From contig NZ_KZ984554.1 of the NCBI RefSeq assembly GCF_003574445.1, forward strand, positions 63,503 to 127,502: DNA of 64,000 bases, given 5' to 3'. Below, piece after piece: positions 1 to 64,000 of the stretch (its first letter is position 1; every line of letters begins with the position of its first letter). The notes beneath the pieces are model-generated. The model was not told where the DNA came from. It saw nothing but the letters and a program-made list of their open reading frames with translations, and did not search any database. The position numbers and the translations under genes are program-made. Source of the DNA: Streptomyces sp. YIM 130001 (GTDB taxonomy: Bacteria; Actinomycetota; Actinomycetes; Streptomycetales; Streptomycetaceae).

Positions 1-536
1 CCCCGGTCGAGCCCGAACGCCTTCTGCTGCGCCGCCGCGGCGGACGACATGCAGAACCGGCCGTTGTAGTCGATCTGCGCGGTGCCGAGCGCCACGCGCG
101 CGAACTTGCCCAGCGCGTACGCCTTCTCATTGGTCAACCCGCCACCGCCGAACACGGCACACGCATCCGCGCCATAGGTGCCCCTGGTGCCGGCCAGTGC
201 GCGTGCGACGCGGTCGAGAGCCGTCCGCCAACTGGCCGGCTCCAGCTCGCCGGTGACAGCGGAACGCACCAACGGACCGGTCAGCCGGACCCCGCGCGCC
301 AGCAGCGCCGGCGCGGTCCGGCCCTTGCCGCACAGCGCGCCCCGGTTCACCGGGAACTCCGTACGCTCCACCACGGCCAGCCCACCCGGCTCCCCCTCCG
401 CCGGTGCCAGCCCCATGCCGCACTGCAGGGCGCAGTAGGGGCAGTGGGTGGGCGTGGCTGCGGCCGCCCGCGGACCGCCGACGGGCTCGCTGCCGGCAGG
501 TGCGGGCGGAGTGAGGGAGGGGGCCGTGGAGTGCAT
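1..536 (-). CDS. Assimilatory nitrate reductase-like molybdopterin oxidoreductase (N-terminal part, runs off window)
   Basis: Only the first 178 residues are inside the window; the gene continues past the left edge. The ATG at 536 opens a short Pro/Ala-rich leader, then Cys32-x2-Cys35-x3-Cys39 and Cys69, the four ligands of the N-terminal 4Fe-4S cluster of the formate dehydrogenase/assimilatory nitrate reductase superfamily. The following segment (GRFCMSS, about residues 165-171) fits the start of the molybdopterin domain. There is no signal peptide, which fits a cytoplasmic assimilatory enzyme reducing nitrate to nitrite. The sirohydrochlorin chelatase 2 kb away would supply siroheme to the nitrite reductase that acts next. 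NasA/NarB type is my best guess; another cytoplasmic molybdopterin enzyme cannot be excluded from this fragment. Confidence 0.8.
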   Translation of the reverse strand, partial: MHSTAPSLTPPAPAGSEPVGGPRAAAATPTHCPYCALQCGMGLAPAEGEPGGLAVVERTEFPVNRGALCGKGRTAPALLARGVRLTGPLVRSAVTGELEPASWRTALDRVARALAGTRGTYGADACAVFGGGGLTNEKAYALGKFARVALGTAQIDYNGRFCMSSAAAAQQKAFGLDR

Positions 537-652
537 CGCCCCAGCGTGCGTCCCCCGTGTTACGCCCCCGGCCGTCGTCGGTTACGCGAGCGGCACGCCA
601 CCCTCATCGGTGCCACCGGCCGACCGTGAGGCCGGGCCGACCCGCACGGCCG

Positions 653-1501
653 TCAGCGCGGTGCTGCCAACGCCTCCCGCACACCGTGCTCGCGGGAGCC
701 GAGGAACGTCGGGTCCGGTTCCAGGACGACGTCGGCCGCCGCCTTGCTCGCGGCAGCCAGCTCCCGGACCCCGCCGTAGTACCAGGTCGCGTCCCGCACG
801 TCGGCCACTCCCACACCGAAGGACTCGACGCCCGCCTTCTCGCACAGTGCCAGCGCCCGGCGAATGTGGAAGTCCTGGCTGACCAGGACTGCTCGGTCCA
901 CGCCGAAGATCCGCTTGGCGCGGACGCAGGAGTCCCAGGTGTCGAACCCGGCGTAGTCGCTGACGATGCGCCGGTCCGGCACGCCACGACGGGTCAGGTA
1001 CGCGCGCATGGCGTCCGGCTCGTCGTAGTCCGCACGGCTGTTGTCCCCGGTGACCAGCACCACCTCGACCGTGCCCCGCTCGTACAACTCCGCGGCAGCG
1101 TCGAGCCGGTGGGCCAGATACGGAGACGGTTCGCCGTCCCACAGACCTGCCCCGAACACCACCGCGACCTCCCGCTTCGGCGCCTCGCCCGTACCCCCCA
1201 CACGGCCTGCGGCCGCCGCGTGCAGCCAGGTGGACGGCAGCAGTGCCAGCACCGCCCCCAGCATCACCGCCTGCACCGCGCGCCGCTGCCCGCGCCGCGT
1301 CCGCGGCAGCCACGTGCTCGGCGGCCAGGCCCTCGGCGGCCGCGTCCCGGGCGGTCGGGTCCTGGTCGGTCGGGTCCTGGTCGGTCGAGTCCGGGGGGTC
1401 CGAGCAGCCGGTAGCCAAGCCGGTCGTCGCCAGGCCGTCAGCGGCAGCCGGAGCCGTCGTGGGCGCCTCTTCGGCTTCGCCTCGTCACGCATCCCTGTCA
1501 T
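653..1501 (-). CDS. SanA/YdcF-like (DUF218) membrane protein
   Basis: 282 residues. The N-terminus is cytoplasmic and very Arg/Pro-rich, followed by one membrane segment (AVQAVMLGAVLALLPSTW) and an extracytoplasmic DUF218 domain with the family signatures VVFGAG, VTGDNS and SQDFHIRRA. E. coli SanA, a member of this family, affects vancomycin exclusion at high temperature; the biochemical activity is unknown. The ATG at 1501 is chosen because GGGGAAG lies about 5 bases upstream; ATG 1492 is an alternative, and an in-frame start at 1633 would overlap the divergent gene. Residues encoded around 1348-1392 are a Thr-Arg-Thr-Arg-Pro repeat made by a 15-bp DNA repeat. Divergent from the HAD gene. 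Confidence 0.8.
   Translation of the reverse strand: MTGMRDEAKPKRRPRRLRLPLTAWRRPAWLPAARTPRTRPTRTRPTRTRPPGTRPPRAWPPSTWLPRTRRGQRRAVQAVMLGAVLALLPSTWLHAAAAGRVGGTGEAPKREVAVVFGAGLWDGEPSPYLAHRLDAAAELYERGTVEVVLVTGDNSRADYDEPDAMRAYLTRRGVPDRRIVSDYAGFDTWDSCVRAKRIFGVDRAVLVSQDFHIRRALALCEKAGVESFGVGVADVRDATWYYGGVRELAAASKAAADVVLEPDPTFLGSREHGVREALAAPR
1348..1392. repeat. 15-bp tandem repeat inside the SanA-like gene
   Basis: About three copies of GGTCGGTCGGGTCCT, the last degenerate. They encode a five-residue Arg/Thr/Pro period in the cytoplasmic head of the SanA-like protein, ahead of its membrane segment. Confidence 0.75.
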
Positions 1502-1608
1502 CCGCTTCCCCGTCCCACCCGTCACCTGCAACCCGTTTCCGGCATCCCTCGTTCTCCCCTCCCCAGCGCGCGATGCACCCGCGATGGACGTGGTCCGCGC
1601 GCGTGAAC

Positions 1609-1614
1609 CAGACT
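1609..1614 (+). promoter_or_regulatory. Candidate -10 box for leaderless HAD gene
   Basis: CAGACT lies exactly 6 bases before the GTG at 1621, the same layout as at dnaG. No ribosome site is visible, so transcription probably starts at or next to the GTG. Confidence 0.45.
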
Positions 1615-1620
1615 CGGCCG

Positions 1621-2301
1621 GTGACGACTTCATCCTCCTCCGCTCCGAATCTTCGAGCGGTGCTGTTCGACTCGGGGGGCGTACTCATGCGCCCCATCGG
1701 CGGCCGGTGGAATCCGCGCGCGGACTTCGAGGAGAACGTGTCGGCGCACGATCCCTCCATCACCCCCGACCGCTTCGCCGACGCCATAGCCGCCGGAGAT
1801 CGGTTCCTGGCCGACGCACACGACACTCCCGACCACGACGACTATCACCGAGTGCTGCTCGCTCGTCTCGGGCTCCGGCCGACGCCCGAACTCCTCGCCC
1901 AGCTGCGCCGGGACGTGCATCCCACGGCGGTGCTCGAACTGTTCCCCGACGTCCTGAGCACCCTCGCCGGGCTGAAGCGGCGCGGCGTCCGCCTCGCCGT
2001 GGTCTCGGACGCCTGGCCGGGACTGCCCGACCTGCACGAAGGCCTCGGCATCCGCGACTACTTCGAGGTGTACGCGATCTCCGCGGTGCTCGGCTGCGAG
2101 AAGCCCGACCCGCGTATGTACCACCACGCCGGCACCGGGCTCGGCCTCCAGCCGTCCGCGTGCCTCTTCGTCGACGACGTCCCGGACCTCGTCTCCGCGG
2201 CGATGGACCTGGGATACGAGGGCCGGGCGCTGTGCCGCACGGGAGCTACGGCACACGTCCCGGCCATCACGTCCCTGACCGAACTCCTCGACCTCTTCTG
2301 A
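1621..2301 (+). CDS. HAD-family hydrolase (phosphatase-like)
   Basis: 226 residues from GTG 1621. All four haloacid dehalogenase motifs are present: I, LFDSGGVLM with the Asp nucleophile near residue 15; II, VVSDAW; III, the Lys of CEKPDP; IV, the Asp pair of FVDDVPDL. The second acidic residue of motif I is replaced by Gly (D-S-G-G), as in the YihX-like branch of the family. Expected to be a soluble phosphatase; the substrate is not predictable. The GTG is chosen because a -10-like box lies 6 bases upstream and no ribosome site is seen; ATG 1573 in frame would add 16 residues. Divergent from the SanA-like gene and followed by a terminator. Confidence 0.85.
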   Translation: MTTSSSSAPNLRAVLFDSGGVLMRPIGGRWNPRADFEENVSAHDPSITPDRFADAIAAGDRFLADAHDTPDHDDYHRVLLARLGLRPTPELLAQLRRDVHPTAVLELFPDVLSTLAGLKRRGVRLAVVSDAWPGLPDLHEGLGIRDYFEVYAISAVLGCEKPDPRMYHHAGTGLGLQPSACLFVDDVPDLVSAAMDLGYEGRALCRTGATAHVPAITSLTELLDLF

Positions 2302-2341
2302 CCGTACGACGGGGGCGCCCCGTCGTCGCGCGGTCGTACGG
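2302..2341. terminator. Nested hairpin after HAD gene
   Basis: CCGTACGAC pairs with GTCGTACGG (outer arms 2302-2310 and 2333-2341). Inside lies a second stem, GACGGGG-GCG-CCCCGTC (2308-2324). It begins at the stop codon of the HAD gene. Confidence 0.6.
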
Positions 2342-2472
2342 CCCAAGGGCGCACGTCGCATCCCTGGTCGACACCACCGCCGAAGCCGGATCGCACCACT
2401 GACCGTCCCCTCCCGTGAGCTCGTGGAAAGACGCCGTGACCGGTGCGCAACAGCGACGCAATCCGGCGTCGT

Positions 2473-2478
2473 CACCCT
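2473..2478 (+). promoter_or_regulatory. Candidate -10 box for chelatase gene
   Basis: CACCCT lies 6 bases before the ATG at 2485. It matches only the A and final T of TANNNT, but the spacing repeats that of dnaG, and no ribosome site is present. Confidence 0.3.
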
Positions 2479-2484
2479 TGGTGC

Positions 2485-3462
2485 ATGACGGACTCGAACC
2501 CCGGCCGCACACCCAGCGGACACCAGTCCGGCCGCGTCCTGACCGCCGGCCCTCTCCACTCCAGTAACTCTCCGGGTACCGCCCATGGTTCCCTCGACAG
2601 CGCTGCCGAACTGCTCGGACGCATCACCACCCAACTGGGCGCGGGCCTCGGACGGTTCTCACCCGACGGCCCCCGCAGGGACGACACACCGCGCCACCAC
2701 GGCCGGGCCCCCACCCTCGTCGTGGTGGCGCACGGAAGCCGCGACCCGCGCACCCCCGCCACCGTGACGCGGCTGCTCGACCTGGTCCGCGCACTGCGTC
2801 CCGGCCTTCCCGTGCGCCTCGGCCACATCGAGCTCAACGCCCCGCTGCTCGCCGACACCCTCGCCGGCCTCGCCGCCGAATCCGACCGGCCCGCCGTCCT
2901 CGTACCCCTGCTGCTCGGGCGCGGACACCACGTCGGACACGACCTGCCCGAGGCCGCCGCGGCCTGCCCGCTCGCCACCCGCGTCGCCGCCCCGCTCGGG
3001 CCGCATCCGCTGCTCGTCGAGGCGTTGAACGACCGCCTCACGGAAGCAGGCTGGCCGACGGCGCAGGACGCCGGATTCCGGCGCCGCGCCGGGGTGGTGC
3101 TCGCGGCAGCCGGTTCACGGGACCCGGACGGGCTGGCCGACACCCGGAGCGCGGCCCGCGCTCTCGCGGAACGTCTGGGGGTTCCGGTGCTGGCCGCTCA
3201 CGCGTCGGCGGCGGGGCCGAGCGTGCGCTCGGCGGTGCGGGCACTCGCCTCGCGGGGCAGGGAGCAAGTCGCCGTGGCCTCGTACTTCACCGCTCCGGGA
3301 CGGTTCGCGGCGCAGAGCGCCAACGCCGCGCCGTGGGTCGTGGGGGATCCGCTCGGGGCGCATCCGGCCGTGGGCCGGGTCCTTTTGGAACGGTACGACT
3401 GCGCTGCCGCGACGCTCGCGCGAACGGTCGCCCGCGGGGTGCCCGCTGTCGGAAGGGCGTGA
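2485..3462 (+). CDS. Sirohydrochlorin cobalt/ferrochelatase (CbiX/SirB family)
   Basis: 325 residues. Two CbiX-type halves follow a 70-residue low-complexity N-terminus. The metal-binding His pair is visible: His83 in [12 protein letters not shown] and His148 or His149 in [11 protein letters not shown], about 65 residues apart as in the family. The second half begins at [13 protein letters not shown] and lacks the equivalent His. The enzyme inserts Fe2+ or Co2+ into sirohydrochlorin. Next to a nitrate reductase the likely purpose is siroheme for nitrite reductase, though cobalamin synthesis is possible. The ATG at 2485 is preferred for a leaderless start; the in-frame GTG at 2443 would add 14 atypical residues. 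Confidence 0.85.
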
Positions 3463-3465
3463 GCC

Positions 3466-3591
3466 GCTCGAAGTGTCGGGCCGGCCCGAAGTGTCGTACA
3501 GCCCCGAGGTGTCGTACGGCCCCGAGGTGTCGTACAGCCCCGAGGTGTCGTACGGCCCCGAAGTGCGGCACAGCCCCGAAGCGCCCGGGCA
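3466..3591. repeat. 18-bp tandem array between chelatase and dgt
   Basis: Seven units of an 18-bp period with consensus CCCCGARGTGTCGTACRG. The middle four (3484-3555) are nearly identical; the outer ones are degenerate. The array fills the gap after the chelatase stop and ends 22 bp before the dgt -10 box. Alternating ACAG/ACGG ends suggest a 36-bp higher-order unit. Confidence 0.9.
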
Positions 3592-3613
3592 GGCTCGATT
3601 TGCGCAGGCCGTC

Positions 3614-3619
3614 TAGTGT
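3614..3619 (+). promoter_or_regulatory. -10 box of leaderless dgt promoter
   Basis: TAGTGT fits TANNNT and lies 7 bases before the ATG at 3627. No ribosome site and no clear -35 are present; the 18-bp repeats occupy the upstream region. Confidence 0.6.
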
Positions 3620-3626
3620 CAGCCGC

Positions 3627-5051
3627 ATGGCAGGCACCCCGCACCACACACCCGAAACCGGCCCCCGTACTACCGGAGCCGCGTCGCAGGCCGCATCGCC
3701 GTCCGCGACGGACTCGGCAGCGGGCGCCGCCTCGCGCTCCACCCCCGCGCCCGAGCCCGCCGTCACCCCCGCACCCCCGGCCGCCTACGACGACACCTCC
3801 GTCGACCGATGGGCGCCCGAGCCCGACAAACGGCCGGGACGGACCGCGTTCCAGCGGGACCGCGCGCGGGTGCTGCACTCTGCCGCGCTGCGCCGCCTCG
3901 CGGGCAAGACCCAGGTGGTCGCCCCGGGCGCGAGCAGTCAGGCCTGGGACGCGAGCCCCCGTACCCGCCTGACCCATTCCCTCGAATGCGCCCAGGTGGG
4001 CCGCGAGTTGGGCGCGGAACTCGGCTGCGATCCGGACCTCGTCGAGGCGGCCTGCCTGTCGCACGACATGGGACACCCGCCGTTCGGGCACAACGGTGAG
4101 CAGGCGCTCAACGAATTCGCCGCGTCCTGCGGCGGGTTCGAGGGCAACGCACAGTCGCTGCGCCTGCTCACCCGCCTCGAGCCCAAGCGCTTCGTACCGG
4201 ACGGCGACGGAGGCACCCTCAGCGTCGGCCTCAACCTCACCCGAGCCGCTCTCGACGCCGCCACCAAGTACCCGTGGCCGAGAGGCGGCCACCCCCGCGA
4301 CCCGGGCTCCCCGAAATTCGGGGTCTACGACGACGACCTGCCGGTCTTCGAGTGGTTCCGCGAGGGCGCGCCGCAGGGGCGCATCTGCTTCGAGGCCCAG
4401 GTCATGGACTGGTCCGACGATGTGGCGTACTCCGTGCACGACGTCGAGGACGGCCTGCACGCCGGCCACATCGATCCGAACTGGCTGCACGCCGACCCCG
4501 AACGCCACGAGATCTTCGAGGTCGCGCTCGCCCGCTACGTTCCCGCAGGCACCGACTCGGCCGAGCTGGCCGAGGCGCTCGACCGACTGCTCGACCAGGA
4601 GTGGTGGCCGCACGGCTACGACGGTTCCGCCGTCGCACAGGCCCGCCTCAAGGACGCCACCAGCCAGCTCATCGGCCGCTTCTGCCTCGCCGCCGAGGAC
4701 GCCACGCGCGCGGCATACGGCACGGGCAGGCTCACCCGGTACGCCGCCGAGCTCGTCGTACCGCGCGAAACACGCCATGAATGCGCGGTACTGAAGGCGG
4801 TCGCCGACCGCTACGTGATGCAACGCGAGGAGCAGGAACAGCTCCGGGCCGACCAGCGGATCGTGATCGCCGAACTCGCCGCCGCGCTGACCGCCCGCGC
4901 GCCGGAAGGCCTCGACCCGCAGTTCCGCGCCCTGTTCGACGCCTCTGCCAACGACCGTGCACGCGCGCGCGTAGTGGTCGATCAGATCGCCGCACTCACC
5001 GACACCGCGGCCCGCACCCTGCACGCCCGCCTCACCGGCACGCGCGCGTAG
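3627..5051 (+). CDS. dgt: dGTP triphosphohydrolase-like HD protein
   Basis: 474 residues. After about 60 disordered Ala/Pro-rich residues comes the dGTPase signature [20 protein letters not shown], then the HD metal site: His in RTRLTHSLE (about residue 116), His-Asp in [12 protein letters not shown] (about 145) and the later [16 protein letters not shown]. The family cleaves dNTPs to deoxynucleoside and tripolyphosphate; the actinobacterial type is usually called deoxyguanosinetriphosphate triphosphohydrolase-like. The ATG at 3627 is chosen because the frame upstream only reads through the 18-bp repeat array, and a -10 box sits 7 bases before the ATG. The gene precedes dnaG on the same strand, separated by the flavoprotein gene, so it lies in a DNA-metabolism neighbourhood. 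Confidence 0.9.
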
Positions 5052-5181
5052 GGCTCGCCTCCTGGGGGCAACTGCCGTCCGTACGTGATGTGATCGAGCC
5101 ACGCGCGAGCGGCACCCCTTCCCGCGGATCGCAGGGTGCGGGACGCTCGCAAGTGGCGGCAAGGTTCTGAGGAGGCATCAA

Positions 5182-6453
5182 GTGGTGGACGCGAACCAGA
5201 CGTTCGTCATCGTCGGTGGCGGGCTCGCCGGGGCCAAGGCGGCCGAGACCCTGCGGGCCGAGGGATTCACCGGCCGGGTGATCCTCGTCTGTGACGAGCG
5301 CGACCACCCCTACGAGCGCCCTCCGCTGTCCAAGGGCTACCTGCTCGGCAAGGAGGCACGCGACAGCGTCTTCGTGCACGAGCGCGCCTGGTACGCGCAG
5401 GCGAAGGTGGAGCTGCACCTCGGCCAGCCCGCGGTCCACATCGACCGCGACGACAAGGCCGTCCACCTGGGCGACGGCACCACCGTCCGCTACGACAAGT
5501 TGCTGCTTGCGACCGGCGCCGAACCGCGCCGCCTGGACATCCCCGGCACCGACCTCGCCGGGGTGCACCACCTGCGCCGCCTCGCGCACGCCGAGCGGCT
5601 GCGCGGCGTCCTGGCCTCCCTCGGCCGCGACAACGGCCACCTGGTCATCGCGGGCGCCGGCTGGATCGGCCTGGAGATCGCCGCCGCGGCCCGCGGGTAC
5701 GGCGCCGAGGTGACCGTCGTCGAGCCGGAGCAGACGCCGCTGTTCGCGGTGCTCGGTCCCGAGGTGGGCCGTCTCTTCGCCGACCTGCACAGCGACCACG
5801 GGGTGCGCTTCCACTTCGGCGCCCGGCTCACCGAGATCGTGGGCCAGGACGGCCTGGTGCTCGCCGTCCGTACCGACGACGGCGACGAGCACCTCGCGCA
5901 CGACGTGCTCGCCGCGATCGGTGCCGCCCCGCGGGCGGCCCTCGCCGAGTCCGCAGGCCTCGCCCTCGTCGACCGCGAGCACGGCGGCGGCATCGCGGTC
6001 GACGCCTCGCTGCGCACGTCCGACCCGGACATCTACGCCGCCGGTGACGTCGCCGCGGTACAGCATCCGCTCTACGACAGCCGGCTACGCGTCGAGCACT
6101 GGGCGAACGCCCTGAACGGCGGCCCCGCGGCAGCCCGCGCCATGCTCGGCCAGGACACCACCTACGCGCGCGTGCCCTACTTCTTCTCCGACCAGTACGA
6201 CGTGGGGCTCGAGTTCTCCGGCTGGGCGCCCCAGGGGTCGTACGACCAGGTGGTGCTCCGCGGGGACGTCACCAAGCGCGAGTTCATCGCCTTCTGGCTC
6301 GCCGACGGACAGGTGCTGGCCGGGATGAACGTGAACGTCTGGGACGTCACCGAGCCCATCCAGGCCCTGATCCGCGAGCGCGCCCGCCCCGACCTCACCC
6401 GTCTCGCCGACCCGACCGTCCCGCTGACCGAGCTCACCGGACCGACTCGCTGA
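5182..6453 (+). CDS. FAD-dependent ferredoxin-reductase-type oxidoreductase
   Basis: 423 residues. GGAGG lies 6 bases before GTG 5182. Two dinucleotide folds are visible: FAD motif VGGGLAG at residues 11-17 and NAD(P)H motif GAGWIGLE near residue 155. IYAAGDVAA near residue 285 is the second FAD motif. The C-terminal FWLADGQVLAGMNVNVWD is typical of the reductase C-domain of BphA4/putidaredoxin-reductase-like enzymes. It would pass electrons from NAD(P)H to a ferredoxin serving a monooxygenase, dioxygenase or P450, but no such partner is encoded here. It sits alone between dgt and dnaG. Confidence 0.88.
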   Translation: MVDANQTFVIVGGGLAGAKAAETLRAEGFTGRVILVCDERDHPYERPPLSKGYLLGKEARDSVFVHERAWYAQAKVELHLGQPAVHIDRDDKAVHLGDGTTVRYDKLLLATGAEPRRLDIPGTDLAGVHHLRRLAHAERLRGVLASLGRDNGHLVIAGAGWIGLEIAAAARGYGAEVTVVEPEQTPLFAVLGPEVGRLFADLHSDHGVRFHFGARLTEIVGQDGLVLAVRTDDGDEHLAHDVLAAIGAAPRAALAESAGLALVDREHGGGIAVDASLRTSDPDIYAAGDVAAVQHPLYDSRLRVEHWANALNGGPAAARAMLGQDTTYARVPYFFSDQYDVGLEFSGWAPQGSYDQVVLRGDVTKREFIAFWLADGQVLAGMNVNVWDVTEPIQALIRERARPDLTRLADPTVPLTELTGPTR

Positions 6454-6553
6454 AAGGGCCCGCATCCGGCGGCCGACCTGCACCGGAAGCACCTCCGGAC
6501 CCGCCGCAGGGCCCCCGGCCGCAGGCCCGGGCGGGGTTGTCGGCGGGCGGCCG

Positions 6554-6559
6554 TAGACT
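6554..6559 (+). promoter_or_regulatory. -10 box of leaderless dnaG promoter
   Basis: TAGACT is a near-consensus -10 box ending 6 bases before the GTG at 6566, which puts the transcription start on or beside the start codon. No ribosome site precedes the GTG and no convincing -35 is seen. Confidence 0.7.
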
Positions 6560-6565
6560 TGCCGC

Positions 6566-8494
6566 GTGGCGGGCAGGATCAATGACGAGGACGTGAAGGC
6601 GGTACGGGACGCAGTCCCGATCGACGCCGTCGTGTCCGAGTACCTCCAGCTGAGGAACGCAGGCGGCGGCAATCTGAAGGGCCTGTGCCCCTTCCACGAC
6701 GAGAAGTCCCCGTCCTTCCAGGTCAGCCCGTCCAAGGGCCTCTTCCACTGCTTCGGCTGCCAAGAAGGCGGCGACACGATCGCCTTCGTGATGAAGATCG
6801 ACCACCTCTCGTTCTCCGAGACGGTCGAGCGCCTGGCCGGCCAGGCCGGCATCACCCTGCGGTACGAGGAGGGCGGGTACAACCCCACCCACCAGCGCGG
6901 CGAGCGCATCCGCCTGATCGAGGCGCACAAGGCCGCGGCCCAGTACTTCGTGGAGCAGCTCGACGGGCCGGAGGCCGAGGTCGGCCGCCGCTTCCTCGCC
7001 GAGCGCGGCTTCGACCAGGCCACGGCCGCCCACTTCGGCGTCGGGTACAGCCCGGCCGGCTGGGACCACCTCACCCGCTTCCTGCGCGGCAAGGGCTTCT
7101 CGGACAAGGAACTGGTCCTCTCCGGAATCTCCCAGGACGGCCGTCGCGGCCCCATCGACCGCTTCCGCGGCCGCCTGATGTGGCCGATCAGGGACATCGC
7201 CGGCGACGTCGTCGGCTTCGGCGCCCGCAAACTCCGCGACGACGACAACGGCCCGAAGTACCTCAACACCCCAGAGACCGCGATCTACAAGAAGTCCCAA
7301 GTCCTGTACGGCATCGACCTGGCCAAGAAGGAGATCGCGAAGACGTCGAGCGCCGTCGTCGTCGAGGGGTACACGGACGTCATGGCCTGCCACATGGCAG
7401 GCATCACGACCGCGATCGCGACCTGTGGCACGGCGTTCGGCGGCGATCACATCAAGATCCTCCGGCGCCTCCTGATGGACCACGCCTCCGCCGAGGTGAT
7501 CTTCACGTTCGACGGTGACGCGGCCGGCCAGAAGGCGGCGCTCAGAGCCTTCGAGGACGACCAGAAATTCGCCGCGGAGACCTCGATCGCGATCACTCCG
7601 GGCGGTATGGACCCCTGTGAACTGCGGCTCGCGGAAGGCGATGTCGCGGTCAAGGAACTGGTCGAATCCCGTACCCCGCTCTTCGAGTTCGCGATCCGGC
7701 AGGTCGTGCTGCGGCACAACCTGGACACCCCTGCGGGCCGCGCGGCAGCACTCGACGAGGCGGCACCCATCGTCGCCGGGATCAAGAACGGCGCGATCAA
7801 GCACGAGTCCGCGGTCCAACTGGCCGGTCTGCTCGGGATCATGGACACCCAGTTCGTCGTCAAGCGGGTCGGGCAGGTCGCCCGTTGGGCACGGGACCGG
7901 GGCGGGCGCGGGCCTTCGGGACCCGGCGGCCGCGGACCGGGCGGCGGACCCGGACAGGACCGGAGTGCGCAGGCCACGGCGTCCGCGCCACCGGTCTCCG
8001 GCGGTCCGGCACTGAATCTGCGCAGCCCCGCGCACCGCACCGAGCGCGAACTCCTCAAACTCGCCCTGCAGTACCCGCACCTGGTCTCGCCGGCCTTCGA
8101 CGCCTACGGGGCCGACGAGTTCACCGCCCCGCCGTACGCGGCGGTACGCCAGGCCATCGAGGCGGCGGGCGGCGCCGAGCAGGGCCAGCAGGACAGCCCC
8201 GCCTACCTGGCCCTCGTCCGGGACGCCGCACCGGACGACGTGGTGCGCGCCATGGTCACCGAGCTGGCGGTCGAGGCGATCCTGCGCCGTACGGTCGACG
8301 AGCTGTACGCGGGCGAGCAGCTGGTGCGGGTCCGGCTGCGCGCGGTGGACCGACGGGTGCGGGACCTGCAGGGCAGCTTCACCCGGCTCGGGGCAGCAGG
8401 CGACCAGGAGCGACTCACCGCGGTCCAGAACGAGTTGTGGGTACTCCAGCAGTACGGACGCGCGTTGCAGGAGCGCGGAGCAGCCGCCCTCTAG
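6566..8494 (+). CDS. dnaG: DNA primase
   Basis: 642 residues, the normal size for actinobacterial primase. The CHC2 zinc site is Cys41, His44, Cys62 and Cys65. The TOPRIM domain carries the catalytic Glu in VVVEGYTDVMA (about residue 268) and the metal-binding Asp pair in FTFDGDAAG (about 317). A Gly/Arg/Pro-rich linker (about residues 445-485) joins the C-terminal helicase-binding domain. It makes RNA primers at the replication fork with DnaB. The GTG start carries the family N-terminus (AGRINDEDV) and lies 6 bases after a -10 box, so the message is probably leaderless. The sigma gene directly downstream recalls the dnaG-rpoD pairing of other bacteria. Confidence 0.97.
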   Translation: MAGRINDEDVKAVRDAVPIDAVVSEYLQLRNAGGGNLKGLCPFHDEKSPSFQVSPSKGLFHCFGCQEGGDTIAFVMKIDHLSFSETVERLAGQAGITLRYEEGGYNPTHQRGERIRLIEAHKAAAQYFVEQLDGPEAEVGRRFLAERGFDQATAAHFGVGYSPAGWDHLTRFLRGKGFSDKELVLSGISQDGRRGPIDRFRGRLMWPIRDIAGDVVGFGARKLRDDDNGPKYLNTPETAIYKKSQVLYGIDLAKKEIAKTSSAVVVEGYTDVMACHMAGITTAIATCGTAFGGDHIKILRRLLMDHASAEVIFTFDGDAAGQKAALRAFEDDQKFAAETSIAITPGGMDPCELRLAEGDVAVKELVESRTPLFEFAIRQVVLRHNLDTPAGRAAALDEAAPIVAGIKNGAIKHESAVQLAGLLGIMDTQFVVKRVGQVARWARDRGGRGPSGPGGRGPGGGPGQDRSAQATASAPPVSGGPALNLRSPAHRTERELLKLALQYPHLVSPAFDAYGADEFTAPPYAAVRQAIEAAGGAEQGQQDSPAYLALVRDAAPDDVVRAMVTELAVEAILRRTVDELYAGEQLVRVRLRAVDRRVRDLQGSFTRLGAAGDQERLTAVQNELWVLQQYGRALQERGAAAL

Positions 8495-8591
8495 CCGTAG
8501 CCCCACCGCGGCAGGCAGCAGCACGCCCCCGGCCGGGGCGCCGCGCAAAAAACCCCGCGCACGCCCCTCGTGGCAGCGATGTGTCGTCCGC

Positions 8592-8597
8592 CACACT
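8592..8597 (+). promoter_or_regulatory. Weak -10 candidate for sigma gene
   Basis: CACACT lies 8 bases before the GTG at 8606. The match to TANNNT is partial, so this is suggestive only. Confidence 0.3.
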
Positions 8598-8605
8598 GGG
8601 GCCTG

Positions 8606-9934
<1,329 letters not shown>

Positions 9935-9949
9935 CCCCGGCCCGACGAC

Positions 9950-9994
9950 GGAACGGGCCCGGCCGCCCCGAGAGAGGCAGGCCGGGCCCGTTCC
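9950..9994. terminator. Bidirectional terminator between sigma gene and ABC exporters
   Basis: Perfect 15-bp stem (9950-9964 with 9980-9994; arm GGAACGGGCCCGGCC) and a 15-base loop, in the 75-bp gap between convergent genes. Confidence 0.85.
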
Positions 9995-10009
9995 GTACGA
10001 GCGCGTGCC

Positions 10010-11998
10010 TCAGTCGACCTCCACCACGGCCTCGGCGAACTGCGCCCGGTAGAGCCGCGCATACGCGCCGTCCGCCGCGAGCAGCGCATCGTGCGTGCCC
10101 TGCTCGACGATCGCGCCGTCCTCCATCACCAGGATGGTGTCCGCGTCCCGGACCGTGGAGAGCCGGTGGGCGATCACGAAGGACGTACGGCCGTGCGCCA
10201 GCCGTGCCATCGCCTGCTGGATCAGCACCTCGGTACGGGTGTCCACGGAGCTGGTCGCCTCGTCGAGCACCAGGATCACCGGGTCGGACAGGAAGGCCCG
10301 CGCGATGGTGATCAGCTGCTTCTCGCCGGCGCTCACCCCGCTGCCCTCGTCGTCGATCACCGTGTCGTAGCCGTCCGGCAGCGTACGGATGAACCGGTCC
10401 GCGTGCGCGGCCCGAGCTGCTTCCTCGATCTGCTCGCGGGTGACACCGCCGACCTGCGTGCCGCCGTATCTGCCCGAGTCGCCCGCGGCCTCGCGTGGGA
10501 CGCTGCTCAACTCGTCGGCCCCGTAGGCGATGTTCTCCGCGATCGTGCCGCCGAACAGCCAGGTGTCCTGCAGGACCATGCCGATTCCGGACCGCAGTTC
10601 GTCGCGCGTCATCCTCGCTATGTCGACACCGTCCAGGGTGATCCGTCCGCCCGTCACGTCGTAGAACCGCATCAGGAGATTGACCAGCGTGGTCTTGCCC
10701 GCGCCGGTCGGGCCGACGATGGCCACGGTGTGGCCCGGCTCGACGGTGAGCGAGAGATCCTCGATCAGCGGCTTCTCCGGCTCGTAGCGGAACGCCACGT
10801 CCTCGAAGGCCACTTGGCCGCGCAGTTCCCCGGGCCGCTCGGCGGGCGCCGGGTCCGGGTCCTGCTCGTCCGCGTCGAGCAGCTCGAAGATCCGCTCGGC
10901 GGAGGCCACGCCCGACTGCACCAGGTTCGCCATCGAGGCGAGCTGCGTGAGCGGCATCGAGAACTGCCGCGAGTACTGGATGAATGCCTGCACATCGCCG
11001 ATCGACAGCGTGCCGGACGCGACCCGCAGTCCGCCGACCACCGCCACGAGGACGTAGTTCAGGTTCGACACGAACATCATCAGCGGCTGCATGATGCCGC
11101 TGTTGAACTGCGCCTTGAAACCCGCCTCGTAGAGCGCCGCGTTCTGCTCGGCGAACTGGGCGGCGGACTCCTCCTGCCGCCCGAACACCTTCACCAGCGC
11201 GTGGCCCGTGTACATCTCCTCGATGTGCGCGTTCACCTGGCCGGTCGACTTCCACTGCGCCACGAAGTGCGGCTGCGAGCGCTTGCCGACACGGGTCGCC
11301 ACCACGAACGAGAGCGGCACGGTGATCAGAGCCACCAGGGCGAGCAGCGGCGAGATCCAGAACATCATCACCAGCACACCGATCACGGTGAGCAGCGAGT
11401 TGATCATCTGGCCCATGGACTGCTGCAGCGTCTGGCCGAGGTTGTCGATGTCGTTGGTGGCGCGGCTGAGCACCTCTCCGCGCCGACGCTGGTCGAAGTA
11501 CGAGAGCGGCAGCCGCGACAGCTTGCTCTGGATGTCCTCGCGCATCCGGTAGACGGTCAGGTTGACCGCCCGGTTCACCAGACGCGTCGCGATCGCCATC
11601 GCCAGACCCGCCCCCGCGAACGCGACGAGCGCGAGCAGCAGCACCTGGCCGACCGCCGTGAAGTCGATGCCCTGGCCCGGGGTGAAGTCCGTACCCGAGA
11701 GCATGTCGGCGATCCCGTCGTTACCGCCCTCCCGCATCTGCTCGAGCACCTGCTCCTTGCTGGCGCCCTGGGGCATGTCACGGCCGACGATGCCCGCGAA
11801 GATCAGGTCGGTCGCCTTGCCGAGGATCTTCGGTCCGACGACCGAGAGGCCCACGCTGATCACCACGGCGACGAGCATCGCGTACATCGTCCCGCGGTGG
11901 GTCTTGAACTGGGCGAGCAGCCGTTTGCTCGACCCCTTGAAATCCATCGAACGCTGGTCCGGGGCTCCGGCCATCGCGCCTCCGCCAGGACCGGCCAT
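10010..11998 (-). CDS. ABC exporter half-transporter B (membrane plus ATPase)
   Basis: About 662 residues. An N-terminal type I exporter membrane domain of six helices, with a 70-residue extracytoplasmic insertion after helix 1, is followed by an ATPase domain with Walker A GPTGAGKTT (about residue 430) and Walker B VILVLDEATS. The signature is degenerate, VSAGEKQ instead of LSGGQ, and an extra Gly/Ser/Arg-rich loop (about residues 505-530) precedes it. Together with the canonical partner upstream it should form a heterodimeric exporter with one consensus and one degenerate ATP site. The start overlaps the partner's stop (GTG 12001 or ATG 11998), so translation is coupled. Substrate unknown; lipid or drug export is typical. 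Confidence 0.92.
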   Translation of the reverse strand: MAGPGGGAMAGAPDQRSMDFKGSSKRLLAQFKTHRGTMYAMLVAVVISVGLSVVGPKILGKATDLIFAGIVGRDMPQGASKEQVLEQMREGGNDGIADMLSGTDFTPGQGIDFTAVGQVLLLALVAFAGAGLAMAIATRLVNRAVNLTVYRMREDIQSKLSRLPLSYFDQRRRGEVLSRATNDIDNLGQTLQQSMGQMINSLLTVIGVLVMMFWISPLLALVALITVPLSFVVATRVGKRSQPHFVAQWKSTGQVNAHIEEMYTGHALVKVFGRQEESAAQFAEQNAALYEAGFKAQFNSGIMQPLMMFVSNLNYVLVAVVGGLRVASGTLSIGDVQAFIQYSRQFSMPLTQLASMANLVQSGVASAERIFELLDADEQDPDPAPAERPGELRGQVAFEDVAFRYEPEKPLIEDLSLTVEPGHTVAIVGPTGAGKTTLVNLLMRFYDVTGGRITLDGVDIARMTRDELRSGIGMVLQDTWLFGGTIAENIAYGADELSSVPREAAGDSGRYGGTQVGGVTREQIEEAARAAHADRFIRTLPDGYDTVIDDEGSGVSAGEKQLITIARAFLSDPVILVLDEATSSVDTRTEVLIQQAMARLAHGRTSFVIAHRLSTVRDADTILVMEDGAIVEQGTHDALLAADGAYARLYRAQFAEAVVEVD

Positions 11999-13731
11999 CA
12001 CGCAGCCTCCGCTTCCGTCAGCTGGGAGAGCACGATCTCCCGGTACGTCTCATTGCCTTCCATCAGCTCGTGATGGCGCCCGGTACCGACCACCCGGCCC
12101 TCGTCGAGGACGATGATCCGGTCCGCGTCACGGATGGTCGACACCCGCTGGGCGACGATCACCACCGTGGCCTCGCGCGTCTCGCGGCCGAGCGCGGAAC
12201 GCAGCGCCGCGTCGGTCGCGTAGTCGAGCGCGGAGAAGGAGTCGTCGAAGAGGTAGATCTCCGGCCGCTGCACCAGCGTCCGCGCGATCGCGAGCCGCTG
12301 CCGCTGTCCACCGGAGACATTCGTGCCGCCCTGCGAGATGGGGGCGTCGAGTCCCTGCTCCAGGTCCTGTACGAAGCCCTTGGCCTGCGCCACCTCGAGC
12401 GCATGCCACAGCTCCTCGTCGCTCGCGTCGGGATTGCCGTACCGCAGATTCGTCGCGACCGTCCCGGAGAACAGATACGGCCGCTGCGGTACGAGCCCCA
12501 CGGTCCGTGCGAGCAGCGCCGGTTCGAGGGTCGCCACGTCCGCACCGTCGACGAGAACCTCGCCCTCGGTCGCATCGAAGAGCCGCGGAACCAGGCCCAG
12601 CAGGGTCGATTTGCCGCTGCCCGTCGAGCCGATCACGGCCGTCGTCTCGCCGGGCAGCGCCTCCAGACAGACGCCCGAGAGCACAGCGGCCTCCGCACCC
12701 GGGTAGCTGAACCCGGCCCCCCGGATCTCCAGATGCCCGTGCCGGCGCAGCTCACGTACCGGATCGCTCGGCGGCACCACACTGGACGAGGTGCTGAGCA
12801 CTTCCTGGATCCGCTCGGCGCAGACCTCGGCACGCGGCACCATCATGAACATGAAGGTGGCCATCATGACGGACATGACGATCTGCATCAGATACGCGAG
12901 GAACGCGGTGAGCGCACCGATCTCCATCCCCCCGCTGTCGATGCGGTGTGCCCCGAACCAGACCACCGCGATCGAGGAGACGTTCACGACGGTCATCACG
13001 ACGGGGAACATCAGGGCGAACAGCCGGCCGGTGCCGAGCGACACCTCGGTGAGCTGCTCGTTGGCACCCCGGAACCGCTCCTTCTCGTAGGAGTCGCGGA
13101 CGAAGGCCCGGATCACGCGGTTGCCGGTGATCTGTTCGCGCAGCACCCGGTTCACCGTGTCGAGGCGCTCCTGCATGACACGGAACAGCGGCCTCAGCCG
13201 CCGCACGATGAGGCTCACGCAGATCGCGAGCGACGGCACCACCGCGACGAGCACCCCGGACAGCTGCACGTCGAGTCCGAGCGCCATCACGATGCCGCCG
13301 ACACACATGATCGGCGCGGACACCATCAGCGTGAACGACATCAGGACGAGCATCTGTACCTGCTGCACGTCGTTCGTGGTCCGCGTGATCAGCGAGGGCG
13401 CACCGAAGTGCCCGACCTCGCGCGCGGAGAACGACTGCACCCGGTCGAAGATCCCGGCGCGCACATCGCGTCCGACGGCCGCGGCGGTCCGTGCGCCGTA
13501 GAACACGGCCCCGATGTTGCACGTCATCTGCACCAGCGTGACCGCGATCATCAGAGCGCCGTAGGTGAGGATGTAGCCCGTGTCGCCCTGCACGACACCG
13601 TTGTCGATGATGTCCGCGTTGAGCGTGGGCAGATACAGAGTGGCGCAGGTCTGCAGGAACTGCAGCAGGACCAGCAGCCCTATGGAGTTCTTGTACGGAC
13701 GCAGATACGTCCGCAGGAGTCTTATGAGCAC
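11998..13731 (-). CDS. ABC exporter half-transporter A (membrane plus ATPase)
   Basis: 577 residues from GTG 13731. Six-helix exporter membrane domain, then an ATPase domain with Walker A GSTGSGKST (about residue 369), signature VSGGQRQRLAIARTL and Walker B IYLFDDSFSALD. In Walker B the usual Glu after the DD pair is Ser (FDDSFSALD), a change common in one half of heterodimeric exporters. The stop overlaps the start of the second half-transporter, so the two are co-expressed. No regulator is adjacent; a GGTTT-actc-AAACC inverted repeat lies upstream near 13804-13817. The ribosome site is weak. Confidence 0.92.
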   Translation of the reverse strand: MLIRLLRTYLRPYKNSIGLLVLLQFLQTCATLYLPTLNADIIDNGVVQGDTGYILTYGALMIAVTLVQMTCNIGAVFYGARTAAAVGRDVRAGIFDRVQSFSAREVGHFGAPSLITRTTNDVQQVQMLVLMSFTLMVSAPIMCVGGIVMALGLDVQLSGVLVAVVPSLAICVSLIVRRLRPLFRVMQERLDTVNRVLREQITGNRVIRAFVRDSYEKERFRGANEQLTEVSLGTGRLFALMFPVVMTVVNVSSIAVVWFGAHRIDSGGMEIGALTAFLAYLMQIVMSVMMATFMFMMVPRAEVCAERIQEVLSTSSSVVPPSDPVRELRRHGHLEIRGAGFSYPGAEAAVLSGVCLEALPGETTAVIGSTGSGKSTLLGLVPRLFDATEGEVLVDGADVATLEPALLARTVGLVPQRPYLFSGTVATNLRYGNPDASDEELWHALEVAQAKGFVQDLEQGLDAPISQGGTNVSGGQRQRLAIARTLVQRPEIYLFDDSFSALDYATDAALRSALGRETREATVVIVAQRVSTIRDADRIIVLDEGRVVGTGRHHELMEGNETYREIVLSQLTEAEAA

Positions 13732-13848
13732 GCGATACCCATCGCAGGAGCCGGGGCAGATGTTTCACCCCATCCTCGGGTATGACGCGGCGCCCACTCC
13801 AACAGGTTTACTCAAACCCCGGTCAAGAACGCATCGGCCGCCGGCAAC

Positions 13849-15306
13849 TCAACCTCCGGGCTGCTCGCCCGCCGTCCCGAACGCACCGGGATGCGTCTGA
13901 TCCCGCACGGACGCGTACTGCTGACGGACCGCCTGCCCGACGGCAAGCTCGTCACCCGGCTCGAAGTTCTGCGCGGCGGCGCCCTGCCAGGCCGGCGGCG
14001 CCTGCGCGGACAGCGTGCCCTGCGCGACCCCGAGCGCCCAGGCCGCCTGCCGCGCCGCACCGAGCGCCGCGTAGTCGGCGGGCTGCGGCACCACGACCTG
14101 CGCCCCGAACAGCATGGGCGCTGCGGCCTGCACGGCGGGCAGTTCGGCGGCCGCACCCAGCAGGAACACCCGGCGCACCTCGACGCCGCGCCCGCGCAGC
14201 ACACCGAGCGCGTCCGCGAGCGAGCACAGCATGCCCTCGAACGCGGCCCGCGCCAGATGCTCCGGCTTCATCGACTCCCTGCGCAGTCCACTCAGCGTGC
14301 CCGCGGTGTGCGGCAGCGCCGGCGTGCGCTCGCCCTCGAGATAGGGGAGCAGTACCAGACCGTGCGAACCGGGGGTGGACTTGAGTGCGAGCGCCGACAG
14401 TCCCTCGAGGTCGGTGCCGAGCAGATCGGCCGTGCCGCGCAGCGCCCGTACCGCGTTCAGTGTGTGGACCACCGGGAGGTGCATTCCGGTGGCGTCCGCG
14501 AGCGAGGTGATCATCCCGCTCGGATCGGCCAGCGCCTCGTGGTGCACCGCCATCACGGACCCGGACGCGCCGAGCGACACCACCACGTCGCCTACCCCGA
14601 TCCCGAGGCCGAACGCGGCTGCCATGGTCTCGCCGGTCCCCGCCGAGATCAGCAGCCCCTCCGGCGTCGTACCGGCGGCGTCCGCCGGGCCGAGGACCTC
14701 CGGAAGTCCGCACTGGTGCCCGAGGGCCAGCTCCACCAGATCGGGACGGTACGCACCGGAAGTCGCCGACCAGTAGCCGGTCCCCGACGCCCCGCCCCGG
14801 TCCGTCGTCCGGCGGGCGGGCCGGCCGAGCAGCTGCCACACGAGCCAGTCGTGGGCCTGCATCGCGAGCGTCGTGCGCCCCGCGGCCTCGGGCTCGGTGC
14901 GCGCCAGCCAGCGCAGCTTGGTCACCGGCTGTGCCGACTGCGGCACGCAGCCCACCGCCTCGGCCCAGGCCTGCCGCCCGCCGAGCGCGTCGATCAGATC
15001 CACCGCGGCGACCTGCGCGCGCTTGTCGCCGCCGGTCATCGCCGGCCGGACCGTCGATCCCTGGTCGTCGATCGGCACCACCGCGTTCTGCTGCGCGGAG
15101 ACGCCGATGGCCTGCACGCCTTCGAGCAGTCCGCCCGCCGCGGCCTCACCGAGCGAGAGGAGCCAGGCCTGCGGATCGACGTCCGACGGCTTCCCCTCCA
15201 CGGGGTGTGGCGCGTACCCCTGCTTGAGTACGGCACCGCTGTCGGTGTCGCAGACGACGATGCGTGTGTACTCGGACGAGCTGTCCAATCCGGCGACTAT
15301 CCCCAT
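13849..15306 (-). CDS. xylB: Xylulokinase-type FGGY carbohydrate kinase
   Basis: 485 residues from ATG 15306, where the protein opens with the expected MGIVAGLDSS phosphate-1 motif. FGGY kinase features follow: IGVSAQQNAVV, GTGETMAAAFGLG and VVSLGASGSVMAV in the ATP site, and VRRVFLLGAAAELPAVQ near the C-terminus. The family phosphorylates xylulose or a similar ketose with ATP. There is no xylose isomerase or sugar transporter nearby, so the sugar is not certain. The last 45 residues are Gln/Gly/Pro-rich and probably disordered. A weak CAAAAT box lies 8 bases before the ATG. Confidence 0.85.
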   Translation of the reverse strand: MGIVAGLDSSSEYTRIVVCDTDSGAVLKQGYAPHPVEGKPSDVDPQAWLLSLGEAAAGGLLEGVQAIGVSAQQNAVVPIDDQGSTVRPAMTGGDKRAQVAAVDLIDALGGRQAWAEAVGCVPQSAQPVTKLRWLARTEPEAAGRTTLAMQAHDWLVWQLLGRPARRTTDRGGASGTGYWSATSGAYRPDLVELALGHQCGLPEVLGPADAAGTTPEGLLISAGTGETMAAAFGLGIGVGDVVVSLGASGSVMAVHHEALADPSGMITSLADATGMHLPVVHTLNAVRALRGTADLLGTDLEGLSALALKSTPGSHGLVLLPYLEGERTPALPHTAGTLSGLRRESMKPEHLARAAFEGMLCSLADALGVLRGRGVEVRRVFLLGAAAELPAVQAAAPMLFGAQVVVPQPADYAALGAARQAAWALGVAQGTLSAQAPPAWQGAAAQNFEPGDELAVGQAVRQQYASVRDQTHPGAFGTAGEQPGG

Positions 15307-15390
15307 GCCTGAAGATTTTGCCCTATCGCGCAAGCACCGCGGGACCGCCGAGGGACGGGGCCGCGGACACCGCGACTCCGGGACCGTTCG

Positions 15391-15690
15391 TCAGGTGTTG
15401 CTGGTGCCCCAGTCGTCCTCGCCGCGCTGCGACTTCTCGCGCAGCGAACGGACCCGGTCGGCGACGGAATCCGGCACCCGGTCCCCGACCTTGTCGCTCA
15501 CCGTCGAGTACGCCTTGCCCGCGAACTGCCGCCCGCCCTGAGCCGCGGATTCCGCCGCATTGCGCACGGCTGGATTCTGCGCGAACTGGCGGGCCGATTT
15601 CCGCAGCTGCTCGTAGCGCTCGCGCCCGGCCCGCGTGCCGATCACATAGCCGAGGGCCGCTCCGGCGATGAACGTGAGCTTGTAGCGCAT
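15391..15690 (-). CDS. YtxH-like small membrane protein
   Basis: 99 residues. An N-terminal segment MRYKLTFIAGAALGYVIGTRAG matches the YtxH family (one short membrane helix ending in GxRAGRERYEQLRK), followed by an amphipathic Ala/Gln/Arg-rich tail. The family is stress-related in Bacillus; its function in actinomycetes is unknown. ATG 15690 is preferred because GGAAGG lies 9 bases upstream; the GTG at 15699 would overlap that site. It precedes the xylulokinase on the same strand by 84 bp. Confidence 0.8.
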   Translation of the reverse strand: MRYKLTFIAGAALGYVIGTRAGRERYEQLRKSARQFAQNPAVRNAAESAAQGGRQFAGKAYSTVSDKVGDRVPDSVADRVRSLREKSQRGEDDWGTSNT

Positions 15691-15838
15691 GGCTGCCACC
15701 CTTCCCAGACGTCAGGTGCAGGGCGCCTACCCATACCGATTGGCGGAGCACCCCCCTGCTTGCGCTAATGTATGTGTCGCAGCGAGCGCGCGCTGCCTGA
15801 GGAAGCCCCAGGTAGGTACGTTCGGTGCAACGAGGCAT

Positions 15839-15911
15839 TCCCCTGTAGCTCAATTGGCAGAGCAGCCGGCTGTTAACCGGCAGGTTACTGGTTCGAGTCC
15901 AGTCGGGGGAG
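15839..15911 (+). tRNA. tRNA-Asn (GUU)
   Basis: 73 bases forming a full cloverleaf. Acceptor TCCCCTG pairs with CGGGGGA, the discriminator is G, the anticodon loop is CTGTTAA with anticodon GTT, and the T loop is TTCGAGT. CCA is not encoded. Confidence 0.97.
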
Positions 15912-15916
15912 CTCGG

Positions 15917-15989
15917 TCTCCTGTAGCTCAATTGGCAGAGCAGCCGGCTGTTAACCGGCAGGTTACTGGTTCGAGTCCAGTCGGGAGAG
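15917..15989 (+). tRNA. tRNA-Asn (GUU), second copy
   Basis: Identical to the first tRNA-Asn except at positions 3 (C to T) and 70 (G to A), which pair with each other, so the acceptor stem stays intact (TCTCCTG with CGGGAGA). Five bases separate the copies. CCA is not encoded. Confidence 0.97.
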
Positions 15990-15997
15990 CAGTGATG

Positions 15998-16021
15998 AGG
16001 ACCCCTTCGGGGGTCCTTTTT
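15998..16021 (+). terminator. Intrinsic terminator of the tRNA-Asn pair
   Basis: 8-bp stem AGGACCCC-TTCG-GGGGTCCT with a UUCG tetraloop followed by a T run, 9 bases after the second tRNA. This is one of the few canonical U-tract terminators in the window. Confidence 0.93.
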
Positions 16022-16176
16022 CATGCTGGTCGGCACTGGTTGCCGGGGAAGTGGAACCGCGCAGGCGGCAGTGCAGTCCTCATGGTCGTGCAGAGCCGAC
16101 CATCCGACGCGAGAGATCGAATGAGCGGCTATGCTGCGGCAGACGGCGCGTACATGTGTACGCGACACGCCGCGTC

Positions 16177-16253
16177 GGGGCGGTAGCTCAGCCGGTTAGA
16201 GCAGCGGACTCATAATCCGTCGGCCGTGGGTTCGAGTCCCACCCGCCCCACCA
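16177..16253 (+). tRNA. tRNA with CAU anticodon (elongator Met or Ile2)
   Basis: 74-base cloverleaf plus encoded CCA (16251-16253). Acceptor GGGGCGG pairs with CCGCCCC, the anticodon loop is CTCATAA, and the T stem GTGGG/CCCAC closes the TTCGAGT loop. An initiator is excluded because the 1-72 pair is formed and the anticodon stem lacks three consecutive GC pairs next to the loop. Elongator Met versus lysidine-modified Ile2 cannot be settled by eye: pair 5-68 is C-G, as TilS prefers in E. coli, but pair 4-69 is G-C. Confidence 0.93.
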
Positions 16254-16294
16254 AGCAGAATCGATCTGATCTGCGAGAAGGACGGGTCGCGCCG

Positions 16295-17317
16295 GTGCGG
16301 GGGCAGCGGAAGGCAGTGGGGGCTGCGGTGTACCGGTGGATGCGGCGACAGGGCGTGCGGCGGGCCTCGGGTGAAGTGGAGCCGGGTCCGGCCCTCCTGG
16401 CGCGCGGGCGGGTGCTCGCCGTGGCGGCGGTGCTGACCGCGATGCTCCTTGCCTTCCATCGGGCGGTGCCCAACTCCGTGGGCCGCATGGGCAGTTTGCT
16501 GGAAGCGTTCCTGCCGTGGCTCGGGCTTGTCGTCGTTCTCCTCCTCGTTCTGGCGCTGCTTCGGCGTTCGGTGGTCGCGTTGGTGGCTGTCCTGCTGCCG
16601 GTGGCGGTGTGGACGTATCTCTTCGGCGGACTGTTCCTGCCCGCCGGGCAGGAAGGCGCCGACGATCTGACCGTCGTGCAGCACAACGTCAGTGACGAGA
16701 ACGCCGATCCGGCGCGTACGGCCCGCGCGCTGGCCGACGGCGGTCCCGATCTCATCGCGCTGGAGGAGCTGGTGCCTCCTGCGCTCGGGGTCTACGAGGA
16801 GAACCTTGCCGATGGCTACCCGTACCACGCCGTCCGCGGCACCGTCGGGCTCTGGTCGAAGTATCCGCTGACCGAGGCGCGGCTGCTCGACATCAAGCCG
16901 GACGGGATCGAGGGGCCCTGGAGCCGGGGACTGCGGGCGGTGGTGGACACACCGCAGGGGGAGGTCGCCGCGTATGTCGCGCATCTGCCGTCGATCCGGG
17001 TCGGGGCGGGTGGGCTCGCGTCGGCCCGGCGTGACGAGAGTGCGGAGCTGCTCGGCAGGGCGCTGGCCGGCGAGCGGATCGAGACGGTGGTCCTGCTCGG
17101 GGACCTCAACGGCACGGTGGACGACCGCGGCCTCGCCCCACTGACCTCACGGATGAACGTGGCGGAGCGGGGCTTCGCCTTCAGTTTCCCCGCCGCACTG
17201 CCCCTGGCCCGGATCGACCAGGTCATGGCGCGTTCCGCGACCGTCGCCGAGGTGCGCACGCTGTCCGCCACCGGGAGCGACCACCTGCCGATCGCCGCGA
17301 GGATCACCCGGCGCTGA
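16295..17317 (+). CDS. Membrane-anchored endonuclease/exonuclease/phosphatase (EEP) family protein
   Basis: 340 residues from GTG 16295; GTG 16316 is an alternative. Three or four N-terminal membrane helices (about residues 30-125) are followed by an extracytoplasmic EEP domain. Metal and catalytic motifs are VVQHNVSDEN (Asn), DLIALEEL (Glu), the VAYVAHLPS His, VVLLGDLNGT (Asp-Leu-Asn) and SATGSDHLPIAA (Ser-Asp-His). Members include vancomycin-resistance-linked and phospholipid or sphingomyelin phosphodiesterases, so a phosphodiester substrate outside the membrane is likely but undefined. An AGAAGGA ribosome site lies about 12 bases upstream. The start is 41 bases after the CAU tRNA, and there is no terminator between them. 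Confidence 0.88.
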   Translation: MRGQRKAVGAAVYRWMRRQGVRRASGEVEPGPALLARGRVLAVAAVLTAMLLAFHRAVPNSVGRMGSLLEAFLPWLGLVVVLLLVLALLRRSVVALVAVLLPVAVWTYLFGGLFLPAGQEGADDLTVVQHNVSDENADPARTARALADGGPDLIALEELVPPALGVYEENLADGYPYHAVRGTVGLWSKYPLTEARLLDIKPDGIEGPWSRGLRAVVDTPQGEVAAYVAHLPSIRVGAGGLASARRDESAELLGRALAGERIETVVLLGDLNGTVDDRGLAPLTSRMNVAERGFAFSFPAALPLARIDQVMARSATVAEVRTLSATGSDHLPIAARITRR

Positions 17318-17438
17318 CGGCGATGTGAGACCGCGTCAGACCCTGAGATGTACGAGGTACCTGTCGGGGCGAACGGGGTGGCACCGTGAGAGTGCGCCAC
17401 CGTCAGGTGGTGGGTCACTACACGGGGGAGAGTTGACC

Positions 17439-17963
17439 ATGGGGGAGAAACGACGTCTGACCGGGCTGTTCGCGGGAGCGGCCCTGGTGGCGGGAGCGCT
17501 GGTCGGGACGGCGGCGCCGGCGCAGGCGTACAGCCCGGATCCGACCGCGCACAACTACTACCGGGACACGGGGAAGTGCCCGTGCAGTGGCGGCACACTC
17601 GCGGACCCGTTCGACGGGACGTACTTCAAGCGCGACGCCGGGGGTACGGCCGTCAAGATGGAGCTCCTCGACGGCAGTTGGTTCGTCGGCAAGGTGGAGT
17701 TCCATCCGTCGAGCGAGAAGCTGTGGATCTACGACACCAAGAACGACGGTGACGCCTTCTACGTGCACGCCTCGTACACCTACAAGGGCAAGAGCCACAA
17801 TCTCGGCACCTTCTCCGCGCCGGGGACTTCGGCGGTCGTGGACCACACCGTCAAGGACTTCGACATTCCCGAGGGCGCGTACGTGGACATCACCGTCTAC
17901 GACGGCAAGGGCCACAGCGACTTCATCGCTGCGGCGCGCGGCACCGGTGGGGCGGTGGCCTGA
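17439..17963 (+). CDS. Small secreted protein A of a tandem pair, unknown function
   Basis: 174 residues. A good signal peptide (RR near the start, hydrophobic core, AQA-YS cleavage near residue 33) precedes a compact domain I do not recognise. Shared with its neighbour are a CPC motif near the start of the mature chain, PFDGTYFKRDAGG, WFVGKVEFHPSSEKLWIYD and FYVHASYTYKG. The last looks like beta-strand-rich sequence with alternating aromatics. GGGGGAGAG lies 6 bases before ATG 17439. The next gene starts 2 bases after the stop, so the two are co-translated. One Cys pair (Cys-Pro-Cys) may form a disulfide or bind metal. Not a known enzyme family by eye. Confidence 0.85.
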   Translation: MGEKRRLTGLFAGAALVAGALVGTAAPAQAYSPDPTAHNYYRDTGKCPCSGGTLADPFDGTYFKRDAGGTAVKMELLDGSWFVGKVEFHPSSEKLWIYDTKNDGDAFYVHASYTYKGKSHNLGTFSAPGTSAVVDHTVKDFDIPEGAYVDITVYDGKGHSDFIAAARGTGGAVA

Positions 17964-17965
17964 CC

Positions 17966-18499
17966 ATGACGTTGTTCGGCAGGAAGGCAGTCTTGACGGG
18001 CGGCCGACGGGCGCCGGTGCTCCTCGCCGGTGCGGTCCTCGCGGCGGGGGCGCTGCTCGCCACCGCCGCACCGTCCCAGGCGTACAGCCCCAATCCGAAG
18101 CTCACCGACCACACGCGGGACACGGACGGCTGTCCGTGCAGCCTGGGGGACCCCTTCGACGGGACGTACTTCAAGCACGATGCCGGAGGCAAGGCGCTCA
18201 AGGTGGAACTGCGGTCCGGTGGCTGGTTCGTCGGGAAGGTGGAGTTCCACCCGTCGGCCGAGAAGCTGTGGATCTACGACACCAAGAACGACAGCGACAC
18301 CTTCTACGTCCGGCTGAGCTACCGGTACAAGGGCGTCACCAGCAAGCTGCACGGGCCGTACAAGGCACCGGGTACGTCGAAGACGGTGGATAGCACCGTC
18401 AAGAACTTCAGCATCCCGGACGGTGCGGACGTGTTCGTGTATCTCTACGACTCGCGTGACCGGTCCGACTACATCGGGGTCGGGCACGCGGTGGCGTAG
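17966..18499 (+). CDS. Small secreted protein B of the tandem pair, unknown function
   Basis: 177 residues. Clear paralogue of the preceding gene: signal peptide ending SQA-YS, then CPCS, DPFDGTYFKHDAGG, WFVGKVEFHPSAEKLWIYD and FYVRLSYRYKG. Identity is high in the core and low in the signal peptide and C-terminus, so the duplication is not recent. The ATG follows the first stop with only CC between. The ribosome site must lie in the end of the first gene. A perfect 32-bp palindrome terminates the pair. Confidence 0.85.
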   Translation: MTLFGRKAVLTGGRRAPVLLAGAVLAAGALLATAAPSQAYSPNPKLTDHTRDTDGCPCSLGDPFDGTYFKHDAGGKALKVELRSGGWFVGKVEFHPSAEKLWIYDTKNDSDTFYVRLSYRYKGVTSKLHGPYKAPGTSKTVDSTVKNFSIPDGADVFVYLYDSRDRSDYIGVGHAVA

Positions 18500-18504
18500 G
18501 GAGT

Positions 18505-18536
18505 CGGCACGGCCCGGTGCGCACCGGGCCGTGCCG
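18505..18536. terminator. Perfect palindromic terminator after secreted pair
   Basis: CGGCACGGCCCGGTGC (18505-18520) followed directly by its exact complement (18521-18536), 6 bp after the stop codon. Confidence 0.8.
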
Positions 18537-18560
18537 GTGGGGCGGGGCGGAGCGTGGTGA

Positions 18561-18566
18561 CAGAAT
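18561..18566 (+). promoter_or_regulatory. -10 box of leaderless gntR promoter
   Basis: CAGAAT ends 6 bases before ATG 18573; no ribosome site is visible. Confidence 0.5.
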
Positions 18567-18572
18567 GCGGGC

Positions 18573-19223
18573 ATGGCAGGTTCTGGTGGATTCGAGCCCG
18601 AGTCGGACCGGGTTACGCGGCAGTTGCGGGACGAGATCGTCGACGGGGCGCGGGCGCCCGGCAGTCGGCTCGTCGAGCGTGACCTGGCAGCCGATCTGGG
18701 GGTGAGCCGGCTGCCGATCCGGGACGCGCTGAAGGCGTTGGTGACGGAGGGGCTTGTCACGCCGCGGCCGCGGACCTGGGCGGTGGTGCGGGAGTTCAGT
18801 CCGACGGATCTGGCCGATCTCTACGAGGTGCGTTCCGCACTCGACATGCTGACCTTCCGGCTCGCGGCGCAGCGGCGTACCCGCGAAGGGCTCGACCGGC
18901 TGCGGGAGTCGCTCGACGCCGAGATGGCGGCGGCCGAGCGCGAGGACGCGGTCGGCGCGCGGCGGGCCGCGGCGGACTTCCACGAGGCGGTGACGTCGCT
19001 GGCCGGGAACGAGCTGTTGAACGAGCTGGAGCGCACCCTGCGCAGCCGGATGCGCTGGCTGCTCGGCCGGCACGACGACCTGCTCGGCGTCGCGAAGGAA
19101 CACCAGGACCTGTACGAGGCGATCGCGGCCCGCGATGTGCCGCGCGTGGAGGAACTCGTCCTGCAGCACCTGGAGACCAGCCGGCATGCGGCCGCCGAGC
19201 ATCTGCGGGCGTCGCGGCAGTGA
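18573..19223 (+). CDS. GntR-family (FCD/FadR-type) transcription regulator
   Basis: 216 residues. The N-terminal winged helix (about 15-75) has LVERDLAADLGVSRLPIRDALKAL, the GntR recognition region, and LVTPRPRTWAVV as the wing. The C-terminal helical FCD domain (about 85-205) contains DLYEVRSALD, DFHEAVTSLAGN and KEHQDLYEAIAARD; the Asp/His residues are the usual metal and ligand site. It probably senses a carboxylate. The gene lies 0.95 kb upstream of the permease-racemase operon on the same strand and may regulate it, with the inverted repeat at 20140 as candidate site; this is inference. The ATG lies 6 bases after a -10-like box. Confidence 0.88.
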   Translation: MAGSGGFEPESDRVTRQLRDEIVDGARAPGSRLVERDLAADLGVSRLPIRDALKALVTEGLVTPRPRTWAVVREFSPTDLADLYEVRSALDMLTFRLAAQRRTREGLDRLRESLDAEMAAAEREDAVGARRAAADFHEAVTSLAGNELLNELERTLRSRMRWLLGRHDDLLGVAKEHQDLYEAIAARDVPRVEELVLQHLETSRHAAAEHLRASRQ

Positions 19224-19259
19224 GCCCGGCGGGTACGACCACGGGCAGCGGGGGAGCCA

Positions 19260-19288
19260 GGGCCTGGACGGGGTGACGTTCCAGGCCC
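19260..19288 (+). terminator. Hairpin after gntR
   Basis: 9-bp perfect stem GGGCCTGGA/TCCAGGCCC with an 11-base loop, 36 bases after the gntR stop. Confidence 0.6.
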
Positions 19289-20083
19289 CGCGCGTGCCCT
19301 GGACGCAGGCGGCGCCCTCCGGCGCTCTCGCGTGCGCACCGTGGTGTCCGCCTTCGGCTTGATCGAGCCCTCGGCGAAGGCCGGTTCGGCCGGGCCTTCG
19401 GGGAAGCGGTGAGGATGTCCCGCTCGGGCGTTCCCCGGTTCTCGCTGACGAAGTCGCCGCCGGTGCGCAGCACGAGCATGCCGGTCTCCGGCTCGGCCTC
19501 CAGTTCGGCGGCGAGTGCGGCGCCGGCGCGATCCTCGACCACCAGGGCGTCGCACCCGCGGGCGCGCTGACCTTCGGGGCCGTGGTGTCGCTCGGCATGG
19601 CCACCTCCGCCGACTCGGCACCGTGCCGCCGAGGTCACCCGCTGGTCGAGGAGCGGCCGCGAGGTCCTCCTGGCCACCGCGATCGCCGTCCCGCCGGACG
19701 GCCTCGTCGCCCGGATCACCGGTGGCATCGTGGTCGGGGCCGGTGCGATGGCGTCCGCGGAGACCGTCGTCGGCAACTTCCCGCCGATCCTCACCGGGGC
19801 CACGGGGCCACGGGGCCGTGGGGCCACGGCCCTCCTGGACGCGCCGGTCGCCGTGTTCGTCCTCGTTCGTCTTCGCCGCCTCGCTTCGGTGTGCAGCCAC
19901 TGCCTCTACGACGGGGCGCTGAGCTGGTCGCATCCGACCCGCATCGGGGTGCGGGTGATGAGGCTCGTGCCCCATGTCGACCGGGTGTTTGGTATCCCAC
20001 ATGATCTTCACGGTGTGGGGAGGGGATGGTCGAGTGCACAGGTATGTGGTGGCTTCCAGCTGCCGATTGATGGCAGGAAAGTA
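19289..20083. other. No credible gene; possibly decayed coding sequence
   Basis: About 800 bp between the gntR terminator and the permease promoter. Every frame either lacks family features or is broken. Fragments with protein-like composition appear in shifting plus-strand frames (a hydrophobic stretch reading LTFGAVVSLGMA near 19573, another reading ITGGIVVGAGAMAS near 19720), as would be left by a membrane-protein gene with frameshifts. A short direct repeat GGGGCCAC occurs near 19797-19828. I could not assign a family, so this may equally be non-coding. Confidence 0.35.
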
Positions 20084-20113
20084 TTGACCGCCCCGTACGA
20101 ACGGCCGTAGCGT
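20084..20113 (+). promoter_or_regulatory. Promoter of permease-racemase operon
   Basis: TTGACC (20084-20089), an 18-bp spacer and TAGCGT (20108-20113) form a good HrdB-type promoter, with a start near 20120 and a leader of about 55 bases. Confidence 0.65.
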
Positions 20114-20139
20114 CCCGGTCACCCGCTTCGGAATATTGG

Positions 20140-20154
20140 TTTCGTATACCGAAA
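20140..20154. promoter_or_regulatory. Candidate operator of permease operon
   Basis: Inverted repeat TTTCG-TATAC-CGAAA about 20 bp downstream of the predicted transcription start and 20 bp before the GTG. A bound repressor there would block elongation or initiation. The FCD regulator at 18573 is the nearest candidate. Confidence 0.5.
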
Positions 20155-20173
20155 TCGCTGAAAGGTGGCCGGT

Positions 20174-21694
20174 GTGACCACAGCGCAGAACGCAGCGCGT
20201 ACGGACGGGGCGCCGCCCGCCACCGACTCCCCGCAGGGCGCCGTCCCCGCGGGTACCAGCCCCCGGCTCTACAGCCCCGATCTCGCACCGACCAAGAAGG
20301 CCGGTCGCAGCTGGGGCGGCTACAACGTCTTCACGCTGTGGGCCAACGACGTGCACAGCCTGGGCAACTACGCCTTCGCGATCGGCCTGTTCGCACTCGG
20401 CATGGCGGTCTGGGACATCCTCATCGCCTTCGTCCTGGCTTCCGTCTTCCTCTTCGTGCTGCTCAGCCTCTCCGGCTACATGGGTTCGAAGACGGGTGTG
20501 CCGTTCCCGGTGATGAGCCGGATCGCCTTCGGTGTGCGCGGTGCGCAGCTGCCCGCGGTCATCCGCGGCGGCGTGGCCATCGCCTGGTTCGGCATCCAGA
20601 CCTACCTCGCCTCGTCCGTGCTGTCCGCGCTCCTGGTGGCGCTCGCACCGGGCATAAAGTCCTGGGAGCAGCACTCGGCGCTCGGGCTCTCCGCGCTCGG
20701 CTGGCTCTCGTTCATGATCCTCTGGGTCGTCCAGGTGCTGATCGTCAGCTACGGCATGGACGTCATCCGCAAGTACATCGCCGTGGCCGCGCCCGCCGTA
20801 CTGATCACCATGCTGGCACTCGCCGTGTGGATGTTCGCCAAGGCGGACTGGTCGATCGCGCTGGACGCCGGGACACCGTTCACCGGTGCCGACCGCTGGC
20901 TCAACATCCTCGAGGCCGCCGCGCTCTGGGTCGTCATCTACGGCACGTTCGTGCTCAACTTCTGCGACTTCACGCGCTCCGCCAAGAGCAACCGGTCGAT
21001 CCTGCTCGGCAACCTCGTCGGCATCCCCGTGAACATGCTGTTCTTCGCCGGCATCGTGGTCGTTCTCAGCGGCGCGCAGTTCCGCCTCGACGGCAAGGTG
21101 ATCACCAGCCCGTCCGACATCGTGCAGACCATCCCCAGCACCCCGCTCCTGGTCCTCGCCTCGCTGTCGCTCATCCTGCTCACCGTCGCGGTGAATCTGA
21201 TGGCCAACTTCGTCGCCCCCGTCTACACCCTGGTCAACCTCTTCCCGCGCAAGCTCGACTTCCGCCGGGCCGGTGTGGTCAGCGCCGTGATCGGCCTGGT
21301 CATCCTGCCGTGGAACCTCTACGACAGCCCGGTCGTCGTCGAGTACTTCCTCGGCGGGCTCGGTGCCCTGCTCGGCCCCGTCTTCGGCATCGTGATGGCC
21401 GACTACTGGCTGCTGCGCCGGACCAAGGTGCACGTCCCGCACCTCTACTCCGAGGACCCGCAGGCGAGTTACGCCTACCGGGGCGGCATCAACCCGCGTG
21501 CCGTCGCCGCCTTCGTGCCGTCCGCCGCCATCGCCGTGGTGATCGCCCTCGCCCCGTACTTCTCCGGGATCTCCGGCTTCTCCTGGTTCATCGGCGGTCT
21601 GCTCGCAGGCCTGCTGCACATGGTGCTGCCCGGTCGGGCCGCGTGTCCCACCGACGACATCGACGGCGAGTCCATCGCCGTCCCCAGCGCCTGA
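20174..21694 (+). CDS. NCS1-family nucleobase/hydantoin/allantoin permease
   Basis: 506 residues with about 12 membrane helices. The family entry motif NVFTLWANDVHSLGNYAFAIGLF (with the NCS1 Trp-Asn-type substrate region) lies at about residues 53-75, and IAWFGIQTYLASSVL, the helix 3 substrate-site region of Mhp1-type carriers, follows. Expected to import hydantoins, allantoin or related nitrogen heterocycles with Na+ or H+. GTG 20174 is preferred over GTG 20165 because GAAAGG lies about 8 bases before it. It is followed 64 bp later by a hydantoin-racemase-family gene on the same strand, which supports a cyclic ureide substrate. Promoter and operator candidates lie upstream. Confidence 0.9.
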   Translation: MTTAQNAARTDGAPPATDSPQGAVPAGTSPRLYSPDLAPTKKAGRSWGGYNVFTLWANDVHSLGNYAFAIGLFALGMAVWDILIAFVLASVFLFVLLSLSGYMGSKTGVPFPVMSRIAFGVRGAQLPAVIRGGVAIAWFGIQTYLASSVLSALLVALAPGIKSWEQHSALGLSALGWLSFMILWVVQVLIVSYGMDVIRKYIAVAAPAVLITMLALAVWMFAKADWSIALDAGTPFTGADRWLNILEAAALWVVIYGTFVLNFCDFTRSAKSNRSILLGNLVGIPVNMLFFAGIVVVLSGAQFRLDGKVITSPSDIVQTIPSTPLLVLASLSLILLTVAVNLMANFVAPVYTLVNLFPRKLDFRRAGVVSAVIGLVILPWNLYDSPVVVEYFLGGLGALLGPVFGIVMADYWLLRRTKVHVPHLYSEDPQASYAYRGGINPRAVAAFVPSAAIAVVIALAPYFSGISGFSWFIGGLLAGLLHMVLPGRAACPTDDIDGESIAVPSA

Positions 21695-21758
21695 CCCACC
21701 CCGGACCACCCCCGGGTCCACCGAACGAACGAAAACGAAGAATCAGGAACACCACGCC

Positions 21759-22499
21759 ATGCGGCTCCTTGTCGTCAATGTCAACACCACCGAGTCGATG
21801 ACGCAGACCATCGGCGAACAGGCCGCGGCGGTCTCCGCGCCCGGCACCGAGATCGTGCCGCTCACCCCGGCATTCGGCGCCGAGTCCGTGGAGGGCAACT
21901 ACGAGAGCCATCTCGCCGCCGTGGCCGTCATGGAGGCCGTGCGCGCGTACCGCGGGCCCTACGACGCGGTGATCCAGGCCGGTTACGGCGAACACGGCCG
22001 TGAAGGACTGCAGGAGATCCTCGACGTTCCCGTCGTCGACATCACCGAGGCGGCCGCCTCCACCGCACAGTTCCTCGGCCGCAGCTACTCGGTGGTGACC
22101 ACCCTCGACCGGGCCGTCCCGCTCATCGAGGACCGTCTCGCCCTCGCCGGGCTCGCCGCCCGCTGTGCGTCGGTACGGGCCAGTGGCCTGGCCGTGCTCG
22201 ACCTGGAGCGCGATCCCGCCGCCGCGGTCGAGGCCATCACCGAGGAGGCGGTCCGCGCCGTCGAGCAGGACCGTGCCGAGGTCGTCTGCCTGGGCTGCGG
22301 CGGGATGTCGGGGCTGGCCGAACGCGTCGTGGCGCGTACCGGGGTCCCGGTGGTGGACGGCGTCGCCGCCGCGGTCACGGTCGCGGAGTCTCTGGTCCGC
22401 CTCGGTCTGACCACTTCCAAGGTCCGCACGTACGCACCGCCGCGGCCCAAGCGCTTCCTGTCCTGGCCGCCGCAGGTCGCGCCCGCCGGGATCGCCTGA
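21759..22499 (+). CDS. Asp/Glu/hydantoin racemase family protein lacking the first catalytic Cys
   Basis: 246 residues. It opens MRLLVVNVNTTESMT, the family start, and has the second active-site loop VVCLGCGGMSGL with its Cys near residue 178. In the first loop, where hydantoin and allantoin racemases have Cys in an ACFGDPG-like motif, this protein reads QAGYGEHGREGLQE, so Gly replaces the Cys. Two-base racemisation would then not work as in the classic enzymes, and an isomerase or lyase role, or a one-base mechanism, is possible. It shares an operon with the NCS1 permease. Its stop lies 2 bp from the stop of the convergent arsR gene, with no terminator between. AGGA lies 10 bases before the ATG. 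Confidence 0.85.
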   Translation: MRLLVVNVNTTESMTQTIGEQAAAVSAPGTEIVPLTPAFGAESVEGNYESHLAAVAVMEAVRAYRGPYDAVIQAGYGEHGREGLQEILDVPVVDITEAAASTAQFLGRSYSVVTTLDRAVPLIEDRLALAGLAARCASVRASGLAVLDLERDPAAAVEAITEEAVRAVEQDRAEVVCLGCGGMSGLAERVVARTGVPVVDGVAAAVTVAESLVRLGLTTSKVRTYAPPRPKRFLSWPPQVAPAGIA

Positions 22500-22501
22500 C
22501 G

Positions 22502-22864
22502 CTACGAGCGCTTCCGGCCGGGGGCAGCCGGGCCGGGCCCGGCCGCGCGGAGGTCGGCGAGCAGCTCCGCCTGCCCGGTCAGTACGCCGGAGAGAATGGT
22601 GCGGGCCACCCTCAGGAGTTCGGCGATCTGCGGACTGGCCAGTGAGTAGTACACCGTCGAGCCCTCCTTGCGGGTCACCACCAGATTCGCCCGGCGCAGC
22701 ACGGCCAACTGCTGGGAGAGATGGGCCGGTTCGATGCCGACCTCGGGGAGCATCTCGCCGACCGAGTGCTCACGCTCGCTGAGCAGTTCCAGGACCCGGA
22801 TCCGGGCCGGGTGGCCGAGCGTCTTGAAGAACTCGGCCTTGAGTTGGTACAGCGGTGTGCTCAC
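22502..22864 (-). CDS. ArsR/SmtB-family regulator
   Basis: 120 residues from GTG 22864, with GGGAGGGGG 5 bases upstream. Winged helix: FFKTLGHPARIRVLELL, MLPEVGIEPAHLSQQLAVLRRANLV (recognition helix) and VTRKEGSTVYYSLAS (wing). There are no Cys residues at all, so the ELCVCDL-type metal site of ArsR/SmtB is absent and a non-metal signal is likely. The gene lies 169 bp after the SulP gene on the same strand; ArsR-SulP pairs are common in actinomycetes. It probably represses the transporter through the AT-rich palindrome at 24861. Confidence 0.9.
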   Translation of the reverse strand: MSTPLYQLKAEFFKTLGHPARIRVLELLSEREHSVGEMLPEVGIEPAHLSQQLAVLRRANLVVTRKEGSTVYYSLASPQIAELLRVARTILSGVLTGQAELLADLRAAGPGPAAPGRKRS

Positions 22865-23033
22865 CGGAACCCCCTCCCGGAGCGTCCGTCGCCCGGCAGC
22901 GCACCGCGCCGCCCCCACCCGTGGGCCGGACCGCGTGCGTGCCCAGATTTCCATGCCATGCGCCCATCTTCGCCCCCTGCGGGCGCGGTGCCGTCCCCGG
23001 GAGGGCCCTGCGGGCCGCCGAGGCGAGGCTCCC

Positions 23034-24764
23034 TCAGTGCCCCGGCCGTTCTCCGGAGGCTGCACCCGGCCGGTCGGGCACACCGGGCAGCAGTCCTTCG
23101 CCCTGCAGATGACGGCGGGCCCCGGCGATCGCCTGCGGTGTCGAGCCGTACTCCCTGCCGTGCAGGCGCAGCAGCTCCGACGTGCCGGTGGATTCCAGGA
23201 CTTGGCGGTGCTCCGGGCGCACACCCGAGCTGTGCACGACGATCCCGCGCCGGTTGAGCCGCTGCACCGCGTCCTTGAGGGCCAGGGCGCCGGTCGCGTC
23301 CATGGCGGTGACCCGGGACATCCGCAGGATCACCACCCGGACGTCGGCGACCTCGGCGAGTTCGAGCAGGAAGCGGTGTGCACCGGCGAAGAAGACCGGG
23401 CCGTCGATGCGGTAGGCGACGATGTGCTCGGCGAGCAGCGCGCGTTCCTCGTCGCTGTGTGTGTCGTCCAGGTGCGGTGCGAAGTCGACCCGGTCGAGCC
23501 GGGCGTGCCGCGCGACCGCGCGCAGTGCGAGCGCGCCCGCGACCACCAGGCCGATGATCACGGCGTACACGAGGTCGAGGGCCAGGGTGGCCACGGCGGT
23601 CAGAGCGAGGATCAGGCCGTCGGAACGGGTCGCGCGGGCCGTGGACCGCAGCGAGGCGACCTCGACCATGCGGATTGCGGTGGCGAGCAGTACCCCGGCG
23701 AGCGCGGCGAGCGGAATCCGGGACACCAGAGGTGCCGCCGCGAACACCACGGCGGCGAGTACGACAGCGTGCGTGAGCGCGGCGAGCCGGGAGCGCGCAC
23801 CGGTACGGACGTTGACCGCGGTACGGGCGATGGCCGCGGTCGCCGGGACGCCGCCGAACAGCGGGGCAGCCAGATTGGCGAGGCCCTGCCCGAAGAGCTC
23901 GCGGTCGGGATCGTGCCGCTGGTCGACGGTCATCCCGTCCGCGACGGTCGCGGAGAGGAGGGACTCGAGTGCGGCGAGGGCCGCGACCGCGAGGGCCGGG
24001 GCGAGCAGTGAGGGCAGCGCGGCGGGTTCGAGGAAGTCGAGCGAGGGTGCGGGCAGCCCGGCGGGCAGATCGCCGATGGGCGTCACCGCCAGGTCGAACG
24101 CCCAGGTCAAAACGGTCACTACAGCCACCGTGAGGATGGAGAGCGGAAGGGTGGGCCGCCACCGCCCACCGATCAGTACGGCGGCCGCCACCGCGAGGGC
24201 CAGGATCGGCGCCGTCCAGTGCGGCGCCCGCGCGAACTCCTCGATCGCGCGCCAGGTGACCACCAGGACGCGGTCGCCCTCCGGCACCGGTACTCCGAGC
24301 GCGTTCGGCACCTGCTGCAGCCCGATCACGCACGCGATGCCGAGGGTGAAGCCCTCGACGACAGGGGCGGGGACGTAGCGCATGTAAGCGCCGGCCCGCA
24401 GCAGGGCGAGCGCGATCAGCATCAGCCCGGCGAGCAGGCCCACGGTGAGCACGCCCCCTGGCCCGTACTGGGCGACGATCGGCACCAGCACGACCGTCAT
24501 CGCGCCGGTCGGCCCGGAGACCTGCAGGTTCGAGCCGCCGAAGACGGCCGCGATTGCGCCCGCGACGACGGCGGTCGCGAGCCCCGCCTCCGCGCCGAGG
24601 CCCGAGGAGACGCCGAAGCCGAGGGCGAGCGGCAGCGCGACGACGGCCACGGTCAGGCCGGCGAGCAGGTCGCGGCGCGGGTCCCGGGCCATCGCGGTGT
24701 AGTCGGCGCGGGCGGGCAGCAGGGCACGCACCGGTCTCCAGTACCGGCTGATCCGATCGTTCAC
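23034..24764 (-). CDS. SulP-family anion transporter with STAS domain
   Basis: 576 residues from GTG 24764 (GAGGGGG 9 bases upstream); ATG 24827 is an alternative. SulP transmembrane domain: DLLAGLTVAVVALPLALGFGV, SGPTGAMTVVL (anion-site region) and GVPATAAIARTAVNVRTGARS. The C-terminal STAS domain (about residues 430-545) has RVVILRMSRVTAMDATGALAL, the phosphoacceptor-like site. The substrate is sulfate, bicarbonate or another anion, not decidable here; no carbonic anhydrase is fused. It shares direction with the arsR gene downstream. Confidence 0.92.
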   Translation of the reverse strand: MNDRISRYWRPVRALLPARADYTAMARDPRRDLLAGLTVAVVALPLALGFGVSSGLGAEAGLATAVVAGAIAAVFGGSNLQVSGPTGAMTVVLVPIVAQYGPGGVLTVGLLAGLMLIALALLRAGAYMRYVPAPVVEGFTLGIACVIGLQQVPNALGVPVPEGDRVLVVTWRAIEEFARAPHWTAPILALAVAAAVLIGGRWRPTLPLSILTVAVVTVLTWAFDLAVTPIGDLPAGLPAPSLDFLEPAALPSLLAPALAVAALAALESLLSATVADGMTVDQRHDPDRELFGQGLANLAAPLFGGVPATAAIARTAVNVRTGARSRLAALTHAVVLAAVVFAAAPLVSRIPLAALAGVLLATAIRMVEVASLRSTARATRSDGLILALTAVATLALDLVYAVIIGLVVAGALALRAVARHARLDRVDFAPHLDDTHSDEERALLAEHIVAYRIDGPVFFAGAHRFLLELAEVADVRVVILRMSRVTAMDATGALALKDAVQRLNRRGIVVHSSGVRPEHRQVLESTGTSELLRLHGREYGSTPQAIAGARRHLQGEGLLPGVPDRPGAASGERPGH

Positions 24765-24849
24765 CCGGACGATCCCCCTCACAGCTCCCGACGGCGAAGT
24801 GCTGTGCCCGCGGCTACCTACGGACACAGCCGCTTCAGCATGTATGGAG

Positions 24850-24877
24850 TTGCGAAATTTAGCAATTGCTCAAAATG
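24850..24877. promoter_or_regulatory. AT-rich palindromic operator upstream of SulP gene
   Basis: The perfect 10-bp palindrome AGCAATTGCT (24861-24870) overlaps TTGC-GAAATTTA-GCAA (24850-24865). An AT-rich island in such GC-rich DNA, about 95 bp before the SulP start, fits an ArsR-family operator. Confidence 0.6.
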
Positions 24878-24919
24878 GTGTGAGGGGTTCGGGAGTGCGT
24901 CGTGCCGCGCGGCTGTGCG

Positions 24920-26020
24920 CTATCCGGCGATCTGCAGCGTCGCCCCCGCCGCGCCGCGGGCCTCCGCCACGGTGTCCGCCTCCGCCTCCAGAGCCTTGCG
25001 GACCCGGGCTCGCAGCGGCGCGAACGGGGTGACCGTCACGGCCGCACGCCGGCCCGCCGCCTTGACCCGCCAGGTGCCGACGATCTCCGCGCCGACCAGC
25101 AGTGCACCGGGAGCCGAGATCGCCCGCCACAGCTCCTTGCGGTGGGCCGTCTCCGGCAGCAGCAAGGTGCGGTCGCGGGCCTGCAGATAGGGGTCACCGG
25201 GCGGCAACAGCCGTACCAGATTCCCCGGTTGGGCAGTGCGCAGCGCATCGACGGACTCCTCCGGGAGCCAGGCCCGGCGGCCGTCCACCGAAACCTCCGC
25301 AAGCCCGGCCGGCCACACGGACTCCAGCACGACCGGCTTCGTGCCGATCAGCGCGGCCGCATCGGCCGGGGTGGCAGGACCGAGGAAACCGAGCCAGCGC
25401 CGTACGAGGTCACTCGTGCCCGCGGCCTCCACGGGGACCGGGAAGCGGTCGTGCAGCGGAGCGAGCACTGTCTGCCGGCCCGTCACACCGACCTCCAGCG
25501 CGGCGAACAGGCCCGCCTGCTGGAAGAGCTGCCCCGAGACGTGCCGCGCCCCGCACCCCTCGCACCAGAACGTGAGCACCTCGGGTACAGCGGCCGAGAC
25601 CGCGGTACTCACCTCACCCTTGGGCATCGGAGTGGTCACCACGTCGCGGAAGGCGCGCGCGGTGACCGTGAACGCCTCGAGGCCGAGCGCGGCGCCCCGC
25701 TCGAGCTGCTTGCTCTCCAGCCGGGCCGTGGCGTCCGCGTCCGACACCGGCCACAACGCGGCGGCGAGCGCCCGCAGATCGGTGCGCCGGTGGACGTACG
25801 GCGCACCGCGGAACGACCACACCCGGTCGAGCCCGCCCCGCACCGCCTCGGCCGAGACGCCGCGGGCGGCGAAGGCGAGCCGGGCCGAGCCGTTCGGAGT
25901 GTCCTGCACGCCGAGTGCCAGTACGTCCGGGGCCGTGGACGCACGGTCCAGGCCCTGCGTGGCGACACGGTGGGCCAGGACCTGCTCGCGGGTCACCTCG
26001 AGCCGCGGCGTACTGCTCAT
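24920..26020 (-). CDS. Winged-helix DNA-binding protein, AlkZ/YcaQ-like (HTH_42)
   Basis: 366 residues. The chain fits the winged-helix family once called DUF1006, now known to include the DNA glycosylases AlkZ (azinomycin self-resistance) and YcaQ/AlkX, which unhook interstrand crosslinks. Landmarks: VTREQVLAHRVATQGL at the N-terminus, LALGVQDTPNGSARLAF, where the catalytic Gln-containing motif of the family would lie, VWSFRGAPYVHRR, and a tail ending VTPFAPLRARVRKAL. The LGVQDTP form differs from the QxQ and QxD motifs I recall, so activity is uncertain. A C-x2-C (WCEGCGARH) occurs mid-chain. The gene stands alone. Confidence 0.75.
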   Translation of the reverse strand: MSSTPRLEVTREQVLAHRVATQGLDRASTAPDVLALGVQDTPNGSARLAFAARGVSAEAVRGGLDRVWSFRGAPYVHRRTDLRALAAALWPVSDADATARLESKQLERGAALGLEAFTVTARAFRDVVTTPMPKGEVSTAVSAAVPEVLTFWCEGCGARHVSGQLFQQAGLFAALEVGVTGRQTVLAPLHDRFPVPVEAAGTSDLVRRWLGFLGPATPADAAALIGTKPVVLESVWPAGLAEVSVDGRRAWLPEESVDALRTAQPGNLVRLLPPGDPYLQARDRTLLLPETAHRKELWRAISAPGALLVGAEIVGTWRVKAAGRRAAVTVTPFAPLRARVRKALEAEADTVAEARGAAGATLQIAG

Positions 26021-26104
26021 CGGGCGCGTCCCTTCGTCGTCGTGGCGGTACGGTACCGGGCGCCGAGTGGGGTCGGGCGGCGCGAGGCCGGCGGGGTCAC
26101 CGGA

Positions 26105-27715
26105 CTACAGCGGGGACTCCCAGGTCACCGTCGTGCCGGAGCTGTCGGGCTCCGCGGCCGGTGCTCCGTCGTCGTGCACCGTGAGCCGGACCGCCGCTCC
26201 GTCGTCGGTGACACCGGCGTCCGCGTCGACCCGGATCGCGATCCGGGTCACGCCCGCACGCCTGGTCGCCGCGGCCAGTGCCCGGCGCAGCGCGAGCAGC
26301 AGCCCTCGTCGCGCCTGCCGTCCGACCCGGTTGTCCACCGGGCCGGTGAACTGCACCGACGGCTGGAACCCGACGATGGCCGCGGCGGTCGCCGCCTCGC
26401 GCAGCACCCGGTCCCGCAGGCCGGCCGGAGAGTCGGAGGGCGGCTGCTGCAGCGCGAAGATGGTGGTGCGGACCTCCTGGACCGTGGACTCCAGCTCCTC
26501 CACGGCATGGCCGAGCGTGTTCACCACCAGGGGCACCTCGGCCCTGCGGCGGGCCGACTCCAGCATCATCCCGGTGGCGAACAGGCGTTGGATGACCAGG
26601 TCGTGCAGATCGCGCGCGATACGGTCCCGGTCCTCGTACACCGCGAGCCTGCCGCGGCTGCGGCGCGCGTCCGCGAGCACCAGGGCGAGTGCTGCCTGCG
26701 AGGCGAACTGGGTGGCCAACTGCCGCTCGACCGGCGTGTACTCGCGGTCTCCGCGGACCCGGGGCAGGGCGAGGGTGCCGATCAGCCGGCCGCCGCTCTG
26801 CAGCGGCAGCAGCATGCTCGGCCCGAACCGTTCGCTCACCGGTGTCGTCATCCGTGCGTCCGTAGCCGAGTCCGACACGAACACGGCCTCCCCGCCCAGG
26901 AGTTGCTCGAGCACCGGGCTGCCGGGCGCGATCGTGGTGCCGATCAACGATCCGGGATCCTCCTGTGTGGAGGCGGCCACGATCTCCATGCCGCCCTCGT
27001 CGGTGGGCTGCAGGATCACCCCGGCGCACGCCTCCGCGAGCTGCCTGGCCTGTTCGGCGACCACGGTCAGGGCCTCGTCCGGACTGCCGCCGGACATCAG
27101 CGCCGTGGTGACCGCGGCCGTACCCGAGATCCAGCGCTCCCGCTGGCGGGCCGTCTCGTAGAGCCGGGCGTTGCCGATCGCGATGCCGGCCTGCGCGGCG
27201 AGCACCCGCAGCAGCTGCTCGTCCTCCGCGGTGAACGGGCCACCCTGCTTCTCGGCCAGATACAGGTTGCCGAAGGCCTTGTCGGCGACCAGGATCGGCA
27301 CCCCGAGGAAGCTGTGCATCGGCGGATGTCCGGGCGGCAGTCCGCTGGAGTGCGGATCGGTCGTGAGATCGTCGATCCGCAGCGGCTTCGGGTGGACGAG
27401 CAGTTCGCCGATGACCCCGGAGTGGCCGTCGGGCAGGCCGCCGATACGGGCCCGCGCCCGCTCGTCGACACCGGCCGTGAACAGCTCGGTGACCCGGCCG
27501 CCCCGCTCCGCCCCCACCACCCCGAGCGCCCCGTACCTCGCTCCCGTGAGCCGGGTGGCGGCGTCCACCAACTGCTGCAGTGTGGCCCGCAGTTCGAGAT
27601 CGGTGCCGACACTGAGTACGGCGTCGACGAGGAGCGGGAGACGTCGGGGCGAGGCGTGCTCGTGACCCTGCGGCGGCGAGGGGGACGCGGGCTCGTCGGG
27701 CCGCCCCTGCGTCAC
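26105..27715 (-). CDS. GAF-GAF sensor histidine kinase, DevS-like, with degenerate ATPase domain
   Basis: 536 residues from GTG 27715, which overlaps the upstream stop (GTGA). Two GAF domains (about 40-190 and 210-360) precede a HisKA_3 dimerisation helix with the phospho-acceptor His near residue 371 (RIARDLHDLVIQRLF), as in DevS/DosT-type kinases. The C-terminal ATPase region is decayed: the N box reads RRALAAATRRA without the usual Glu and Asn, the G1 region is DDGAPAAEP, and the chain ends before any G2 box. It may not autophosphorylate by itself. No response regulator is adjacent. It forms an operon with mbl and a small membrane protein, which hints at an envelope or cell-state role. Confidence 0.88.
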   Translation of the reverse strand: MTQGRPDEPASPSPPQGHEHASPRRLPLLVDAVLSVGTDLELRATLQQLVDAATRLTGARYGALGVVGAERGGRVTELFTAGVDERARARIGGLPDGHSGVIGELLVHPKPLRIDDLTTDPHSSGLPPGHPPMHSFLGVPILVADKAFGNLYLAEKQGGPFTAEDEQLLRVLAAQAGIAIGNARLYETARQRERWISGTAAVTTALMSGGSPDEALTVVAEQARQLAEACAGVILQPTDEGGMEIVAASTQEDPGSLIGTTIAPGSPVLEQLLGGEAVFVSDSATDARMTTPVSERFGPSMLLPLQSGGRLIGTLALPRVRGDREYTPVERQLATQFASQAALALVLADARRSRGRLAVYEDRDRIARDLHDLVIQRLFATGMMLESARRRAEVPLVVNTLGHAVEELESTVQEVRTTIFALQQPPSDSPAGLRDRVLREAATAAAIVGFQPSVQFTGPVDNRVGRQARRGLLLALRRALAAATRRAGVTRIAIRVDADAGVTDDGAAVRLTVHDDGAPAAEPDSSGTTVTWESPL

Positions 27716-27969
27716 GCCGCCTCCTGCTCGGTCATCGGTCTGCCCCGGGCCCAGTTCACCAGGCCGAGCAGGGCGTACAGACCCCAGGCACCCTCGAGGA
27801 GCAGGAAGCCCCACTGGGAACCCGCCACCGCGTCGATCACCAGGAGAGCGGAGCCGACGAAGTTGAGCCAGAGATGCCCGGCGGACCCGAAGGGCATCCG
27901 GCCCGCCTGGGCGAGCACGAACGCGCCGAGGATCAGGACGGCACCGGCCAACTGCACGGAGTTCGACAC
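27712..27969 (-). CDS. Small membrane protein (CBU_0592-like domain)
   Basis: 85 residues with three hydrophobic segments: VQLAGAVLILGAFVLAQAG, LWLNFVGSALLVIDAVAG and WGFLLLEGAWGLYALLGL. This is the pattern of the CBU_0592-like membrane family, of unknown function. It lies 15 bp after mbl and overlaps the start of the GAF kinase by 4 bases, so the three form one operon. GGGAG near the end of mbl probably serves as the ribosome site. Confidence 0.8.
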   Translation of the reverse strand: MSNSVQLAGAVLILGAFVLAQAGRMPFGSAGHLWLNFVGSALLVIDAVAGSQWGFLLLEGAWGLYALLGLVNWARGRPMTEQEAA

Positions 27970-27984
27970 GAGGGGCTCCCGGGG

Positions 27985-29022
27985 TCAACTGCCGAGCAGA
28001 TCCAGCTGCATCGGCTGGATACGGCCCTCGAGCATCGCGCCGAGGCCGAGTACCGAGCAGACGTCGGGCCGCTCCGCGATGTGCACCGGCATCCCGGTCG
28101 CGCCCCGCAGCATCTGGTCGAGGCCCGGGAGCAGCGCGCTCCCGCCGACCATCATGATTCCGCGGTCCGCCAGGTCCGCGACCAGGTCGGGCGGGCAGTC
28201 CCGCAGTACCTTGCCGATGCCGTCGAGCACCGTGGTCAGCGGCGTGTGGATGGCCTCCCGGACCGACGCGGTGCGCACCTGCACCGACCGGGCCAGACCC
28301 GTCGCCACGTCGCGGCCGTGGATCTCGGTGGACTCCGGGCCGCGCGACGTCAGCCCGTTCCCGCTGAGCGCCAGCTGCAGCGGGCGCACCGACTGGCTCG
28401 GAAGCATCAACTCATGCTGGTGACGCAGGAGTTGAACGATCGCGTGGTCGATGGCGTCGCCGCCGACCGGGATCCGCACCGCCGTGACGATCGCGCCCAT
28501 CGACAGCACCGCGACCTGCGTGGTCGCCGCCCCGCACACCAGGATCATGGTGGCTTCCGGGCGCTCCACCGGAAGTCCGCAGCCGACCGCCGCCGCGATC
28601 AGGGTGTCCACCAGCTCCACCCGCCGGGCCCCGAGTCCGATCAACGTCTCCGTCGTCGCACGCTGGGCCAGCGGATCGGCGTCGTGCGGGGTGCAGGCGG
28701 CGGCCCGCAGCCGCGGCTTGCGGCGCAGGGTGCGGCGCAGCTTGTCGTCGAGCAGGTGACTGAGCATGCGCTGCGCCATGTCGATGTCCACCACGGTGCC
28801 GCCGGACACCGGCCGCACCACCCGGATGTAGCTCGGCGTACGCCCCGTCATCCGCTCGGCGAACTCGCCGACCGCGATCAGCGAGCCCGTCCTGGTGTTG
28901 ATGGCCGCGACGCTCGGCTCGTCCACGACGAGTCCCGCGCCCTTCACGAACACCCGGGTGCGTGCGGCGCCCAGGTCGACGCCGACGTGGCAGCGCCGCA
29001 ACTGGTCGAGGCTTGCGGTCAT
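27985..29022 (-). CDS. mbl: Mbl/MreB-like actin-fold protein
   Basis: 345 residues. GGGAGGAA lies 6 bases before ATG 29022. Actin-fold motifs: phosphate-1 HVGVDLGAARTRV, GTVVDIDMAQRML, phosphate-2 ATMILVCGAATTQVAV and the adenosine motif GIMMVGGSALLPGL. MreB-family proteins polymerise under the membrane; Streptomyces has MreB plus a shorter, divergent Mbl involved in spore-wall integrity. No mreC/mreD/rodA lie nearby, which fits Mbl and not the mre operon. It is the first gene of an operon with a small membrane protein and a GAF-domain kinase. Confidence 0.9.
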   Translation of the reverse strand: MTASLDQLRRCHVGVDLGAARTRVFVKGAGLVVDEPSVAAINTRTGSLIAVGEFAERMTGRTPSYIRVVRPVSGGTVVDIDMAQRMLSHLLDDKLRRTLRRKPRLRAAACTPHDADPLAQRATTETLIGLGARRVELVDTLIAAAVGCGLPVERPEATMILVCGAATTQVAVLSMGAIVTAVRIPVGGDAIDHAIVQLLRHQHELMLPSQSVRPLQLALSGNGLTSRGPESTEIHGRDVATGLARSVQVRTASVREAIHTPLTTVLDGIGKVLRDCPPDLVADLADRGIMMVGGSALLPGLDQMLRGATGMPVHIAERPDVCSVLGLGAMLEGRIQPMQLDLLGS

Positions 29023-29213
29023 GGCGGTTCCTCCCGAGAGCACTGACCGTGTGCGGCCGCCGGACGACGGCCCTTCTCGCATCCTGTGGCGGCGGCCCTG
29101 ACCCCGCGCGCTGGGATGCGCCGGGCGGGGTGCCGCCGTACGGGTGGTTCTGGGAGGGCGCGGGCCGGCAGGGGCCGGCGGAAAATGCGCACCGGTCGTT
29201 CGCGCACCGGGGT

Positions 29214-29219
29214 TACCAT
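29214..29219 (+). promoter_or_regulatory. -10 box of leaderless MFS promoter
   Basis: TACCAT fits TANNNT and ends 5 bases before GTG 29225 (8 before GTG 29228). There is no ribosome site. Confidence 0.5.
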
Positions 29220-29224
29220 CCCCC

Positions 29225-30514
29225 GTGGTGAAGAAGACAGGCGTTGACCAGGACGGATCCGCAGTCATACGGCCGAGGCGGCAGAGGATCCTCGCCGATC
29301 TGACGCCGTTGCGCACCTCGGTGGACTACCGGCGGCTGTGGGTCGGCCAGACGATCTCCTGGCTCGGTCAGGCCATGACCGCCCTGGCGATCTCCCTGCA
29401 GGTGTACGACATCACGGGCTCGGCGTTCTCCGTCGGCCTGGTCGGCCTCTTCTCCCTCGTGCCGCTCGTGGTCTTCGGTCTGTACGGCGGCGCCATCGCG
29501 GACACCGTGGACCGCCGCAAGCTCGGGATCGCCAGCTCCGCCGGACTGTGCCTGCTCTCCTTCGTCCTCGCCTGCGCCGCGCTCGCCGGATTCCACCGGG
29601 TGTGGCTGCTGTACTCGATCGTCGCTCTGCAAGCCGTCTGCGCGGCCCTCAACAACCCGGCCCGCTCGTCGATGATCCCGCGGCTGCTGCCGCCCGAGCA
29701 GCTGCCCGCGGCCAACGCCCTCTCCTCCGTGACCACCACGTCCGGCACCATGTTCGGCCCGATGCTCGGCGGCCTGCTGGTCGGATTCTGGGGCTACCAG
29801 GCCGCGTATCTGATCGACGCGGTCGCCTTCAGCGCCTCGCTGTACGCGATGTACCGGCTGCCGTCCATGAAGCCGGACCGGGCGGCGGGTGCCGGGGCCA
29901 AGCGGGCTTCGGTCCTGGACGGACTGCGCTTCCTCGCCACCCGGCCGAATCTGCGGATGACGTTCTTCACCGACATGTGCGCCATGGTGCTCGCGCATCC
30001 GCGGGCGCTGTTCCCCGTGGTCGCGGTGGTGTGGTTCGGGGGTGACGCGCAGACGACGGGGCTGCTCGTCGCGGCGCCCGCGATCGGCGCGCTCCTCGGC
30101 AGCGTGTTCTCCGGCTGGCTCGGCCGGATCCGCCGGCACGGTCTGGCGATTCTGCTGGCCGTCGCCTCCTGGGGTACGGCCATCGCCGTCTTCGGACTGA
30201 CCCGCAACCTCTGGCTCGGGGTGCTGTTCCTGGCGATCGCCGGCTGCTCCGACACCGTGTCCATGGTGTTCCGCTCGACCATGCTGCAGGCGGCGACACC
30301 CGACGAGATGCGGGGCCGGCTGCAGGGCGTGTTCATCGTGGTGGTCGCGGGTGGCCCGCGCCTCGGCGACTTCACGGCCGGCACGGTCGCCGACCTCGCC
30401 TCGCCCCAGCTCGCCATCACCGGAGGCGGTGTCGCCTGTGTCGTCGCGGTCGGGCTGCTCGCCCTGAAGTGGCGCAGGTTCGCCCGGTACGACGCGCGGT
30501 CGCCCGAGGCGTGA
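29225..30514 (+). CDS. MFS exporter (EntS/enterobactin-exporter-like)
   Basis: 429 residues with 10-12 membrane helices. The start VDYRRLWVGQTISWLGQAM and the loop GAIADTVDRRKL are typical of the EntS-type MFS branch (TMEffector-like). ALNNPARSSMIPRLLPPEQL and ATPDEMRGRLQGVF are also conserved there. Export of a siderophore or drug is the usual role, but no biosynthetic genes are near. GTG 29225 or 29228 is taken as start because a -10 box lies immediately upstream. It is divergent from mbl, with a gap of about 200 bp between them. Confidence 0.88.
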   Translation: MVKKTGVDQDGSAVIRPRRQRILADLTPLRTSVDYRRLWVGQTISWLGQAMTALAISLQVYDITGSAFSVGLVGLFSLVPLVVFGLYGGAIADTVDRRKLGIASSAGLCLLSFVLACAALAGFHRVWLLYSIVALQAVCAALNNPARSSMIPRLLPPEQLPAANALSSVTTTSGTMFGPMLGGLLVGFWGYQAAYLIDAVAFSASLYAMYRLPSMKPDRAAGAGAKRASVLDGLRFLATRPNLRMTFFTDMCAMVLAHPRALFPVVAVVWFGGDAQTTGLLVAAPAIGALLGSVFSGWLGRIRRHGLAILLAVASWGTAIAVFGLTRNLWLGVLFLAIAGCSDTVSMVFRSTMLQAATPDEMRGRLQGVFIVVVAGGPRLGDFTAGTVADLASPQLAITGGGVACVVAVGLLALKWRRFARYDARSPEA

Positions 30515-30530
30515 GGGGCGGCACAACGCG

Positions 30531-30571
30531 GCGGCGCCGCCTCCCCGTGGGACGAGGGGAGACGGCGCCGC
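30531..30571. terminator. Terminator shared by MFS gene and 19-residue peptide gene
   Basis: 16-bp arms (30531-30546 and 30556-30571; GCGGCGCCGCCTCCCC) with one G-U/A-C type mismatch and a 9-base loop, between two convergent genes. Confidence 0.8.
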
Positions 30572-30584
30572 TGCGGGACTTCGG

Positions 30585-30644
30585 TCAGACCAGCCAGCCA
30601 ACGAAGTGGACGACGCCGGCGAGAAGGTCGGTGAGGAAGTTCAT
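30585..30644 (-). CDS. 19-residue hydrophobic peptide MNFLTDLLAGVVHFVGWLV
   Basis: A very short gene on the minus strand. ATG 30644 is preceded at 10 bases by AAGGAG, one of the best ribosome sites in the window; the stop is at 30585-30587, and the terminator at 30531-30571 follows 13 bases later. The peptide is almost wholly hydrophobic with one Asp and one His and could form a single amphipathic or membrane helix. Codons are mostly GC-ending, like real genes here. It could be a membrane-active or toxin-like peptide, a regulator of a membrane protein, or a leader peptide, although no gene follows on the same strand. The strong ribosome site and own terminator support expression; function is unknown. 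Confidence 0.65.
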   Translation of the reverse strand: MNFLTDLLAGVVHFVGWLV

Positions 30645-30823
30645 GTGGTGCGTTCTCCTTGTGTTACCCGTGACCCGTCGCTCCGGTCCGGTGTCCGGCA
30701 CCGGTGGGTGCACGTGTTGCTTGTGTGGGACGTGCGCCAACTACGGTCTGCAGCCCGTTGCTTGCGCACCGTAAGCATCGTTGGTCACGCGGGTTCCGGG
30801 CAATCAAAGGAGCGACGATCACC

Positions 30824-30852
30824 TGTTCTGGGGAACACCTGAGCCGGTGTTC
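30824..30852. promoter_or_regulatory. Triple half-site inverted repeat TGTTC / GAACACC / GGTGTTC
   Basis: GAACACC (30833-30839) pairs with GGTGTTC (30846-30852) across 6 bases and also, through GAACA, with TGTTC (30824-30828). These are either two alternative hairpins after the carboxyltransferase gene or an operator cluster about 180 bp upstream of the 19-residue peptide. The remainder of 30645-30936 shows nothing else I can name. Confidence 0.4.
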
Positions 30853-30936
30853 GCCCGGATTGTTCGTGCGCAGTGCCTGACTGGCTGTCACTGTCCGTCC
30901 CTGCCAAGGGGGTTGGGTACCACCGCGATCCGGCGC

Positions 30937-32277
30937 TCACGGACCGACCACGCCGCGTACGACGCCCAGGTCCACCAGGTCGGCCGGGCGCAGGCGGAGT
31001 TGGTCGGCCGTGGTGAGCGCGTCGCCCGGATCCCGCTTGAGGATGGCCGCGGCGGCCTCCGGCGCGATCACCGAGAAGTAACTGTCCGCGGTCGCCCAGG
31101 TGTTGTCCGGCGCCGCGAGGGCCAGCGCCCCGCCGGATCCGCCCTCGCCGATCAGGAGCGAGGTGACCGGCACCGGGGACTCGGCCACCGCGGCGAACAC
31201 CTCGGCGATCGCCGCGCCCGCGCCCTGCCGCTCGGCCTCCGCGTCGTTCGCGGCGCCCGGGGTGTCGATCAGTGTCAGGACCGGGATGCCGAGCCGTCCG
31301 GCGAGCCGGATCAGCCGGGCGGCGGTACGGAAGCCGGCGGGCCGGGTCGGCGTCCCGCACTGGGCCGCGTAGGCGACGGTGCGTCCCGCGTGCAGCCCGA
31401 ACCCGCACAGCATTCCGGCGTCGACGCCTCCGCAGCGATCGCCGCGTACCTCCACTCGCTCCTCGAACCAGTCGGCCAGATAGGCCTGGGCGCGAGGCCG
31501 TTCGGGGTCCCGGGCCCGTCGGACCGCCGCCCGTCCCGTCGAGGCCGTATCGGCGCGGCCGAGCGCGCGCGGCGGCGGTACGGGGGCCGGGGAGCCGGCC
31601 GGGTCGCCGCCGGTGAGCAGGCGCAGCCGGGGGCCGAGGGCGCTTCGCAGCTCCGCGACGGGCACCACCGCGTCGACCGCGCCCGCGGCCAGCTGGCCCT
31701 CGGCCTCGTACGCCCGCGGGTCCGCGTCGGCCGGGCGCACCCGGGAGCCCGCGAAACCGACCTGGGCGCCAGGAAGCGCCAGGGTGAGGTCCGCGCCCGC
31801 GCCGAGGGTCGCCCAGCCGCCGCCGGTGGCCGGGTCGCGCAGCACGGCGATCTGCGGCAGGCCGACGGCCCGGTGCAGCGCCGACTGCCGTGCCACGCGC
31901 TGGAGTTGGGTCAGCGCGCGCATGCCTTCCTGCATCCGGCTGCCGCCCGTGGCGATCAGCGACACGACCGGCAGCCGATGCGCTCGGGCGTGGCTGAACG
32001 CGGCCTCGATCCGGTCTCCGGTGCGTTCGCCGAGCGAGCCGCCGAGGAAGCCGAACTCGAAGGCGAGGAGCACCGTTTCGCATCCGCCGATCCGTGCCGT
32101 GCCGCAGACCACGGACTCCTGCTCGCCGGTCCGCGCGGCCGCGCGGGCGCGGGCCTCGCCGTAGCCCTCCCAGGAGATCGGCCCGTCTCCTGAGAACTCG
32201 CCTTGTGTGCAAGGGAGTTCGGTGAAGGAATCGGTGACTGCGGACAGCGTCTCGCGTGCGGTCCAGCGGTCAGCCAT
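30937..32277 (-). CDS. Fused acyl-CoA carboxyltransferase (AccD-AccA type)
   Basis: 446 residues holding both crotonase-fold halves of an acetyl-CoA carboxylase carboxyltransferase: a beta-like N-half with the oxyanion motif ATGGSRMQEGM and an alpha-like C-half with LTLIDTPGAANDAEAE and LLIGEGGSGGALAL. The Cys4 zinc ribbon of E. coli AccD is not seen. The half-domains are joined by a Pro-rich linker (about 215-240). No biotin carboxylase or biotin carrier is nearby. It overlaps the end of the matB-like gene (ATG 32277 or GTG 32280; matB stop 32270) and so belongs to the malonate operon, in the position where rhizobial mat operons carry malonyl-CoA decarboxylase. It may transfer or release the malonyl carboxyl group. 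Confidence 0.85.
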   Translation of the reverse strand: MADRWTARETLSAVTDSFTELPCTQGEFSGDGPISWEGYGEARARAAARTGEQESVVCGTARIGGCETVLLAFEFGFLGGSLGERTGDRIEAAFSHARAHRLPVVSLIATGGSRMQEGMRALTQLQRVARQSALHRAVGLPQIAVLRDPATGGGWATLGAGADLTLALPGAQVGFAGSRVRPADADPRAYEAEGQLAAGAVDAVVPVAELRSALGPRLRLLTGGDPAGSPAPVPPPRALGRADTASTGRAAVRRARDPERPRAQAYLADWFEERVEVRGDRCGGVDAGMLCGFGLHAGRTVAYAAQCGTPTRPAGFRTAARLIRLAGRLGIPVLTLIDTPGAANDAEAERQGAGAAIAEVFAAVAESPVPVTSLLIGEGGSGGALALAAPDNTWATADSYFSVIAPEAAAAILKRDPGDALTTADQLRLRPADLVDLGVVRGVVGP

Positions 32278-33757
32278 CACTGTTGCCCGGGGTGGCCGGG
32301 GCAGTGAGGCGGCGCTTCATGATCTTGCCCATGTCGTTGCGGGGCAGCGCGTCGAGCAGGCGTACCTCGCGGGGCCGCTTGTGCGGGGCGAGTTGGGCGG
32401 CCACGTGGTCCGCGAGCCGGGAGTGCGACGGTGGACTCGACGGGTCGGACGGAACGATCCACGCGATGATCCGCTCACCGAGGTCCGCGTCCGGCTCGCC
32501 CGTGACTGCGGCCTCCCGGACGTCCGGGTGGTCGAGCAGGGCGTTCTCGATCTCGCCCGCTCCGATCTTGTAGCCACCGCTCTTGATCAGGTCGGTGGCC
32601 TTGCGGCCGACGATACGGACCGCCCCGTGGGCGTCGACGACCGCCATGTCGCCGGTGCGGAACCAGCCGTCCGCGGTGAAGGCGGCTGCCGTCGCGTCCG
32701 GCCGGTTCAGATACTCCGTGAACAGATTCGGGCCGCGTACCTCGATCTCGCCGATGCCGTCCGGGTCGGCGACGGGCTCGCCGGACTCCTCCACAAGCCG
32801 CAGCTCGACGCCGCGCAGCGGGACGCCCACGGTGCCGGTTCCCGGCGGGCCGTCCACGCGGACGCTGGTGTTCATCAGGGTCTCGGTCATCCCGTAACGC
32901 TCGATCACCCGACGGCCGGTGGCCGCCGTGATCCGCTCGTGGTCGTGCACCGGGAGTGCGGCGGAGCCGGACACCAGGAGCCGTGCTCCGGCGAGCGCGT
33001 TCACCAGGCCCGGGTCGTCGGCCAGCGACTCGGCGATGCGGTGGTACATCGTCGGCACTCCGAACAGCATCGTCGCGCCGCCGGTCAGCTCCCGCGCCAC
33101 ACCCTCGGTGGAGAACCTGCCCAGGTGCCGTACGGAGCCCCCGCGGCGCAGCGGGCCGAGGATGCCCAGGATCAGCCCGTGCACATGGAACAGCGGCAGA
33201 CCGTGCACGAGTACGTCGTCCGCCGTCCACTGCCAGGAGTCCTCGAGCGCGTCCAGGGTCGAGGTGACCGACCGTCGGGGCAGGACGGCGCCCTTGGGCG
33301 GGCCGGTGGTGCCGGAGGTGTAGACGACGAAGGCGGGGGCGTCCTCGGTGGGGCGCGGGGCGGTGTCCTGGGCCGGGACGTCCGGGTGGCCGGGTGTCGT
33401 GCGGACGGCGATCCTCGCCAACTCGGCCAGTGCGGACGGCAGTTCGGCATCGGGGGCGGCCAGTACGAGATCGGGGGTGCTGTCCGACAGGACGTGCCGC
33501 AGCTCGCCCTCGCCGATCTTCGGGTTCAACGGCACGACGGGTACGGCGGCCTGGAGCGCGGCGACCACACCGACGGCGGTCTCCAGGGTCGGTGTCGCCC
33601 AGAGTGCGACCCGGCCGGCGGAACGCAGTTCCTCGGCCAATGTCCCTGCGGTCTCGGCCAGTTGCCCGTACGTCAGGGTGCGGTCGCCGAAGGTGAGGGC
33701 CGGGCGGTCGTTGCCCGGGCGGAGGGCGGGGAAGAGGTCGTGGGTCGGTTCGCTCAC
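32270..33757 (-). CDS. matB: Malonyl-CoA synthetase
   Basis: 495 residues from GTG 33757, with AGGAG 8 bases upstream. Acyl-CoA synthetase (ANL) motifs: VVYTSGTTGPPKGAVLPRR (P-loop-like), LVSGSAALP, ERYGMTET, GWFRTGDMA, hinge GRKATDLIKSGGYKI and the catalytic Lys of DMGKIMKR near the C-terminus. The short N-domain and RYGMTET match MatB, which makes malonyl-CoA (and methylmalonyl-CoA) from the diacid, CoA and ATP, giving extender units for fatty acid and polyketide synthesis. The neighbours (MatC-like carrier and carboxyltransferase) support malonate. The stop overlaps the start of the carboxyltransferase gene. Confidence 0.9.
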   Translation of the reverse strand: MSEPTHDLFPALRPGNDRPALTFGDRTLTYGQLAETAGTLAEELRSAGRVALWATPTLETAVGVVAALQAAVPVVPLNPKIGEGELRHVLSDSTPDLVLAAPDAELPSALAELARIAVRTTPGHPDVPAQDTAPRPTEDAPAFVVYTSGTTGPPKGAVLPRRSVTSTLDALEDSWQWTADDVLVHGLPLFHVHGLILGILGPLRRGGSVRHLGRFSTEGVARELTGGATMLFGVPTMYHRIAESLADDPGLVNALAGARLLVSGSAALPVHDHERITAATGRRVIERYGMTETLMNTSVRVDGPPGTGTVGVPLRGVELRLVEESGEPVADPDGIGEIEVRGPNLFTEYLNRPDATAAAFTADGWFRTGDMAVVDAHGAVRIVGRKATDLIKSGGYKIGAGEIENALLDHPDVREAAVTGEPDADLGERIIAWIVPSDPSSPPSHSRLADHVAAQLAPHKRPREVRLLDALPRNDMGKIMKRRLTAPATPGNSDG

Positions 33758-33868
33758 GCTGGGTTCTCCTGACGGTCGCCTTGGTCGCCGAGTTCGCTGC
33801 GGTCGCCGTGGTCTCGTGGTGCCGTGCTCCGGTGCTCCGGTTCTCGCCCATCGTCGCAGCTGGTCCGT

Positions 33869-33896
33869 GGTGCGGCCCCGGTGCCGGGGCCGCACC
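33869..33896. terminator. Hairpin between matC-like gene and matB
   Basis: 13-bp perfect stem GGTGCGGCCCCGG/CCGGGGCCGCACC with a 2-base nominal loop, about 20 bases after the matC-like stop. It could end or attenuate the transcript before matB, or protect the 3' end of the upstream message. Confidence 0.65.
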
Positions 33897-33917
33897 CGTC
33901 GGTCGCGGGTGGGACGG

Positions 33918-35273
33918 TCAGCCGAAGCCCGGCACCACGAGGGCGAGCCAGACCACGGCCGGGACCGCGGCCACCACCACGCCGCCGTACACCATCAACT
34001 GCCGGAAGAAGCGCTCCCGGTCGACGTCCGGGGCGGCGGCGAGCACCAGTGCGCCGTTAGTCGAGAACGGGCTCACATCCACCACCGTCGCCGACACCGC
34101 GAGCGCCGCGATCATCCCGACCGCGCCGATCTCGCCCTGTGCCAGGAACGGCACGGCCAGCGGGATCAGCGCGCCCATGATGCCGACGGAGGACGCGAAC
34201 GCCGAGATGATGGCGCCGATGTAGCAGAGCAGTACGGCCGCGAGCAGCGGGACTCCGATGTCGCCGACCCCTTCGCCCGCCCACTTGATCGTGCCCATCT
34301 CCTCGAGCACGCCGACGTAGGTGAGGACACCGCAGATCAGCAGGACCGTCGGCCAGGCGATCTCGCCCACGGCCCGGCGGCTGGTCTCGGGCCAGAAGGC
34401 GCTGAGGATCACGGCGAGGGTGATGGCGCTCAACCCTGCGTCCAGGTCGAAGGCGAGGACGGCGACGACCAGGGCGACGAGCGCTGCGAGGGTGCCGATG
34501 ACCGGGGCGTCCAAGGGGGTGGCCGTGGGCGCCCCCGCCTTGCCCCCGCCGGACCCGTTCGAGGCCGAACTGCCCTTGCCGGAACCGCTCTTGCCGGCAC
34601 CGGCCTTGCCCGAACCGCTCTCGGCGGACCCGGCCTCGACCGCCGCAGCCTCCGTGGTGCCGCCCCGGCCGGACAGCTTGAGGCCGCCGAACAGGACGAA
34701 CACCACACCGGCGATCAGCAGGTTGACGACGAGCGAGGCGAGGAAGAGGACCATCTCGTTGCCCGGCAGATCCTCGCGCTCCACGATGCCGTTGACGATC
34801 GACCCGTAGATGCTGATCGGCGAGAAGCCGCCGCCCTGCGCCCCGTGCACCACCATCGCGCCCATCAGGAGCGGACTGATGCCGTACCGGGCCGCGAAGC
34901 TCAGGGCGATCGGCGCGACGATCGCCACCGCCGCCGGGCTGACCGCTCCGATCGCCGTCAGCGCGCCGGTGATCACGAACATCACCCAGGGGATCAGCGC
35001 GATCCGACCGCCCACGAGCCGGATCGACGCGTGCACCAGCCAGTCGGTGGTGCCGTTCGCGCGAGCGATGGCGAAGAGGTACGTGACACCGACCAGGACC
35101 ACGAACAGGTCCCCGGGGAAGCCGGCGAAGATGCCGTCGGCATCGAGGTCCGCGACGAGTTCGCCCACGCCGAACGCGGCGGCGAACGCGAGCGCGCCCA
35201 TGTTGATGGAGCGGGTGGTGGCGATCACGAAGACCACCGCCAGCACAAGGATGGAGATCAGTTCGGCGGACAT
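33918..35273 (-). CDS. matC: MatC-like dicarboxylate (malonate) carrier
   Basis: 451 residues, about 11-12 membrane helices in two halves. The N-half fits the MatC N-terminal domain (SINMGALAFAAAFGVGEL, GDLFVVLVGVTYLFAIARANGT), and ITGALTAIGAVSPAAVAIVAP is its conserved core. The C-half has AFASSVGIMGALIPLAVPF and VVDVSPFSTNGALVL. A Gly/Ser/Ala/Lys-rich linker of about 40 residues (around 215-255) joins the halves on the cytoplasmic side and looks like a flexible insertion. GGGAG lies 6 bases before ATG 35273. First gene of the malonate operon and divergent from its GntR regulator; it imports malonate for MatB. Confidence 0.85.
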   Translation of the reverse strand: MSAELISILVLAVVFVIATTRSINMGALAFAAAFGVGELVADLDADGIFAGFPGDLFVVLVGVTYLFAIARANGTTDWLVHASIRLVGGRIALIPWVMFVITGALTAIGAVSPAAVAIVAPIALSFAARYGISPLLMGAMVVHGAQGGGFSPISIYGSIVNGIVEREDLPGNEMVLFLASLVVNLLIAGVVFVLFGGLKLSGRGGTTEAAAVEAGSAESGSGKAGAGKSGSGKGSSASNGSGGGKAGAPTATPLDAPVIGTLAALVALVVAVLAFDLDAGLSAITLAVILSAFWPETSRRAVGEIAWPTVLLICGVLTYVGVLEEMGTIKWAGEGVGDIGVPLLAAVLLCYIGAIISAFASSVGIMGALIPLAVPFLAQGEIGAVGMIAALAVSATVVDVSPFSTNGALVLAAAPDVDRERFFRQLMVYGGVVVAAVPAVVWLALVVPGFG

Positions 35274-35322
35274 CGTGGGCTCCCGTCCCTTGAGCGTCCC
35301 CGGAATGGCGAAGTCGAGTGAT

Positions 35323-35342
35323 GAGTGGAGTGGAGTGGAGTG
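35323..35342. repeat. TGGAG microsatellite in matC-matR gap
   Basis: About four copies of a 5-bp unit (TGGAG) upstream of the matC-like gene, flanked by related GAGTGATG words; probably a slippage product. Confidence 0.7.
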
Positions 35343-35392
35343 ATGGGGTGAAGTGGCGTTATGAGGGGTGGTGTTGCGCTGTCGAATGCTGA

Positions 35393-35407
35393 AGTGGCTG
35401 AGCCACT
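35393..35407. promoter_or_regulatory. Operator candidate 1 for the malonate GntR regulator
   Basis: AGTGGCT-G-AGCCACT is a perfect 15-bp inverted repeat in the divergent gap. Read as TGGC-N3-GCCA it has the geometry of FadR-type sites (TGGT-N3-ACCA). Confidence 0.7.
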
Positions 35408-35470
35408 AAGCCTGTTGGCGCGTCACAGCGTCGACGGCGAGACTTCCGGCGTCAAGGGGTTGAACGGGAA

Positions 35471-35484
35471 TTGGCTCGGCCACT
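35471..35484. promoter_or_regulatory. Operator candidate 2 for the malonate GntR regulator
   Basis: TTGGC-TCG-GCCACT shares the TGGC-N3-GCCA core with the first site, 79 bp away, and lies about 70 bp before the regulator's own start, suggesting autoregulation. Confidence 0.6.
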
Positions 35485-35552
35485 CGACCGGTTCACGGTC
35501 TCCGCTGCTAAGGTCGGTGCCGGCCCGGCGTGCCGTGGGGAGGGGGACCGGC

Positions 35553-36257
35553 GTGAGCGACGCACTGCGTCCGATGGGCAGGACCAGGCTGTACGAGCAG
35601 GTACTCGACCGACTGCGGGCGTACGTCGCCGAGGGCGGACTCGGAGCCGGTGACCGCCTGCCTCCCGAGCGTGAACTGGCCCAGCGGCTGGGTGTGTCCA
35701 GGGCATCCGTGAAGCAGGCCATCGTCGTGCTCGAGGTGCAGGGCCTGGTCGAGGTACGGCACGGCGGCGGCAGTTACCTGGTCAGGGACGGCCTCGACGT
35801 CGAGCCGGTCGAGCGCCTGGTGGAACGCAGGCGGCGGCTGCCCGACGTGCTCGAGGCACGCGAGGCGCTCGAGACCAAACTCGCCGAACTCGCCGCGGAA
35901 CGCCGCACGGATGAGGACCTGCGGGCGATGCGGTCCGCGCTCGTCACGATGGCGGACGATATCGAGCACGGAGGGCACGGGGTCGACGGCGACCGCCTCT
36001 TCCACGGCGCCGTGACCGAGGCAGCGCACAGTGTGCTGCTCGCGGAGTTCATGCGCTCCATCGCGGAGCAGATCACCGAGAGCCGTAACGAGTCGCTGCG
36101 CCAGCCACGGCGGCCCGCGAGGTCGCTGGTGCAGCACCGGGCGATCCTGGACGCGATCGAAGCGCGCGAAGGCCGGCGGGCGGCGGCGGCGATGCGGCGC
36201 CACGTCCGGACCGTGGCGAAGGTCCGGCTCCTGGACTGGGATCCCGAGGCGGAGTGA
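35553..36257 (+). CDS. GntR-family (FadR-type) regulator of the malonate operon
   Basis: 234 residues from GTG 35553, with GGGGAGGGGG about 6 bases upstream. The winged helix (about 10-75) reads RLPPERELAQRLGVSRASVKQAIVVLEVQGLVEVRHGGG-SYLV in part, a textbook FadR-subfamily head. The C-terminal FCD domain (about 90-225) has VLEAREALETKLAELAA, FHGAVTEAAHSVLL and VQHRAILDAIEARE with metal-binding Asp/His positions. Divergent from matC-matB-carboxyltransferase, so it likely plays the role of rhizobial MatR, repressing the operon until malonate or malonyl-CoA appears. Two TGGC-N3-GCCA sites lie in the shared gap. Confidence 0.88.
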   Translation: MSDALRPMGRTRLYEQVLDRLRAYVAEGGLGAGDRLPPERELAQRLGVSRASVKQAIVVLEVQGLVEVRHGGGSYLVRDGLDVEPVERLVERRRRLPDVLEAREALETKLAELAAERRTDEDLRAMRSALVTMADDIEHGGHGVDGDRLFHGAVTEAAHSVLLAEFMRSIAEQITESRNESLRQPRRPARSLVQHRAILDAIEAREGRRAAAAMRRHVRTVAKVRLLDWDPEAE

Positions 36258-36320
36258 GCGACTCGGGCGCCGGCCCCGCGCGCCTCGCCCGCAGGCCCGG
36301 GCCGTGCCCGTCCGTCCTCG

Positions 36321-36911
36321 TCAAGTCCGTGGCAGGTCCGTCACCGCCTGCAGCAGCCCCCAGGTGAAGTCCGCTGTGCGGGTGTGTACGACGCCTTGGG
36401 TGTCCGCCGCGTCGAAGCGCAGGCGCCAGCGGGACGGTGCGGTCCCCTCCAGCGGCTGCGCCGGGGCGAACGCGCGCGCCACCTCGTCCACCACGCAGGA
36501 GAACGGCTGCAGGTCCTCGACCGTCCTGAGGTCCGGACCGGTCGCTCCCGGTGCTCGGACGAGCCATTCGTTCCAGGCCGCACCGTTCGGCGCGAGCAGT
36601 ACTTCGAAGCGCAGATCGGGCCAGAGGGGCACCGGCCAGAGCAGCGCCTCGCACTCGAGGTCGCCGATCCGCCGCCGGTTCTTCGCCTCGGGCGGTCCGA
36701 GCACCGAGCGGTACCGGGCGGCCGAACCGCGCCCACCGGGCGAGCGCACCATGGCCTGCCAGCGTCGGTTCGCCTCGCGCATGTCGGCCGCGCCGGCGCC
36801 GAGTCGGCGTCGGGCGTCCTCGACGAGCTCCGGATTGTGGTCGGCCATCCGGCGCAGCAGCACCAGCTGGAAGTCGAGTGGGGTGAACGGCGCGGGTGTA
36901 CGGGCAGGCAT
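36321..36911 (-). CDS. Conserved-looking soluble protein, unknown function
   Basis: 196 residues from ATG 36911. It looks like a genuine globular protein with no membrane segment or signal peptide. Landmarks are FTPLDFQLVLLRRMADHNPELVEDAR in part, DLRFEVLLAPNGAAWNEWLV, PFSCVVDEVARAF and TRTADFTWGLLQAV. I do not recognise the family. It ends 64 bp from the convergent malonate regulator and lies 103 bp downstream of the FkbM gene on the same strand, so it may be the last gene of the envelope-glycan block or separate. The upstream gap holds a short tandem repeat. Ribosome site unclear. Confidence 0.65.
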   Translation of the reverse strand: MPARTPAPFTPLDFQLVLLRRMADHNPELVEDARRRLGAGAADMREANRRWQAMVRSPGGRGSAARYRSVLGPPEAKNRRRIGDLECEALLWPVPLWPDLRFEVLLAPNGAAWNEWLVRAPGATGPDLRTVEDLQPFSCVVDEVARAFAPAQPLEGTAPSRWRLRFDAADTQGVVHTRTADFTWGLLQAVTDLPRT

Positions 36912-36937
36912 GCGGCCATGGTCACCCGGCGGCACCC

Positions 36938-36994
36938 GCCCGCGCATCCGCACCCGCGCATCCACATCCGCACCCGCGCATCCATCTCCGTGCC
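36938..36994. repeat. Imperfect tandem repeat upstream of the unknown gene
   Basis: Repeats of CATCCGCACCCGCG and shorter CGCATCC words (three to four copies) between the unknown gene and the FkbM gene. A few copies would be translated if the unknown gene began further upstream. Confidence 0.65.
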
Positions 36995-37014
36995 GCCGCC
37001 CGCGCGAGCGCCCG

Positions 37015-37812
37015 CTACCGCGTGCGTGCTCCCTGCGTGCGGCTGCCCCGTCCCGGGCGGCGGCCGTCCGGCATGAAGAGCACCGAGTTCACGTAACGCG
37101 GGCCGCGGAACGGCAGGACCCGGCGCAGCAGCCCCTGAGTGACCACGTGCTCGGTGGCCGCCTGATGGGCGTCCAGGTCGAAGCCGTCCAGTGCGATCCA
37201 GCTGTCGCCGGGCAGCACCCAGCCGCGGTAGCCGTGCCGGGCGAGCAGGTCGACCACGGGCGCGGTGGGCTGGATACGGGCCTCCAGCTCCACGATCAGC
37301 GCGGGCCTGTCACGGTCGAGCAGCTCCAACGCGCCGTTCAGCACCGGCAGTTCGTTGCCGTCGACGTCGATCTTGACGAAGCCCACGTCGCGCAGCGCGA
37401 GCCCGTCCAGGGTCAGCGACGGTACGTCCAGGGCCTGTCCGTGGATGTCGCGGCGGACCAGGGAGGACACCCCGCGGTCGCCGCGGTCGCCGGTGGGCAG
37501 CCAGAGCCTGGCGGTGCCGTCCCGGTCGGACGCGGCAGCCCGGACGACCCGTACGTTCGCGGGGGTCGCCGCGTCGAGGGTGCGGGCGAGGTGGGGTACC
37601 GGTTCGACCGCGACCACGTGCCTGGCCCGTGCCGACAGCCGCAGCGACCAGGGCCCGTACCAGCCGCCGACGTCCACGGCGGTGCCGCAGTTTCGGGGCA
37701 AGTAGTCGCCCAATCGGGCCAGTTCGGGCTCGAAGCGGGGATAGACGAGCCGGGCGAGCGCGCCGGTGAGGCGGGTGGGAAGGAGGGGCCCGATACGGGC
37801 GGCGATGGTCAT
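37015..37812 (-). CDS. FkbM-family SAM methyltransferase
   Basis: 265 residues. SAM site: GTAVDVGGWYGPWSLRLS (motif I), VVAVEPVPHLA (motif II acidic), then the FkbM hallmark VGFVKIDVDGNELPVLNG and ALIVELEARI. The family O-methylates sugars and polyketides, and in sugar loci usually modifies glycans. The start ATG overlaps the Trm112-like stop (ATGA), so it is translationally coupled to that gene and sits at the distal end of the operon running from 41700. The last 20 residues are Arg/Gly-rich and probably disordered. Confidence 0.88.
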   Translation of the reverse strand: MTIAARIGPLLPTRLTGALARLVYPRFEPELARLGDYLPRNCGTAVDVGGWYGPWSLRLSARARHVVAVEPVPHLARTLDAATPANVRVVRAAASDRDGTARLWLPTGDRGDRGVSSLVRRDIHGQALDVPSLTLDGLALRDVGFVKIDVDGNELPVLNGALELLDRDRPALIVELEARIQPTAPVVDLLARHGYRGWVLPGDSWIALDGFDLDAHQAATEHVVTQGLLRRVLPFRGPRYVNSVLFMPDGRRPGRGSRTQGARTR

Positions 37813-38030
37813 GACGCCTCGGCTGCCTCGATCCGTTTGACCAGACGTTCGTGCTCGTCGTCCGGTACCTGGTCGCCCGAGGACGGCAGGAGTTGCGGGA
37901 TTCCGTCCAGGATCGGGTAACGCCGGCGCAGGCGCGGGTTGTAGAGCGCCGCCTCGGGTTCGAGGAGGTGCAGCGGGCCCTTGTCGATCGGGCAGGCGAG
38001 GATCCTGAGAAGCGGGTCGTCGGGGTTCAA
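37809..38030 (-). CDS. Trm112-like small protein
   Basis: 73 residues: LLRILACPIDKGPLHLL, then YNPRLRRRYPILDGIPQLLP, matching the Trm112/UPF0434 family. Trm112 in eukaryotes is a methyltransferase activator with a zinc site; bacterial forms often sit beside methyltransferases or glycan genes. Only one Cys is present here, so zinc binding is doubtful. It overlaps the FkbM methyltransferase start by 4 bases and follows the DMT transporter by 6 bp, fitting a methyltransferase-partner role. Confidence 0.85.
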   Translation of the reverse strand: MNPDDPLLRILACPIDKGPLHLLEPEAALYNPRLRRRYPILDGIPQLLPSSGDQVPDDEHERLVKRIEAAEAS

Positions 38031-38036
38031 GTCGGC

Positions 38037-39593
38037 TCAACTCCTTGTGGGGCGCTGGCTGGGCGGGGGCTTGCGGTGTCCCGGGAAGGGCGGAGGAGGC
38101 GGATGGGGCGCGGCCTCCCGGTCCTCGGGGGCCGGCTGCGGCGGGAGCCGGATCTCGATGTCGGGGTCGGGGGCGCCAGGGGCATCGGTGGGGGAGCGCG
38201 GGGGTGTGGATTCCGGTACGGCGTCGGGTTCCGGGTCGGGTCCCGGCCCCGGAGAGGGTGCGGGAGCGGGCGCAGGTACCGGAGCCGGCGAGCGGTCCGC
38301 AGGCCCGGCGGGCGCGGGAGCCGGTTCGGCGCCGGATGTGGGGCCCGCTTCCGGCGCCTGGTCCCCGCCCGGTTTCGGCTGCACGGTCACCGGCCGCGCA
38401 GCCGCGGGCATCGTCTTCGTCGGCAGGCCCCGCGTCCGTGCCCGCACGGCCCGCGACCGGTCGTCGTCGAACCACTCGCCGACCCGGGACCCGCCGTCCT
38501 CGGCACCGGACCCGTTCGCCGCCTCGGCGGCCGACCCCACCGCCCGTCCGTTGCGCCGTTCCGCTGCCGACCTCTTTGCGCGTGACGGGAGTTGCGGAGG
38601 TCCGGAGCCGCCGTCCCCGACCGCGACGGTCTGCACGGGACCGGCTTCCCGGTCCGACACCACGGCAGCCTCCGGCTCGCCGTCCTCCGGAGCCGGCCCG
38701 GACTCCGCCGGCGCCTCCTCCTCGTCGTGCCGAGGCAGCACGAGCAGCACCGACACCGCCAGCGCCGTGCCCGCGACCCGCAGCGTGAGGCGGACCGGGT
38801 CCTCGGGCAGCGGCTCGCCGAAGGCGAAGGTGCCGAGGACCGCGGTGAACAGCGAGGTCACCGTCGTACAGACCGGCACGATGAGGGAGGCACGAGACCG
38901 CTGCAGCGCGGCCTGCGACATGATCAGGCCGAACGCGCCCGTGAACAGCAGGAGATACGGGTACGGCGAGGCCAGCACATCCACCACCGCACCCCCGACC
39001 CCGCTGGTCGTGAGGTGGCTTGACACTCCCTTGATGGCCAGCGAGCTGACCCCGTAGAGGAGCCCGACGGCCATGCCGTACTCGACGCCGTTGGTCGGCA
39101 TCCGGTGGCGGCGGCGGGCGTTCCGCTCGGCGTTCGCGTAGAGCCAGAGGCCGCCGGCGAGGGTCGGGACGCAGATCAGCAGGACCAGGCCGGGCGGCGC
39201 GTGCCGGCTCACCGTGTCGGCGCCCTCCTTCAGCGAGAGCACCACCATCAGCAGGGCGATCAGGATCGCGCCGATCGCGTACCGCTCACGACCCGAGGTC
39301 CGCTCGCCGAGCAGACGGGACGAGAGCAGCACGAGCAGGACGAGCCCGGACACGAAGATGCCCTGGGCCGCGGCGATCGGCAGTGTCCGGTAGACGGCGA
39401 GCTGCGCCCCGAACCCCCCGGCCAGGGCCAGCGATCCGCCGATCCACAACGGACTGCGCAGGACATGGCCGAGCAGCCGCAGCGGACGCCGGGTGGAGAG
39501 CGCGGGGAGCGTGGACAGGGCGCGCTTCTCCAGGACGAAGCCCAGGCTGTACAACGTGTTCGCCACCAGGGCGGCGGCCACCCCCCACCACAT
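38037..39593 (-). CDS. DMT-superfamily transporter with long Pro-rich tail
   Basis: 518 residues. The first about 305 are membrane (nine or ten helices) in the pattern of EamA/NIPA-like DMT proteins: MWWGVAAALVANTLYSLGFVLEKRAL, AAAQGIFVSGLVLLVLLSSRLLGE in part, IVPVCTTVTSLFTAVLGTFAFGE. The remaining about 210 residues are a cytoplasmic low-complexity tail rich in Pro, Ala, Glu and Asp with APAPAPAP-type runs. Transport of a lipid-linked or nucleotide sugar intermediate is plausible from context but not shown; a Mg2+ or small-molecule role is possible. It starts 2 bp before the stop of the methyltransferase gene upstream, so it is in the operon. Confidence 0.82.
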   Translation of the reverse strand: MWWGVAAALVANTLYSLGFVLEKRALSTLPALSTRRPLRLLGHVLRSPLWIGGSLALAGGFGAQLAVYRTLPIAAAQGIFVSGLVLLVLLSSRLLGERTSGRERYAIGAILIALLMVVLSLKEGADTVSRHAPPGLVLLICVPTLAGGLWLYANAERNARRRHRMPTNGVEYGMAVGLLYGVSSLAIKGVSSHLTTSGVGGAVVDVLASPYPYLLLFTGAFGLIMSQAALQRSRASLIVPVCTTVTSLFTAVLGTFAFGEPLPEDPVRLTLRVAGTALAVSVLLVLPRHDEEEAPAESGPAPEDGEPEAAVVSDREAGPVQTVAVGDGGSGPPQLPSRAKRSAAERRNGRAVGSAAEAANGSGAEDGGSRVGEWFDDDRSRAVRARTRGLPTKTMPAAARPVTVQPKPGGDQAPEAGPTSGAEPAPAPAGPADRSPAPVPAPAPAPSPGPGPDPEPDAVPESTPPRSPTDAPGAPDPDIEIRLPPQPAPEDREAAPHPPPPPFPGHRKPPPSQRPTRS

Positions 39594-39595
39594 GG

Positions 39596-40381
39596 CTACG
39601 CCGTGCCCGCGGCCCGGTGCCCCGGCCCGTCCGAGCCACCGCCGGGCCCGTCGCCCCGCTTACGTGCGTGCACGAGCAGGATCGACGCGGCACTCGGCGC
39701 CGCGCAGACCAGCCGGTCGAGCGGTCTGAGCACCTTCGGCACTCCGTGGAAGGGCGCACCCGCCACCCGCACCACGTCGAACCCGGAGGCGGTGAGGAAC
39801 TCCTTGAGGGCGCGGGCCGTGTACAGGCGCAGATGCCCGACGACCTCGGAGCCCGGCCGTCCGTGGATGCCGCGCAGGCTCACCTCCGAGAACACCGGCT
39901 GCACCCCGGCGAGCAGCAGGGCGCGGTTGTACCAGGCGGCCAGGTTCGGCGTCGAGATCATCAGATGACCCCCGGGCTTGAGGACCCGGCGCAGTTCGTC
40001 GAGAGCGCTGTCCGGGTCGACGAGGTGCTCGATGACCTCGCTGAACAGAACGGCGTCCGCGCAGCCGGGGCTCAACGGTAGCCCGGCGTCCGAGAGTTCG
40101 CCCCTGATCACGTCCGACATATGCGTACGGGCCCGGCGCAGCGCGTCCTGCGACCAGTCGACGCCGACCACCCGGTGACCGGCGAGCAGCGGCGCCGCTG
40201 CCCGTGCCGCGGTGCCGTCTCCGCAGCCGACGTCGAGGACGACGGACGGCTCCGCACCGGCCGGCCCGAGCGCGTCGGCCAGCATCCGGGCCTGGCGCAG
40301 GCTGCGGGCGTCCCCGGAGGCGACGGGCACGGCGGGGTCCTCGTAGAAGTCGCGGAGCCCGCCCGGCAGCGTGGACGTCAT
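39596..40381 (-). CDS. Class I SAM methyltransferase (type 11)
   Basis: 261 residues. SAM motifs: VVLDVGCGDGTAARAA (I), VVGVDWSQDALRRA (II), ADAVLFSEVIEHLVDPDSAL in part (post-II, ubiE/type-11 style) and VLKPGGHLMISTPN. HGRPGSEVVGHLRLYTARAL suggests a glycan/lipid-associated clade. The ATG overlaps the acyltransferase stop (ATGA) and it is followed after 2 bp by the DMT transporter. It probably methylates a sugar or lipid intermediate made by this locus. Confidence 0.88.
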   Translation of the reverse strand: MTSTLPGGLRDFYEDPAVPVASGDARSLRQARMLADALGPAGAEPSVVLDVGCGDGTAARAAAPLLAGHRVVGVDWSQDALRRARTHMSDVIRGELSDAGLPLSPGCADAVLFSEVIEHLVDPDSALDELRRVLKPGGHLMISTPNLAAWYNRALLLAGVQPVFSEVSLRGIHGRPGSEVVGHLRLYTARALKEFLTASGFDVVRVAGAPFHGVPKVLRPLDRLVCAAPSAASILLVHARKRGDGPGGGSDGPGHRAAGTA

Positions 40382-41700
40382 CGAGGGTCCTCCGTCGCGT
40401 GCAGATACTGCTCGAACAGGTCACGCAGCCGGGCCCCGTCGTCCGGCCCGAGCAGCGTCCGCGACCAGCGCAGCGCCAGGTGCAGGCGCCCAGCCGTCGA
40501 CGCGGTGGTGACGGTCAGGCCGCGCGGTACGCGGGCGGGCGCGGAGAACCACACCGCGCTCGCCCGGCCCGCGTCACCGAAGTCCATGGCGTACGGGATC
40601 CGTCCGATGTTGCTGAGCAGCGTCGTCGAGGTCCAGGGCCCGGCCGCGGCGCGCAGTGCCCGGGTGAGCGCGGCACGCGCCGCGACCGGCACCACGGGTG
40701 AGGTCAACAGGGCTGCCCCGTGCCCGAGTTGAGGACGCTGGGCCGCCTTGAGTGCGCGGGTGCGGGTGGCGGTGAGCCGCAGCAGCTCCCCGAGCCGGTC
40801 CGGATCGACCTCCTCCGCGGCGAACGGCACCTCGACGAGCCGGGTGCCGTTGCCGATCGGCATCGAGGCGTCCCGCGGCCGGTCGTCCACCGGCATGGTG
40901 ATCCGCATCGGCCGCCGCGGTCCGCCGTGCTCCCGGTTCCAGGCGGCGATCATCAGCGTGGTCGCCACCATCAGCTGGTCGTTGACGGTGTACGGGGCGC
41001 CCTCGGGGCGGTGCGGTACGGGCAGCTCGGCGACCAGCATCCCGTTGCCAGGATCGGGGCGGCCACCGGACGACCTCGGGGCGCCGCCCGCGATACGGGC
41101 CGGCCGGGCGAACCCCGAGGGCAGCGCCGCCGGCTGACCGGGCGAGTCGGTGCGGCGGACCGGGGGCGCGGCGGGCGCGTTGTCCACCCCGCCGTACAGT
41201 TCCGCCGCCGTCGCGAGGACCCGCAGACAGGCGGGCCCGTCGAGCGCCGTGTGGTTGACCACGAGGAACAGCACGCAGCCGCCGCCGTCCCCGGGGTCGT
41301 CGACGCACTCAAGACGCACCGGCGGCGAGGCGGCGAGGGGCGGGGCCGAGGCGAGGGCCCGTGCCCGGGCCGCCTGCCGGGCGTCGGGGCCCGGCTCGGG
41401 GAAGCTCACCACCGTGACGTCCGGGTTCCCGGTCAGCTCCCACTCGTAGCGCCGCGCGTACCAGCGTCGCGGCGCCTCCCGCACCAGGACGCGGGGGTGG
41501 CGGCGCAGCGCCTCGTGGAACGCCTCCTCCAGGCGGCGCCGGTCGGGGCGGCCCGGCAGGTGCACCTCGATGTGGACGGTCTCGGGTTCGTCCTCCTGCA
41601 GGCAGTGCCGTGACACCTCGTCCACCACGGGGAACGGCACCCGGCGCGGCGGCGGTTCGGGCGCACCGGGTCGCTGGGCGGGGTGGTCCACGGCCGTCAT
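40378..41700 (-). CDS. Condensation-fold acyltransferase (PapA/WS-DGAT-like)
   Basis: 440 residues from ATG 41700, with GGAGGG 5 bases upstream; in-frame ATGs at 41730 and 41796 lack such a site. The active-site motif is VNHTALDGPACL, i.e. the HHxxxDG signature of CoA-dependent acyltransferases with the first His changed to Asn and the catalytic second His kept. RPMRITMPVDDRP and SNIGRIPYAMDFG match the floor-loop and bridging regions of PapA-type enzymes. In mycobacteria such proteins acylate sugars or glycolipids. Here it heads an operon with methyltransferases, suggesting acylation of a cell-surface glycan or glycolipid. Confidence 0.82.
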   Translation of the reverse strand: MTAVDHPAQRPGAPEPPPRRVPFPVVDEVSRHCLQEDEPETVHIEVHLPGRPDRRRLEEAFHEALRRHPRVLVREAPRRWYARRYEWELTGNPDVTVVSFPEPGPDARQAARARALASAPPLAASPPVRLECVDDPGDGGGCVLFLVVNHTALDGPACLRVLATAAELYGGVDNAPAAPPVRRTDSPGQPAALPSGFARPARIAGGAPRSSGGRPDPGNGMLVAELPVPHRPEGAPYTVNDQLMVATTLMIAAWNREHGGPRRPMRITMPVDDRPRDASMPIGNGTRLVEVPFAAEEVDPDRLGELLRLTATRTRALKAAQRPQLGHGAALLTSPVVPVAARAALTRALRAAAGPWTSTTLLSNIGRIPYAMDFGDAGRASAVWFSAPARVPRGLTVTTASTAGRLHLALRWSRTLLGPDDGARLRDLFEQYLHATEDPR

Positions 41701-41806
41701 CGGCCCTCCGTTCCTCGTGCGGCCCGCCATGGCGACGCGGGCCGGATCTGCGGCGCTCCCCCCGGCCCGATCCGGGCCGGGGAGACGGTTGTTCATCGGC
41801 AGTCGC

Positions 41807-44800
41807 TCATCGACTGTCGTTCCCGTCCTCGCCGGGCGGCGGGTCCGACGGCGGCCGGGTCGCCCTGAACTTCGGTTTGCCGAACGGCAGTCGGGTGGTC
41901 TCCGGATCCGGATCGGGTGCGGCCGCACCGGGCCCGCGCGCCGAGACCGTCGGCCCGGCGGTGCCGAGTGGCGGCGTGGCCGAATCCGGCCCGGCCGGCC
42001 CCGGGTTCGCCCCCCGTTCACGGCGAGGCAACGGGGTGGTGGGCGGACCCTGCCGCGACTCCGCCGACCCCACCGGTGCGCCGTACGCAGGACCCGCGGG
42101 CGGCACCGGACCGTAGTACGGCGCGGGCCCCGGCGACGCCACGGGCTCGTTCTCCTGCTGCTGGTCCCGTACGGTCACCAGCGCGGCGAACACGGCGATC
42201 AGCGCCAGGAGTTGGGCCACCGGCGAGAACGCGCCGGAGTCCTCCGACACCGCCTGCCCGGCCCCGACGGCCGCGACCGCTCCCGCGGCAGCCATCGCCA
42301 CGAACGCGATCGGCACAAGCAGCGCGTGCCGCCACCAGGCCAGCACCGCGAGCGCCGGCACGAGCAGCGCGAACGGACCCGCGACCACCACACCGACCAG
42401 CGTCAGGACGACCGCACCGAGCACGAACCCGGGCCCCGGCGCCACCGGCGGCACGACACCGGCCTCCGTGTCGGGGTCGGTCTCCCTACGGCGGATCAGC
42501 GCGAGACCGATCAGGAGCAGCAGCGCGACGGCCCCGCCGATGAGACCGACCTGATAGGTGGTGGCCGGTTCGTAGGTCAGCTCGATGGTGCCGCTGGCGT
42601 CGGCCGGCACCAGCCAGCCCTGCTGCCAGCCGTCGAGCCGCACGGTCTGCAGCTCCTTGCCGTCGACGGTGGCCTTCCAGCCGTCGTTGACGTTCTCGTA
42701 CATCGTCAAGTACGAGGCGGCGCCCGCTCCGACGGTCAGGGAACGCTCGTCGCCGGCCCAGTCACGTACCGACATCTCCCGCTCGGTGGTGGCCGGAGCC
42801 TCCGCCTCGCCGCTGGTGAGCGAGACATCGGTGAGGGCGAGCGGGCCTTGGTCGCCGGCCTCGACGCGGTGCGTGCCGCTGCCGAGCGACACGGTGCCGT
42901 CCTCCTCCTCGCCGGCGCACAGGGTGACCTCGATCGGCTTGCGCTCGGTGAGATCACGGACCGAACCCTTGGCGCTGGTCGCGTGCAGAGTGCCGTCCAC
43001 GGCGAGCGGCGGTCCTTGGCCGCAGCCGAGTTCGAAGGTGGCGTCCTTCTTCGGCTGCGGAGTGCGGTACTCCTCGAGAGCCGGCACATGGACCTCGGTG
43101 AGACCGACCGGCAGCTGCGTCTTCCGGTCCGCGAACGGGTTGTGCACCGTCAGCGGCGCACTCTCGGTGATGGTGATGTCGAGCCGGTCGGTGGTGATCG
43201 GCTCGAACCGTGCCCAGCCGTTCTCGTCCACTCCGGCGACCGCCGCGCCGTCGGGGGAGCTGATCTCCACCTTCTGCGGTCGGGCGGACAGGCCACCGGC
43301 GGCCGGCAGCACCAGCTCGCTGATCTCCTTCTTGTCCGGCCAGCGCAGATGCAGTACGGCGGAGTCGCCCGCGATCCACGCACTGGTCAGGTCGCCGTCG
43401 GTGAGGTTCCGCGGCGAAAGCCCGGCGCCGAGCTGCGCGGTGGAGTCCGCGGTGATCTTGATCTGCTGCTTCTGCTCGGGCGCCACCTCGTAGAGCAGCT
43501 CGTCGAGTTCCTTGCCCGGTACCGGGATCGCCTGGGCGGAGACCTGGTAGTCGCCGCTGCCCTCGGTGTCGAACCGGCGGTGCAGACCGTTCTCGGCGGC
43601 GACGGGGGACAGGCCGCCCGGGTCCGCCGCCCGGTGCAGCGAGTACTGCGTGGCACCGGCCTCGGATCCCTCGGCGTCCGCCGGCAGGCTGAGCATCCGG
43701 GTCACCTGCACGTCCGGGATGCTGATCTCGGAGAAGCCCGCACCGGAGGCCGACGGCTGCGGTTTCTGCACATCGAGGATGGTCAGCTTCATCCAACTGG
43801 AGCCGCCCTGCCGGGCCTTGATCTTCTGCGGCTGACCGTTCGGCTGCAGCGTGGAGACCGCGCTGCCGGCCTGCGTCTCGACCTTCACCCGGGTCGGCGC
43901 GGCGCGCACTCCGCTCTGCGGCAGCGGCGTGACGGTGAAGTCGGCCGGTACGTAGGTGCGTTTGCTGAAACCGATCCGCAGCCACTCACCCTCGGGCGAG
44001 GACGCGGTGCCCTCGGCCCAGGCGGTGTCCGGATTGCCGTCGAAGGCGTTCACCGGGTCGAACTGGGGCAGGTGGAAAAGCCAGTTGCCGCTGGACGAGG
44101 CCGTCACCGACTTCGCGCCGCGCAGCACGGCCGTCGTCTGATGCCCGACACCCTCGTTCGGCAGGATCTGATGCGGCTTCTCGCCCGGGTTCTGGACGCT
44201 GCCGCTGTGGTTCCGCTCGTCCTTCGTATAGGTGTAGGACGTATGGGAGTTGATCAGGCCGAAGCGGGTGTCGGCGCGACGCAGCCCGTCGCCGACCGTC
44301 TGCAGCGGCGGCTTCCCGAGGCCCGGATGGTTGTCGCCGGTCAGGACGGTCGGGCGGTCGCGCATCGCCGGGTCGGCGGACAGCGGAAGGAGTGACTCGG
44401 GGCCGCCGCTGACCACGGCCGTGTTGGCGACCGGCTTCAGACCGGCCTGGCCCGGCCGCTCGGTGTCGTCACCCGGCCGGTAGATCTCCACCGCCCGCTG
44501 GCGCGGGTAGAGGCCCTCGACCTGGATGGGGGTGTCGTCGGCGATCCGGCCGCCGGTCATCTTCGGCCCGAAGCCGGTGGCCCGCTCGTACCCGGAGGAC
44601 TCCAGGGTGCGCTTGACGGTCGCGGTCGGTACGTAGCCCATCTGGTCGGGGTCGAGGTCGTTGCGTACGACGACGTAGTGCAGCCCGGCGCGACTCAAGT
44701 AATCCTGCAGGCCCGGAACTTCACCGCCGGTGAGCAGCGCCTGCTCGACGGCGTCCATGGCGCGCCGGTTGCCGGGTGCGCCGAACGGCACATAGTCGCG

Positions 44801-46291
44801 CTGCGCCCAGCGGGACTCGGCGAGCACATCGAGCGGCTGGTCGATGGTCGAGCCCCAGGTGTAGATGCCGTGCGCGGTGGCAGGCACCACGAGCGACCTC
44901 GAGTCCGGCGAGTTCTTCTTCAGCCAACTGGCCGTCGTCTTCCAGTACTTGGGCAGCTCCTGGAACGAACCCGGCTGCAGGATCGCCCCGCTGGCGTACG
45001 GCAGGAGCAGCCCCGGCAGCACGAGCACCGCGGCGATCAGCGGCGCGAAGCGGCGCCCGCGCACCGGCCGCGCACCGCGCGCCTGCGCGGCCACCCCGAC
45101 CAGATGCATCAGACCGAAGGCGAGTGCGAGTCCGAGCCCCGTCTGGAACTTGTAGATGTTCCTGAACGGCACCAGAGCACCGTCGAGCAGGTCCTGCACG
45201 ACCCCGTGGAACGGCGCGCCGAACGCGCCGCCGTATCCGGCCAGCGTGACCAGGACGACCGACACGACGGTCAGCACCAGCCAACGCCGCTCCGGCAGAT
45301 CGCGGCGGGCCAGCCCGGCGAGCCCGAGCGCCGCGGCGAGGGCGGAGCCGGCGATGGCGAGCCAGCTCGCGGCGACCGCCCAGCCCGCCGGCAGCCAGGC
45401 CTCACCCATGTTCAGGTACGCCACCCAGTTGCCCGCCCCGCGCAGTGCCTCGGTGGCGGACATGGTCTCGGTGGTGGTCTGCGCGTTCTCCACGTACGGC
45501 AGGAAGTTCTCGCCGTGCAGTCCGAGCATCAGGAGTGGCACGACCCACCAGGCGGTGGCGAGCAGCACCCCCGGCACCCACCACAGGATCAGCCGTCGCT
45601 GCCGAGGACCGCGCGGCCGGGACAGCAGATACAGGCCGACGGGCAGCAGCGAGGCGAGTGTGGAGGCCGCGTTGACCCCGCCCATGAACGGGATCACGAG
45701 TGCGGAGCGCAGCGCCGCATTACGGGCACTCAGCCGCGGATCGGCCAGCGGCAGCAGCACCCACGGCAGCACCGCACCCGGCAGCGCGGCCGCCGAGGTC
45801 GAGCCGACGACGATGGTGAAGGCGGGCCACAGGGCGAAGGCGGCCGCGCCGACGAGCCGGGCGCGGGAGTTGCCGATGCCGAAGCGCTCGGCCAGGCGCA
45901 GCGCACCCCAGAAGGCGGCGGCCACGATGAGCGACATCCACAGCCGCTCGGCCAGCCACACCGGTATCTGCAGCAGATCGGTGAGCGCGTAGTACGGCAG
46001 CATCGGGAAGGCGTAGCCGACGTACTGGTTGGTGATGCCGCCGAAACCGGCCTGGTCGCTCCAGAGTTGGCCCAGATCGCCGAGGAAGCGCCAGGGGTCG
46101 CTGGTCACCCCGAGCTTGGTGTCGAACGTCTGCCGCCCGGGCGAGGCCGCGACGAACAGGACGAACACCAGGGCCCAGACCCCGAGCAGCCACCCCCGGG
46201 ACCGCGGTCCCTCGGGCGGATCCGCGGCGGGAACCGTGGTCGGAGCCGGCACCCGAGGTGGCAGCTGAGGGCTCTGGACCGTGCTGGTCAT
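41807..46291 (-). CDS. AftD-like alpha-(1,3)-arabinofuranosyltransferase
   Basis: 1494 residues. ATG 46291 overlaps the upstream stop (ATGA). The N-terminal GT-C part has about 11 membrane helices and, in the first extracytoplasmic loop, the RQTFDTKLGVTSDPWRFL segment, where AftD has its conserved Asp-Thr-Lys. Mid-chain extracytoplasmic region: two discoidin/F5-8-type carbohydrate-binding modules (FDGNPDTAWAEG and LTDGDLTSAWIAGD). The C-terminus returns to the membrane (YQVGLIGGAVALLLLIGLALI and further helices) and ends in about 130 Pro-rich residues. In mycobacteria AftD adds arabinose from decaprenyl-phosphoarabinose to arabinan. Size and domain order match. The acceptor in Streptomyces is unknown. 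Confidence 0.88.
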   Translation of the reverse strand: MTSTVQSPQLPPRVPAPTTVPAADPPEGPRSRGWLLGVWALVFVLFVAASPGRQTFDTKLGVTSDPWRFLGDLGQLWSDQAGFGGITNQYVGYAFPMLPYYALTDLLQIPVWLAERLWMSLIVAAAFWGALRLAERFGIGNSRARLVGAAAFALWPAFTIVVGSTSAAALPGAVLPWVLLPLADPRLSARNAALRSALVIPFMGGVNAASTLASLLPVGLYLLSRPRGPRQRRLILWWVPGVLLATAWWVVPLLMLGLHGENFLPYVENAQTTTETMSATEALRGAGNWVAYLNMGEAWLPAGWAVAASWLAIAGSALAAALGLAGLARRDLPERRWLVLTVVSVVLVTLAGYGGAFGAPFHGVVQDLLDGALVPFRNIYKFQTGLGLALAFGLMHLVGVAAQARGARPVRGRRFAPLIAAVLVLPGLLLPYASGAILQPGSFQELPKYWKTTASWLKKNSPDSRSLVVPATAHGIYTWGSTIDQPLDVLAESRWAQRDYVPFGAPGNRRAMDAVEQALLTGGEVPGLQDYLSRAGLHYVVVRNDLDPDQMGYVPTATVKRTLESSGYERATGFGPKMTGGRIADDTPIQVEGLYPRQRAVEIYRPGDDTERPGQAGLKPVANTAVVSGGPESLLPLSADPAMRDRPTVLTGDNHPGLGKPPLQTVGDGLRRADTRFGLINSHTSYTYTKDERNHSGSVQNPGEKPHQILPNEGVGHQTTAVLRGAKSVTASSSGNWLFHLPQFDPVNAFDGNPDTAWAEGTASSPEGEWLRIGFSKRTYVPADFTVTPLPQSGVRAAPTRVKVETQAGSAVSTLQPNGQPQKIKARQGGSSWMKLTILDVQKPQPSASGAGFSEISIPDVQVTRMLSLPADAEGSEAGATQYSLHRAADPGGLSPVAAENGLHRRFDTEGSGDYQVSAQAIPVPGKELDELLYEVAPEQKQQIKITADSTAQLGAGLSPRNLTDGDLTSAWIAGDSAVLHLRWPDKKEISELVLPAAGGLSARPQKVEISSPDGAAVAGVDENGWARFEPITTDRLDITITESAPLTVHNPFADRKTQLPVGLTEVHVPALEEYRTPQPKKDATFELGCGQGPPLAVDGTLHATSAKGSVRDLTERKPIEVTLCAGEEEDGTVSLGSGTHRVEAGDQGPLALTDVSLTSGEAEAPATTEREMSVRDWAGDERSLTVGAGAASYLTMYENVNDGWKATVDGKELQTVRLDGWQQGWLVPADASGTIELTYEPATTYQVGLIGGAVALLLLIGLALIRRRETDPDTEAGVVPPVAPGPGFVLGAVVLTLVGVVVAGPFALLVPALAVLAWWRHALLVPIAFVAMAAAGAVAAVGAGQAVSEDSGAFSPVAQLLALIAVFAALVTVRDQQQENEPVASPGPAPYYGPVPPAGPAYGAPVGSAESRQGPPTTPLPRRERGANPGPAGPDSATPPLGTAGPTVSARGPGAAAPDPDPETTRLPFGKPKFRATRPPSDPPPGEDGNDSR

Positions 46292-47007
46292 GGACACCGC
46301 CGGAGAATGAGGAGGAGGTTCCAGGTGGCGACTTCTCGCAGGCCGGGCACCTTGGCGACGGCTCCGGCGAGGAACGGCCAGTAGCGGGACCTGGCCGAGA
46401 CGACCTGGACGTCGTCGCGGGCCCGCACCTGTTTGAGGGTGGGCCCGATGTGGATGGCGTGGAGGTTCTCGCCGAGGGTGTGCTTGACGGGCTTGCCGGT
46501 GCGGCGCTGGTAGCGGCTGACCGCCCGGTCGGCGCCCAGGTAGTGCCAGGGCGCCCATTCGTGGCCGCCCCACGGCGAGTACCAATTGGTGAACGAGACG
46601 TAGATGAGCCCACCGGGCCGCGTCACCCGGACCATCTCGCTGAGGAACGTCCCCGGATCGTCCACGTGCTCGAGGACGTTGGAGGAGAACGACACATCGG
46701 CGACGCCGTCCGCGAGCGGCAGCAGATAGCCGTCGGCGAGCACGGTGCCCTCCGGCGGACGGCTGCCGATCTCACCGGCGTCGGGCTCGAAGAGGTAGCT
46801 CTGCGCGCCGCGGCGCCGGAACTCCTCGGTGAAGTAGCCCCCGCCGCCGCCGATGTCGACGACGACGCGGTCCTTCAGCGGGACGTAACGCTCGACCTGG
46901 TTCGCCGCGTCCCGGGCGAGCAGGGTGTACGTGTGCTCGGGGTCCTGCTGTTCGCGCATGAACGCCCGGAACAGCGTGACCGATCTGCGGATCGACGGGT
47001 CCTTCAC
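46288..47007 (-). CDS. SAM methyltransferase of the AftD locus
   Basis: 239 residues from GTG 47007, overlapping the glycosyltransferase stop (GTGA). Motifs: VVVDIGGGGGYFTEEF, YLFEPDAGE, DVSFSSNVLEHVDDP and GGLIYVSFTNWYSPWGGHE. It sits between a GT4 glycosyltransferase and the AftD-like gene with overlapping codons on both sides, so the three are tightly coupled. From memory, mycobacteria carry a similar methyltransferase/GT4 pair near a DUF3068 gene, so a conserved glycan or glycolipid modification is likely. Confidence 0.9.
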   Translation of the reverse strand: MKDPSIRRSVTLFRAFMREQQDPEHTYTLLARDAANQVERYVPLKDRVVVDIGGGGGYFTEEFRRRGAQSYLFEPDAGEIGSRPPEGTVLADGYLLPLADGVADVSFSSNVLEHVDDPGTFLSEMVRVTRPGGLIYVSFTNWYSPWGGHEWAPWHYLGADRAVSRYQRRTGKPVKHTLGENLHAIHIGPTLKQVRARDDVQVVSARSRYWPFLAGAVAKVPGLREVATWNLLLILRRCP

Positions 47008-48200
47008 GTGCGCCGGCCCTTCGTTCTGCGCGGATCTCCCGGCGCGCTCGCCGCGGCTGCCGTCTCCACCGCCTCGGCCGCGACGGCGCGGAACTGCCGG
47101 ACGGTGTTGGACCAGCGATAGTCGGCCGCGCGGTCGGCGGCGGCCTTGCCGAAGGCGGTACGGCGCTCCGCGGACAGCGCGAGGGTGCACCAGGCGGCGG
47201 CGAAGGACGACTCGCCGCGGGCGAGCACCCCGGTGACGCCGTCCTCGATGGAGTCCCTGAGACCGGGGACGTCGAAGCCGATCGCGGGCGTGGCCCGGGT
47301 CGCGGCCTCGGTGACGACGAGCCCCCAGCCCTCGACGGCGGACGGATGGAGCAGCAGCCAGGCGGCGCAGAGCAGGCGGTGCTTCTCCGCCTCGGATATG
47401 TGCCCGGTGAACTGCACGGAAGGACCGGCCATCCGCTCGAGGCGCTCGCGCTCGGGACCGTCGCCGACGATGACGAGCCGCCCGCCGGTAACGGGTCTGA
47501 CCCGCTCCCACAGGCGGAGCAGCAGATCGATCCGCTTGTACTCGACGAGCCGTCCCATCGCGAGGAACAGTGGCTCGTCGCTGCGGGGTTCGAGCGGCCC
47601 GGGCTCCTCGACACCGTTGTGCACGATGCGGATCCGCTCGCCCGGCACCCCGATCGACTCGAGCGCACCGGCGGTCGAGGGCGACACCGCCACCAGGAGA
47701 TTGCCGCGCTGCGCGCCGGCCAGCGCCCAGTGCTCGAGCTTGCGTCCGAGCCGGGCCGCGGGGGCCGGGTAGCGCATCCCCCACAGGTCGGTGTGCACAT
47801 GGTTGACCAGGCACAGGGTGGGTCCCCGGTGCCACAGCGGTGCCAGGTACGGCATGCCGTTGCAGACCTCGACGAGCAGATCGCAGTCGCCGACCTGCCG
47901 GGTGAAGGTGCTGCGGGCCTTCAGGTAGTGGCCCAGGTCCCCGCCCGCAGAGACCACCCGGTAGTCCCGGTACGCGGCTGGGCCGCCGCACAACAGGGTG
48001 ACCTGGTGGCCGCTCCGGGTGAGCCCGTCGGCGAGCTGGTCGACGAGCAGTTCGGAGCCGCCGGCGGCCGCGTTGCCGAGGTCGCGGCGGGACAGGAAGA
48101 CGATGCGGCGAGGGTGCGGTGCGGCCGTGCCCGGCACGGCACGGTGCAGAGCCTCCCGGGGCTGTGAGTCGCGCAGGGAAGGAGGTACGTGCTGGGGCAT
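47004..48200 (-). CDS. GT4-family glycosyltransferase
   Basis: 398 residues. GT-B fold: the N-domain has IVFLSRRDLGNAAAGGSELLVDQLA in part (glycine-rich acceptor loop) and the C-domain has FLAMGRLVEYKRIDLLLRLW, LVIVGDGPERERLER and the donor-site EGWGLVVTEAATRATP with its E-x7-E pair. A soluble retaining enzyme using a nucleotide sugar; it would add a sugar to a lipid-linked precursor at the inner face of the membrane before export. It starts the cluster GT4-methyltransferase-AftD with 4-base overlaps. The 270-bp gap upstream is AT-richer and probably holds the promoter. Confidence 0.9.
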   Translation of the reverse strand: MPQHVPPSLRDSQPREALHRAVPGTAAPHPRRIVFLSRRDLGNAAAGGSELLVDQLADGLTRSGHQVTLLCGGPAAYRDYRVVSAGGDLGHYLKARSTFTRQVGDCDLLVEVCNGMPYLAPLWHRGPTLCLVNHVHTDLWGMRYPAPAARLGRKLEHWALAGAQRGNLLVAVSPSTAGALESIGVPGERIRIVHNGVEEPGPLEPRSDEPLFLAMGRLVEYKRIDLLLRLWERVRPVTGGRLVIVGDGPERERLERMAGPSVQFTGHISEAEKHRLLCAAWLLLHPSAVEGWGLVVTEAATRATPAIGFDVPGLRDSIEDGVTGVLARGESSFAAAWCTLALSAERRTAFGKAAADRAADYRWSNTVRQFRAVAAEAVETAAAASAPGDPRRTKGRRT

Positions 48201-48473
48201 CCGTGCTCCAACTCGTCTCGGGGTGCGGTGACGGAGATGCGATGGCAGGTGGTGCGTTCCCGGGCCCCTCGCAAGGGGCCGGGACTGACCGGGGAGGCCG
48301 TGGAGCGGGGGATGGTGGTGGAACTCCGTTTGTCCGGCAGCCAGTTGTCTGTGTGCTGGCTGTGTTCATTCGGTGGGGATGGACAGTTTTCGCCGACGCG
48401 TTCGATGCGGCTACTCACGGAAGTGACAATTTCACGCGCAGTTGACACTGACGTCTCATCACTTCGTTGTGAA
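48201..48473. other. Gap between GT4 gene and DUF3068 gene; likely promoter region
   Basis: No gene seen. The part from about 48370 to 48470 is AT-richer than its surroundings and contains TTGACA at 48439-48444 on the plus strand and TTGTCA on the minus strand near 48424. A hairpin GGCCCCT-CGCA-AGGGGCC lies near 48266-48288. No -10 pairs convincingly. Confidence 0.4.
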
Positions 48474-49421
48474 TTACTGCGTGGATCGCGGTTCCCGGCC
48501 CCGTACGACCAGAACACCGCCCACCGCCACCACCGCGAGTCCGACGCCTCCGGTGCCCACCGGCAGTACCTCGCCGACGAGTTGGAGCCGGCTGCTGTCG
48601 TCGTCGGCGAGAGCCACCTGCTTCTTCTGCGTGTCGGCGTTGAAGACCATCTTCTTGCTGTCGAGCAGCACCACCGCGTCCTTGTCCGAACCCGGCTTGC
48701 GGAGCGTCTTCCTGGGACCGATCTGGGCGTTGATGATGCGGCCGGTGCGCTCGTCCACGACCAGTTCGATGCCGTGGTTGGCGTACCACTCCTCGGCGAG
48801 GACCTGACCGGCCTTCGAGCCGACCAGAGTGCCCGGGACCTGGCGTGTTCCGGTCTTGGCCGGCTCCACGGAACCGGTGAACCGGAGCCCCTCGTAGCCC
48901 TGGATCTTCTTGGTGCCGCGGTACTTCAGCGGCACGGTGGCGCCGAGGGTGTTGTCCCACCAGGTGTACGAGCGCTTCTCCACGTCGAAGGGGAACTTCA
49001 GGTACGCCTCGCCCTCGAAGTACGGCTCCTCCTGGCAGCAGTGCACCGGGGAGTTGGTCTGCCGGTCGGTGACCCAGCGCTCCAGGGTCCACTGCAGCGA
49101 GTCGTGCGGATCCTCGGCGGGCAGCGACTTGTCCGGATCCACCGAGGTCGACACGTCCCAGATGGCCCGGCCGCTCTTCTCGCTGTCGGCGACGTCGCCG
49201 CGGACCTGGCGGGTGATCGTCAGGTTCTCGTCTCGGACGGTCTCGACTTTTCCGGTGTCGAAGTACGCGCCCTTTCCCTCGAAAATTGTGGTCACGTCGA
49301 TGTCCACGGGCGTGCGCTTGGCCCGCGGTTCGACGTACCAGGCAAGCATCGGTGCGAGTACCAGGAGGAAGACCCCGACACCCAGCACGATCAGCGAAAA
49401 CGGGGAAGCAGTACGGCGCAT
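48474..49421 (-). CDS. DUF3068 (PorA-like) membrane-anchored protein
   Basis: 315 residues. ATG 49421 with GGAG 7 bases upstream. N-terminal anchor PFSLIVLGVGVFLLVLAPML, a large extracytoplasmic domain with RGDVADSEKSGRAIWDVSTS in part, YFEGEAYLKFPFDVEKRSY in part, VVDERTGRIINAQIG, and a C-terminal helix VGLAVVAVGGVLVVRGRE. This two-anchor layout and YLKFPF/ERTGR signatures match DUF3068, found across actinobacteria and, in my recollection of mycobacterial genomes, near the same GT4 and methyltransferase genes. Function unknown. A CC pair (HCCQEEPYFEG) is present mid-domain. Confidence 0.85.
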   Translation of the reverse strand: MRRTASPFSLIVLGVGVFLLVLAPMLAWYVEPRAKRTPVDIDVTTIFEGKGAYFDTGKVETVRDENLTITRQVRGDVADSEKSGRAIWDVSTSVDPDKSLPAEDPHDSLQWTLERWVTDRQTNSPVHCCQEEPYFEGEAYLKFPFDVEKRSYTWWDNTLGATVPLKYRGTKKIQGYEGLRFTGSVEPAKTGTRQVPGTLVGSKAGQVLAEEWYANHGIELVVDERTGRIINAQIGPRKTLRKPGSDKDAVVLLDSKKMVFNADTQKKQVALADDDSSRLQLVGEVLPVGTGGVGLAVVAVGGVLVVRGREPRSTQ

Positions 49422-49627
49422 CCGGGTACTCCAGAGGGTTTTGGGGCGGCTCGGAGGAGGCTCACTGCCGCGAGAAAACGAGTCGGAAAAACGCACCTGC
49501 GCATCTGGGCCGGGAACCGTAGGCGCACCCTTGACGAACTGTCAATCGATTGTCGACACTGGGCTACTGCCGGTTGGGGCCGGCGGGGGACTGGTGGGTA
49601 ACCTCCGACAGAGAGGCTGAACCTGCC

Positions 49628-49780
49628 ATGCACAGACTCGTGGCCGCAGGACTCACCGCGGCCCTGGCCGCCGCACTCGCCGTGGGCGCGGCCTTCGGCA
49701 TCGTCGCGATGCTCGACGCCACACCGGAGCAGCCGAACACGCCGCTCGTCACCTACGAGACGGCCCAGCGGGAGCGCTGA
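49628..49780 (+). CDS. DUF2613-like small membrane protein
   Basis: 50 residues: MHRLVAAGLTAALAAALAVG begins a single membrane segment, followed by about 22 polar residues (ATPEQPNTPLVTYETAQRER). Length, one N-terminal helix and short extracytoplasmic tail fit DUF2613, a small-protein family that in mycobacteria sits beside aftD. The match is by shape and partial motif, so moderate. GAGAGG lies 11 bases before the ATG; TAACCT at about 49598-49603 could be a -10. The next gene begins 4 bp after the stop, so the two are probably co-transcribed. Confidence 0.65.
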   Translation: MHRLVAAGLTAALAAALAVGAAFGIVAMLDATPEQPNTPLVTYETAQRER

Positions 49781-49784
49781 CCGG

Positions 49785-50981
49785 ATGCCCGCCCGATCGG
49801 CCTGGCGCGATGTGCCACGGCTGCAGGTGAAGCAGTTCGCCGCGCTCGCCATGGACGAAGTACCGCAGCTCGCGCAGGACATCCTGCGCGAGATCCGCCG
49901 CGAGTATCCCCATCTGCCCGTCGTGCTCGACGAGTCGGGCGAGCCGATGGCACTCGTGGGCATCCGGCGCGCCCTGGAGGGCTTCGTCAAGCAACTGGTG
50001 CTCACCGAGGGCCGGCCGCGCTATCTCCCGGAAGTCTTCCAGGAGTTCGGTCGCGGCGAGGGCCTGAACGGCCGCAGTCTCGACTCGCTGCAGGCCATCT
50101 ACCGTCTCGGGGTGCGGCTGGCCTGGCGCCGCCTCGCCGAGATCGGGCAGCAGATCGAGATCCCGCCGCCCGCGATGTACGAGCTCGCCGAATCCGGATT
50201 CGAGTACTTGGACGGCCTGGTGGACGAATCGGTGCGCGGCTACGCGGAGGCGGCGGCCCGCCAGGCCGGTGAACGCCTGCGGCTGCAGCGCAAGTTGATG
50301 GAACTCCTGCTCGCCGACCACCCGCGCGGCGACCATGCGGACGCACTCAAGGAGCGGGCGGCCCGCGTCGGTTGGCCGCTGCCCGAGAGAGTGGCCGTCG
50401 GCGTCCTGCGCCGGCCCGCCCGCGAGGCGATGGCCCCGGCGGTTGGCCAGGGCGTGCTGCTCGACATGGAGACCGAGCAGCCCCGCATGGTCGTACCCGA
50501 ACCGGGCGCCGCGGGCCGCCCCGAACTGCTGCGCCGAGCCATGGCCGGCTGGTCCGGCGCGATCGGTCCGCCGGTGCCGCTGGTGGACGCGGCGAAGTCG
50601 CTGCGGTGGGCGGAGGCCGCGGTCGGTCTGATGGGGCGCGGACTGCTGCCTGCGGGCGAGGTGTTGTTCTGCACGGAGCACACCGAGGCGCTGGTGCTGC
50701 TGCAGCCCGAGGAGCTGATCGACGACCTGGCCGGCCGCTGCCTCGCGCCGCTCCAGCTCTGCGGGCCCGCGCATGCGCGGCGGCTCGCGGAGACCTTGCT
50801 CGCCTGGCTCGAGACCCGGGGCGGCGCCCCGGAGGTGGCCTCCCGCCTCGGCGTCCACCCCCAGACGGTCCGCTACCGCCTGCGCCAGATCCGCGAACTC
50901 TGGGGCGACGAGATCGACGACCCCGACCACCGCTTCCAGCTCGAACTGGTGTTACGGGCCCAACGCTTGAGGGGTTCCTGA
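49785..50981 (+). CDS. PucR-type helix-turn-helix regulator
   Basis: 398 residues. The C-terminal HTH_30 domain reads ETLLAWLETRGGAPEVASRLGVHPQTVRYRLRQI in part, ending near residue 385; the middle is a GGDEF-like/CdaR domain and the N-terminal 150 residues are helical (KQFAALAMDEVPQLAQDILREI in part). Members activate or repress catabolic or fatty acid genes, and the fasR gene in this window is of the same type. It follows a 50-residue membrane protein by 4 bp. Target unknown; no operator identified. Confidence 0.88.
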   Translation: MPARSAWRDVPRLQVKQFAALAMDEVPQLAQDILREIRREYPHLPVVLDESGEPMALVGIRRALEGFVKQLVLTEGRPRYLPEVFQEFGRGEGLNGRSLDSLQAIYRLGVRLAWRRLAEIGQQIEIPPPAMYELAESGFEYLDGLVDESVRGYAEAAARQAGERLRLQRKLMELLLADHPRGDHADALKERAARVGWPLPERVAVGVLRRPAREAMAPAVGQGVLLDMETEQPRMVVPEPGAAGRPELLRRAMAGWSGAIGPPVPLVDAAKSLRWAEAAVGLMGRGLLPAGEVLFCTEHTEALVLLQPEELIDDLAGRCLAPLQLCGPAHARRLAETLLAWLETRGGAPEVASRLGVHPQTVRYRLRQIRELWGDEIDDPDHRFQLELVLRAQRLRGS

Positions 50982-51059
50982 GCCGAGCCGACATGCGGCC
51001 GGCCGTAGGGGAGGGGTACCCGGGGCGACCCCCACACCCGCCTGACACGCCCAGCCGTT

Positions 51060-51157
51060 CCGGCACTCCGAACGTGTCCGGCATGCCAGGTCGCTCCGGC
51101 ACTCCGAGCCTGTCCGGCGATCGAGGACATCTTTCAGCCCGTCCGGCGATCGAGGAC
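51060..51157. repeat. Direct repeats and Streptomyces-type intergenic repeat
   Basis: CCGGCACTCCGA occurs at 51060 and 51096, each followed by TGTCCGGC, a 36-bp period. YGTCCGGCGATCGAGGAC occurs twice (51111-51128 and 51140-51157). The latter resembles the GTCCGGCG...GAGGAC word I recall as abundant between genes in Streptomyces. Confidence 0.75.
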
Positions 51158-51239
51158 GAGGCCGCCAGGCCCACGCCTGGCACCTCCCCAGCCACCGCCC
51201 GGCGGCTGCGACCCAGGGCTCGGCCCCGTACCGCTCACC

Positions 51240-51701
51240 TCAGTCGCCGGAGGGGCTCGCTTCAGGGTCCAGCCCCAACATCCGTTGAAGCAGTCCGCGC
51301 AGGACGTATCGCTCGTCCCGGGACAGGGACGCGAGAGGCGCCCGCGCGAAATCCAGCCCGTCCCGCAACTCTCCCGCGGCCTCACCGCCGGCCGAGGTGA
51401 CCGCCGCGAGCTTCACCCGCCGGTCCGCGGGATCAGGCCGCCGCTCCACCAGTCCCCGCGCCTCGAGCCGGTCCACTATCCCCGTCACGTTCGACGGCTC
51501 GCACTTCAGCTTCGCGGCGATCCGCCGCATCGGCATCGGTTCGAGCGCCAGCAGGCCGAGTACCCGAGCCTGCGCCCCGGTCAGCCCGTGCTGCGCCGCC
51601 GCCTGCTCGTACTCCTCGTAGTACCGCGCCACGACGGAACCGATCAGCTGGACCACCTCGAGGGTCAGGGGATCGGTCGGGGGCGTTCGGGTGCTGGCCA
51701 T
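51240..51701 (-). CDS. MarR-family regulator
   Basis: 153 residues from ATG 51701. Winged helix with LTGAQARVLGLLALEPMPMRRIAAKLKCEPSNVTGIVDRLEARGLVERRPDPADRRVK in part: recognition helix CEPSNVTGIVDRLE and wing DPADRRVK. The only Cys is in the recognition helix, not at the N-terminal position of OhrR proteins. Divergent from the CurA-like reductase and Ohr genes across 100 bp that hold an ATGAAA/TTTCAT inverted repeat, so it probably controls them and itself. Signal unknown; quinones, aldehydes or peroxides are typical. Confidence 0.88.
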   Translation of the reverse strand: MASTRTPPTDPLTLEVVQLIGSVVARYYEEYEQAAAQHGLTGAQARVLGLLALEPMPMRRIAAKLKCEPSNVTGIVDRLEARGLVERRPDPADRRVKLAAVTSAGGEAAGELRDGLDFARAPLASLSRDERYVLRGLLQRMLGLDPEASPSGD

Positions 51702-51723
51702 ACCGCCGAGCGTACCCGTTTGC

Positions 51724-51761
51724 TTGACAACATGAAATATCCAGGCGCATGGTTGTTTCAT
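51724..51761. promoter_or_regulatory. Promoter and candidate MarR operator upstream of CurA-like gene
   Basis: TTGACA at 51724-51729 and a weak CATGGT 18 bp downstream could form a promoter. The arms ATGAAA (51732-51737) and TTTCAT (51756-51761) flank it as an inverted repeat in an AT-rich island. Confidence 0.5.
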
Positions 51762-51804
51762 CTACTGAAGTAAATGGCGCAGCAGCAATGGAGGCCGCAT
51801 CCCC

Positions 51805-52827
51805 GTGACCGCACAGCCCGCACTCCCCGCCACCAGCCGTGCCTGGCACCTCGTCGCCCGCCCGCACGGCTGGCCGAAGCCCGAGGACTTCGCGCTGCGG
51901 GAGACCCCCGTCACCGAGCCCGCCGACGGCGCGATCCTGGTGCGCAACGTGCACTTCTCGGTCGACCCGTACATGCGCGGCCGGATGAACGACGTGAAGT
52001 CCTACGTCCCGCCGTACAAGCTCGACGCCCCCATGGACGGCGGCGCGGTCGGCGAGGTCGTCGCCTCCGGCTCCCCGGACTTCGCCGTGGGCGACCACGT
52101 CGTGCACGGACTCGGCTGGCGCGAGTACGCCGAGGTCCCGGCGCGGCACGCCACCCGCATCGACCCCTCGGCCGCCCCGCTCTCCGCCTACCTCGGCGTG
52201 CTCGGCATGCCGGGCCTGACCGCGTACGCCGGACTCCTCGAGGTCGCTTCCCTCAAGGAGGGCGACACGGTCTTCGTCTCCGGCGCCGCGGGTGCCGTGG
52301 GCAGCCAGGTCGGCCAGATCGCCAAGCTCAAGGGCGCCGCCCGCGTCATCGGCTCGGCCGGCTCGGACGACAAGGTCAAGCTGCTCACCGAGGAGTACGG
52401 CTTCGACGCGGCGTTCAACTACAAGAACGGCCCCGTCGCCGAGCAGCTCAAGGCGGCGGCCCCCGACGGCATCGACGTCTACTTCGACAATGTGGGCGGC
52501 GACCATCTCGAGGCCGCAATCAGCCGGGCCAACCTGCACGCCCGCATCGTCATCTGCGGCATGATCGCGAGCTACAACGCCACCGAGCCCACCCCGGGCC
52601 CGCGCAACATGGCCATGATCATCGGCAAGCGGCTGCGCATCGAGGGCATGCTCGTCTCGGACCACAGCAACCTGCAGCCGCAGTTCGTACGGGACGTGGC
52701 GGGCTGGATCGCCTCGGGCGAACTGAAGTACCGCGAGACCTTCACCGAGGGCGTCGAGAACGGCGTGGACGCGTTCCTCGGCGTGCTGAGCGGCGCGAAC
52801 ACCGGGAAGATGATCGTCAGTCTGTGA
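51805..52827 (+). CDS. NADP-dependent medium-chain reductase, CurA/PTGR-like
   Basis: 340 residues from GTG 51805, with GGAGG 10 bases upstream. MDR fold: HFSVDPYMRGRM, GMPGLTAYAGLLEVASLKEGDTVFVSGAAGAVGSQVGQIAK in part (NADPH site AAGAVG), FDAAFNYKNGP and YFDNVGGDHLEAAI. No zinc-binding Cys, as usual for the leukotriene/curcumin reductase branch, which reduces alpha,beta-unsaturated carbonyls with NADPH. Beside an Ohr peroxidase and under a MarR regulator, the likely role is detoxifying electrophiles or lipid peroxidation products. Confidence 0.93.
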   Translation: MTAQPALPATSRAWHLVARPHGWPKPEDFALRETPVTEPADGAILVRNVHFSVDPYMRGRMNDVKSYVPPYKLDAPMDGGAVGEVVASGSPDFAVGDHVVHGLGWREYAEVPARHATRIDPSAAPLSAYLGVLGMPGLTAYAGLLEVASLKEGDTVFVSGAAGAVGSQVGQIAKLKGAARVIGSAGSDDKVKLLTEEYGFDAAFNYKNGPVAEQLKAAAPDGIDVYFDNVGGDHLEAAISRANLHARIVICGMIASYNATEPTPGPRNMAMIIGKRLRIEGMLVSDHSNLQPQFVRDVAGWIASGELKYRETFTEGVENGVDAFLGVLSGANTGKMIVSL

Positions 52828-52861
52828 AGGGCGCGGTTGCGCCACCCGGCGCGACCGCGGT

Positions 52862-52867
52862 TAGTCT
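52862..52867 (+). promoter_or_regulatory. -10 box candidate for ohr
   Basis: TAGTCT with TTGCGC 19 bp upstream. It would give a leader of about 60 bases before ATG 52935, so ohr may have its own promoter besides read-through. Confidence 0.45.
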
Positions 52868-52934
52868 TCATGGAGCAGATCGCCGGGGGTCGTGGGCGCG
52901 AGCCCCGGGCGACGCAAGAGCAAGGAAAGCAGAT

Positions 52935-53360
52935 ATGGGCATCCAGCACTCCGACGTGAAGTACACGGCCGTCGCCACCGCCGAGAACGGCCGTGACGGC
53001 AAGGTCGCCACCGACGACGGCAAGCTCGACGTCGTCGTCAACCCGCCGAAGGAGATGGGCGGTTCCGGCGCGGGCACCAACCCGGAGCAGCTCTTCGCCG
53101 CCGGCTACGCGGCCTGCTTCCAGGGCGCCCTCGGCGTCGTGGCGCGCAACGAGAAGGCCGACATCTCCGGCTCCCGCATCACCGCCGAGGTCGGCATCGG
53201 CACCAACGACGACGGCTTCGGCATCATCGTCACCATCAAGGGCTCCTTCCCCGGCCAGGACGAGGCGACCGCCAAGGCCCTGCTCGAGAAGGCCCACCAG
53301 GTCTGCCCGTACTCGAAGGCCACCCGCGGCAACATCACGGTGGACCTCGCGGTCGTCTGA
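52935..53360 (+). CDS. ohr: Organic hydroperoxide resistance protein (Ohr/OsmC)
   Basis: 141 residues. Ohr subfamily: KYTAVATAENGRDGKV at the start, GTNPEQLFAAGYAACF with the peroxidatic Cys near residue 60, and HQVCPYSKAT with the resolving Cys near 124. The conserved Glu and Arg partners are expected in the family. It reduces organic hydroperoxides using lipoyl or thiol donors. AAGGAAAG lies 8 bases before ATG 52935. It lies 107 bp after the CurA-like reductase on the same strand and is followed by a strong hairpin. Confidence 0.93.
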   Translation: MGIQHSDVKYTAVATAENGRDGKVATDDGKLDVVVNPPKEMGGSGAGTNPEQLFAAGYAACFQGALGVVARNEKADISGSRITAEVGIGTNDDGFGIIVTIKGSFPGQDEATAKALLEKAHQVCPYSKATRGNITVDLAVV

Positions 53361-53425
53361 CCAGCACACAGCGCGCCGTACGCGGCACCGGCAGCCGTGC
53401 GCTGCCGGCTCCGCGGGACAGCACG

Positions 53426-53460
53426 AGGGCGGCCCCTCCGGACACCGGAGGGGCCGCCCT
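53426..53460. terminator. Bidirectional terminator between ohr and M14 peptidase gene
   Basis: Perfect 16-bp stem (53426-53441 with 53445-53460; AGGGCGGCCCCTCCGG) and an ACA loop. It overlaps neither gene and serves both convergent transcripts. Confidence 0.88.
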
Positions 53461-53476
53461 TCGCCGTATGGCCCGG

Positions 53477-56047
53477 CTACCGCGCGGAGTCGAGCAGCGC
53501 CCGGCCCACCTGCGGGAACAGCCCCTTGGGATGCGCCCGGAACAGCGGCTCGGTGCCGAACAGGACGACCTCGGAGCCGTCCGCCGAGGTCCCGCTCACC
53601 ACGGCCGCCTGCCCCGCCGCGTCGCCCGGACCGCCACTGCCGTCCTCCTTCGCGCGCCAGTGCCCGGAGACCAGCGGCCCGTCCGTCGCGTACGACTGCT
53701 CGGTGCGGACCTCGGGGCCGAGATCGGTGAACCACATCGGCGAGTAGACGAAGCTGTGCCGAGGCGCCTCACCGGTGAGCCGGCCGGGCGCGTTGTCGAC
53801 GCGCACCACACCGTTCGCGTCGCCGTTGCCCTCGACCGCCTCGGCCGCGAGCAGGCCCGCGTCCGCGTTGAACGCGGCCCCCGTCGCACCGCGCGCCACC
53901 ACACCGCCGCCCTCGGCCAGATAGGTGTCGAGCCCGCGCCGGGCCGTATCCGTCAGCTTCTCCCGGTCCAGGCCGGAGGAGACGAACAGGACATCTGCCC
54001 GCGAGAGGTCGAACCCGTCGTTGAGCTCCTCGGTCGAGACGGGCAGCACCTCGAAGTTCATCTCCCGCAGTGCGAACAGCTCACCCGGTGCGACCGCCGC
54101 CGCCACCCGAGTCCGGTGCAGCGCCTTGCCACCGCGTTCCCGCGTGGCATCGAACGAGACCTGGTACCGCTCGGCGAGCGATCCCGCCGCACGCCGCGCG
54201 GAGCCCGGCACGATCGCACCGCCGTCCTTCGCCGCCCGGGCCGGAACCCCGTCCCGCAGAAGCGAGTTGACGGCCGCGATCGCCTGCGGATCGTCCAGGG
54301 CCAGATGCAGATCACCGCGCGGCGCCACGTACCCCGCGCCGTTCGCCGCGGGGACCGTCCGCCGCGGGAAGTCGAGCCGGCCGTCCTCGACGGGCCGTAC
54401 CGTCGCACCCCAGAGCAGCCCCAGACTCCAGCCCGAGATGTCGTACATCGTCGACACCTTGTCGCTGATGTCACGGCCGTCCGCGAGCAGCACATTGGCC
54501 AGGCCGCGCTTGGGCTGGTGCATGTCGACGACGTAGGAGTCCTTCGGATACGTCCTGCCGCCGAGCCGGAAGGCGCGCGTCGCGCGCTCCACCGTCACCT
54601 CGTTGTCCCGCAGATGGTCCACGAGCCGGGCCGCCGCCGTCCCCGACCGCTGACCGGAACCGGCCGGAATGACATACGCCCGCGGGAACTCGGTGGTGTA
54701 CACGTCCTCGGGCCCGATGCCCGGCACCCCCGGCACGGTCTCCTCGGACACCGGAACCTGCGCCTCGCCCGCGTCACCCCGGCGGAACGTCTCGATCTGG
54801 TCCGCGATCAGTGCACCGCGCCGCTCCCGCGCGAAGTCCAGGGTCGCCGTCATCGCCGCGTCCGCGATGTCCGTGTTGATCGCCGCCCTGCGGCGCAGCT
54901 CGCGCACGGACAGTTCGTCGTACTCGTCGTTGTTGACGGCCATCGGGAACTCGATGGTGTGCGCCGCGACGCTGCCCTGCGCGGCGAAGTACTGCGGAGT
55001 GAAGATCGGCGGCCAGTCGTCCCAGCCCTCCTCCATGTCACGGAAGGGGATGACCGCCGGTTCCACGCCGTCCTTCTTCTCGGTGTAGCCGAGACCGTTG
55101 ACCGCGGACTCCATGCCGAGGGCGTTGGCGTAGGTGTTCTTGAGGAACAGGTCGTACTCGTAGTTCTCGCCGTGCGGGGGAGTGGTCGGCTCGATCAGGG
55201 TGCCGTTCATGTACCCGTGCAGATCGATCATCACTGCCGGCTGCTTGTCGACGGCGATCCGCCGGATGGCCCGCGACTCGGGCTGGGAGGCGGTGACGAA
55301 GTCCCGGTTCAGGTCGAAGCCGCCCGCGTTCGCCCGGGTGCCGGCGATCCGGCCGTCCGGGTTCGCGGTGACGTTGAAGTAGAGCCGGCTGCTCGACAGA
55401 AGCTTCTTCGAGTCCGCGTCGTCGCTTTTCGCCAGTCTCTCGATCGTCCGCAGGGCCGCGTCGGTGCCCTCCCACTCGTTGCCGTGGATGTTGTTGTTGA
55501 CGAAGACCGGAGTCTTGTAATCGGCCTTGATCTCCTTGTCCTCGGCCGCTTTCGCGGGCCGCTGACCGATCAGTTCGCGCATCCGCTCCTGGGAGCGGGC
55601 CTCGCGGGCCGACTCCGGCTCGGTGACCGTCACCAGATACAGCTGGTGACCGCCCGCGGAACGCCCCGCGAGCTCCACGCTGATCCGGTCGCTCAGCTTC
55701 TGCAGCTCGTTCAGCTTCGGAGCGATCGCGTGGTACGGAGTGAGGTCCAGCTTGATCGACTTGTCGTCCGGGTTCCGCTCGGGCGCATCGAGGTGCTGCT
55801 GCCGCGGATAGCCGCCGGTGTGCGACAGGTCCGTGTCGGCGCCGCGCAGCGCCCGCTCGGTGGCAGCCGCCGGCGCCTGCGCGGCCCGCTCGTCACCTCC
55901 GGCGGCGCCCGACTCGCGTACCGGGCCCGACTCCCGTACGGGACGCGGCGGATCGTCGTCCGGTACTGCGCTCGCGCCCGTCGGTGCGAGCAGCAGCAAT
56001 CCCGCGGCGGCGGCCGTGGCCGTCAGGACCGGTCTCGTCTTTCCCAC
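53477..56047 (-). CDS. Large secreted M14-family zinc carboxypeptidase
   Basis: 856 residues from GTG 56047, GGGAGG 5 bases upstream. Signal peptide with ASA-VP cleavage near residue 27, then about 60 disordered residues. M14 catalytic domain (about 100-430): zinc ligands His and Glu in VNNNIHGNEWEGTDA, His in VMIDLHGYMNG, with LNRDF and YFNVTANPDGR, and a general-base Glu probably in HTIEFPM. The remaining about 400 residues form a second region with a glutamine-amidotransferase-like flavour (VLFVSSGLDREKL, GGGVVARGATG), i.e. a C-terminal domain used in other long M14 enzymes. Likely extracellular peptide or peptidoglycan-fragment degradation. Confidence 0.9.
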   Translation of the reverse strand: MGKTRPVLTATAAAAGLLLLAPTGASAVPDDDPPRPVRESGPVRESGAAGGDERAAQAPAAATERALRGADTDLSHTGGYPRQQHLDAPERNPDDKSIKLDLTPYHAIAPKLNELQKLSDRISVELAGRSAGGHQLYLVTVTEPESAREARSQERMRELIGQRPAKAAEDKEIKADYKTPVFVNNNIHGNEWEGTDAALRTIERLAKSDDADSKKLLSSSRLYFNVTANPDGRIAGTRANAGGFDLNRDFVTASQPESRAIRRIAVDKQPAVMIDLHGYMNGTLIEPTTPPHGENYEYDLFLKNTYANALGMESAVNGLGYTEKKDGVEPAVIPFRDMEEGWDDWPPIFTPQYFAAQGSVAAHTIEFPMAVNNDEYDELSVRELRRRAAINTDIADAAMTATLDFARERRGALIADQIETFRRGDAGEAQVPVSEETVPGVPGIGPEDVYTTEFPRAYVIPAGSGQRSGTAAARLVDHLRDNEVTVERATRAFRLGGRTYPKDSYVVDMHQPKRGLANVLLADGRDISDKVSTMYDISGWSLGLLWGATVRPVEDGRLDFPRRTVPAANGAGYVAPRGDLHLALDDPQAIAAVNSLLRDGVPARAAKDGGAIVPGSARRAAGSLAERYQVSFDATRERGGKALHRTRVAAAVAPGELFALREMNFEVLPVSTEELNDGFDLSRADVLFVSSGLDREKLTDTARRGLDTYLAEGGGVVARGATGAAFNADAGLLAAEAVEGNGDANGVVRVDNAPGRLTGEAPRHSFVYSPMWFTDLGPEVRTEQSYATDGPLVSGHWRAKEDGSGGPGDAAGQAAVVSGTSADGSEVVLFGTEPLFRAHPKGLFPQVGRALLDSAR

Positions 56048-56168
56048 ACGAACCTCCCGTAGATCGGTACGCGAGGTCTTACCGTCTCAACTCGCCGACC
56101 ACAAGAGGGTCTTGACGGACCGAGCGCCCCCGGCCCCGGTGGCGACACGCCCCCGCAAGGCCGTTGGA

Positions 56169-56174
56169 TAGGCT
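56169..56174 (+). promoter_or_regulatory. -10 box of leaderless EI24-like gene
   Basis: TAGGCT ends 6 bases before ATG 56181, the same geometry as dnaG; no ribosome site is present. Confidence 0.6.
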
Positions 56175-56180
56175 GCCGCC

Positions 56181-57020
56181 ATGCGTGATCTTGCAGCCGG
56201 ACTCGGGTATCTGTGGCAGGGCCAGCGCTGGGTGGCCGGTCACCGGCGCCAGTTCGGGTTCGGCCTGCTGCCGGGCCTCGTCACCCTCGTGCTCTACGCC
56301 GGGGCCCTCGTCGGACTCGCCTACGGGGCGGACGACTTCGTCGTATGGGCGACCCCGTTCGCCGAGGACTGGTCCGATCCCTGGGGCGGGCTCTTCCGCG
56401 GCTTCCTGGTCTTCCTGGTCTTCGCCCTCGGGCTGCTGCTCGCCGTGGTCACCTTCACCGCGGTCACCCTGCTCGTCGGCCAGCCCTTCTACGACGCGCT
56501 CTCCGAGGAGGTCGACCGTTCCCGCTCCCCGGACGGCACGGCTCCCGAGTCCGAACTCCCCTTCTGGCACGATCTGTTGATCTCCGGACGGGACAGTCTG
56601 CGGATCGTGGCACGGGTCCTGGTGTGGGGCGTCCTCCTGTTCGCCCTCGGCTTCCTGCCGTTCGTCGGCCAGAGCGTGATCCCGGCGATCGGCTTCTGCG
56701 TCACCGGATTCTTCCTCGCCGAGGAACTCACCGCGGTCGCTCTGCAGCGCCGAGGCGTCCTGCTCCGCGAACGGCTCACCCTGCTGCGTTCCCGCCGGCT
56801 GCTCGCCTGGGGCTTCGGCGTCCCGCTCGCGCTCGTCTTCCTGATCCCGTTCGTCGCGGTGTTCCTGATGCCGGGCGCGGTCGCCGGCGCCACCCTGATG
56901 ACCCGCGACCTCCTGAACGAGCCGGGCCGCGACGAACCCGGGCCGGAGGACATGGCCGCCCCGGGGCAGCAGCCGACCACACCTGCACCCGGCGATCCGT
57001 CAGGACCGCGTACTTGGTGA
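56181..57020 (+). CDS. EI24/CysZ-like membrane protein
   Basis: 279 residues. About six membrane segments in the EI24 domain pattern: GLGYLWQGQRWVAGHRRQFGF in part, LVGQPFYDALSEEVDRS (conserved amphipathic), FVGQSVIPAIGFCVTGFFLAEE and LAWGFGVPLALVFLIPFV. CysZ of this family moves sulfate; many EI24 proteins have no known role. The C-terminal about 40 residues are Pro/Gly-rich and disordered. The gene is divergent from the M14 peptidase and convergent with the SGNH lipoprotein. Confidence 0.85.
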   Translation: MRDLAAGLGYLWQGQRWVAGHRRQFGFGLLPGLVTLVLYAGALVGLAYGADDFVVWATPFAEDWSDPWGGLFRGFLVFLVFALGLLLAVVTFTAVTLLVGQPFYDALSEEVDRSRSPDGTAPESELPFWHDLLISGRDSLRIVARVLVWGVLLFALGFLPFVGQSVIPAIGFCVTGFFLAEELTAVALQRRGVLLRERLTLLRSRRLLAWGFGVPLALVFLIPFVAVFLMPGAVAGATLMTRDLLNEPGRDEPGPEDMAAPGQQPTTPAPGDPSGPRTW

Positions 57021-57144
57021 CACGCGGCCACCCTGTGCGGACCGGGCTCGCAGACCCGCCGAACAGCCCCGACGGCATCGTCAACGCGCGTACGTACCGC
57101 GCCGGCCTCGTCCGTCTGCCCGAATAGGCCACCGGACGACCGGA

Positions 57145-57170
57145 GTTCGTCGGCCGCTCCGCCGGCGAAC
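57145..57170. terminator. Hairpin between EI24-like and SGNH genes
   Basis: GTTCGTCGGC (57145-57154) pairs with GCCGGCGAAC (57161-57170) with one G-T mismatch, just before the SGNH stop codon. Confidence 0.55.
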
Positions 57171-57172
57171 CG

Positions 57173-58114
57173 TCAGGCGCCGGACTCGGCAGGGTTCTTG
57201 CGGGCGGTGACGGCGCGGAACGCCATCTCGGCGAGCCGTGACTGGCCGTCCTTGCTCGGGTGGAACCAGTCCCAGCGGCTCAACTGCCCCGTACCGAAGC
57301 GGTAGTCGAAGACCGCCCCGCCGTCGTACCGACAGCGGTCGTCACCCGCGCAGACCTCCTCGAGCACCTCGTTGTAGTCGATCACCCGGCGCTGTACGGC
57401 GTCCCTGCGCTCGACCGCGTCGGCGTCGAGCGCATCGGCGTCCTCGAGCATCGACGGGCAGATGCCCAGCTTCCACACCTGCTTGCCCAGCGGATTGCCG
57501 CGGCCCTGCGACCAGAGCCGCTTGAGATTGGGCACGCTGGACACGTACACCTGCGCCTTCGGCTGCTGGCGGCGCAGTACCGCGAGCGACTCCTCGAAGT
57601 CCTCCTTGAAGTCCTTCACCGACGTCATCGCCGAGACCGACGACCGGCAGGCGTCGTTCGCGCCCATCAGGACCGTCACCAGGTCGGGGGACCGGGCGGC
57701 CGCACGGCGCATCTGGCCGGGCAGATCGTCCATCGCCGCGCCCGACCGTGCGTAGTTCCAGCTGCGGGCAGCTGCCTGCTTCTCGCCGAACAGCCGCACC
57801 GCGAGACTGCGCACCCCGCTCTCACTGCCCGTGGCCCACGACGCCTCCGGGCAGTCGGTCAGTACTCCGCACGCGTCGAAGCCCCGCGTGATCGAGTCAC
57901 CCACCGCGGCAAGCGAATTCGGGCTGCGGTCCCACAGCGGCGTCGGCTTGGGCGAGGGGCGGGCCTCGCCGCTGGTGGCGTGGGGTGCGGGATCGTCGCC
58001 GCCGTTCGCGTCGCAGCCCGCCAGTACCGCCGCAGCCAGCACTCCGGAGCCCACGAGGACCACTCCGACGGTGGTGAGAACGGAACGCGTCCTGCCGGTC
58101 CCCGCGTCCCGCAT
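57173..58114 (-). CDS. SGNH/GDSL hydrolase lipoprotein
   Basis: 313 residues. A lipoprotein signal peptide ends in LAGC (Cys near residue 34). The SGNH blocks follow: I, AAVGDSITRGF; II, the Gly in ARSGAAMDD; III, LMGANDACRSS; V, WDWFHPSKDGQ with Asp and His. The family hydrolyses esters; a membrane-anchored outward-facing enzyme could deacylate a glycan or lipid. Six further Cys residues, several in pairs (CGVLTDC and CAGDDRC), may form disulfides. GGAGG lies 10 bases before ATG 58114. Divergent from the DUF3145 gene. Confidence 0.9.
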   Translation of the reverse strand: MRDAGTGRTRSVLTTVGVVLVGSGVLAAAVLAGCDANGGDDPAPHATSGEARPSPKPTPLWDRSPNSLAAVGDSITRGFDACGVLTDCPEASWATGSESGVRSLAVRLFGEKQAAARSWNYARSGAAMDDLPGQMRRAAARSPDLVTVLMGANDACRSSVSAMTSVKDFKEDFEESLAVLRRQQPKAQVYVSSVPNLKRLWSQGRGNPLGKQVWKLGICPSMLEDADALDADAVERRDAVQRRVIDYNEVLEEVCAGDDRCRYDGGAVFDYRFGTGQLSRWDWFHPSKDGQSRLAEMAFRAVTARKNPAESGA

Positions 58115-58367
58115 CTGCCCCGTCCCTCCATGACGCCGTGCCGTCCTGCCGAGTGAAAGCTCTGTGTTCCCCGCCTTTTGACCGACAGTACGTCACCCCA
58201 TGGCCGCCGCCGCACGGTAGCTTGGCCCCAGCCGACCCGGGGAAACACTCCTTTTCCGAGTCCGCTAAATTACATCACGTCAGATCTGTCCCATTTGGGG
58301 AGAGATTGCTCGGCACGGGCGCGAGGCCGCTGGGGAAGGCGAACCTCGACCCACACTGGAGGTCCCG

Positions 58368-58862
58368 GTGACGACACGTGGAGTCCTGTACGTGCATTCC
58401 GCGCCCCGCGCGCTGTGCCCGCACGTCGAATGGGCGGTCGCGGGCGTGCTCGGCGTACGTGTGAATCTCGACTGGATCAGGCAGCCGGCCTCACCCGGCA
58501 CCTGGAGATCCGAGTTCTCCTGGCAGGCGGAACCCGGCACCGCCTCCAAACTCGCCTCCGCACTGCGCGGATGGGATCTCCTCCGCTTCGAGGTCACCTC
58601 GGAACCGTGCGCGGGCTCCGAGGGTGAGCGGTACAGCGCCACCCCCGACCTCGGCATCTTCCATGCCGTCACCGGGATCCACGGCGACATCCTGATCCCC
58701 GAGGACCGGCTGCGCGCCGCGCTCAGCCGCTCCCACGAGGGCGGCAGCGACCTCGAGGCGGAACTCGCCCGGCTGCTCGGCAAGCCCTGGGACGACGAGC
58801 TGGAACCCTTCCGTTACGCGGGTGAGGGCGCCCCGGTCCGCTGGCTCCACCAGGTCGTCTGA
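58368..58862 (+). CDS. DUF3145 family protein
   Basis: 164 residues. GTG 58368 with GGAGG 5 bases upstream. It begins TRGVLYVHSAPRALCPHVEWAVAGVLG (in part), the DUF3145 signature, followed by WDLLRFEVTSEPCAGSEGERY in part and GDILIPEDRLRAAL. Small acidic cytoplasmic protein found across actinobacteria; no function is known to me. Its constant position next to the fab operon in Streptomyces, as I recall, hints at a link with fatty acid synthesis. Convergent with fabF across a very long hairpin. Confidence 0.9.
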   Translation: MTTRGVLYVHSAPRALCPHVEWAVAGVLGVRVNLDWIRQPASPGTWRSEFSWQAEPGTASKLASALRGWDLLRFEVTSEPCAGSEGERYSATPDLGIFHAVTGIHGDILIPEDRLRAALSRSHEGGSDLEAELARLLGKPWDDELEPFRYAGEGAPVRWLHQVV

Positions 58863-58871
58863 CACCGCTGC

Positions 58872-58934
58872 CCTCGGTGGTACGCGTGAGGCCCGCCCGG
58901 TTCTTCCGGGCGGGCCTCACGCGTACCACCGAGG
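58872..58934. terminator. Very long perfect hairpin between DUF3145 gene and fabF
   Basis: 29-bp perfectly matched arms (58872-58900 and 58906-58934, starting CCTCGGTGGTACGCGTGAGG) with a TTCTT loop, ending 5 bp from the fabF stop codon. A bidirectional terminator for two convergent genes; the longest perfect inverted repeat I found here. Confidence 0.9.
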
Positions 58935-58939
58935 TGCGG

Positions 58940-60202
58940 TCAGACCGACCGGAAGGCCAGGACCACGTTGTGGCCGCCGAAGCCGAACGAGTTGTTCACC
59001 GCGGCGATGGTGCCCTCGGGCAGCGGACGCGGTTCGTCGCGCACGATGTCCGCGTCGACGTCCTCGTCCAGGTTGTCGACGTTGATGGTCGGCGGAGCAA
59101 GCCGGTTGTGCAGGGCGAGGACCGTCGCGACGGTCTCGATACCGCCCGCGCCGCCCAGCAGATGGCCGGTCATCGACTTGGTGCTGGAGATCGCGACGTG
59201 GTCGAGGTCGTCGCCGAGCGTCTTGCGCAGCGCCTTGATCTCCGCGATGTCGCCCTGCGGCGTGGAGGTGGCGTGCGCGTTGAGGTGGACCAGTTCGGCC
59301 GGCTTGAGGTCCGTCGCGTCGAGCAGGTTCTGCATGGCGGCGGCGATACCGCGGCCGGTCGGCTCGGGCTGCGCGATGTGGTGGCTGTCCGCGGACAGAC
59401 CCTGGCCGAGTACCTCGCAGTAGACCCGGGCGCCGCGCGCGGCGGCGTGCTCGGCCGACTCGAGGATCACGACGCCCGCGCCCTCGCCGAGCACGAAGCC
59501 GTCACGGGCCGTGTCGTAGGGCCGGGAGGCCTTCTCGGGTTCGTCGTTGCTCTTGGACATCGCCATCATGTTGGCGAACGCGGCGATCGGCAGCGGGTGG
59601 ATCGCCGCCTCGGTGCCGCCGGCCACGACCACGTCGGCGCGGCCGGCGCGGATCATCTCGACCGCGTAGCCGATGGCCTCGGCGCCGGAGGCGCACGCGG
59701 AGACCGGAGTGTGCACGCCCGCCTGGGCGTTGACCTCGAGGCCGACGTTCGCCGAGGGGCCGTTGGGCATCAGCATGGGCACGGTGTGCGGGGAGACGCG
59801 GCGTACGCCCTTCTCCTTGAGTACGTCGTACTGGTCGAGGAGCGTGGTCACGCCGCCGATGCCGGAGGCGATCACGGCGCCGAGCCGGTCGGGGGCCACG
59901 GTGTCTTCCTCGCCGGCCTTGCCGGTGTAACCCGCGTCCGCCCAGGCCTCCCTGGCCGCGATCAGTGCGAACTGCGCCGAGCGGTCGAGACGGCGGGCGA
60001 GGGGGCGGGGCAGCACCTCGGCCGGGTCGACCGCCGCGAGAGCGGCGATCTTGACCGGCAGATCGGCGTAGCGCTCGCCCTCGAGGGCGACTACGCCGGA
60101 ACGTCCCGCGATCAGACCTTCCCAGGTCGATGCGGAGTCGCCACCCAGCGGTGTGGTTGCGCCGATACCGGTGACGACCACGGTGCGATTGGTCGGGCTC
60201 AC
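58940..60202 (-). CDS. fabF: Beta-ketoacyl-ACP synthase II
   Basis: 420 residues from GTG 60202. Condensing-enzyme triad: Cys in VSACASGAEAIG (about residue 170), His in LNAHATSTPQGD and His in KSMTGHLLGGAGG. C-terminal NNSFGFGGHNVVLAFR is the typical FabF end. It extends acyl-ACP with malonyl-ACP in type II fatty acid synthesis. It is last in the operon fabD-fabH-acpP-fabF, 85 bp after acpP, and probably shares the FasR-controlled promoter. AGAAAG lies about 8 bases before the GTG. Confidence 0.97.
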   Translation of the reverse strand: MSPTNRTVVVTGIGATTPLGGDSASTWEGLIAGRSGVVALEGERYADLPVKIAALAAVDPAEVLPRPLARRLDRSAQFALIAAREAWADAGYTGKAGEEDTVAPDRLGAVIASGIGGVTTLLDQYDVLKEKGVRRVSPHTVPMLMPNGPSANVGLEVNAQAGVHTPVSACASGAEAIGYAVEMIRAGRADVVVAGGTEAAIHPLPIAAFANMMAMSKSNDEPEKASRPYDTARDGFVLGEGAGVVILESAEHAAARGARVYCEVLGQGLSADSHHIAQPEPTGRGIAAAMQNLLDATDLKPAELVHLNAHATSTPQGDIAEIKALRKTLGDDLDHVAISSTKSMTGHLLGGAGGIETVATVLALHNRLAPPTINVDNLDEDVDADIVRDEPRPLPEGTIAAVNNSFGFGGHNVVLAFRSV

Positions 60203-60287
60203 AGGAATTCTTTCTCCACGTCTCGGAATGGGGCGGTGGATCCGGAAACGAACGGCGCCACCGCCGGGTGGCGTACGAAGCGGGGGG

Positions 60288-60536
60288 TCAGCCCTGGTGC
60301 TTCTGGATGTAGTCCGCGGCGTCGCCGACGGTCTTCAGGTTCTTGACGTCCTCGTCGGGGATCTTGACGTCGAAGCGCTCTTCGGCGGCGACGACGACCT
60401 CGACCATGGACAGCGAGTCGACGTCCAGGTCGTCGGTGAAGGACTTGTCCAGCTGGACGTCCTCGACCGGGATCCCGGCGATCTCGTTCACGATCTCGGC
60501 GAGACCGGCGACGATCTCTTCCTGGGTGGCGGCCAT
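60288..60536 (-). CDS. acpP: Acyl carrier protein of fatty acid synthesis
   Basis: 82 residues, highly acidic. Ser41 in DLDVDSLSMVE is the 4'-phosphopantetheine site. The four-helix ACP pattern is clear (LAEIVNEIAGI, VEVVVAAEERFDVKIPDEDVKNLKTV in part). AAGGAGCGCC lies about 6 bases before ATG 60536. It carries growing acyl chains between FabD, FabH and FabF encoded in the same operon. 68 bp separate it from fabH. Confidence 0.97.
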   Translation of the reverse strand: MAATQEEIVAGLAEIVNEIAGIPVEDVQLDKSFTDDLDVDSLSMVEVVVAAEERFDVKIPDEDVKNLKTVGDAADYIQKHQG

Positions 60537-60604
60537 TTTGGCGCTCCTTCGTATGTATCAGGTGGTTTGCGGCTGTTCCGACCGGATGATCCGGGCGGGG
60601 TCGC

Positions 60605-61636
60605 CTAGGGGAGGGTAACGACCGTCGCGGCGTAGACGAGACCCGCCCCGAAGCCGATGACGAGCGCGGTGTCGCCGCTCTTCGCCTCTCCGGTCGCCAG
60701 GAGTCGCTCCATCGCGAGTGGAATCGAGGCGGCCGAAGTGTTGCCGGTGGTCTCGATGTCACGGGCGACCGTGACGTGCTCCGGCAGCTTGAGGGTCTTC
60801 ACCATCGAGTCGATGATCCGCATATTGGCCTGGTGCGGGATGAAGACGTCCAGGTCTTCCGGGGTGATCCCGGCGGCGTCGAGGGCGCTCTGCGCCACCT
60901 TCGCCATCTCGAACACGGCCCAGCGGAACACCGCCTGGCCCTCCTGCGTGATCGCAGGGAACTTCACGTCGCCCTTGCTGTCGAGCGGCAGCTTCGACAC
61001 ATCGCCGACGCGGAAGTCGTTCCACGGCACGGTCTGCTTGATCGTGTCGGACTTGTCGCCCTCACTGCCCCAGACCGTCGGGCCGATCGCCGGCTCGGTG
61101 GCGGGACCGACGACGACGGCGCCCGCACCGTCACCGAACAGGAAGGCCGTCGCACGGTCCTCCAGGTCGGTCAGGTCGCTGAGCCGCTCCACACCGATCA
61201 CCAGGACGTGCTCCGCGCTGCCCTCGACGACCATGCCCTTGGCCAGAGTCAGTCCGTAGCCGAAGCCCGCGCAGCCGGCGGAGATGTCGAACGCCGCGGC
61301 CTTGTCGGTGCCGAGCTGATCGGCGATGTACGTGGCGATGGCCGGGGTCTGCTGGAAGTGCGACACGGTCGACACGACCACCGCACCGATCTGCTCCGCG
61401 GTGATCCCGGCGTCGGCGATCGCCTTGCCCGAGGCCTCGATGGACATCGCGGCCACCGTCTCCTCGTCCGAGGCCCAGTGCCGGGTGGCGATGCCGGAGC
61501 GGGAGCGGATCCACTCGTCGGACGAGTCGATCGTCTCGAGAATGACCTCGTTGGGCACCACCCGTGTGGGGCGGTAGCCGCCGACACCCATGATGCGTGC
61601 GTACGGGGCGCCCTTGCTCGGCTTGATCTTCGACAT
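60605..61636 (-). CDS. fabH: Beta-ketoacyl-ACP synthase III
   Basis: 343 residues from ATG 61636, with AAGGAG 10 bases upstream. KAS III triad Cys122 (DISAGCAGFGYG), His268 (FIPHQANMRI) and Asn299 (TTGNTSAAS). It starts fatty acid synthesis by condensing an acyl-CoA (in Streptomyces often branched) with malonyl-ACP. Second gene of the fab operon, 17 bp after fabD. Confidence 0.97.
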   Translation of the reverse strand: MSKIKPSKGAPYARIMGVGGYRPTRVVPNEVILETIDSSDEWIRSRSGIATRHWASDEETVAAMSIEASGKAIADAGITAEQIGAVVVSTVSHFQQTPAIATYIADQLGTDKAAAFDISAGCAGFGYGLTLAKGMVVEGSAEHVLVIGVERLSDLTDLEDRATAFLFGDGAGAVVVGPATEPAIGPTVWGSEGDKSDTIKQTVPWNDFRVGDVSKLPLDSKGDVKFPAITQEGQAVFRWAVFEMAKVAQSALDAAGITPEDLDVFIPHQANMRIIDSMVKTLKLPEHVTVARDIETTGNTSAASIPLAMERLLATGEAKSGDTALVIGFGAGLVYAATVVTLP

Positions 61637-61653
61637 GCTCTCGAGGCTCCTTC

Positions 61654-62580
61654 TCAGGCCGCGGCGGAGGTGTGCTCGGCAGCGAGCTCGCGGGCCGCGT
61701 CGAGGTCGTCGGGGGTCTTCAGAGCAAGGGTCTTGACCCCGGGCAGGGCGCGCTTGGCCAGACCGGTCAGGGTGCCGCCGGGGCACACCTCGATCAGCGC
61801 GGTGACGCCGAGCTCCTTGAACCGTTCCATGCACAGGTCCCAGCGGACCGGGTTCGCCACCTGACCGATCAGGCGGGCCACCACCTCGTCGCCGGCGGCC
61901 ACGGCGGCACCGTCCTTGTTCGACACATAGGTGACCGTGGGGGCGACCGGGGTGAGGTTCTGCGCGGCGGCCCGGAGGACGTCGAGCGCGGGCGCCATGT
62001 GCGAGGTGTGGAACGCGCCCGCCACCTTCAGCGGCACCACCCGGCGTACGCCCTCCGGCTTGTCCTCGGCGAGCGCGGCGAGCTGCTCGACGGTGCCTGC
62101 GGCCACGATCTGACCCGCGCCGTTCACGTTCGCCGGCGTCAGGCCGAGCTTCTCCAGATGCGGTACGACCACGTCCTGCTCTCCGCCCAGCAGGGCCGAC
62201 ATGCCGGTCTCGGTGACCGCGGCGGCGTCCGCCATGGCCAGACCGCGGGCCCGTACGAGACGCAGGGCCGCGGTGTCGTCGAGGACACCGGCCAGCGCGG
62301 ACGCGGCGTACTCGCCGACGCTGTGACCGGCCACGGCGTCCGGCGTCACGTCGAGCGCCCGCGCGGACAGCAGCGCGGAGGCGACGAGCAGCGGTTGCGC
62401 CACGGCGGTGTCACGGATCGCGTCCGCGTCCGCCTCGGTCCCGTAGTGGGCGAGGTCGAGGTCGGTGGCGTCCGACCAGGCCGCGACGCGGTCGGCGGCG
62501 CCCGGGAGTTCGAGCCATGGAGTCAGGAAGCCGGGCGTCTGTGCGCCTTGGCCGGGAGCGACGAGTACGAGCACTCTCAC
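61654..62580 (-). CDS. fabD: Malonyl-CoA:ACP transacylase
   Basis: 308 residues from GTG 62580; GTG 62574 is an alternative. VLVAPGQGAQTPG at the start, active-site Ser87 in VAGHSVGEYAAS and His191 in GAFHTSHM. It loads malonyl groups on ACP for fatty acid synthesis and, in Streptomyces, also serves some polyketide synthases. First gene of the operon, 83 bp downstream of fasR on the same strand. Malonyl-CoA may also come from the MatB-like enzyme in this window. The ribosome site is a modest AGAGAGAG. Confidence 0.96.
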   Translation of the reverse strand: MRVLVLVAPGQGAQTPGFLTPWLELPGAADRVAAWSDATDLDLAHYGTEADADAIRDTAVAQPLLVASALLSARALDVTPDAVAGHSVGEYAASALAGVLDDTAALRLVRARGLAMADAAAVTETGMSALLGGEQDVVVPHLEKLGLTPANVNGAGQIVAAGTVEQLAALAEDKPEGVRRVVPLKVAGAFHTSHMAPALDVLRAAAQNLTPVAPTVTYVSNKDGAAVAAGDEVVARLIGQVANPVRWDLCMERFKELGVTALIEVCPGGTLTGLAKRALPGVKTLALKTPDDLDAARELAAEHTSAAA

Positions 62581-62663
62581 ACTCTCTCTTGTGGACGGTC
62601 CGCACCGCCCGTGGGGACAGGGACGAAGAACTGTCGGGGTAATTGTTCACCCTCGACAAAAGT
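62581..62663. promoter_or_regulatory. fasR-fabD intergenic region, probable FasR-controlled promoter
   Basis: 83 bp. On the minus strand TTGTCG is followed 18 bp later by GACAGT, a possible promoter. GAAC and GTTC half-sites flank AATTACCCCGACA as an inverted pair. In S. coelicolor FasR activates fabDHPF, from published work I recall; the exact site is not confirmed here. Confidence 0.45.
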
Positions 62664-63857
62664 CTAGGCTTGCGGATCTCCGTCTACCAGGCGCCCCAGG
62701 ATCAGCGCGATCCGCAGCGTGAAGGCCGAGCGGACGTCCGACGGGGACCAGCCGGTGACGTCAGTCACACGTCGCAGCCGGTAGCGCACGGTGTTGGGGT
62801 GCACAAAGAGCATGCGTGCGGCGCCCTCGAGGCTGCTCGCCTGCTCCAGATAGACACTCAGAGTCTCCAGGAGCGCGGAGCCGGCCTCCTCCAGCGGTCT
62901 GTAGATCTCCTCCACCAATTGGTCACGTGCCGCCGGATCGGAGGCGATGGCACGCTCCGGCAGGAGATCGTCCGCGAGAACCGGACGGGGAGCGTCCTGC
63001 CATGCGGAACAGGCCTTGAGACCGGCGGCCGCGGCCTGCGCGGAACGGGTCGCCGCGAGCAGGTCGGGGACGACCGGCCCGGCCACCACGGCACCGGCCG
63101 CGAACGGACCGATCAGGCTCTTGGCGACGCCGAGCGGGTTGTCACTGCCGCCCGCGATGACGACCAGGCGGGTGCCCAGTACGCCGGTGAGGACCTGCAG
63201 CTTGGCGTGCCGGGCCGCGCGCCGGATGGCTTCCACGGTGAGTTCGCTGTCGCCGTCGGGGGCGGTGCCGAGCACGACGCAGACGTGTTCGGGGGAGTTC
63301 CAGCCGAGTGCCGCGGCGCGGGAGACGGCGCCCTCGTCGGCCTCTCCGGACAGCACCGCGTTCACCACGAGGGACTCGAGGCGGGCGTCCCAGGCGCCGC
63401 GTGCCTCGGCGGCCTGCGCGTACACCTGCGCGGTCGCGAAGGCGATCTCCCGGGCGTACACGAGCAGGGCCTCACGCAGCACACGCTCGTCGCCGGGGGC
63501 GGCGACCTCGTCGATCGCGGACTCCATCACCTCGATGGTCGTGCGCACCATCTCCACGGTCTGGCGCAGCGTGATCGCGCGGGTCAACTCGCGCGGCGCG
63601 GTGCCGAACACATCGGTGGAGATGGCCTGCGGGGCGTCCGGGCGCCGGAACCATTCGGTGAACGCGGCGATGCCCGCCTGGGCGACCAAACCGATCCACG
63701 ACCGGTTCTCCGGCGGCATCGCCCGGTACCAGGGCAGCGTCTCGTCCATCCGCGCGATGGCCTGAGCGGCCAGACTGCCGGACGACTGCTCGAGCCTCTT
63801 CAGGGTCGCGGAGTGCTGGTGGGCGGGCGGCGGCTGCGACGATTCGGGTTGGGGCAC
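62664..63857 (-). CDS. fasR: PucR-type activator of the fab operon
   Basis: 397 residues from GTG 63857. The C-terminal HTH_30 domain has SSLEGAARMLFVHPNTVRYRL and RRVTDVTGWSPSD; the N-terminal part is helical (LAAQAIARMDETLPWYRAMP) with a conserved WFRRPDAPQAI segment. In Streptomyces FasR is the regulator directly upstream of fabD and activates fabD-fabH-acpP-fabF, coupling fatty acid and polyketide supply. The GTG lies 6 bases after a CAGTCT box, so it may be leaderless. Confidence 0.93.
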   Translation of the reverse strand: MPQPESSQPPPAHQHSATLKRLEQSSGSLAAQAIARMDETLPWYRAMPPENRSWIGLVAQAGIAAFTEWFRRPDAPQAISTDVFGTAPRELTRAITLRQTVEMVRTTIEVMESAIDEVAAPGDERVLREALLVYAREIAFATAQVYAQAAEARGAWDARLESLVVNAVLSGEADEGAVSRAAALGWNSPEHVCVVLGTAPDGDSELTVEAIRRAARHAKLQVLTGVLGTRLVVIAGGSDNPLGVAKSLIGPFAAGAVVAGPVVPDLLAATRSAQAAAAGLKACSAWQDAPRPVLADDLLPERAIASDPAARDQLVEEIYRPLEEAGSALLETLSVYLEQASSLEGAARMLFVHPNTVRYRLRRVTDVTGWSPSDVRSAFTLRIALILGRLVDGDPQA

Positions 63858-63863
63858 GGGACA

Positions 63864-63869
63864 AGACTG
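63864..63869 (-). promoter_or_regulatory. -10 box candidate for leaderless fasR
   Basis: CAGTCT on the minus strand ends 6 bases before the fasR GTG, matching the layout of other starts in this window. Confidence 0.45.
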
Positions 63870-63976
63870 CCTTATCGGGACGACGGCACGAGAGGCCGGG
63901 GCCGAGCGTGTGTTCCCCCGGGTCCAGCCCGCGGACGCGGCACCCGCGCGGCACGGGCACCCGTACCGTGGGACGG

Positions 63977-64000
63977 GTGATGGAAGTCCGCCGCTCCCGT
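63977..64000 (+). CDS. Probable 5' end of a divergent gene (leaves window)
   Basis: GTG 63977 and ATG 63980 open a frame reading M-E-V-R-R-S-R to the right edge. TACCGT (63964-63969) lies 7 bases before the GTG, so it would be leaderless like many genes here. Only eight codons are visible, so no product can be named. Confidence 0.35.

Follow-up and report, generated by a model that had tools for sequence, protein, structure and literature searches.

A conserved AftD cassette and arabinose-donor genes suggest an undescribed sugar coat in Streptomyces

Streptomyces sp. YIM 130001 carries a homologue of the glycosyltransferase AftD within a cassette of genes whose order is conserved across the genus, and this cassette, together with genes for synthesis of an arabinose donor, suggests the presence of an undescribed sugar coat in Streptomyces. 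The cassette lies in a 64,000-nucleotide stretch of contig NZ_KZ984554.1 (the window). The explanation that we favor, and to which we assign about an even chance of being correct, is that these genes tailor an envelope glycan, that they share their ancestry with the locus which finishes arabinan and lipoglycan in mycobacteria, and that the sugar donated is most likely D-arabinofuranose.

Organization and distribution of the cassette

Ten minus-strand genes (36321-49421), completed by a divergent 50-residue peptide and a PucR-type regulator, make up the conserved cassette. The ten products are PgfA, a GT4 glycosyltransferase, a methyltransferase, AftD, a condensation-fold acyltransferase, a second methyltransferase, a DMT-like transporter, a Trm112-like protein, an FkbM methyltransferase, and an orphan protein. 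An earlier, sequence-only reading of this DNA had proposed an envelope-gene locus, and every gene that it named was found. Its description of the run as mostly overlapping was slightly generous: four of the nine junctions do overlap, by 4 nt each, but the remaining junctions have gaps of 2 to 273 nt. Three of these are spaced by 2, 6, and about 10-106 nt, while a spacer of ~103 nt lies ahead of the orphan gene and one of 273 nt separates PgfA from GT4.

AftD is present in 23 of 61 Streptomyces genomes, i.e., in over a third. The comparison of synteny proposed in the earlier reading gave an identical gene order, missing members aside, in 50 of the 50 named loci with full flanks, and the cassette is therefore not a chance assembly. 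A core of PgfA, GT4, methyltransferase and AftD is also found in a mycobacteria-like family and in families f5 and f7. No publication on any Streptomyces AftD was found in the literature searched.

The AftD-family GT-C glycosyltransferase (41807..46291, minus strand) has 1494 residues and scores 750 bits against PF11847 (cut-off 26), with profile positions 2-658 of 661 covered. Behind the GT-C domain are the C-terminal F5/8C and CBM_AftD modules, PF00754 and PF24607 (the latter in two stretches), all above cut-off, which confirms the AftD-type protein with carbohydrate-binding modules that had been read from the sequence. A phmmer comparison with the solved AftD 6w98 gave an E value of 7e-140. 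Asp57 of the motif DTKL is invariant in every aligned sequence covering that position. A conserved Asp is a general requirement of GT-C(A) enzymes (PMC12041299), and Asp57 would, from its position, be the expected catalytic residue in juxtamembrane helix 1. The closest characterized relative, mycobacterial AftD, is reported to be an arabinofuranosyltransferase in a passage of PMC12041299 that cites Alderwick 2018. The GT87 family PF09594, which was considered as a family tracking AftD, was rejected, as it occurs in 30 of 30 Streptomyces tested.

Family matches also confirmed the GT4 enzyme, both class I methyltransferases, and the FkbM and Trm112-like proteins. The GT4 glycosyltransferase (47004..48200, minus strand; PF00534, PF13439) shares 35-40% identity with syntenic homologues of other families, and methyltransferase 2 (46288..47007, minus strand; PF08241) shares 48-50% with those in f3, f5 and f7 genomes. 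Methyltransferase 1 (39596..40381, minus strand; PF13489, PF08241) is encoded with a 4-nt overlap with the acyltransferase gene. The FkbM-family gene (37015..37812, minus strand; PF05050 and TIGR01444 above cut-off; 39 of 50 named loci) starts at 37812, overlapping by 4 nt the gene for the Trm112-like protein (37809..38030, minus strand; 73 residues, TTG start), which scores 43.7 bits against PF03966 (cut-off 22) and is present in 50 of 50 named loci. The predicted DUF3068 flank is a PgfA/LmcA-type lipid-trafficking protein (48474..49421, minus strand; Pfam 'PorA') that passes the equivalog model NF053601 (312 bits; cut-off 160) as well as PF11271 (255.7 bits; cut-off 29.5). PgfA was rejected as a marker of the cassette, since DUF3068 proteins occur in 47 of 61 genomes; AftD-positive genomes usually hold a second PgfA/DUF3068 copy away from the cassette.

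The putatively PapA-like acyltransferase (40378..41700, minus strand; start possibly 41796) has no Pfam match, but it does have the HxxxD motif of the condensation superfamily, as HTALD (H150, D154) invariant among 16 homologues, and its model (mean pLDDT 66) matches C-domains with Z scores of 20-22 over 320-383 residues (rmsd 4.0-5.2). The DMT-superfamily-like membrane transporter (38037..39593, minus strand), which has a long proline-rich tail, is present in 49 of 50 loci; its family scores are below the cut-offs (NF038012, 33.5 versus 50 bits, E value 2.7e-8; PF05653, 17.6 versus 26.2 bits, E value 0.002); it is a candidate flippase. The DUF2613-like membrane peptide (49628..49780, plus strand; 50 residues) is placed alike in 45 of 50 named loci, and a TP-[DE]-QPN motif is kept in its relatives, but PF11021 falls short of its cut-off (13.3 versus 22.1 bits, E value 0.09). 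In size it is similar to a 57-residue peptide adjoining AftD in genome G097. In all 50 named loci, the PucR-type regulator (49785..50981, plus strand; PF13556) is encoded divergently. At the other end of the cassette, the orphan protein (36321..36911, minus strand; about 196 residues), which is encoded in 36 of the 50 named loci, has no match in Pfam or NCBIfam; its mean column identity is 70% in a 13-sequence alignment, and a fold search with its model (pLDDT 73) gave no reliable match.

Donor genes and the sugar transferred by AftD

The genes dprE1 and dprE2 are located on another contig of the same genome, and their products pass the corresponding equivalog models (DprE1, NF053785, 671 bits versus a cut-off of 500; DprE2, NF053786, 376 versus 250). 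Where M. tuberculosis DprE1 has Cys387, the aligned residue in this DprE1 is an Ala. An Rv3806c-type DPPR synthase of the UbiA family, the first enzyme of donor synthesis, was not found in this genome with NF008978. PF01040 recovers three other UbiA-family proteins, one of which passes the SCO3242 prenyltransferase model, while the remaining two are judged from their sequences to be CtaB and MqnP. Of the donor genes that, according to the earlier reading, would be needed elsewhere, this genome has dprE1 and dprE2 but no gene for the UbiA-type synthase, and about half of the pathway is therefore present. Most AftD-positive Streptomyces sampled have some or all of the arabinose-donor genes, and in many of them the full PAP2-ubiA-gtrA-dprE1-dprE2 set is in one place.

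Within the genus, DprE1 was found in 20 of 23 AftD-positive and 14 of 38 AftD-negative genomes (p 1.6e-4), and across the phylum in 24 of 32 and 12 of 214, respectively (p 7e-18), where both tests ignore phylogeny. Some AftD-negative strains thus keep DprE1, and AftD without DprE1 and UbiA is seen in two Streptomyces, G046 (a single contig) and G029, as well as in genomes of f5 and f7. Because some of these AftD-positive genomes are complete, D-arabinofuranose is only the likely donor sugar. EmbA/B/C arabinosyltransferases (PF04602) were found in none of 30 Streptomyces, this genome included, while the C. glutamicum control was positive; an arabinan of the mycobacterial type is therefore unlikely. 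The cell walls of Streptomyces are generally described as free of arabinose. The published whole-cell sugars of two AftD-positive species disagree, S. physcomitrii having arabinose in whole-cell hydrolysates (PMC7765990) and S. sporangiiformans being reported without it (PMC6780108). Given the missing DPPR synthase, the AftD genomes lacking DprE1 and UbiA, the lack of Emb, and the conflicting sugars, the arabinose-bearing glycan proposed earlier is an inference not supported as stated.

An alternative is a GT-C enzyme that uses another polyprenyl-phosphate sugar, e.g., mannose or ribose, to build an arabinose-free glycan, the link with DprE1 then reflecting shared ancestry or an envelope lifestyle. 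Retention of the cassette core without DprE1 and DPPR synthase in f5, f7, G046 and G029 agrees with this possibility, as do the missing UbiA and Emb enzymes. The strong phylum-wide co-occurrence of AftD with DprE1 and the reported activity of mycobacterial AftD argue against it, and we regard it as somewhat unlikely, albeit the most serious of the alternatives.

At the dprE locus, this strain and several other Streptomyces lack the PAP2-ubiA-gtrA trio. A C-terminal scar of GtrA is clear in G007 (29 residues, 76%), and this genome has only a weak match (E value 1e-4 in a narrow search). Such traces might mean that the pathway is decaying in this lineage, with ubiA lost and dprE1, dprE2 and aftD left as remnants. 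However, the tree shows at least four points at which the trio was lost while dprE1-dprE2 were retained, and a comparison of two UbiA-less sisters gave dN/dS values of 0.20 for DprE1, 0.06 for DprE2, 0.16 for AftD, and 0.09-0.30 for the cassette (0.19 for the DUF2613-like peptide). The cassette and dprE1/dprE2 are under purifying selection in these sisters, and decay appears improbable. Least credible is a natural-product cluster whose enzymes would add sugar, methyl and acyl groups to a secreted small molecule rather than to an envelope glycan. The tailoring methyltransferases, the condensation-fold acyltransferase, the patchy presence (23 of 61) and the adjoining PucR-type regulator would suit it, but no core synthase was seen within the cassette, the order is fixed across the genus, and a role in the envelope is indicated by PgfA, by the carbohydrate-binding modules of AftD, and by the core common to mycobacteria-like and other families.

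Proposed pathway

The envelope-glycan explanation draws on the AftD domain, the homology to 6w98, the DTKL Asp, the common core and fixed order, DprE1/DprE2 and their co-occurrence with AftD, purifying selection in the UbiA-less sisters, the full donor set of many AftD-positive Streptomyces, and the arabinose of S. physcomitrii. Counted against it are the absent UbiA-type DPPR synthase, AftD without DprE1/UbiA, S. sporangiiformans, and DprE1 in AftD-negative strains. In the proposed pathway, GT4 and the methyltransferases would build and O-methylate a lipid-linked acceptor in the cytoplasm, the DMT-like protein would flip the lipid-linked intermediate, and PgfA would carry or position the glycolipid in the periplasm. 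AftD might then hold the acceptor on its C-terminal modules and extend it by a single sugar or a small number of sugars, taken from a polyprenyl-phosphate donor that is most likely polyprenyl-P-arabinose (D-arabinofuranose) made by DprE1-DprE2, and the acyltransferase would decorate the product. DprE1 needs polyprenyl-P-ribose, and in this strain its source would have to be some enzyme that is not a UbiA of the Rv3806c type.

We speculate further that Streptomyces which have neither mycolate nor Emb produce an envelope glycan or glycolipid that bears D-arabinofuranose and is methylated and acylated, and that UbiA-less lineages, this strain among them, make polyprenyl-P-ribose by a non-UbiA route, hence the selection on dprE1-dprE2 and aftD; this fuller version is, in our judgment, rather unlikely. 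A conserved AftD-PgfA cassette, usually accompanied by a complete or incomplete DPA pathway, would mean that proteins which tuberculosis drugs target (DprE1, DprE2), or which mycobacteria need for arabinan (AftD), are also at work in Streptomyces, a mostly harmless and genetically tractable genus in which the product is probably simpler. With this cassette, it might be possible to study PgfA and AftD in a setting free of mycolic acids, and the repeated loss of ubiA with dprE1-dprE2 kept makes a missing enzyme, or a second DprE1/DprE2 substrate, open to direct test.

Comparison with mycobacterial systems

The Streptomyces AftD resembles the solved AftD structures (6w98, 6wbx/6wby) in its GT-C domain over 830 residues, its C-terminal modules and the DTKL Asp. 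It differs from the AftD of other families, to which it is 31-33% identical in alignment, and its C-terminal tail is long and variable. The DPA pathway (Rv3806c, Rv3807c, DprE1, DprE2, Rv3789) is clustered as a whole set in many Streptomyces, whereas in this strain the PAP2, UbiA and GtrA genes are absent from the locus. Unlike the mycobacterial system, the 30 Streptomyces searched yielded no Emb enzymes.

We take the mycobacterial counterpart of the cassette to be the Rv0224c-Rv0227c to Rv0236c region. As in the mycobacterial PgfA/LmcA-GT4-methyltransferase-AftD-DUF2613 locus, homologues of PgfA, GT4, methyltransferase 2 and AftD are close together, and in G097 a small peptide of 57 residues adjoins AftD. 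The clustering in mycobacteria described by the sequence-only reading was right, given the syntenic core of the mycobacteria-like family and the conserved locus, with tmaT and mtrP, described in Corynebacterineae (PMC8972800). In Streptomyces, by contrast, tmaT and mtrP are absent and the genes form a single compact cassette, to which the condensation-fold acyltransferase, methyltransferase 1, the FkbM, Trm112-like, DMT-like and orphan proteins, and the PucR neighbor have been added.

Gene content and distribution of the AftD cassette

The open reading frames, domains and coordinates of the sequence-only reading proved correct in Pfam and NCBIfam scans. On the minus strand (36321–49421), these identify an FkbM methyltransferase, a Trm112-like protein, two class I methyltransferases (MT1 and MT2), a GT4 enzyme, a PgfA/DUF3068 protein and AftD (1494 residues, with F5/8C and CBM_AftD modules); a PucR regulator lies on the plus strand. 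A DMT-like transporter and a DUF2613-like 50-residue peptide fell below family cut-offs. The acyltransferase had no match in the Pfam scan; its HTALD motif is invariant in 16 homologues, and its fold, predicted by AlphaFold2 with a modest mean pLDDT of 66, resembles NRPS condensation domains (Z 20–22). Four cassette gene junctions have 4-nt overlaps.

The order, with PucR and the DUF2613-like peptide divergent from PgfA, GT4, MT2, AftD, acyltransferase, MT1, DMT, Trm112, FkbM and an orphan, is identical across 50 named loci compared with full flanks, and the cassette is therefore not a chance arrangement. Loci differ only in missing members (FkbM present in 39/50, orphan 36/50, small peptide 45/50, PgfA 49/50, DMT 49/50), and the same order was read in further members of the genus. 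Within the genus, 23 of the 61 genomes encode AftD (PF11847). Cassette carriers include S. griseus NCTC13033, S. lincolnensis and S. coeruleorubidus; AftD is also found in Streptomyces sp. CB03234 (G006) and S. aurantiacus NRRL ISP-5412 (G031), while S. cyaneochromogenes MK-45 (G048) has two distant cassettes (L039 and L040), the second more divergent. DUF3068 is present in 47/61 genomes. The window strain encodes a second PgfA/DUF3068 protein outside the cassette (contig C5, 241702–242610; about 9687–10691 of locus L201), whose gene, from the sequences read, adjoins an HrpB-like helicase near a ribosomal protein S1-like gene. Judging from sequence starts, minus-strand genes at the right-hand end of the window (58940–63857) resemble those for type II fatty acid synthesis (KAS, ACP, KAS III and malonyl transferase).

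The donor pathway and loss of the ubiA trio

Genes for decaprenyl-phosphoarabinose synthesis, which according to the sequence-only reading would be needed elsewhere in the genome, were found in part. DprE1 (C1:365655–366986) and DprE2 (C1:364787–365542) are encoded by adjacent genes and exceed their equivalog cut-offs, whereas NF008978, the model for DPPR synthase (Rv3806c-type UbiA), had no match in this genome. A PF01040 search returned three UbiA-family proteins, one passing the SCO3242 prenyltransferase model and two that we judge from their sequences to be CtaB and MqnP. DprE1 aligns with that of M. tuberculosis (E value 1e-123), with Ala replacing the Cys of PGWNICVDFP, which we take to be Cys387.

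NF008978 exceeds its cut-off in 24/61 genus genomes. In relatives, the DPPR synthase gene has a neighbour on each side, one for a PAP2 phosphatase and one for a GtrA-like protein, as read from their sequences; this trio is divergent from dprE1-dprE2 and adjoins YihY. The trio is absent and dprE1-dprE2 kept in the window strain, its sister (G002), G007, G024, G056, G005, G055, G015 and G051; in the window strain, this trio-less region is C1:364787–367334 (in L008 and L009). G007 still has a 29-residue GtrA C-terminal scar. In a tree built from five genes of the neighbourhood, the losses fall in at least four lineages. A separate cluster in G055, G015 and G051 encodes a distant UbiA. Such homologues in trio-less strains (L055, L059, L061) share 31–35% identity with Rv3806c, and the surrounding cluster contains a glycosyltransferase at least in L055. 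Between the window strain and its sister, NG86 dN/dS is 0.20 for DprE1, 0.06 for DprE2, 0.16 for AftD and 0.09–0.30 for the cassette; with values of 0.06–0.30, these genes are therefore not drifting. The newest part of the finding is that dprE1-dprE2 persist where ubiA is missing.

Proposed pathway and its donor

We propose, as the best supported mechanism, that an acceptor is built inside the cell, a lipid-linked intermediate is flipped, AftD adds sugar outside and the product is acylated. GT4 and the methyltransferases would build and methylate a lipid-linked acceptor, perhaps assisted by the Trm112-like protein; the DMT-like protein may flip a lipid-linked intermediate, and PgfA would handle glycolipid. 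AftD would then attach one or a few sugars, and the acyltransferase would decorate the product.

Polyprenyl-P-D-arabinofuranose is the probable donor, on a nearly even balance, a choice favoured because DprE1 and DprE2 are present and AftD co-occurs with DprE1. In tests that ignore phylogeny, DprE1 exceeds its cut-off in 20/23 genus genomes with AftD versus 14/38 without (Fisher p 1.6e-4), and DPPR synthase in 14/23 versus 10/38 (p 0.014). Across the phylum, 35 of 246 sampled genomes have AftD; using the 32 with strong matches, DprE1 is found in 24/32 versus 12/214 (p 7e-18). Only 2/36 DprE1-positive genomes in that sample, both from the window's genus, have no DPPR synthase over cut-off. The main doubt about arabinose comes from genomes without UbiA or the whole donor pathway: AftD occurs without DprE1 or DPPR synthase in G046 (one contig, 100% complete), G029, and two further actinobacterial families, f5 (G144, G197) and f7 (G272, one contig). 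A search of 30 Streptomyces genomes for Emb arabinosyltransferases gave none.

Among AftD-positive type strains, whole-cell sugars are arabinose, glucose, rhamnose and ribose in S. physcomitrii LD120 (L176; PMC7765990) and ribose, mannose and galactose in S. sporangiiformans NEAU-SSA 1 (L118; PMC6780108), both from routine taxonomic analyses (TLC for the former) that are not decisive for arabinose. In the open literature searched, neither AftD from Streptomyces nor its donor is the subject of any paper, though one could exist elsewhere. The locus is real, and its interpretation as directing an arabinose-bearing, methylated and acylated surface glycan is borne out in part only.

Relationship to mycobacterial loci

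The cassette AftD aligns with the solved mycobacterial AftD 6w98 over 830 residues (E value 7e-140). The Asp of DTKL is kept in all aligned AftD sequences covering that position, consistent with an Asp being essential in GT-C(A) enzymes (PMC12041299); that paper, citing earlier work, describes AftD as an alpha(1->5) arabinofuranosyltransferase. PgfA function is treated in PMC9678360, and the LmcA/PgfA cell-wall locus is conserved in Corynebacterineae (PMC8972800). In a genome of a mycobacteria-like family (f3, G097), a methyltransferase (49% identity to its cassette counterpart), GT4, PgfA, AftD and an adjoining 57-residue peptide lie within about 22 kb, and GT4, methyltransferase, AftD and PgfA are likewise clustered in the f5 and f7 genomes.
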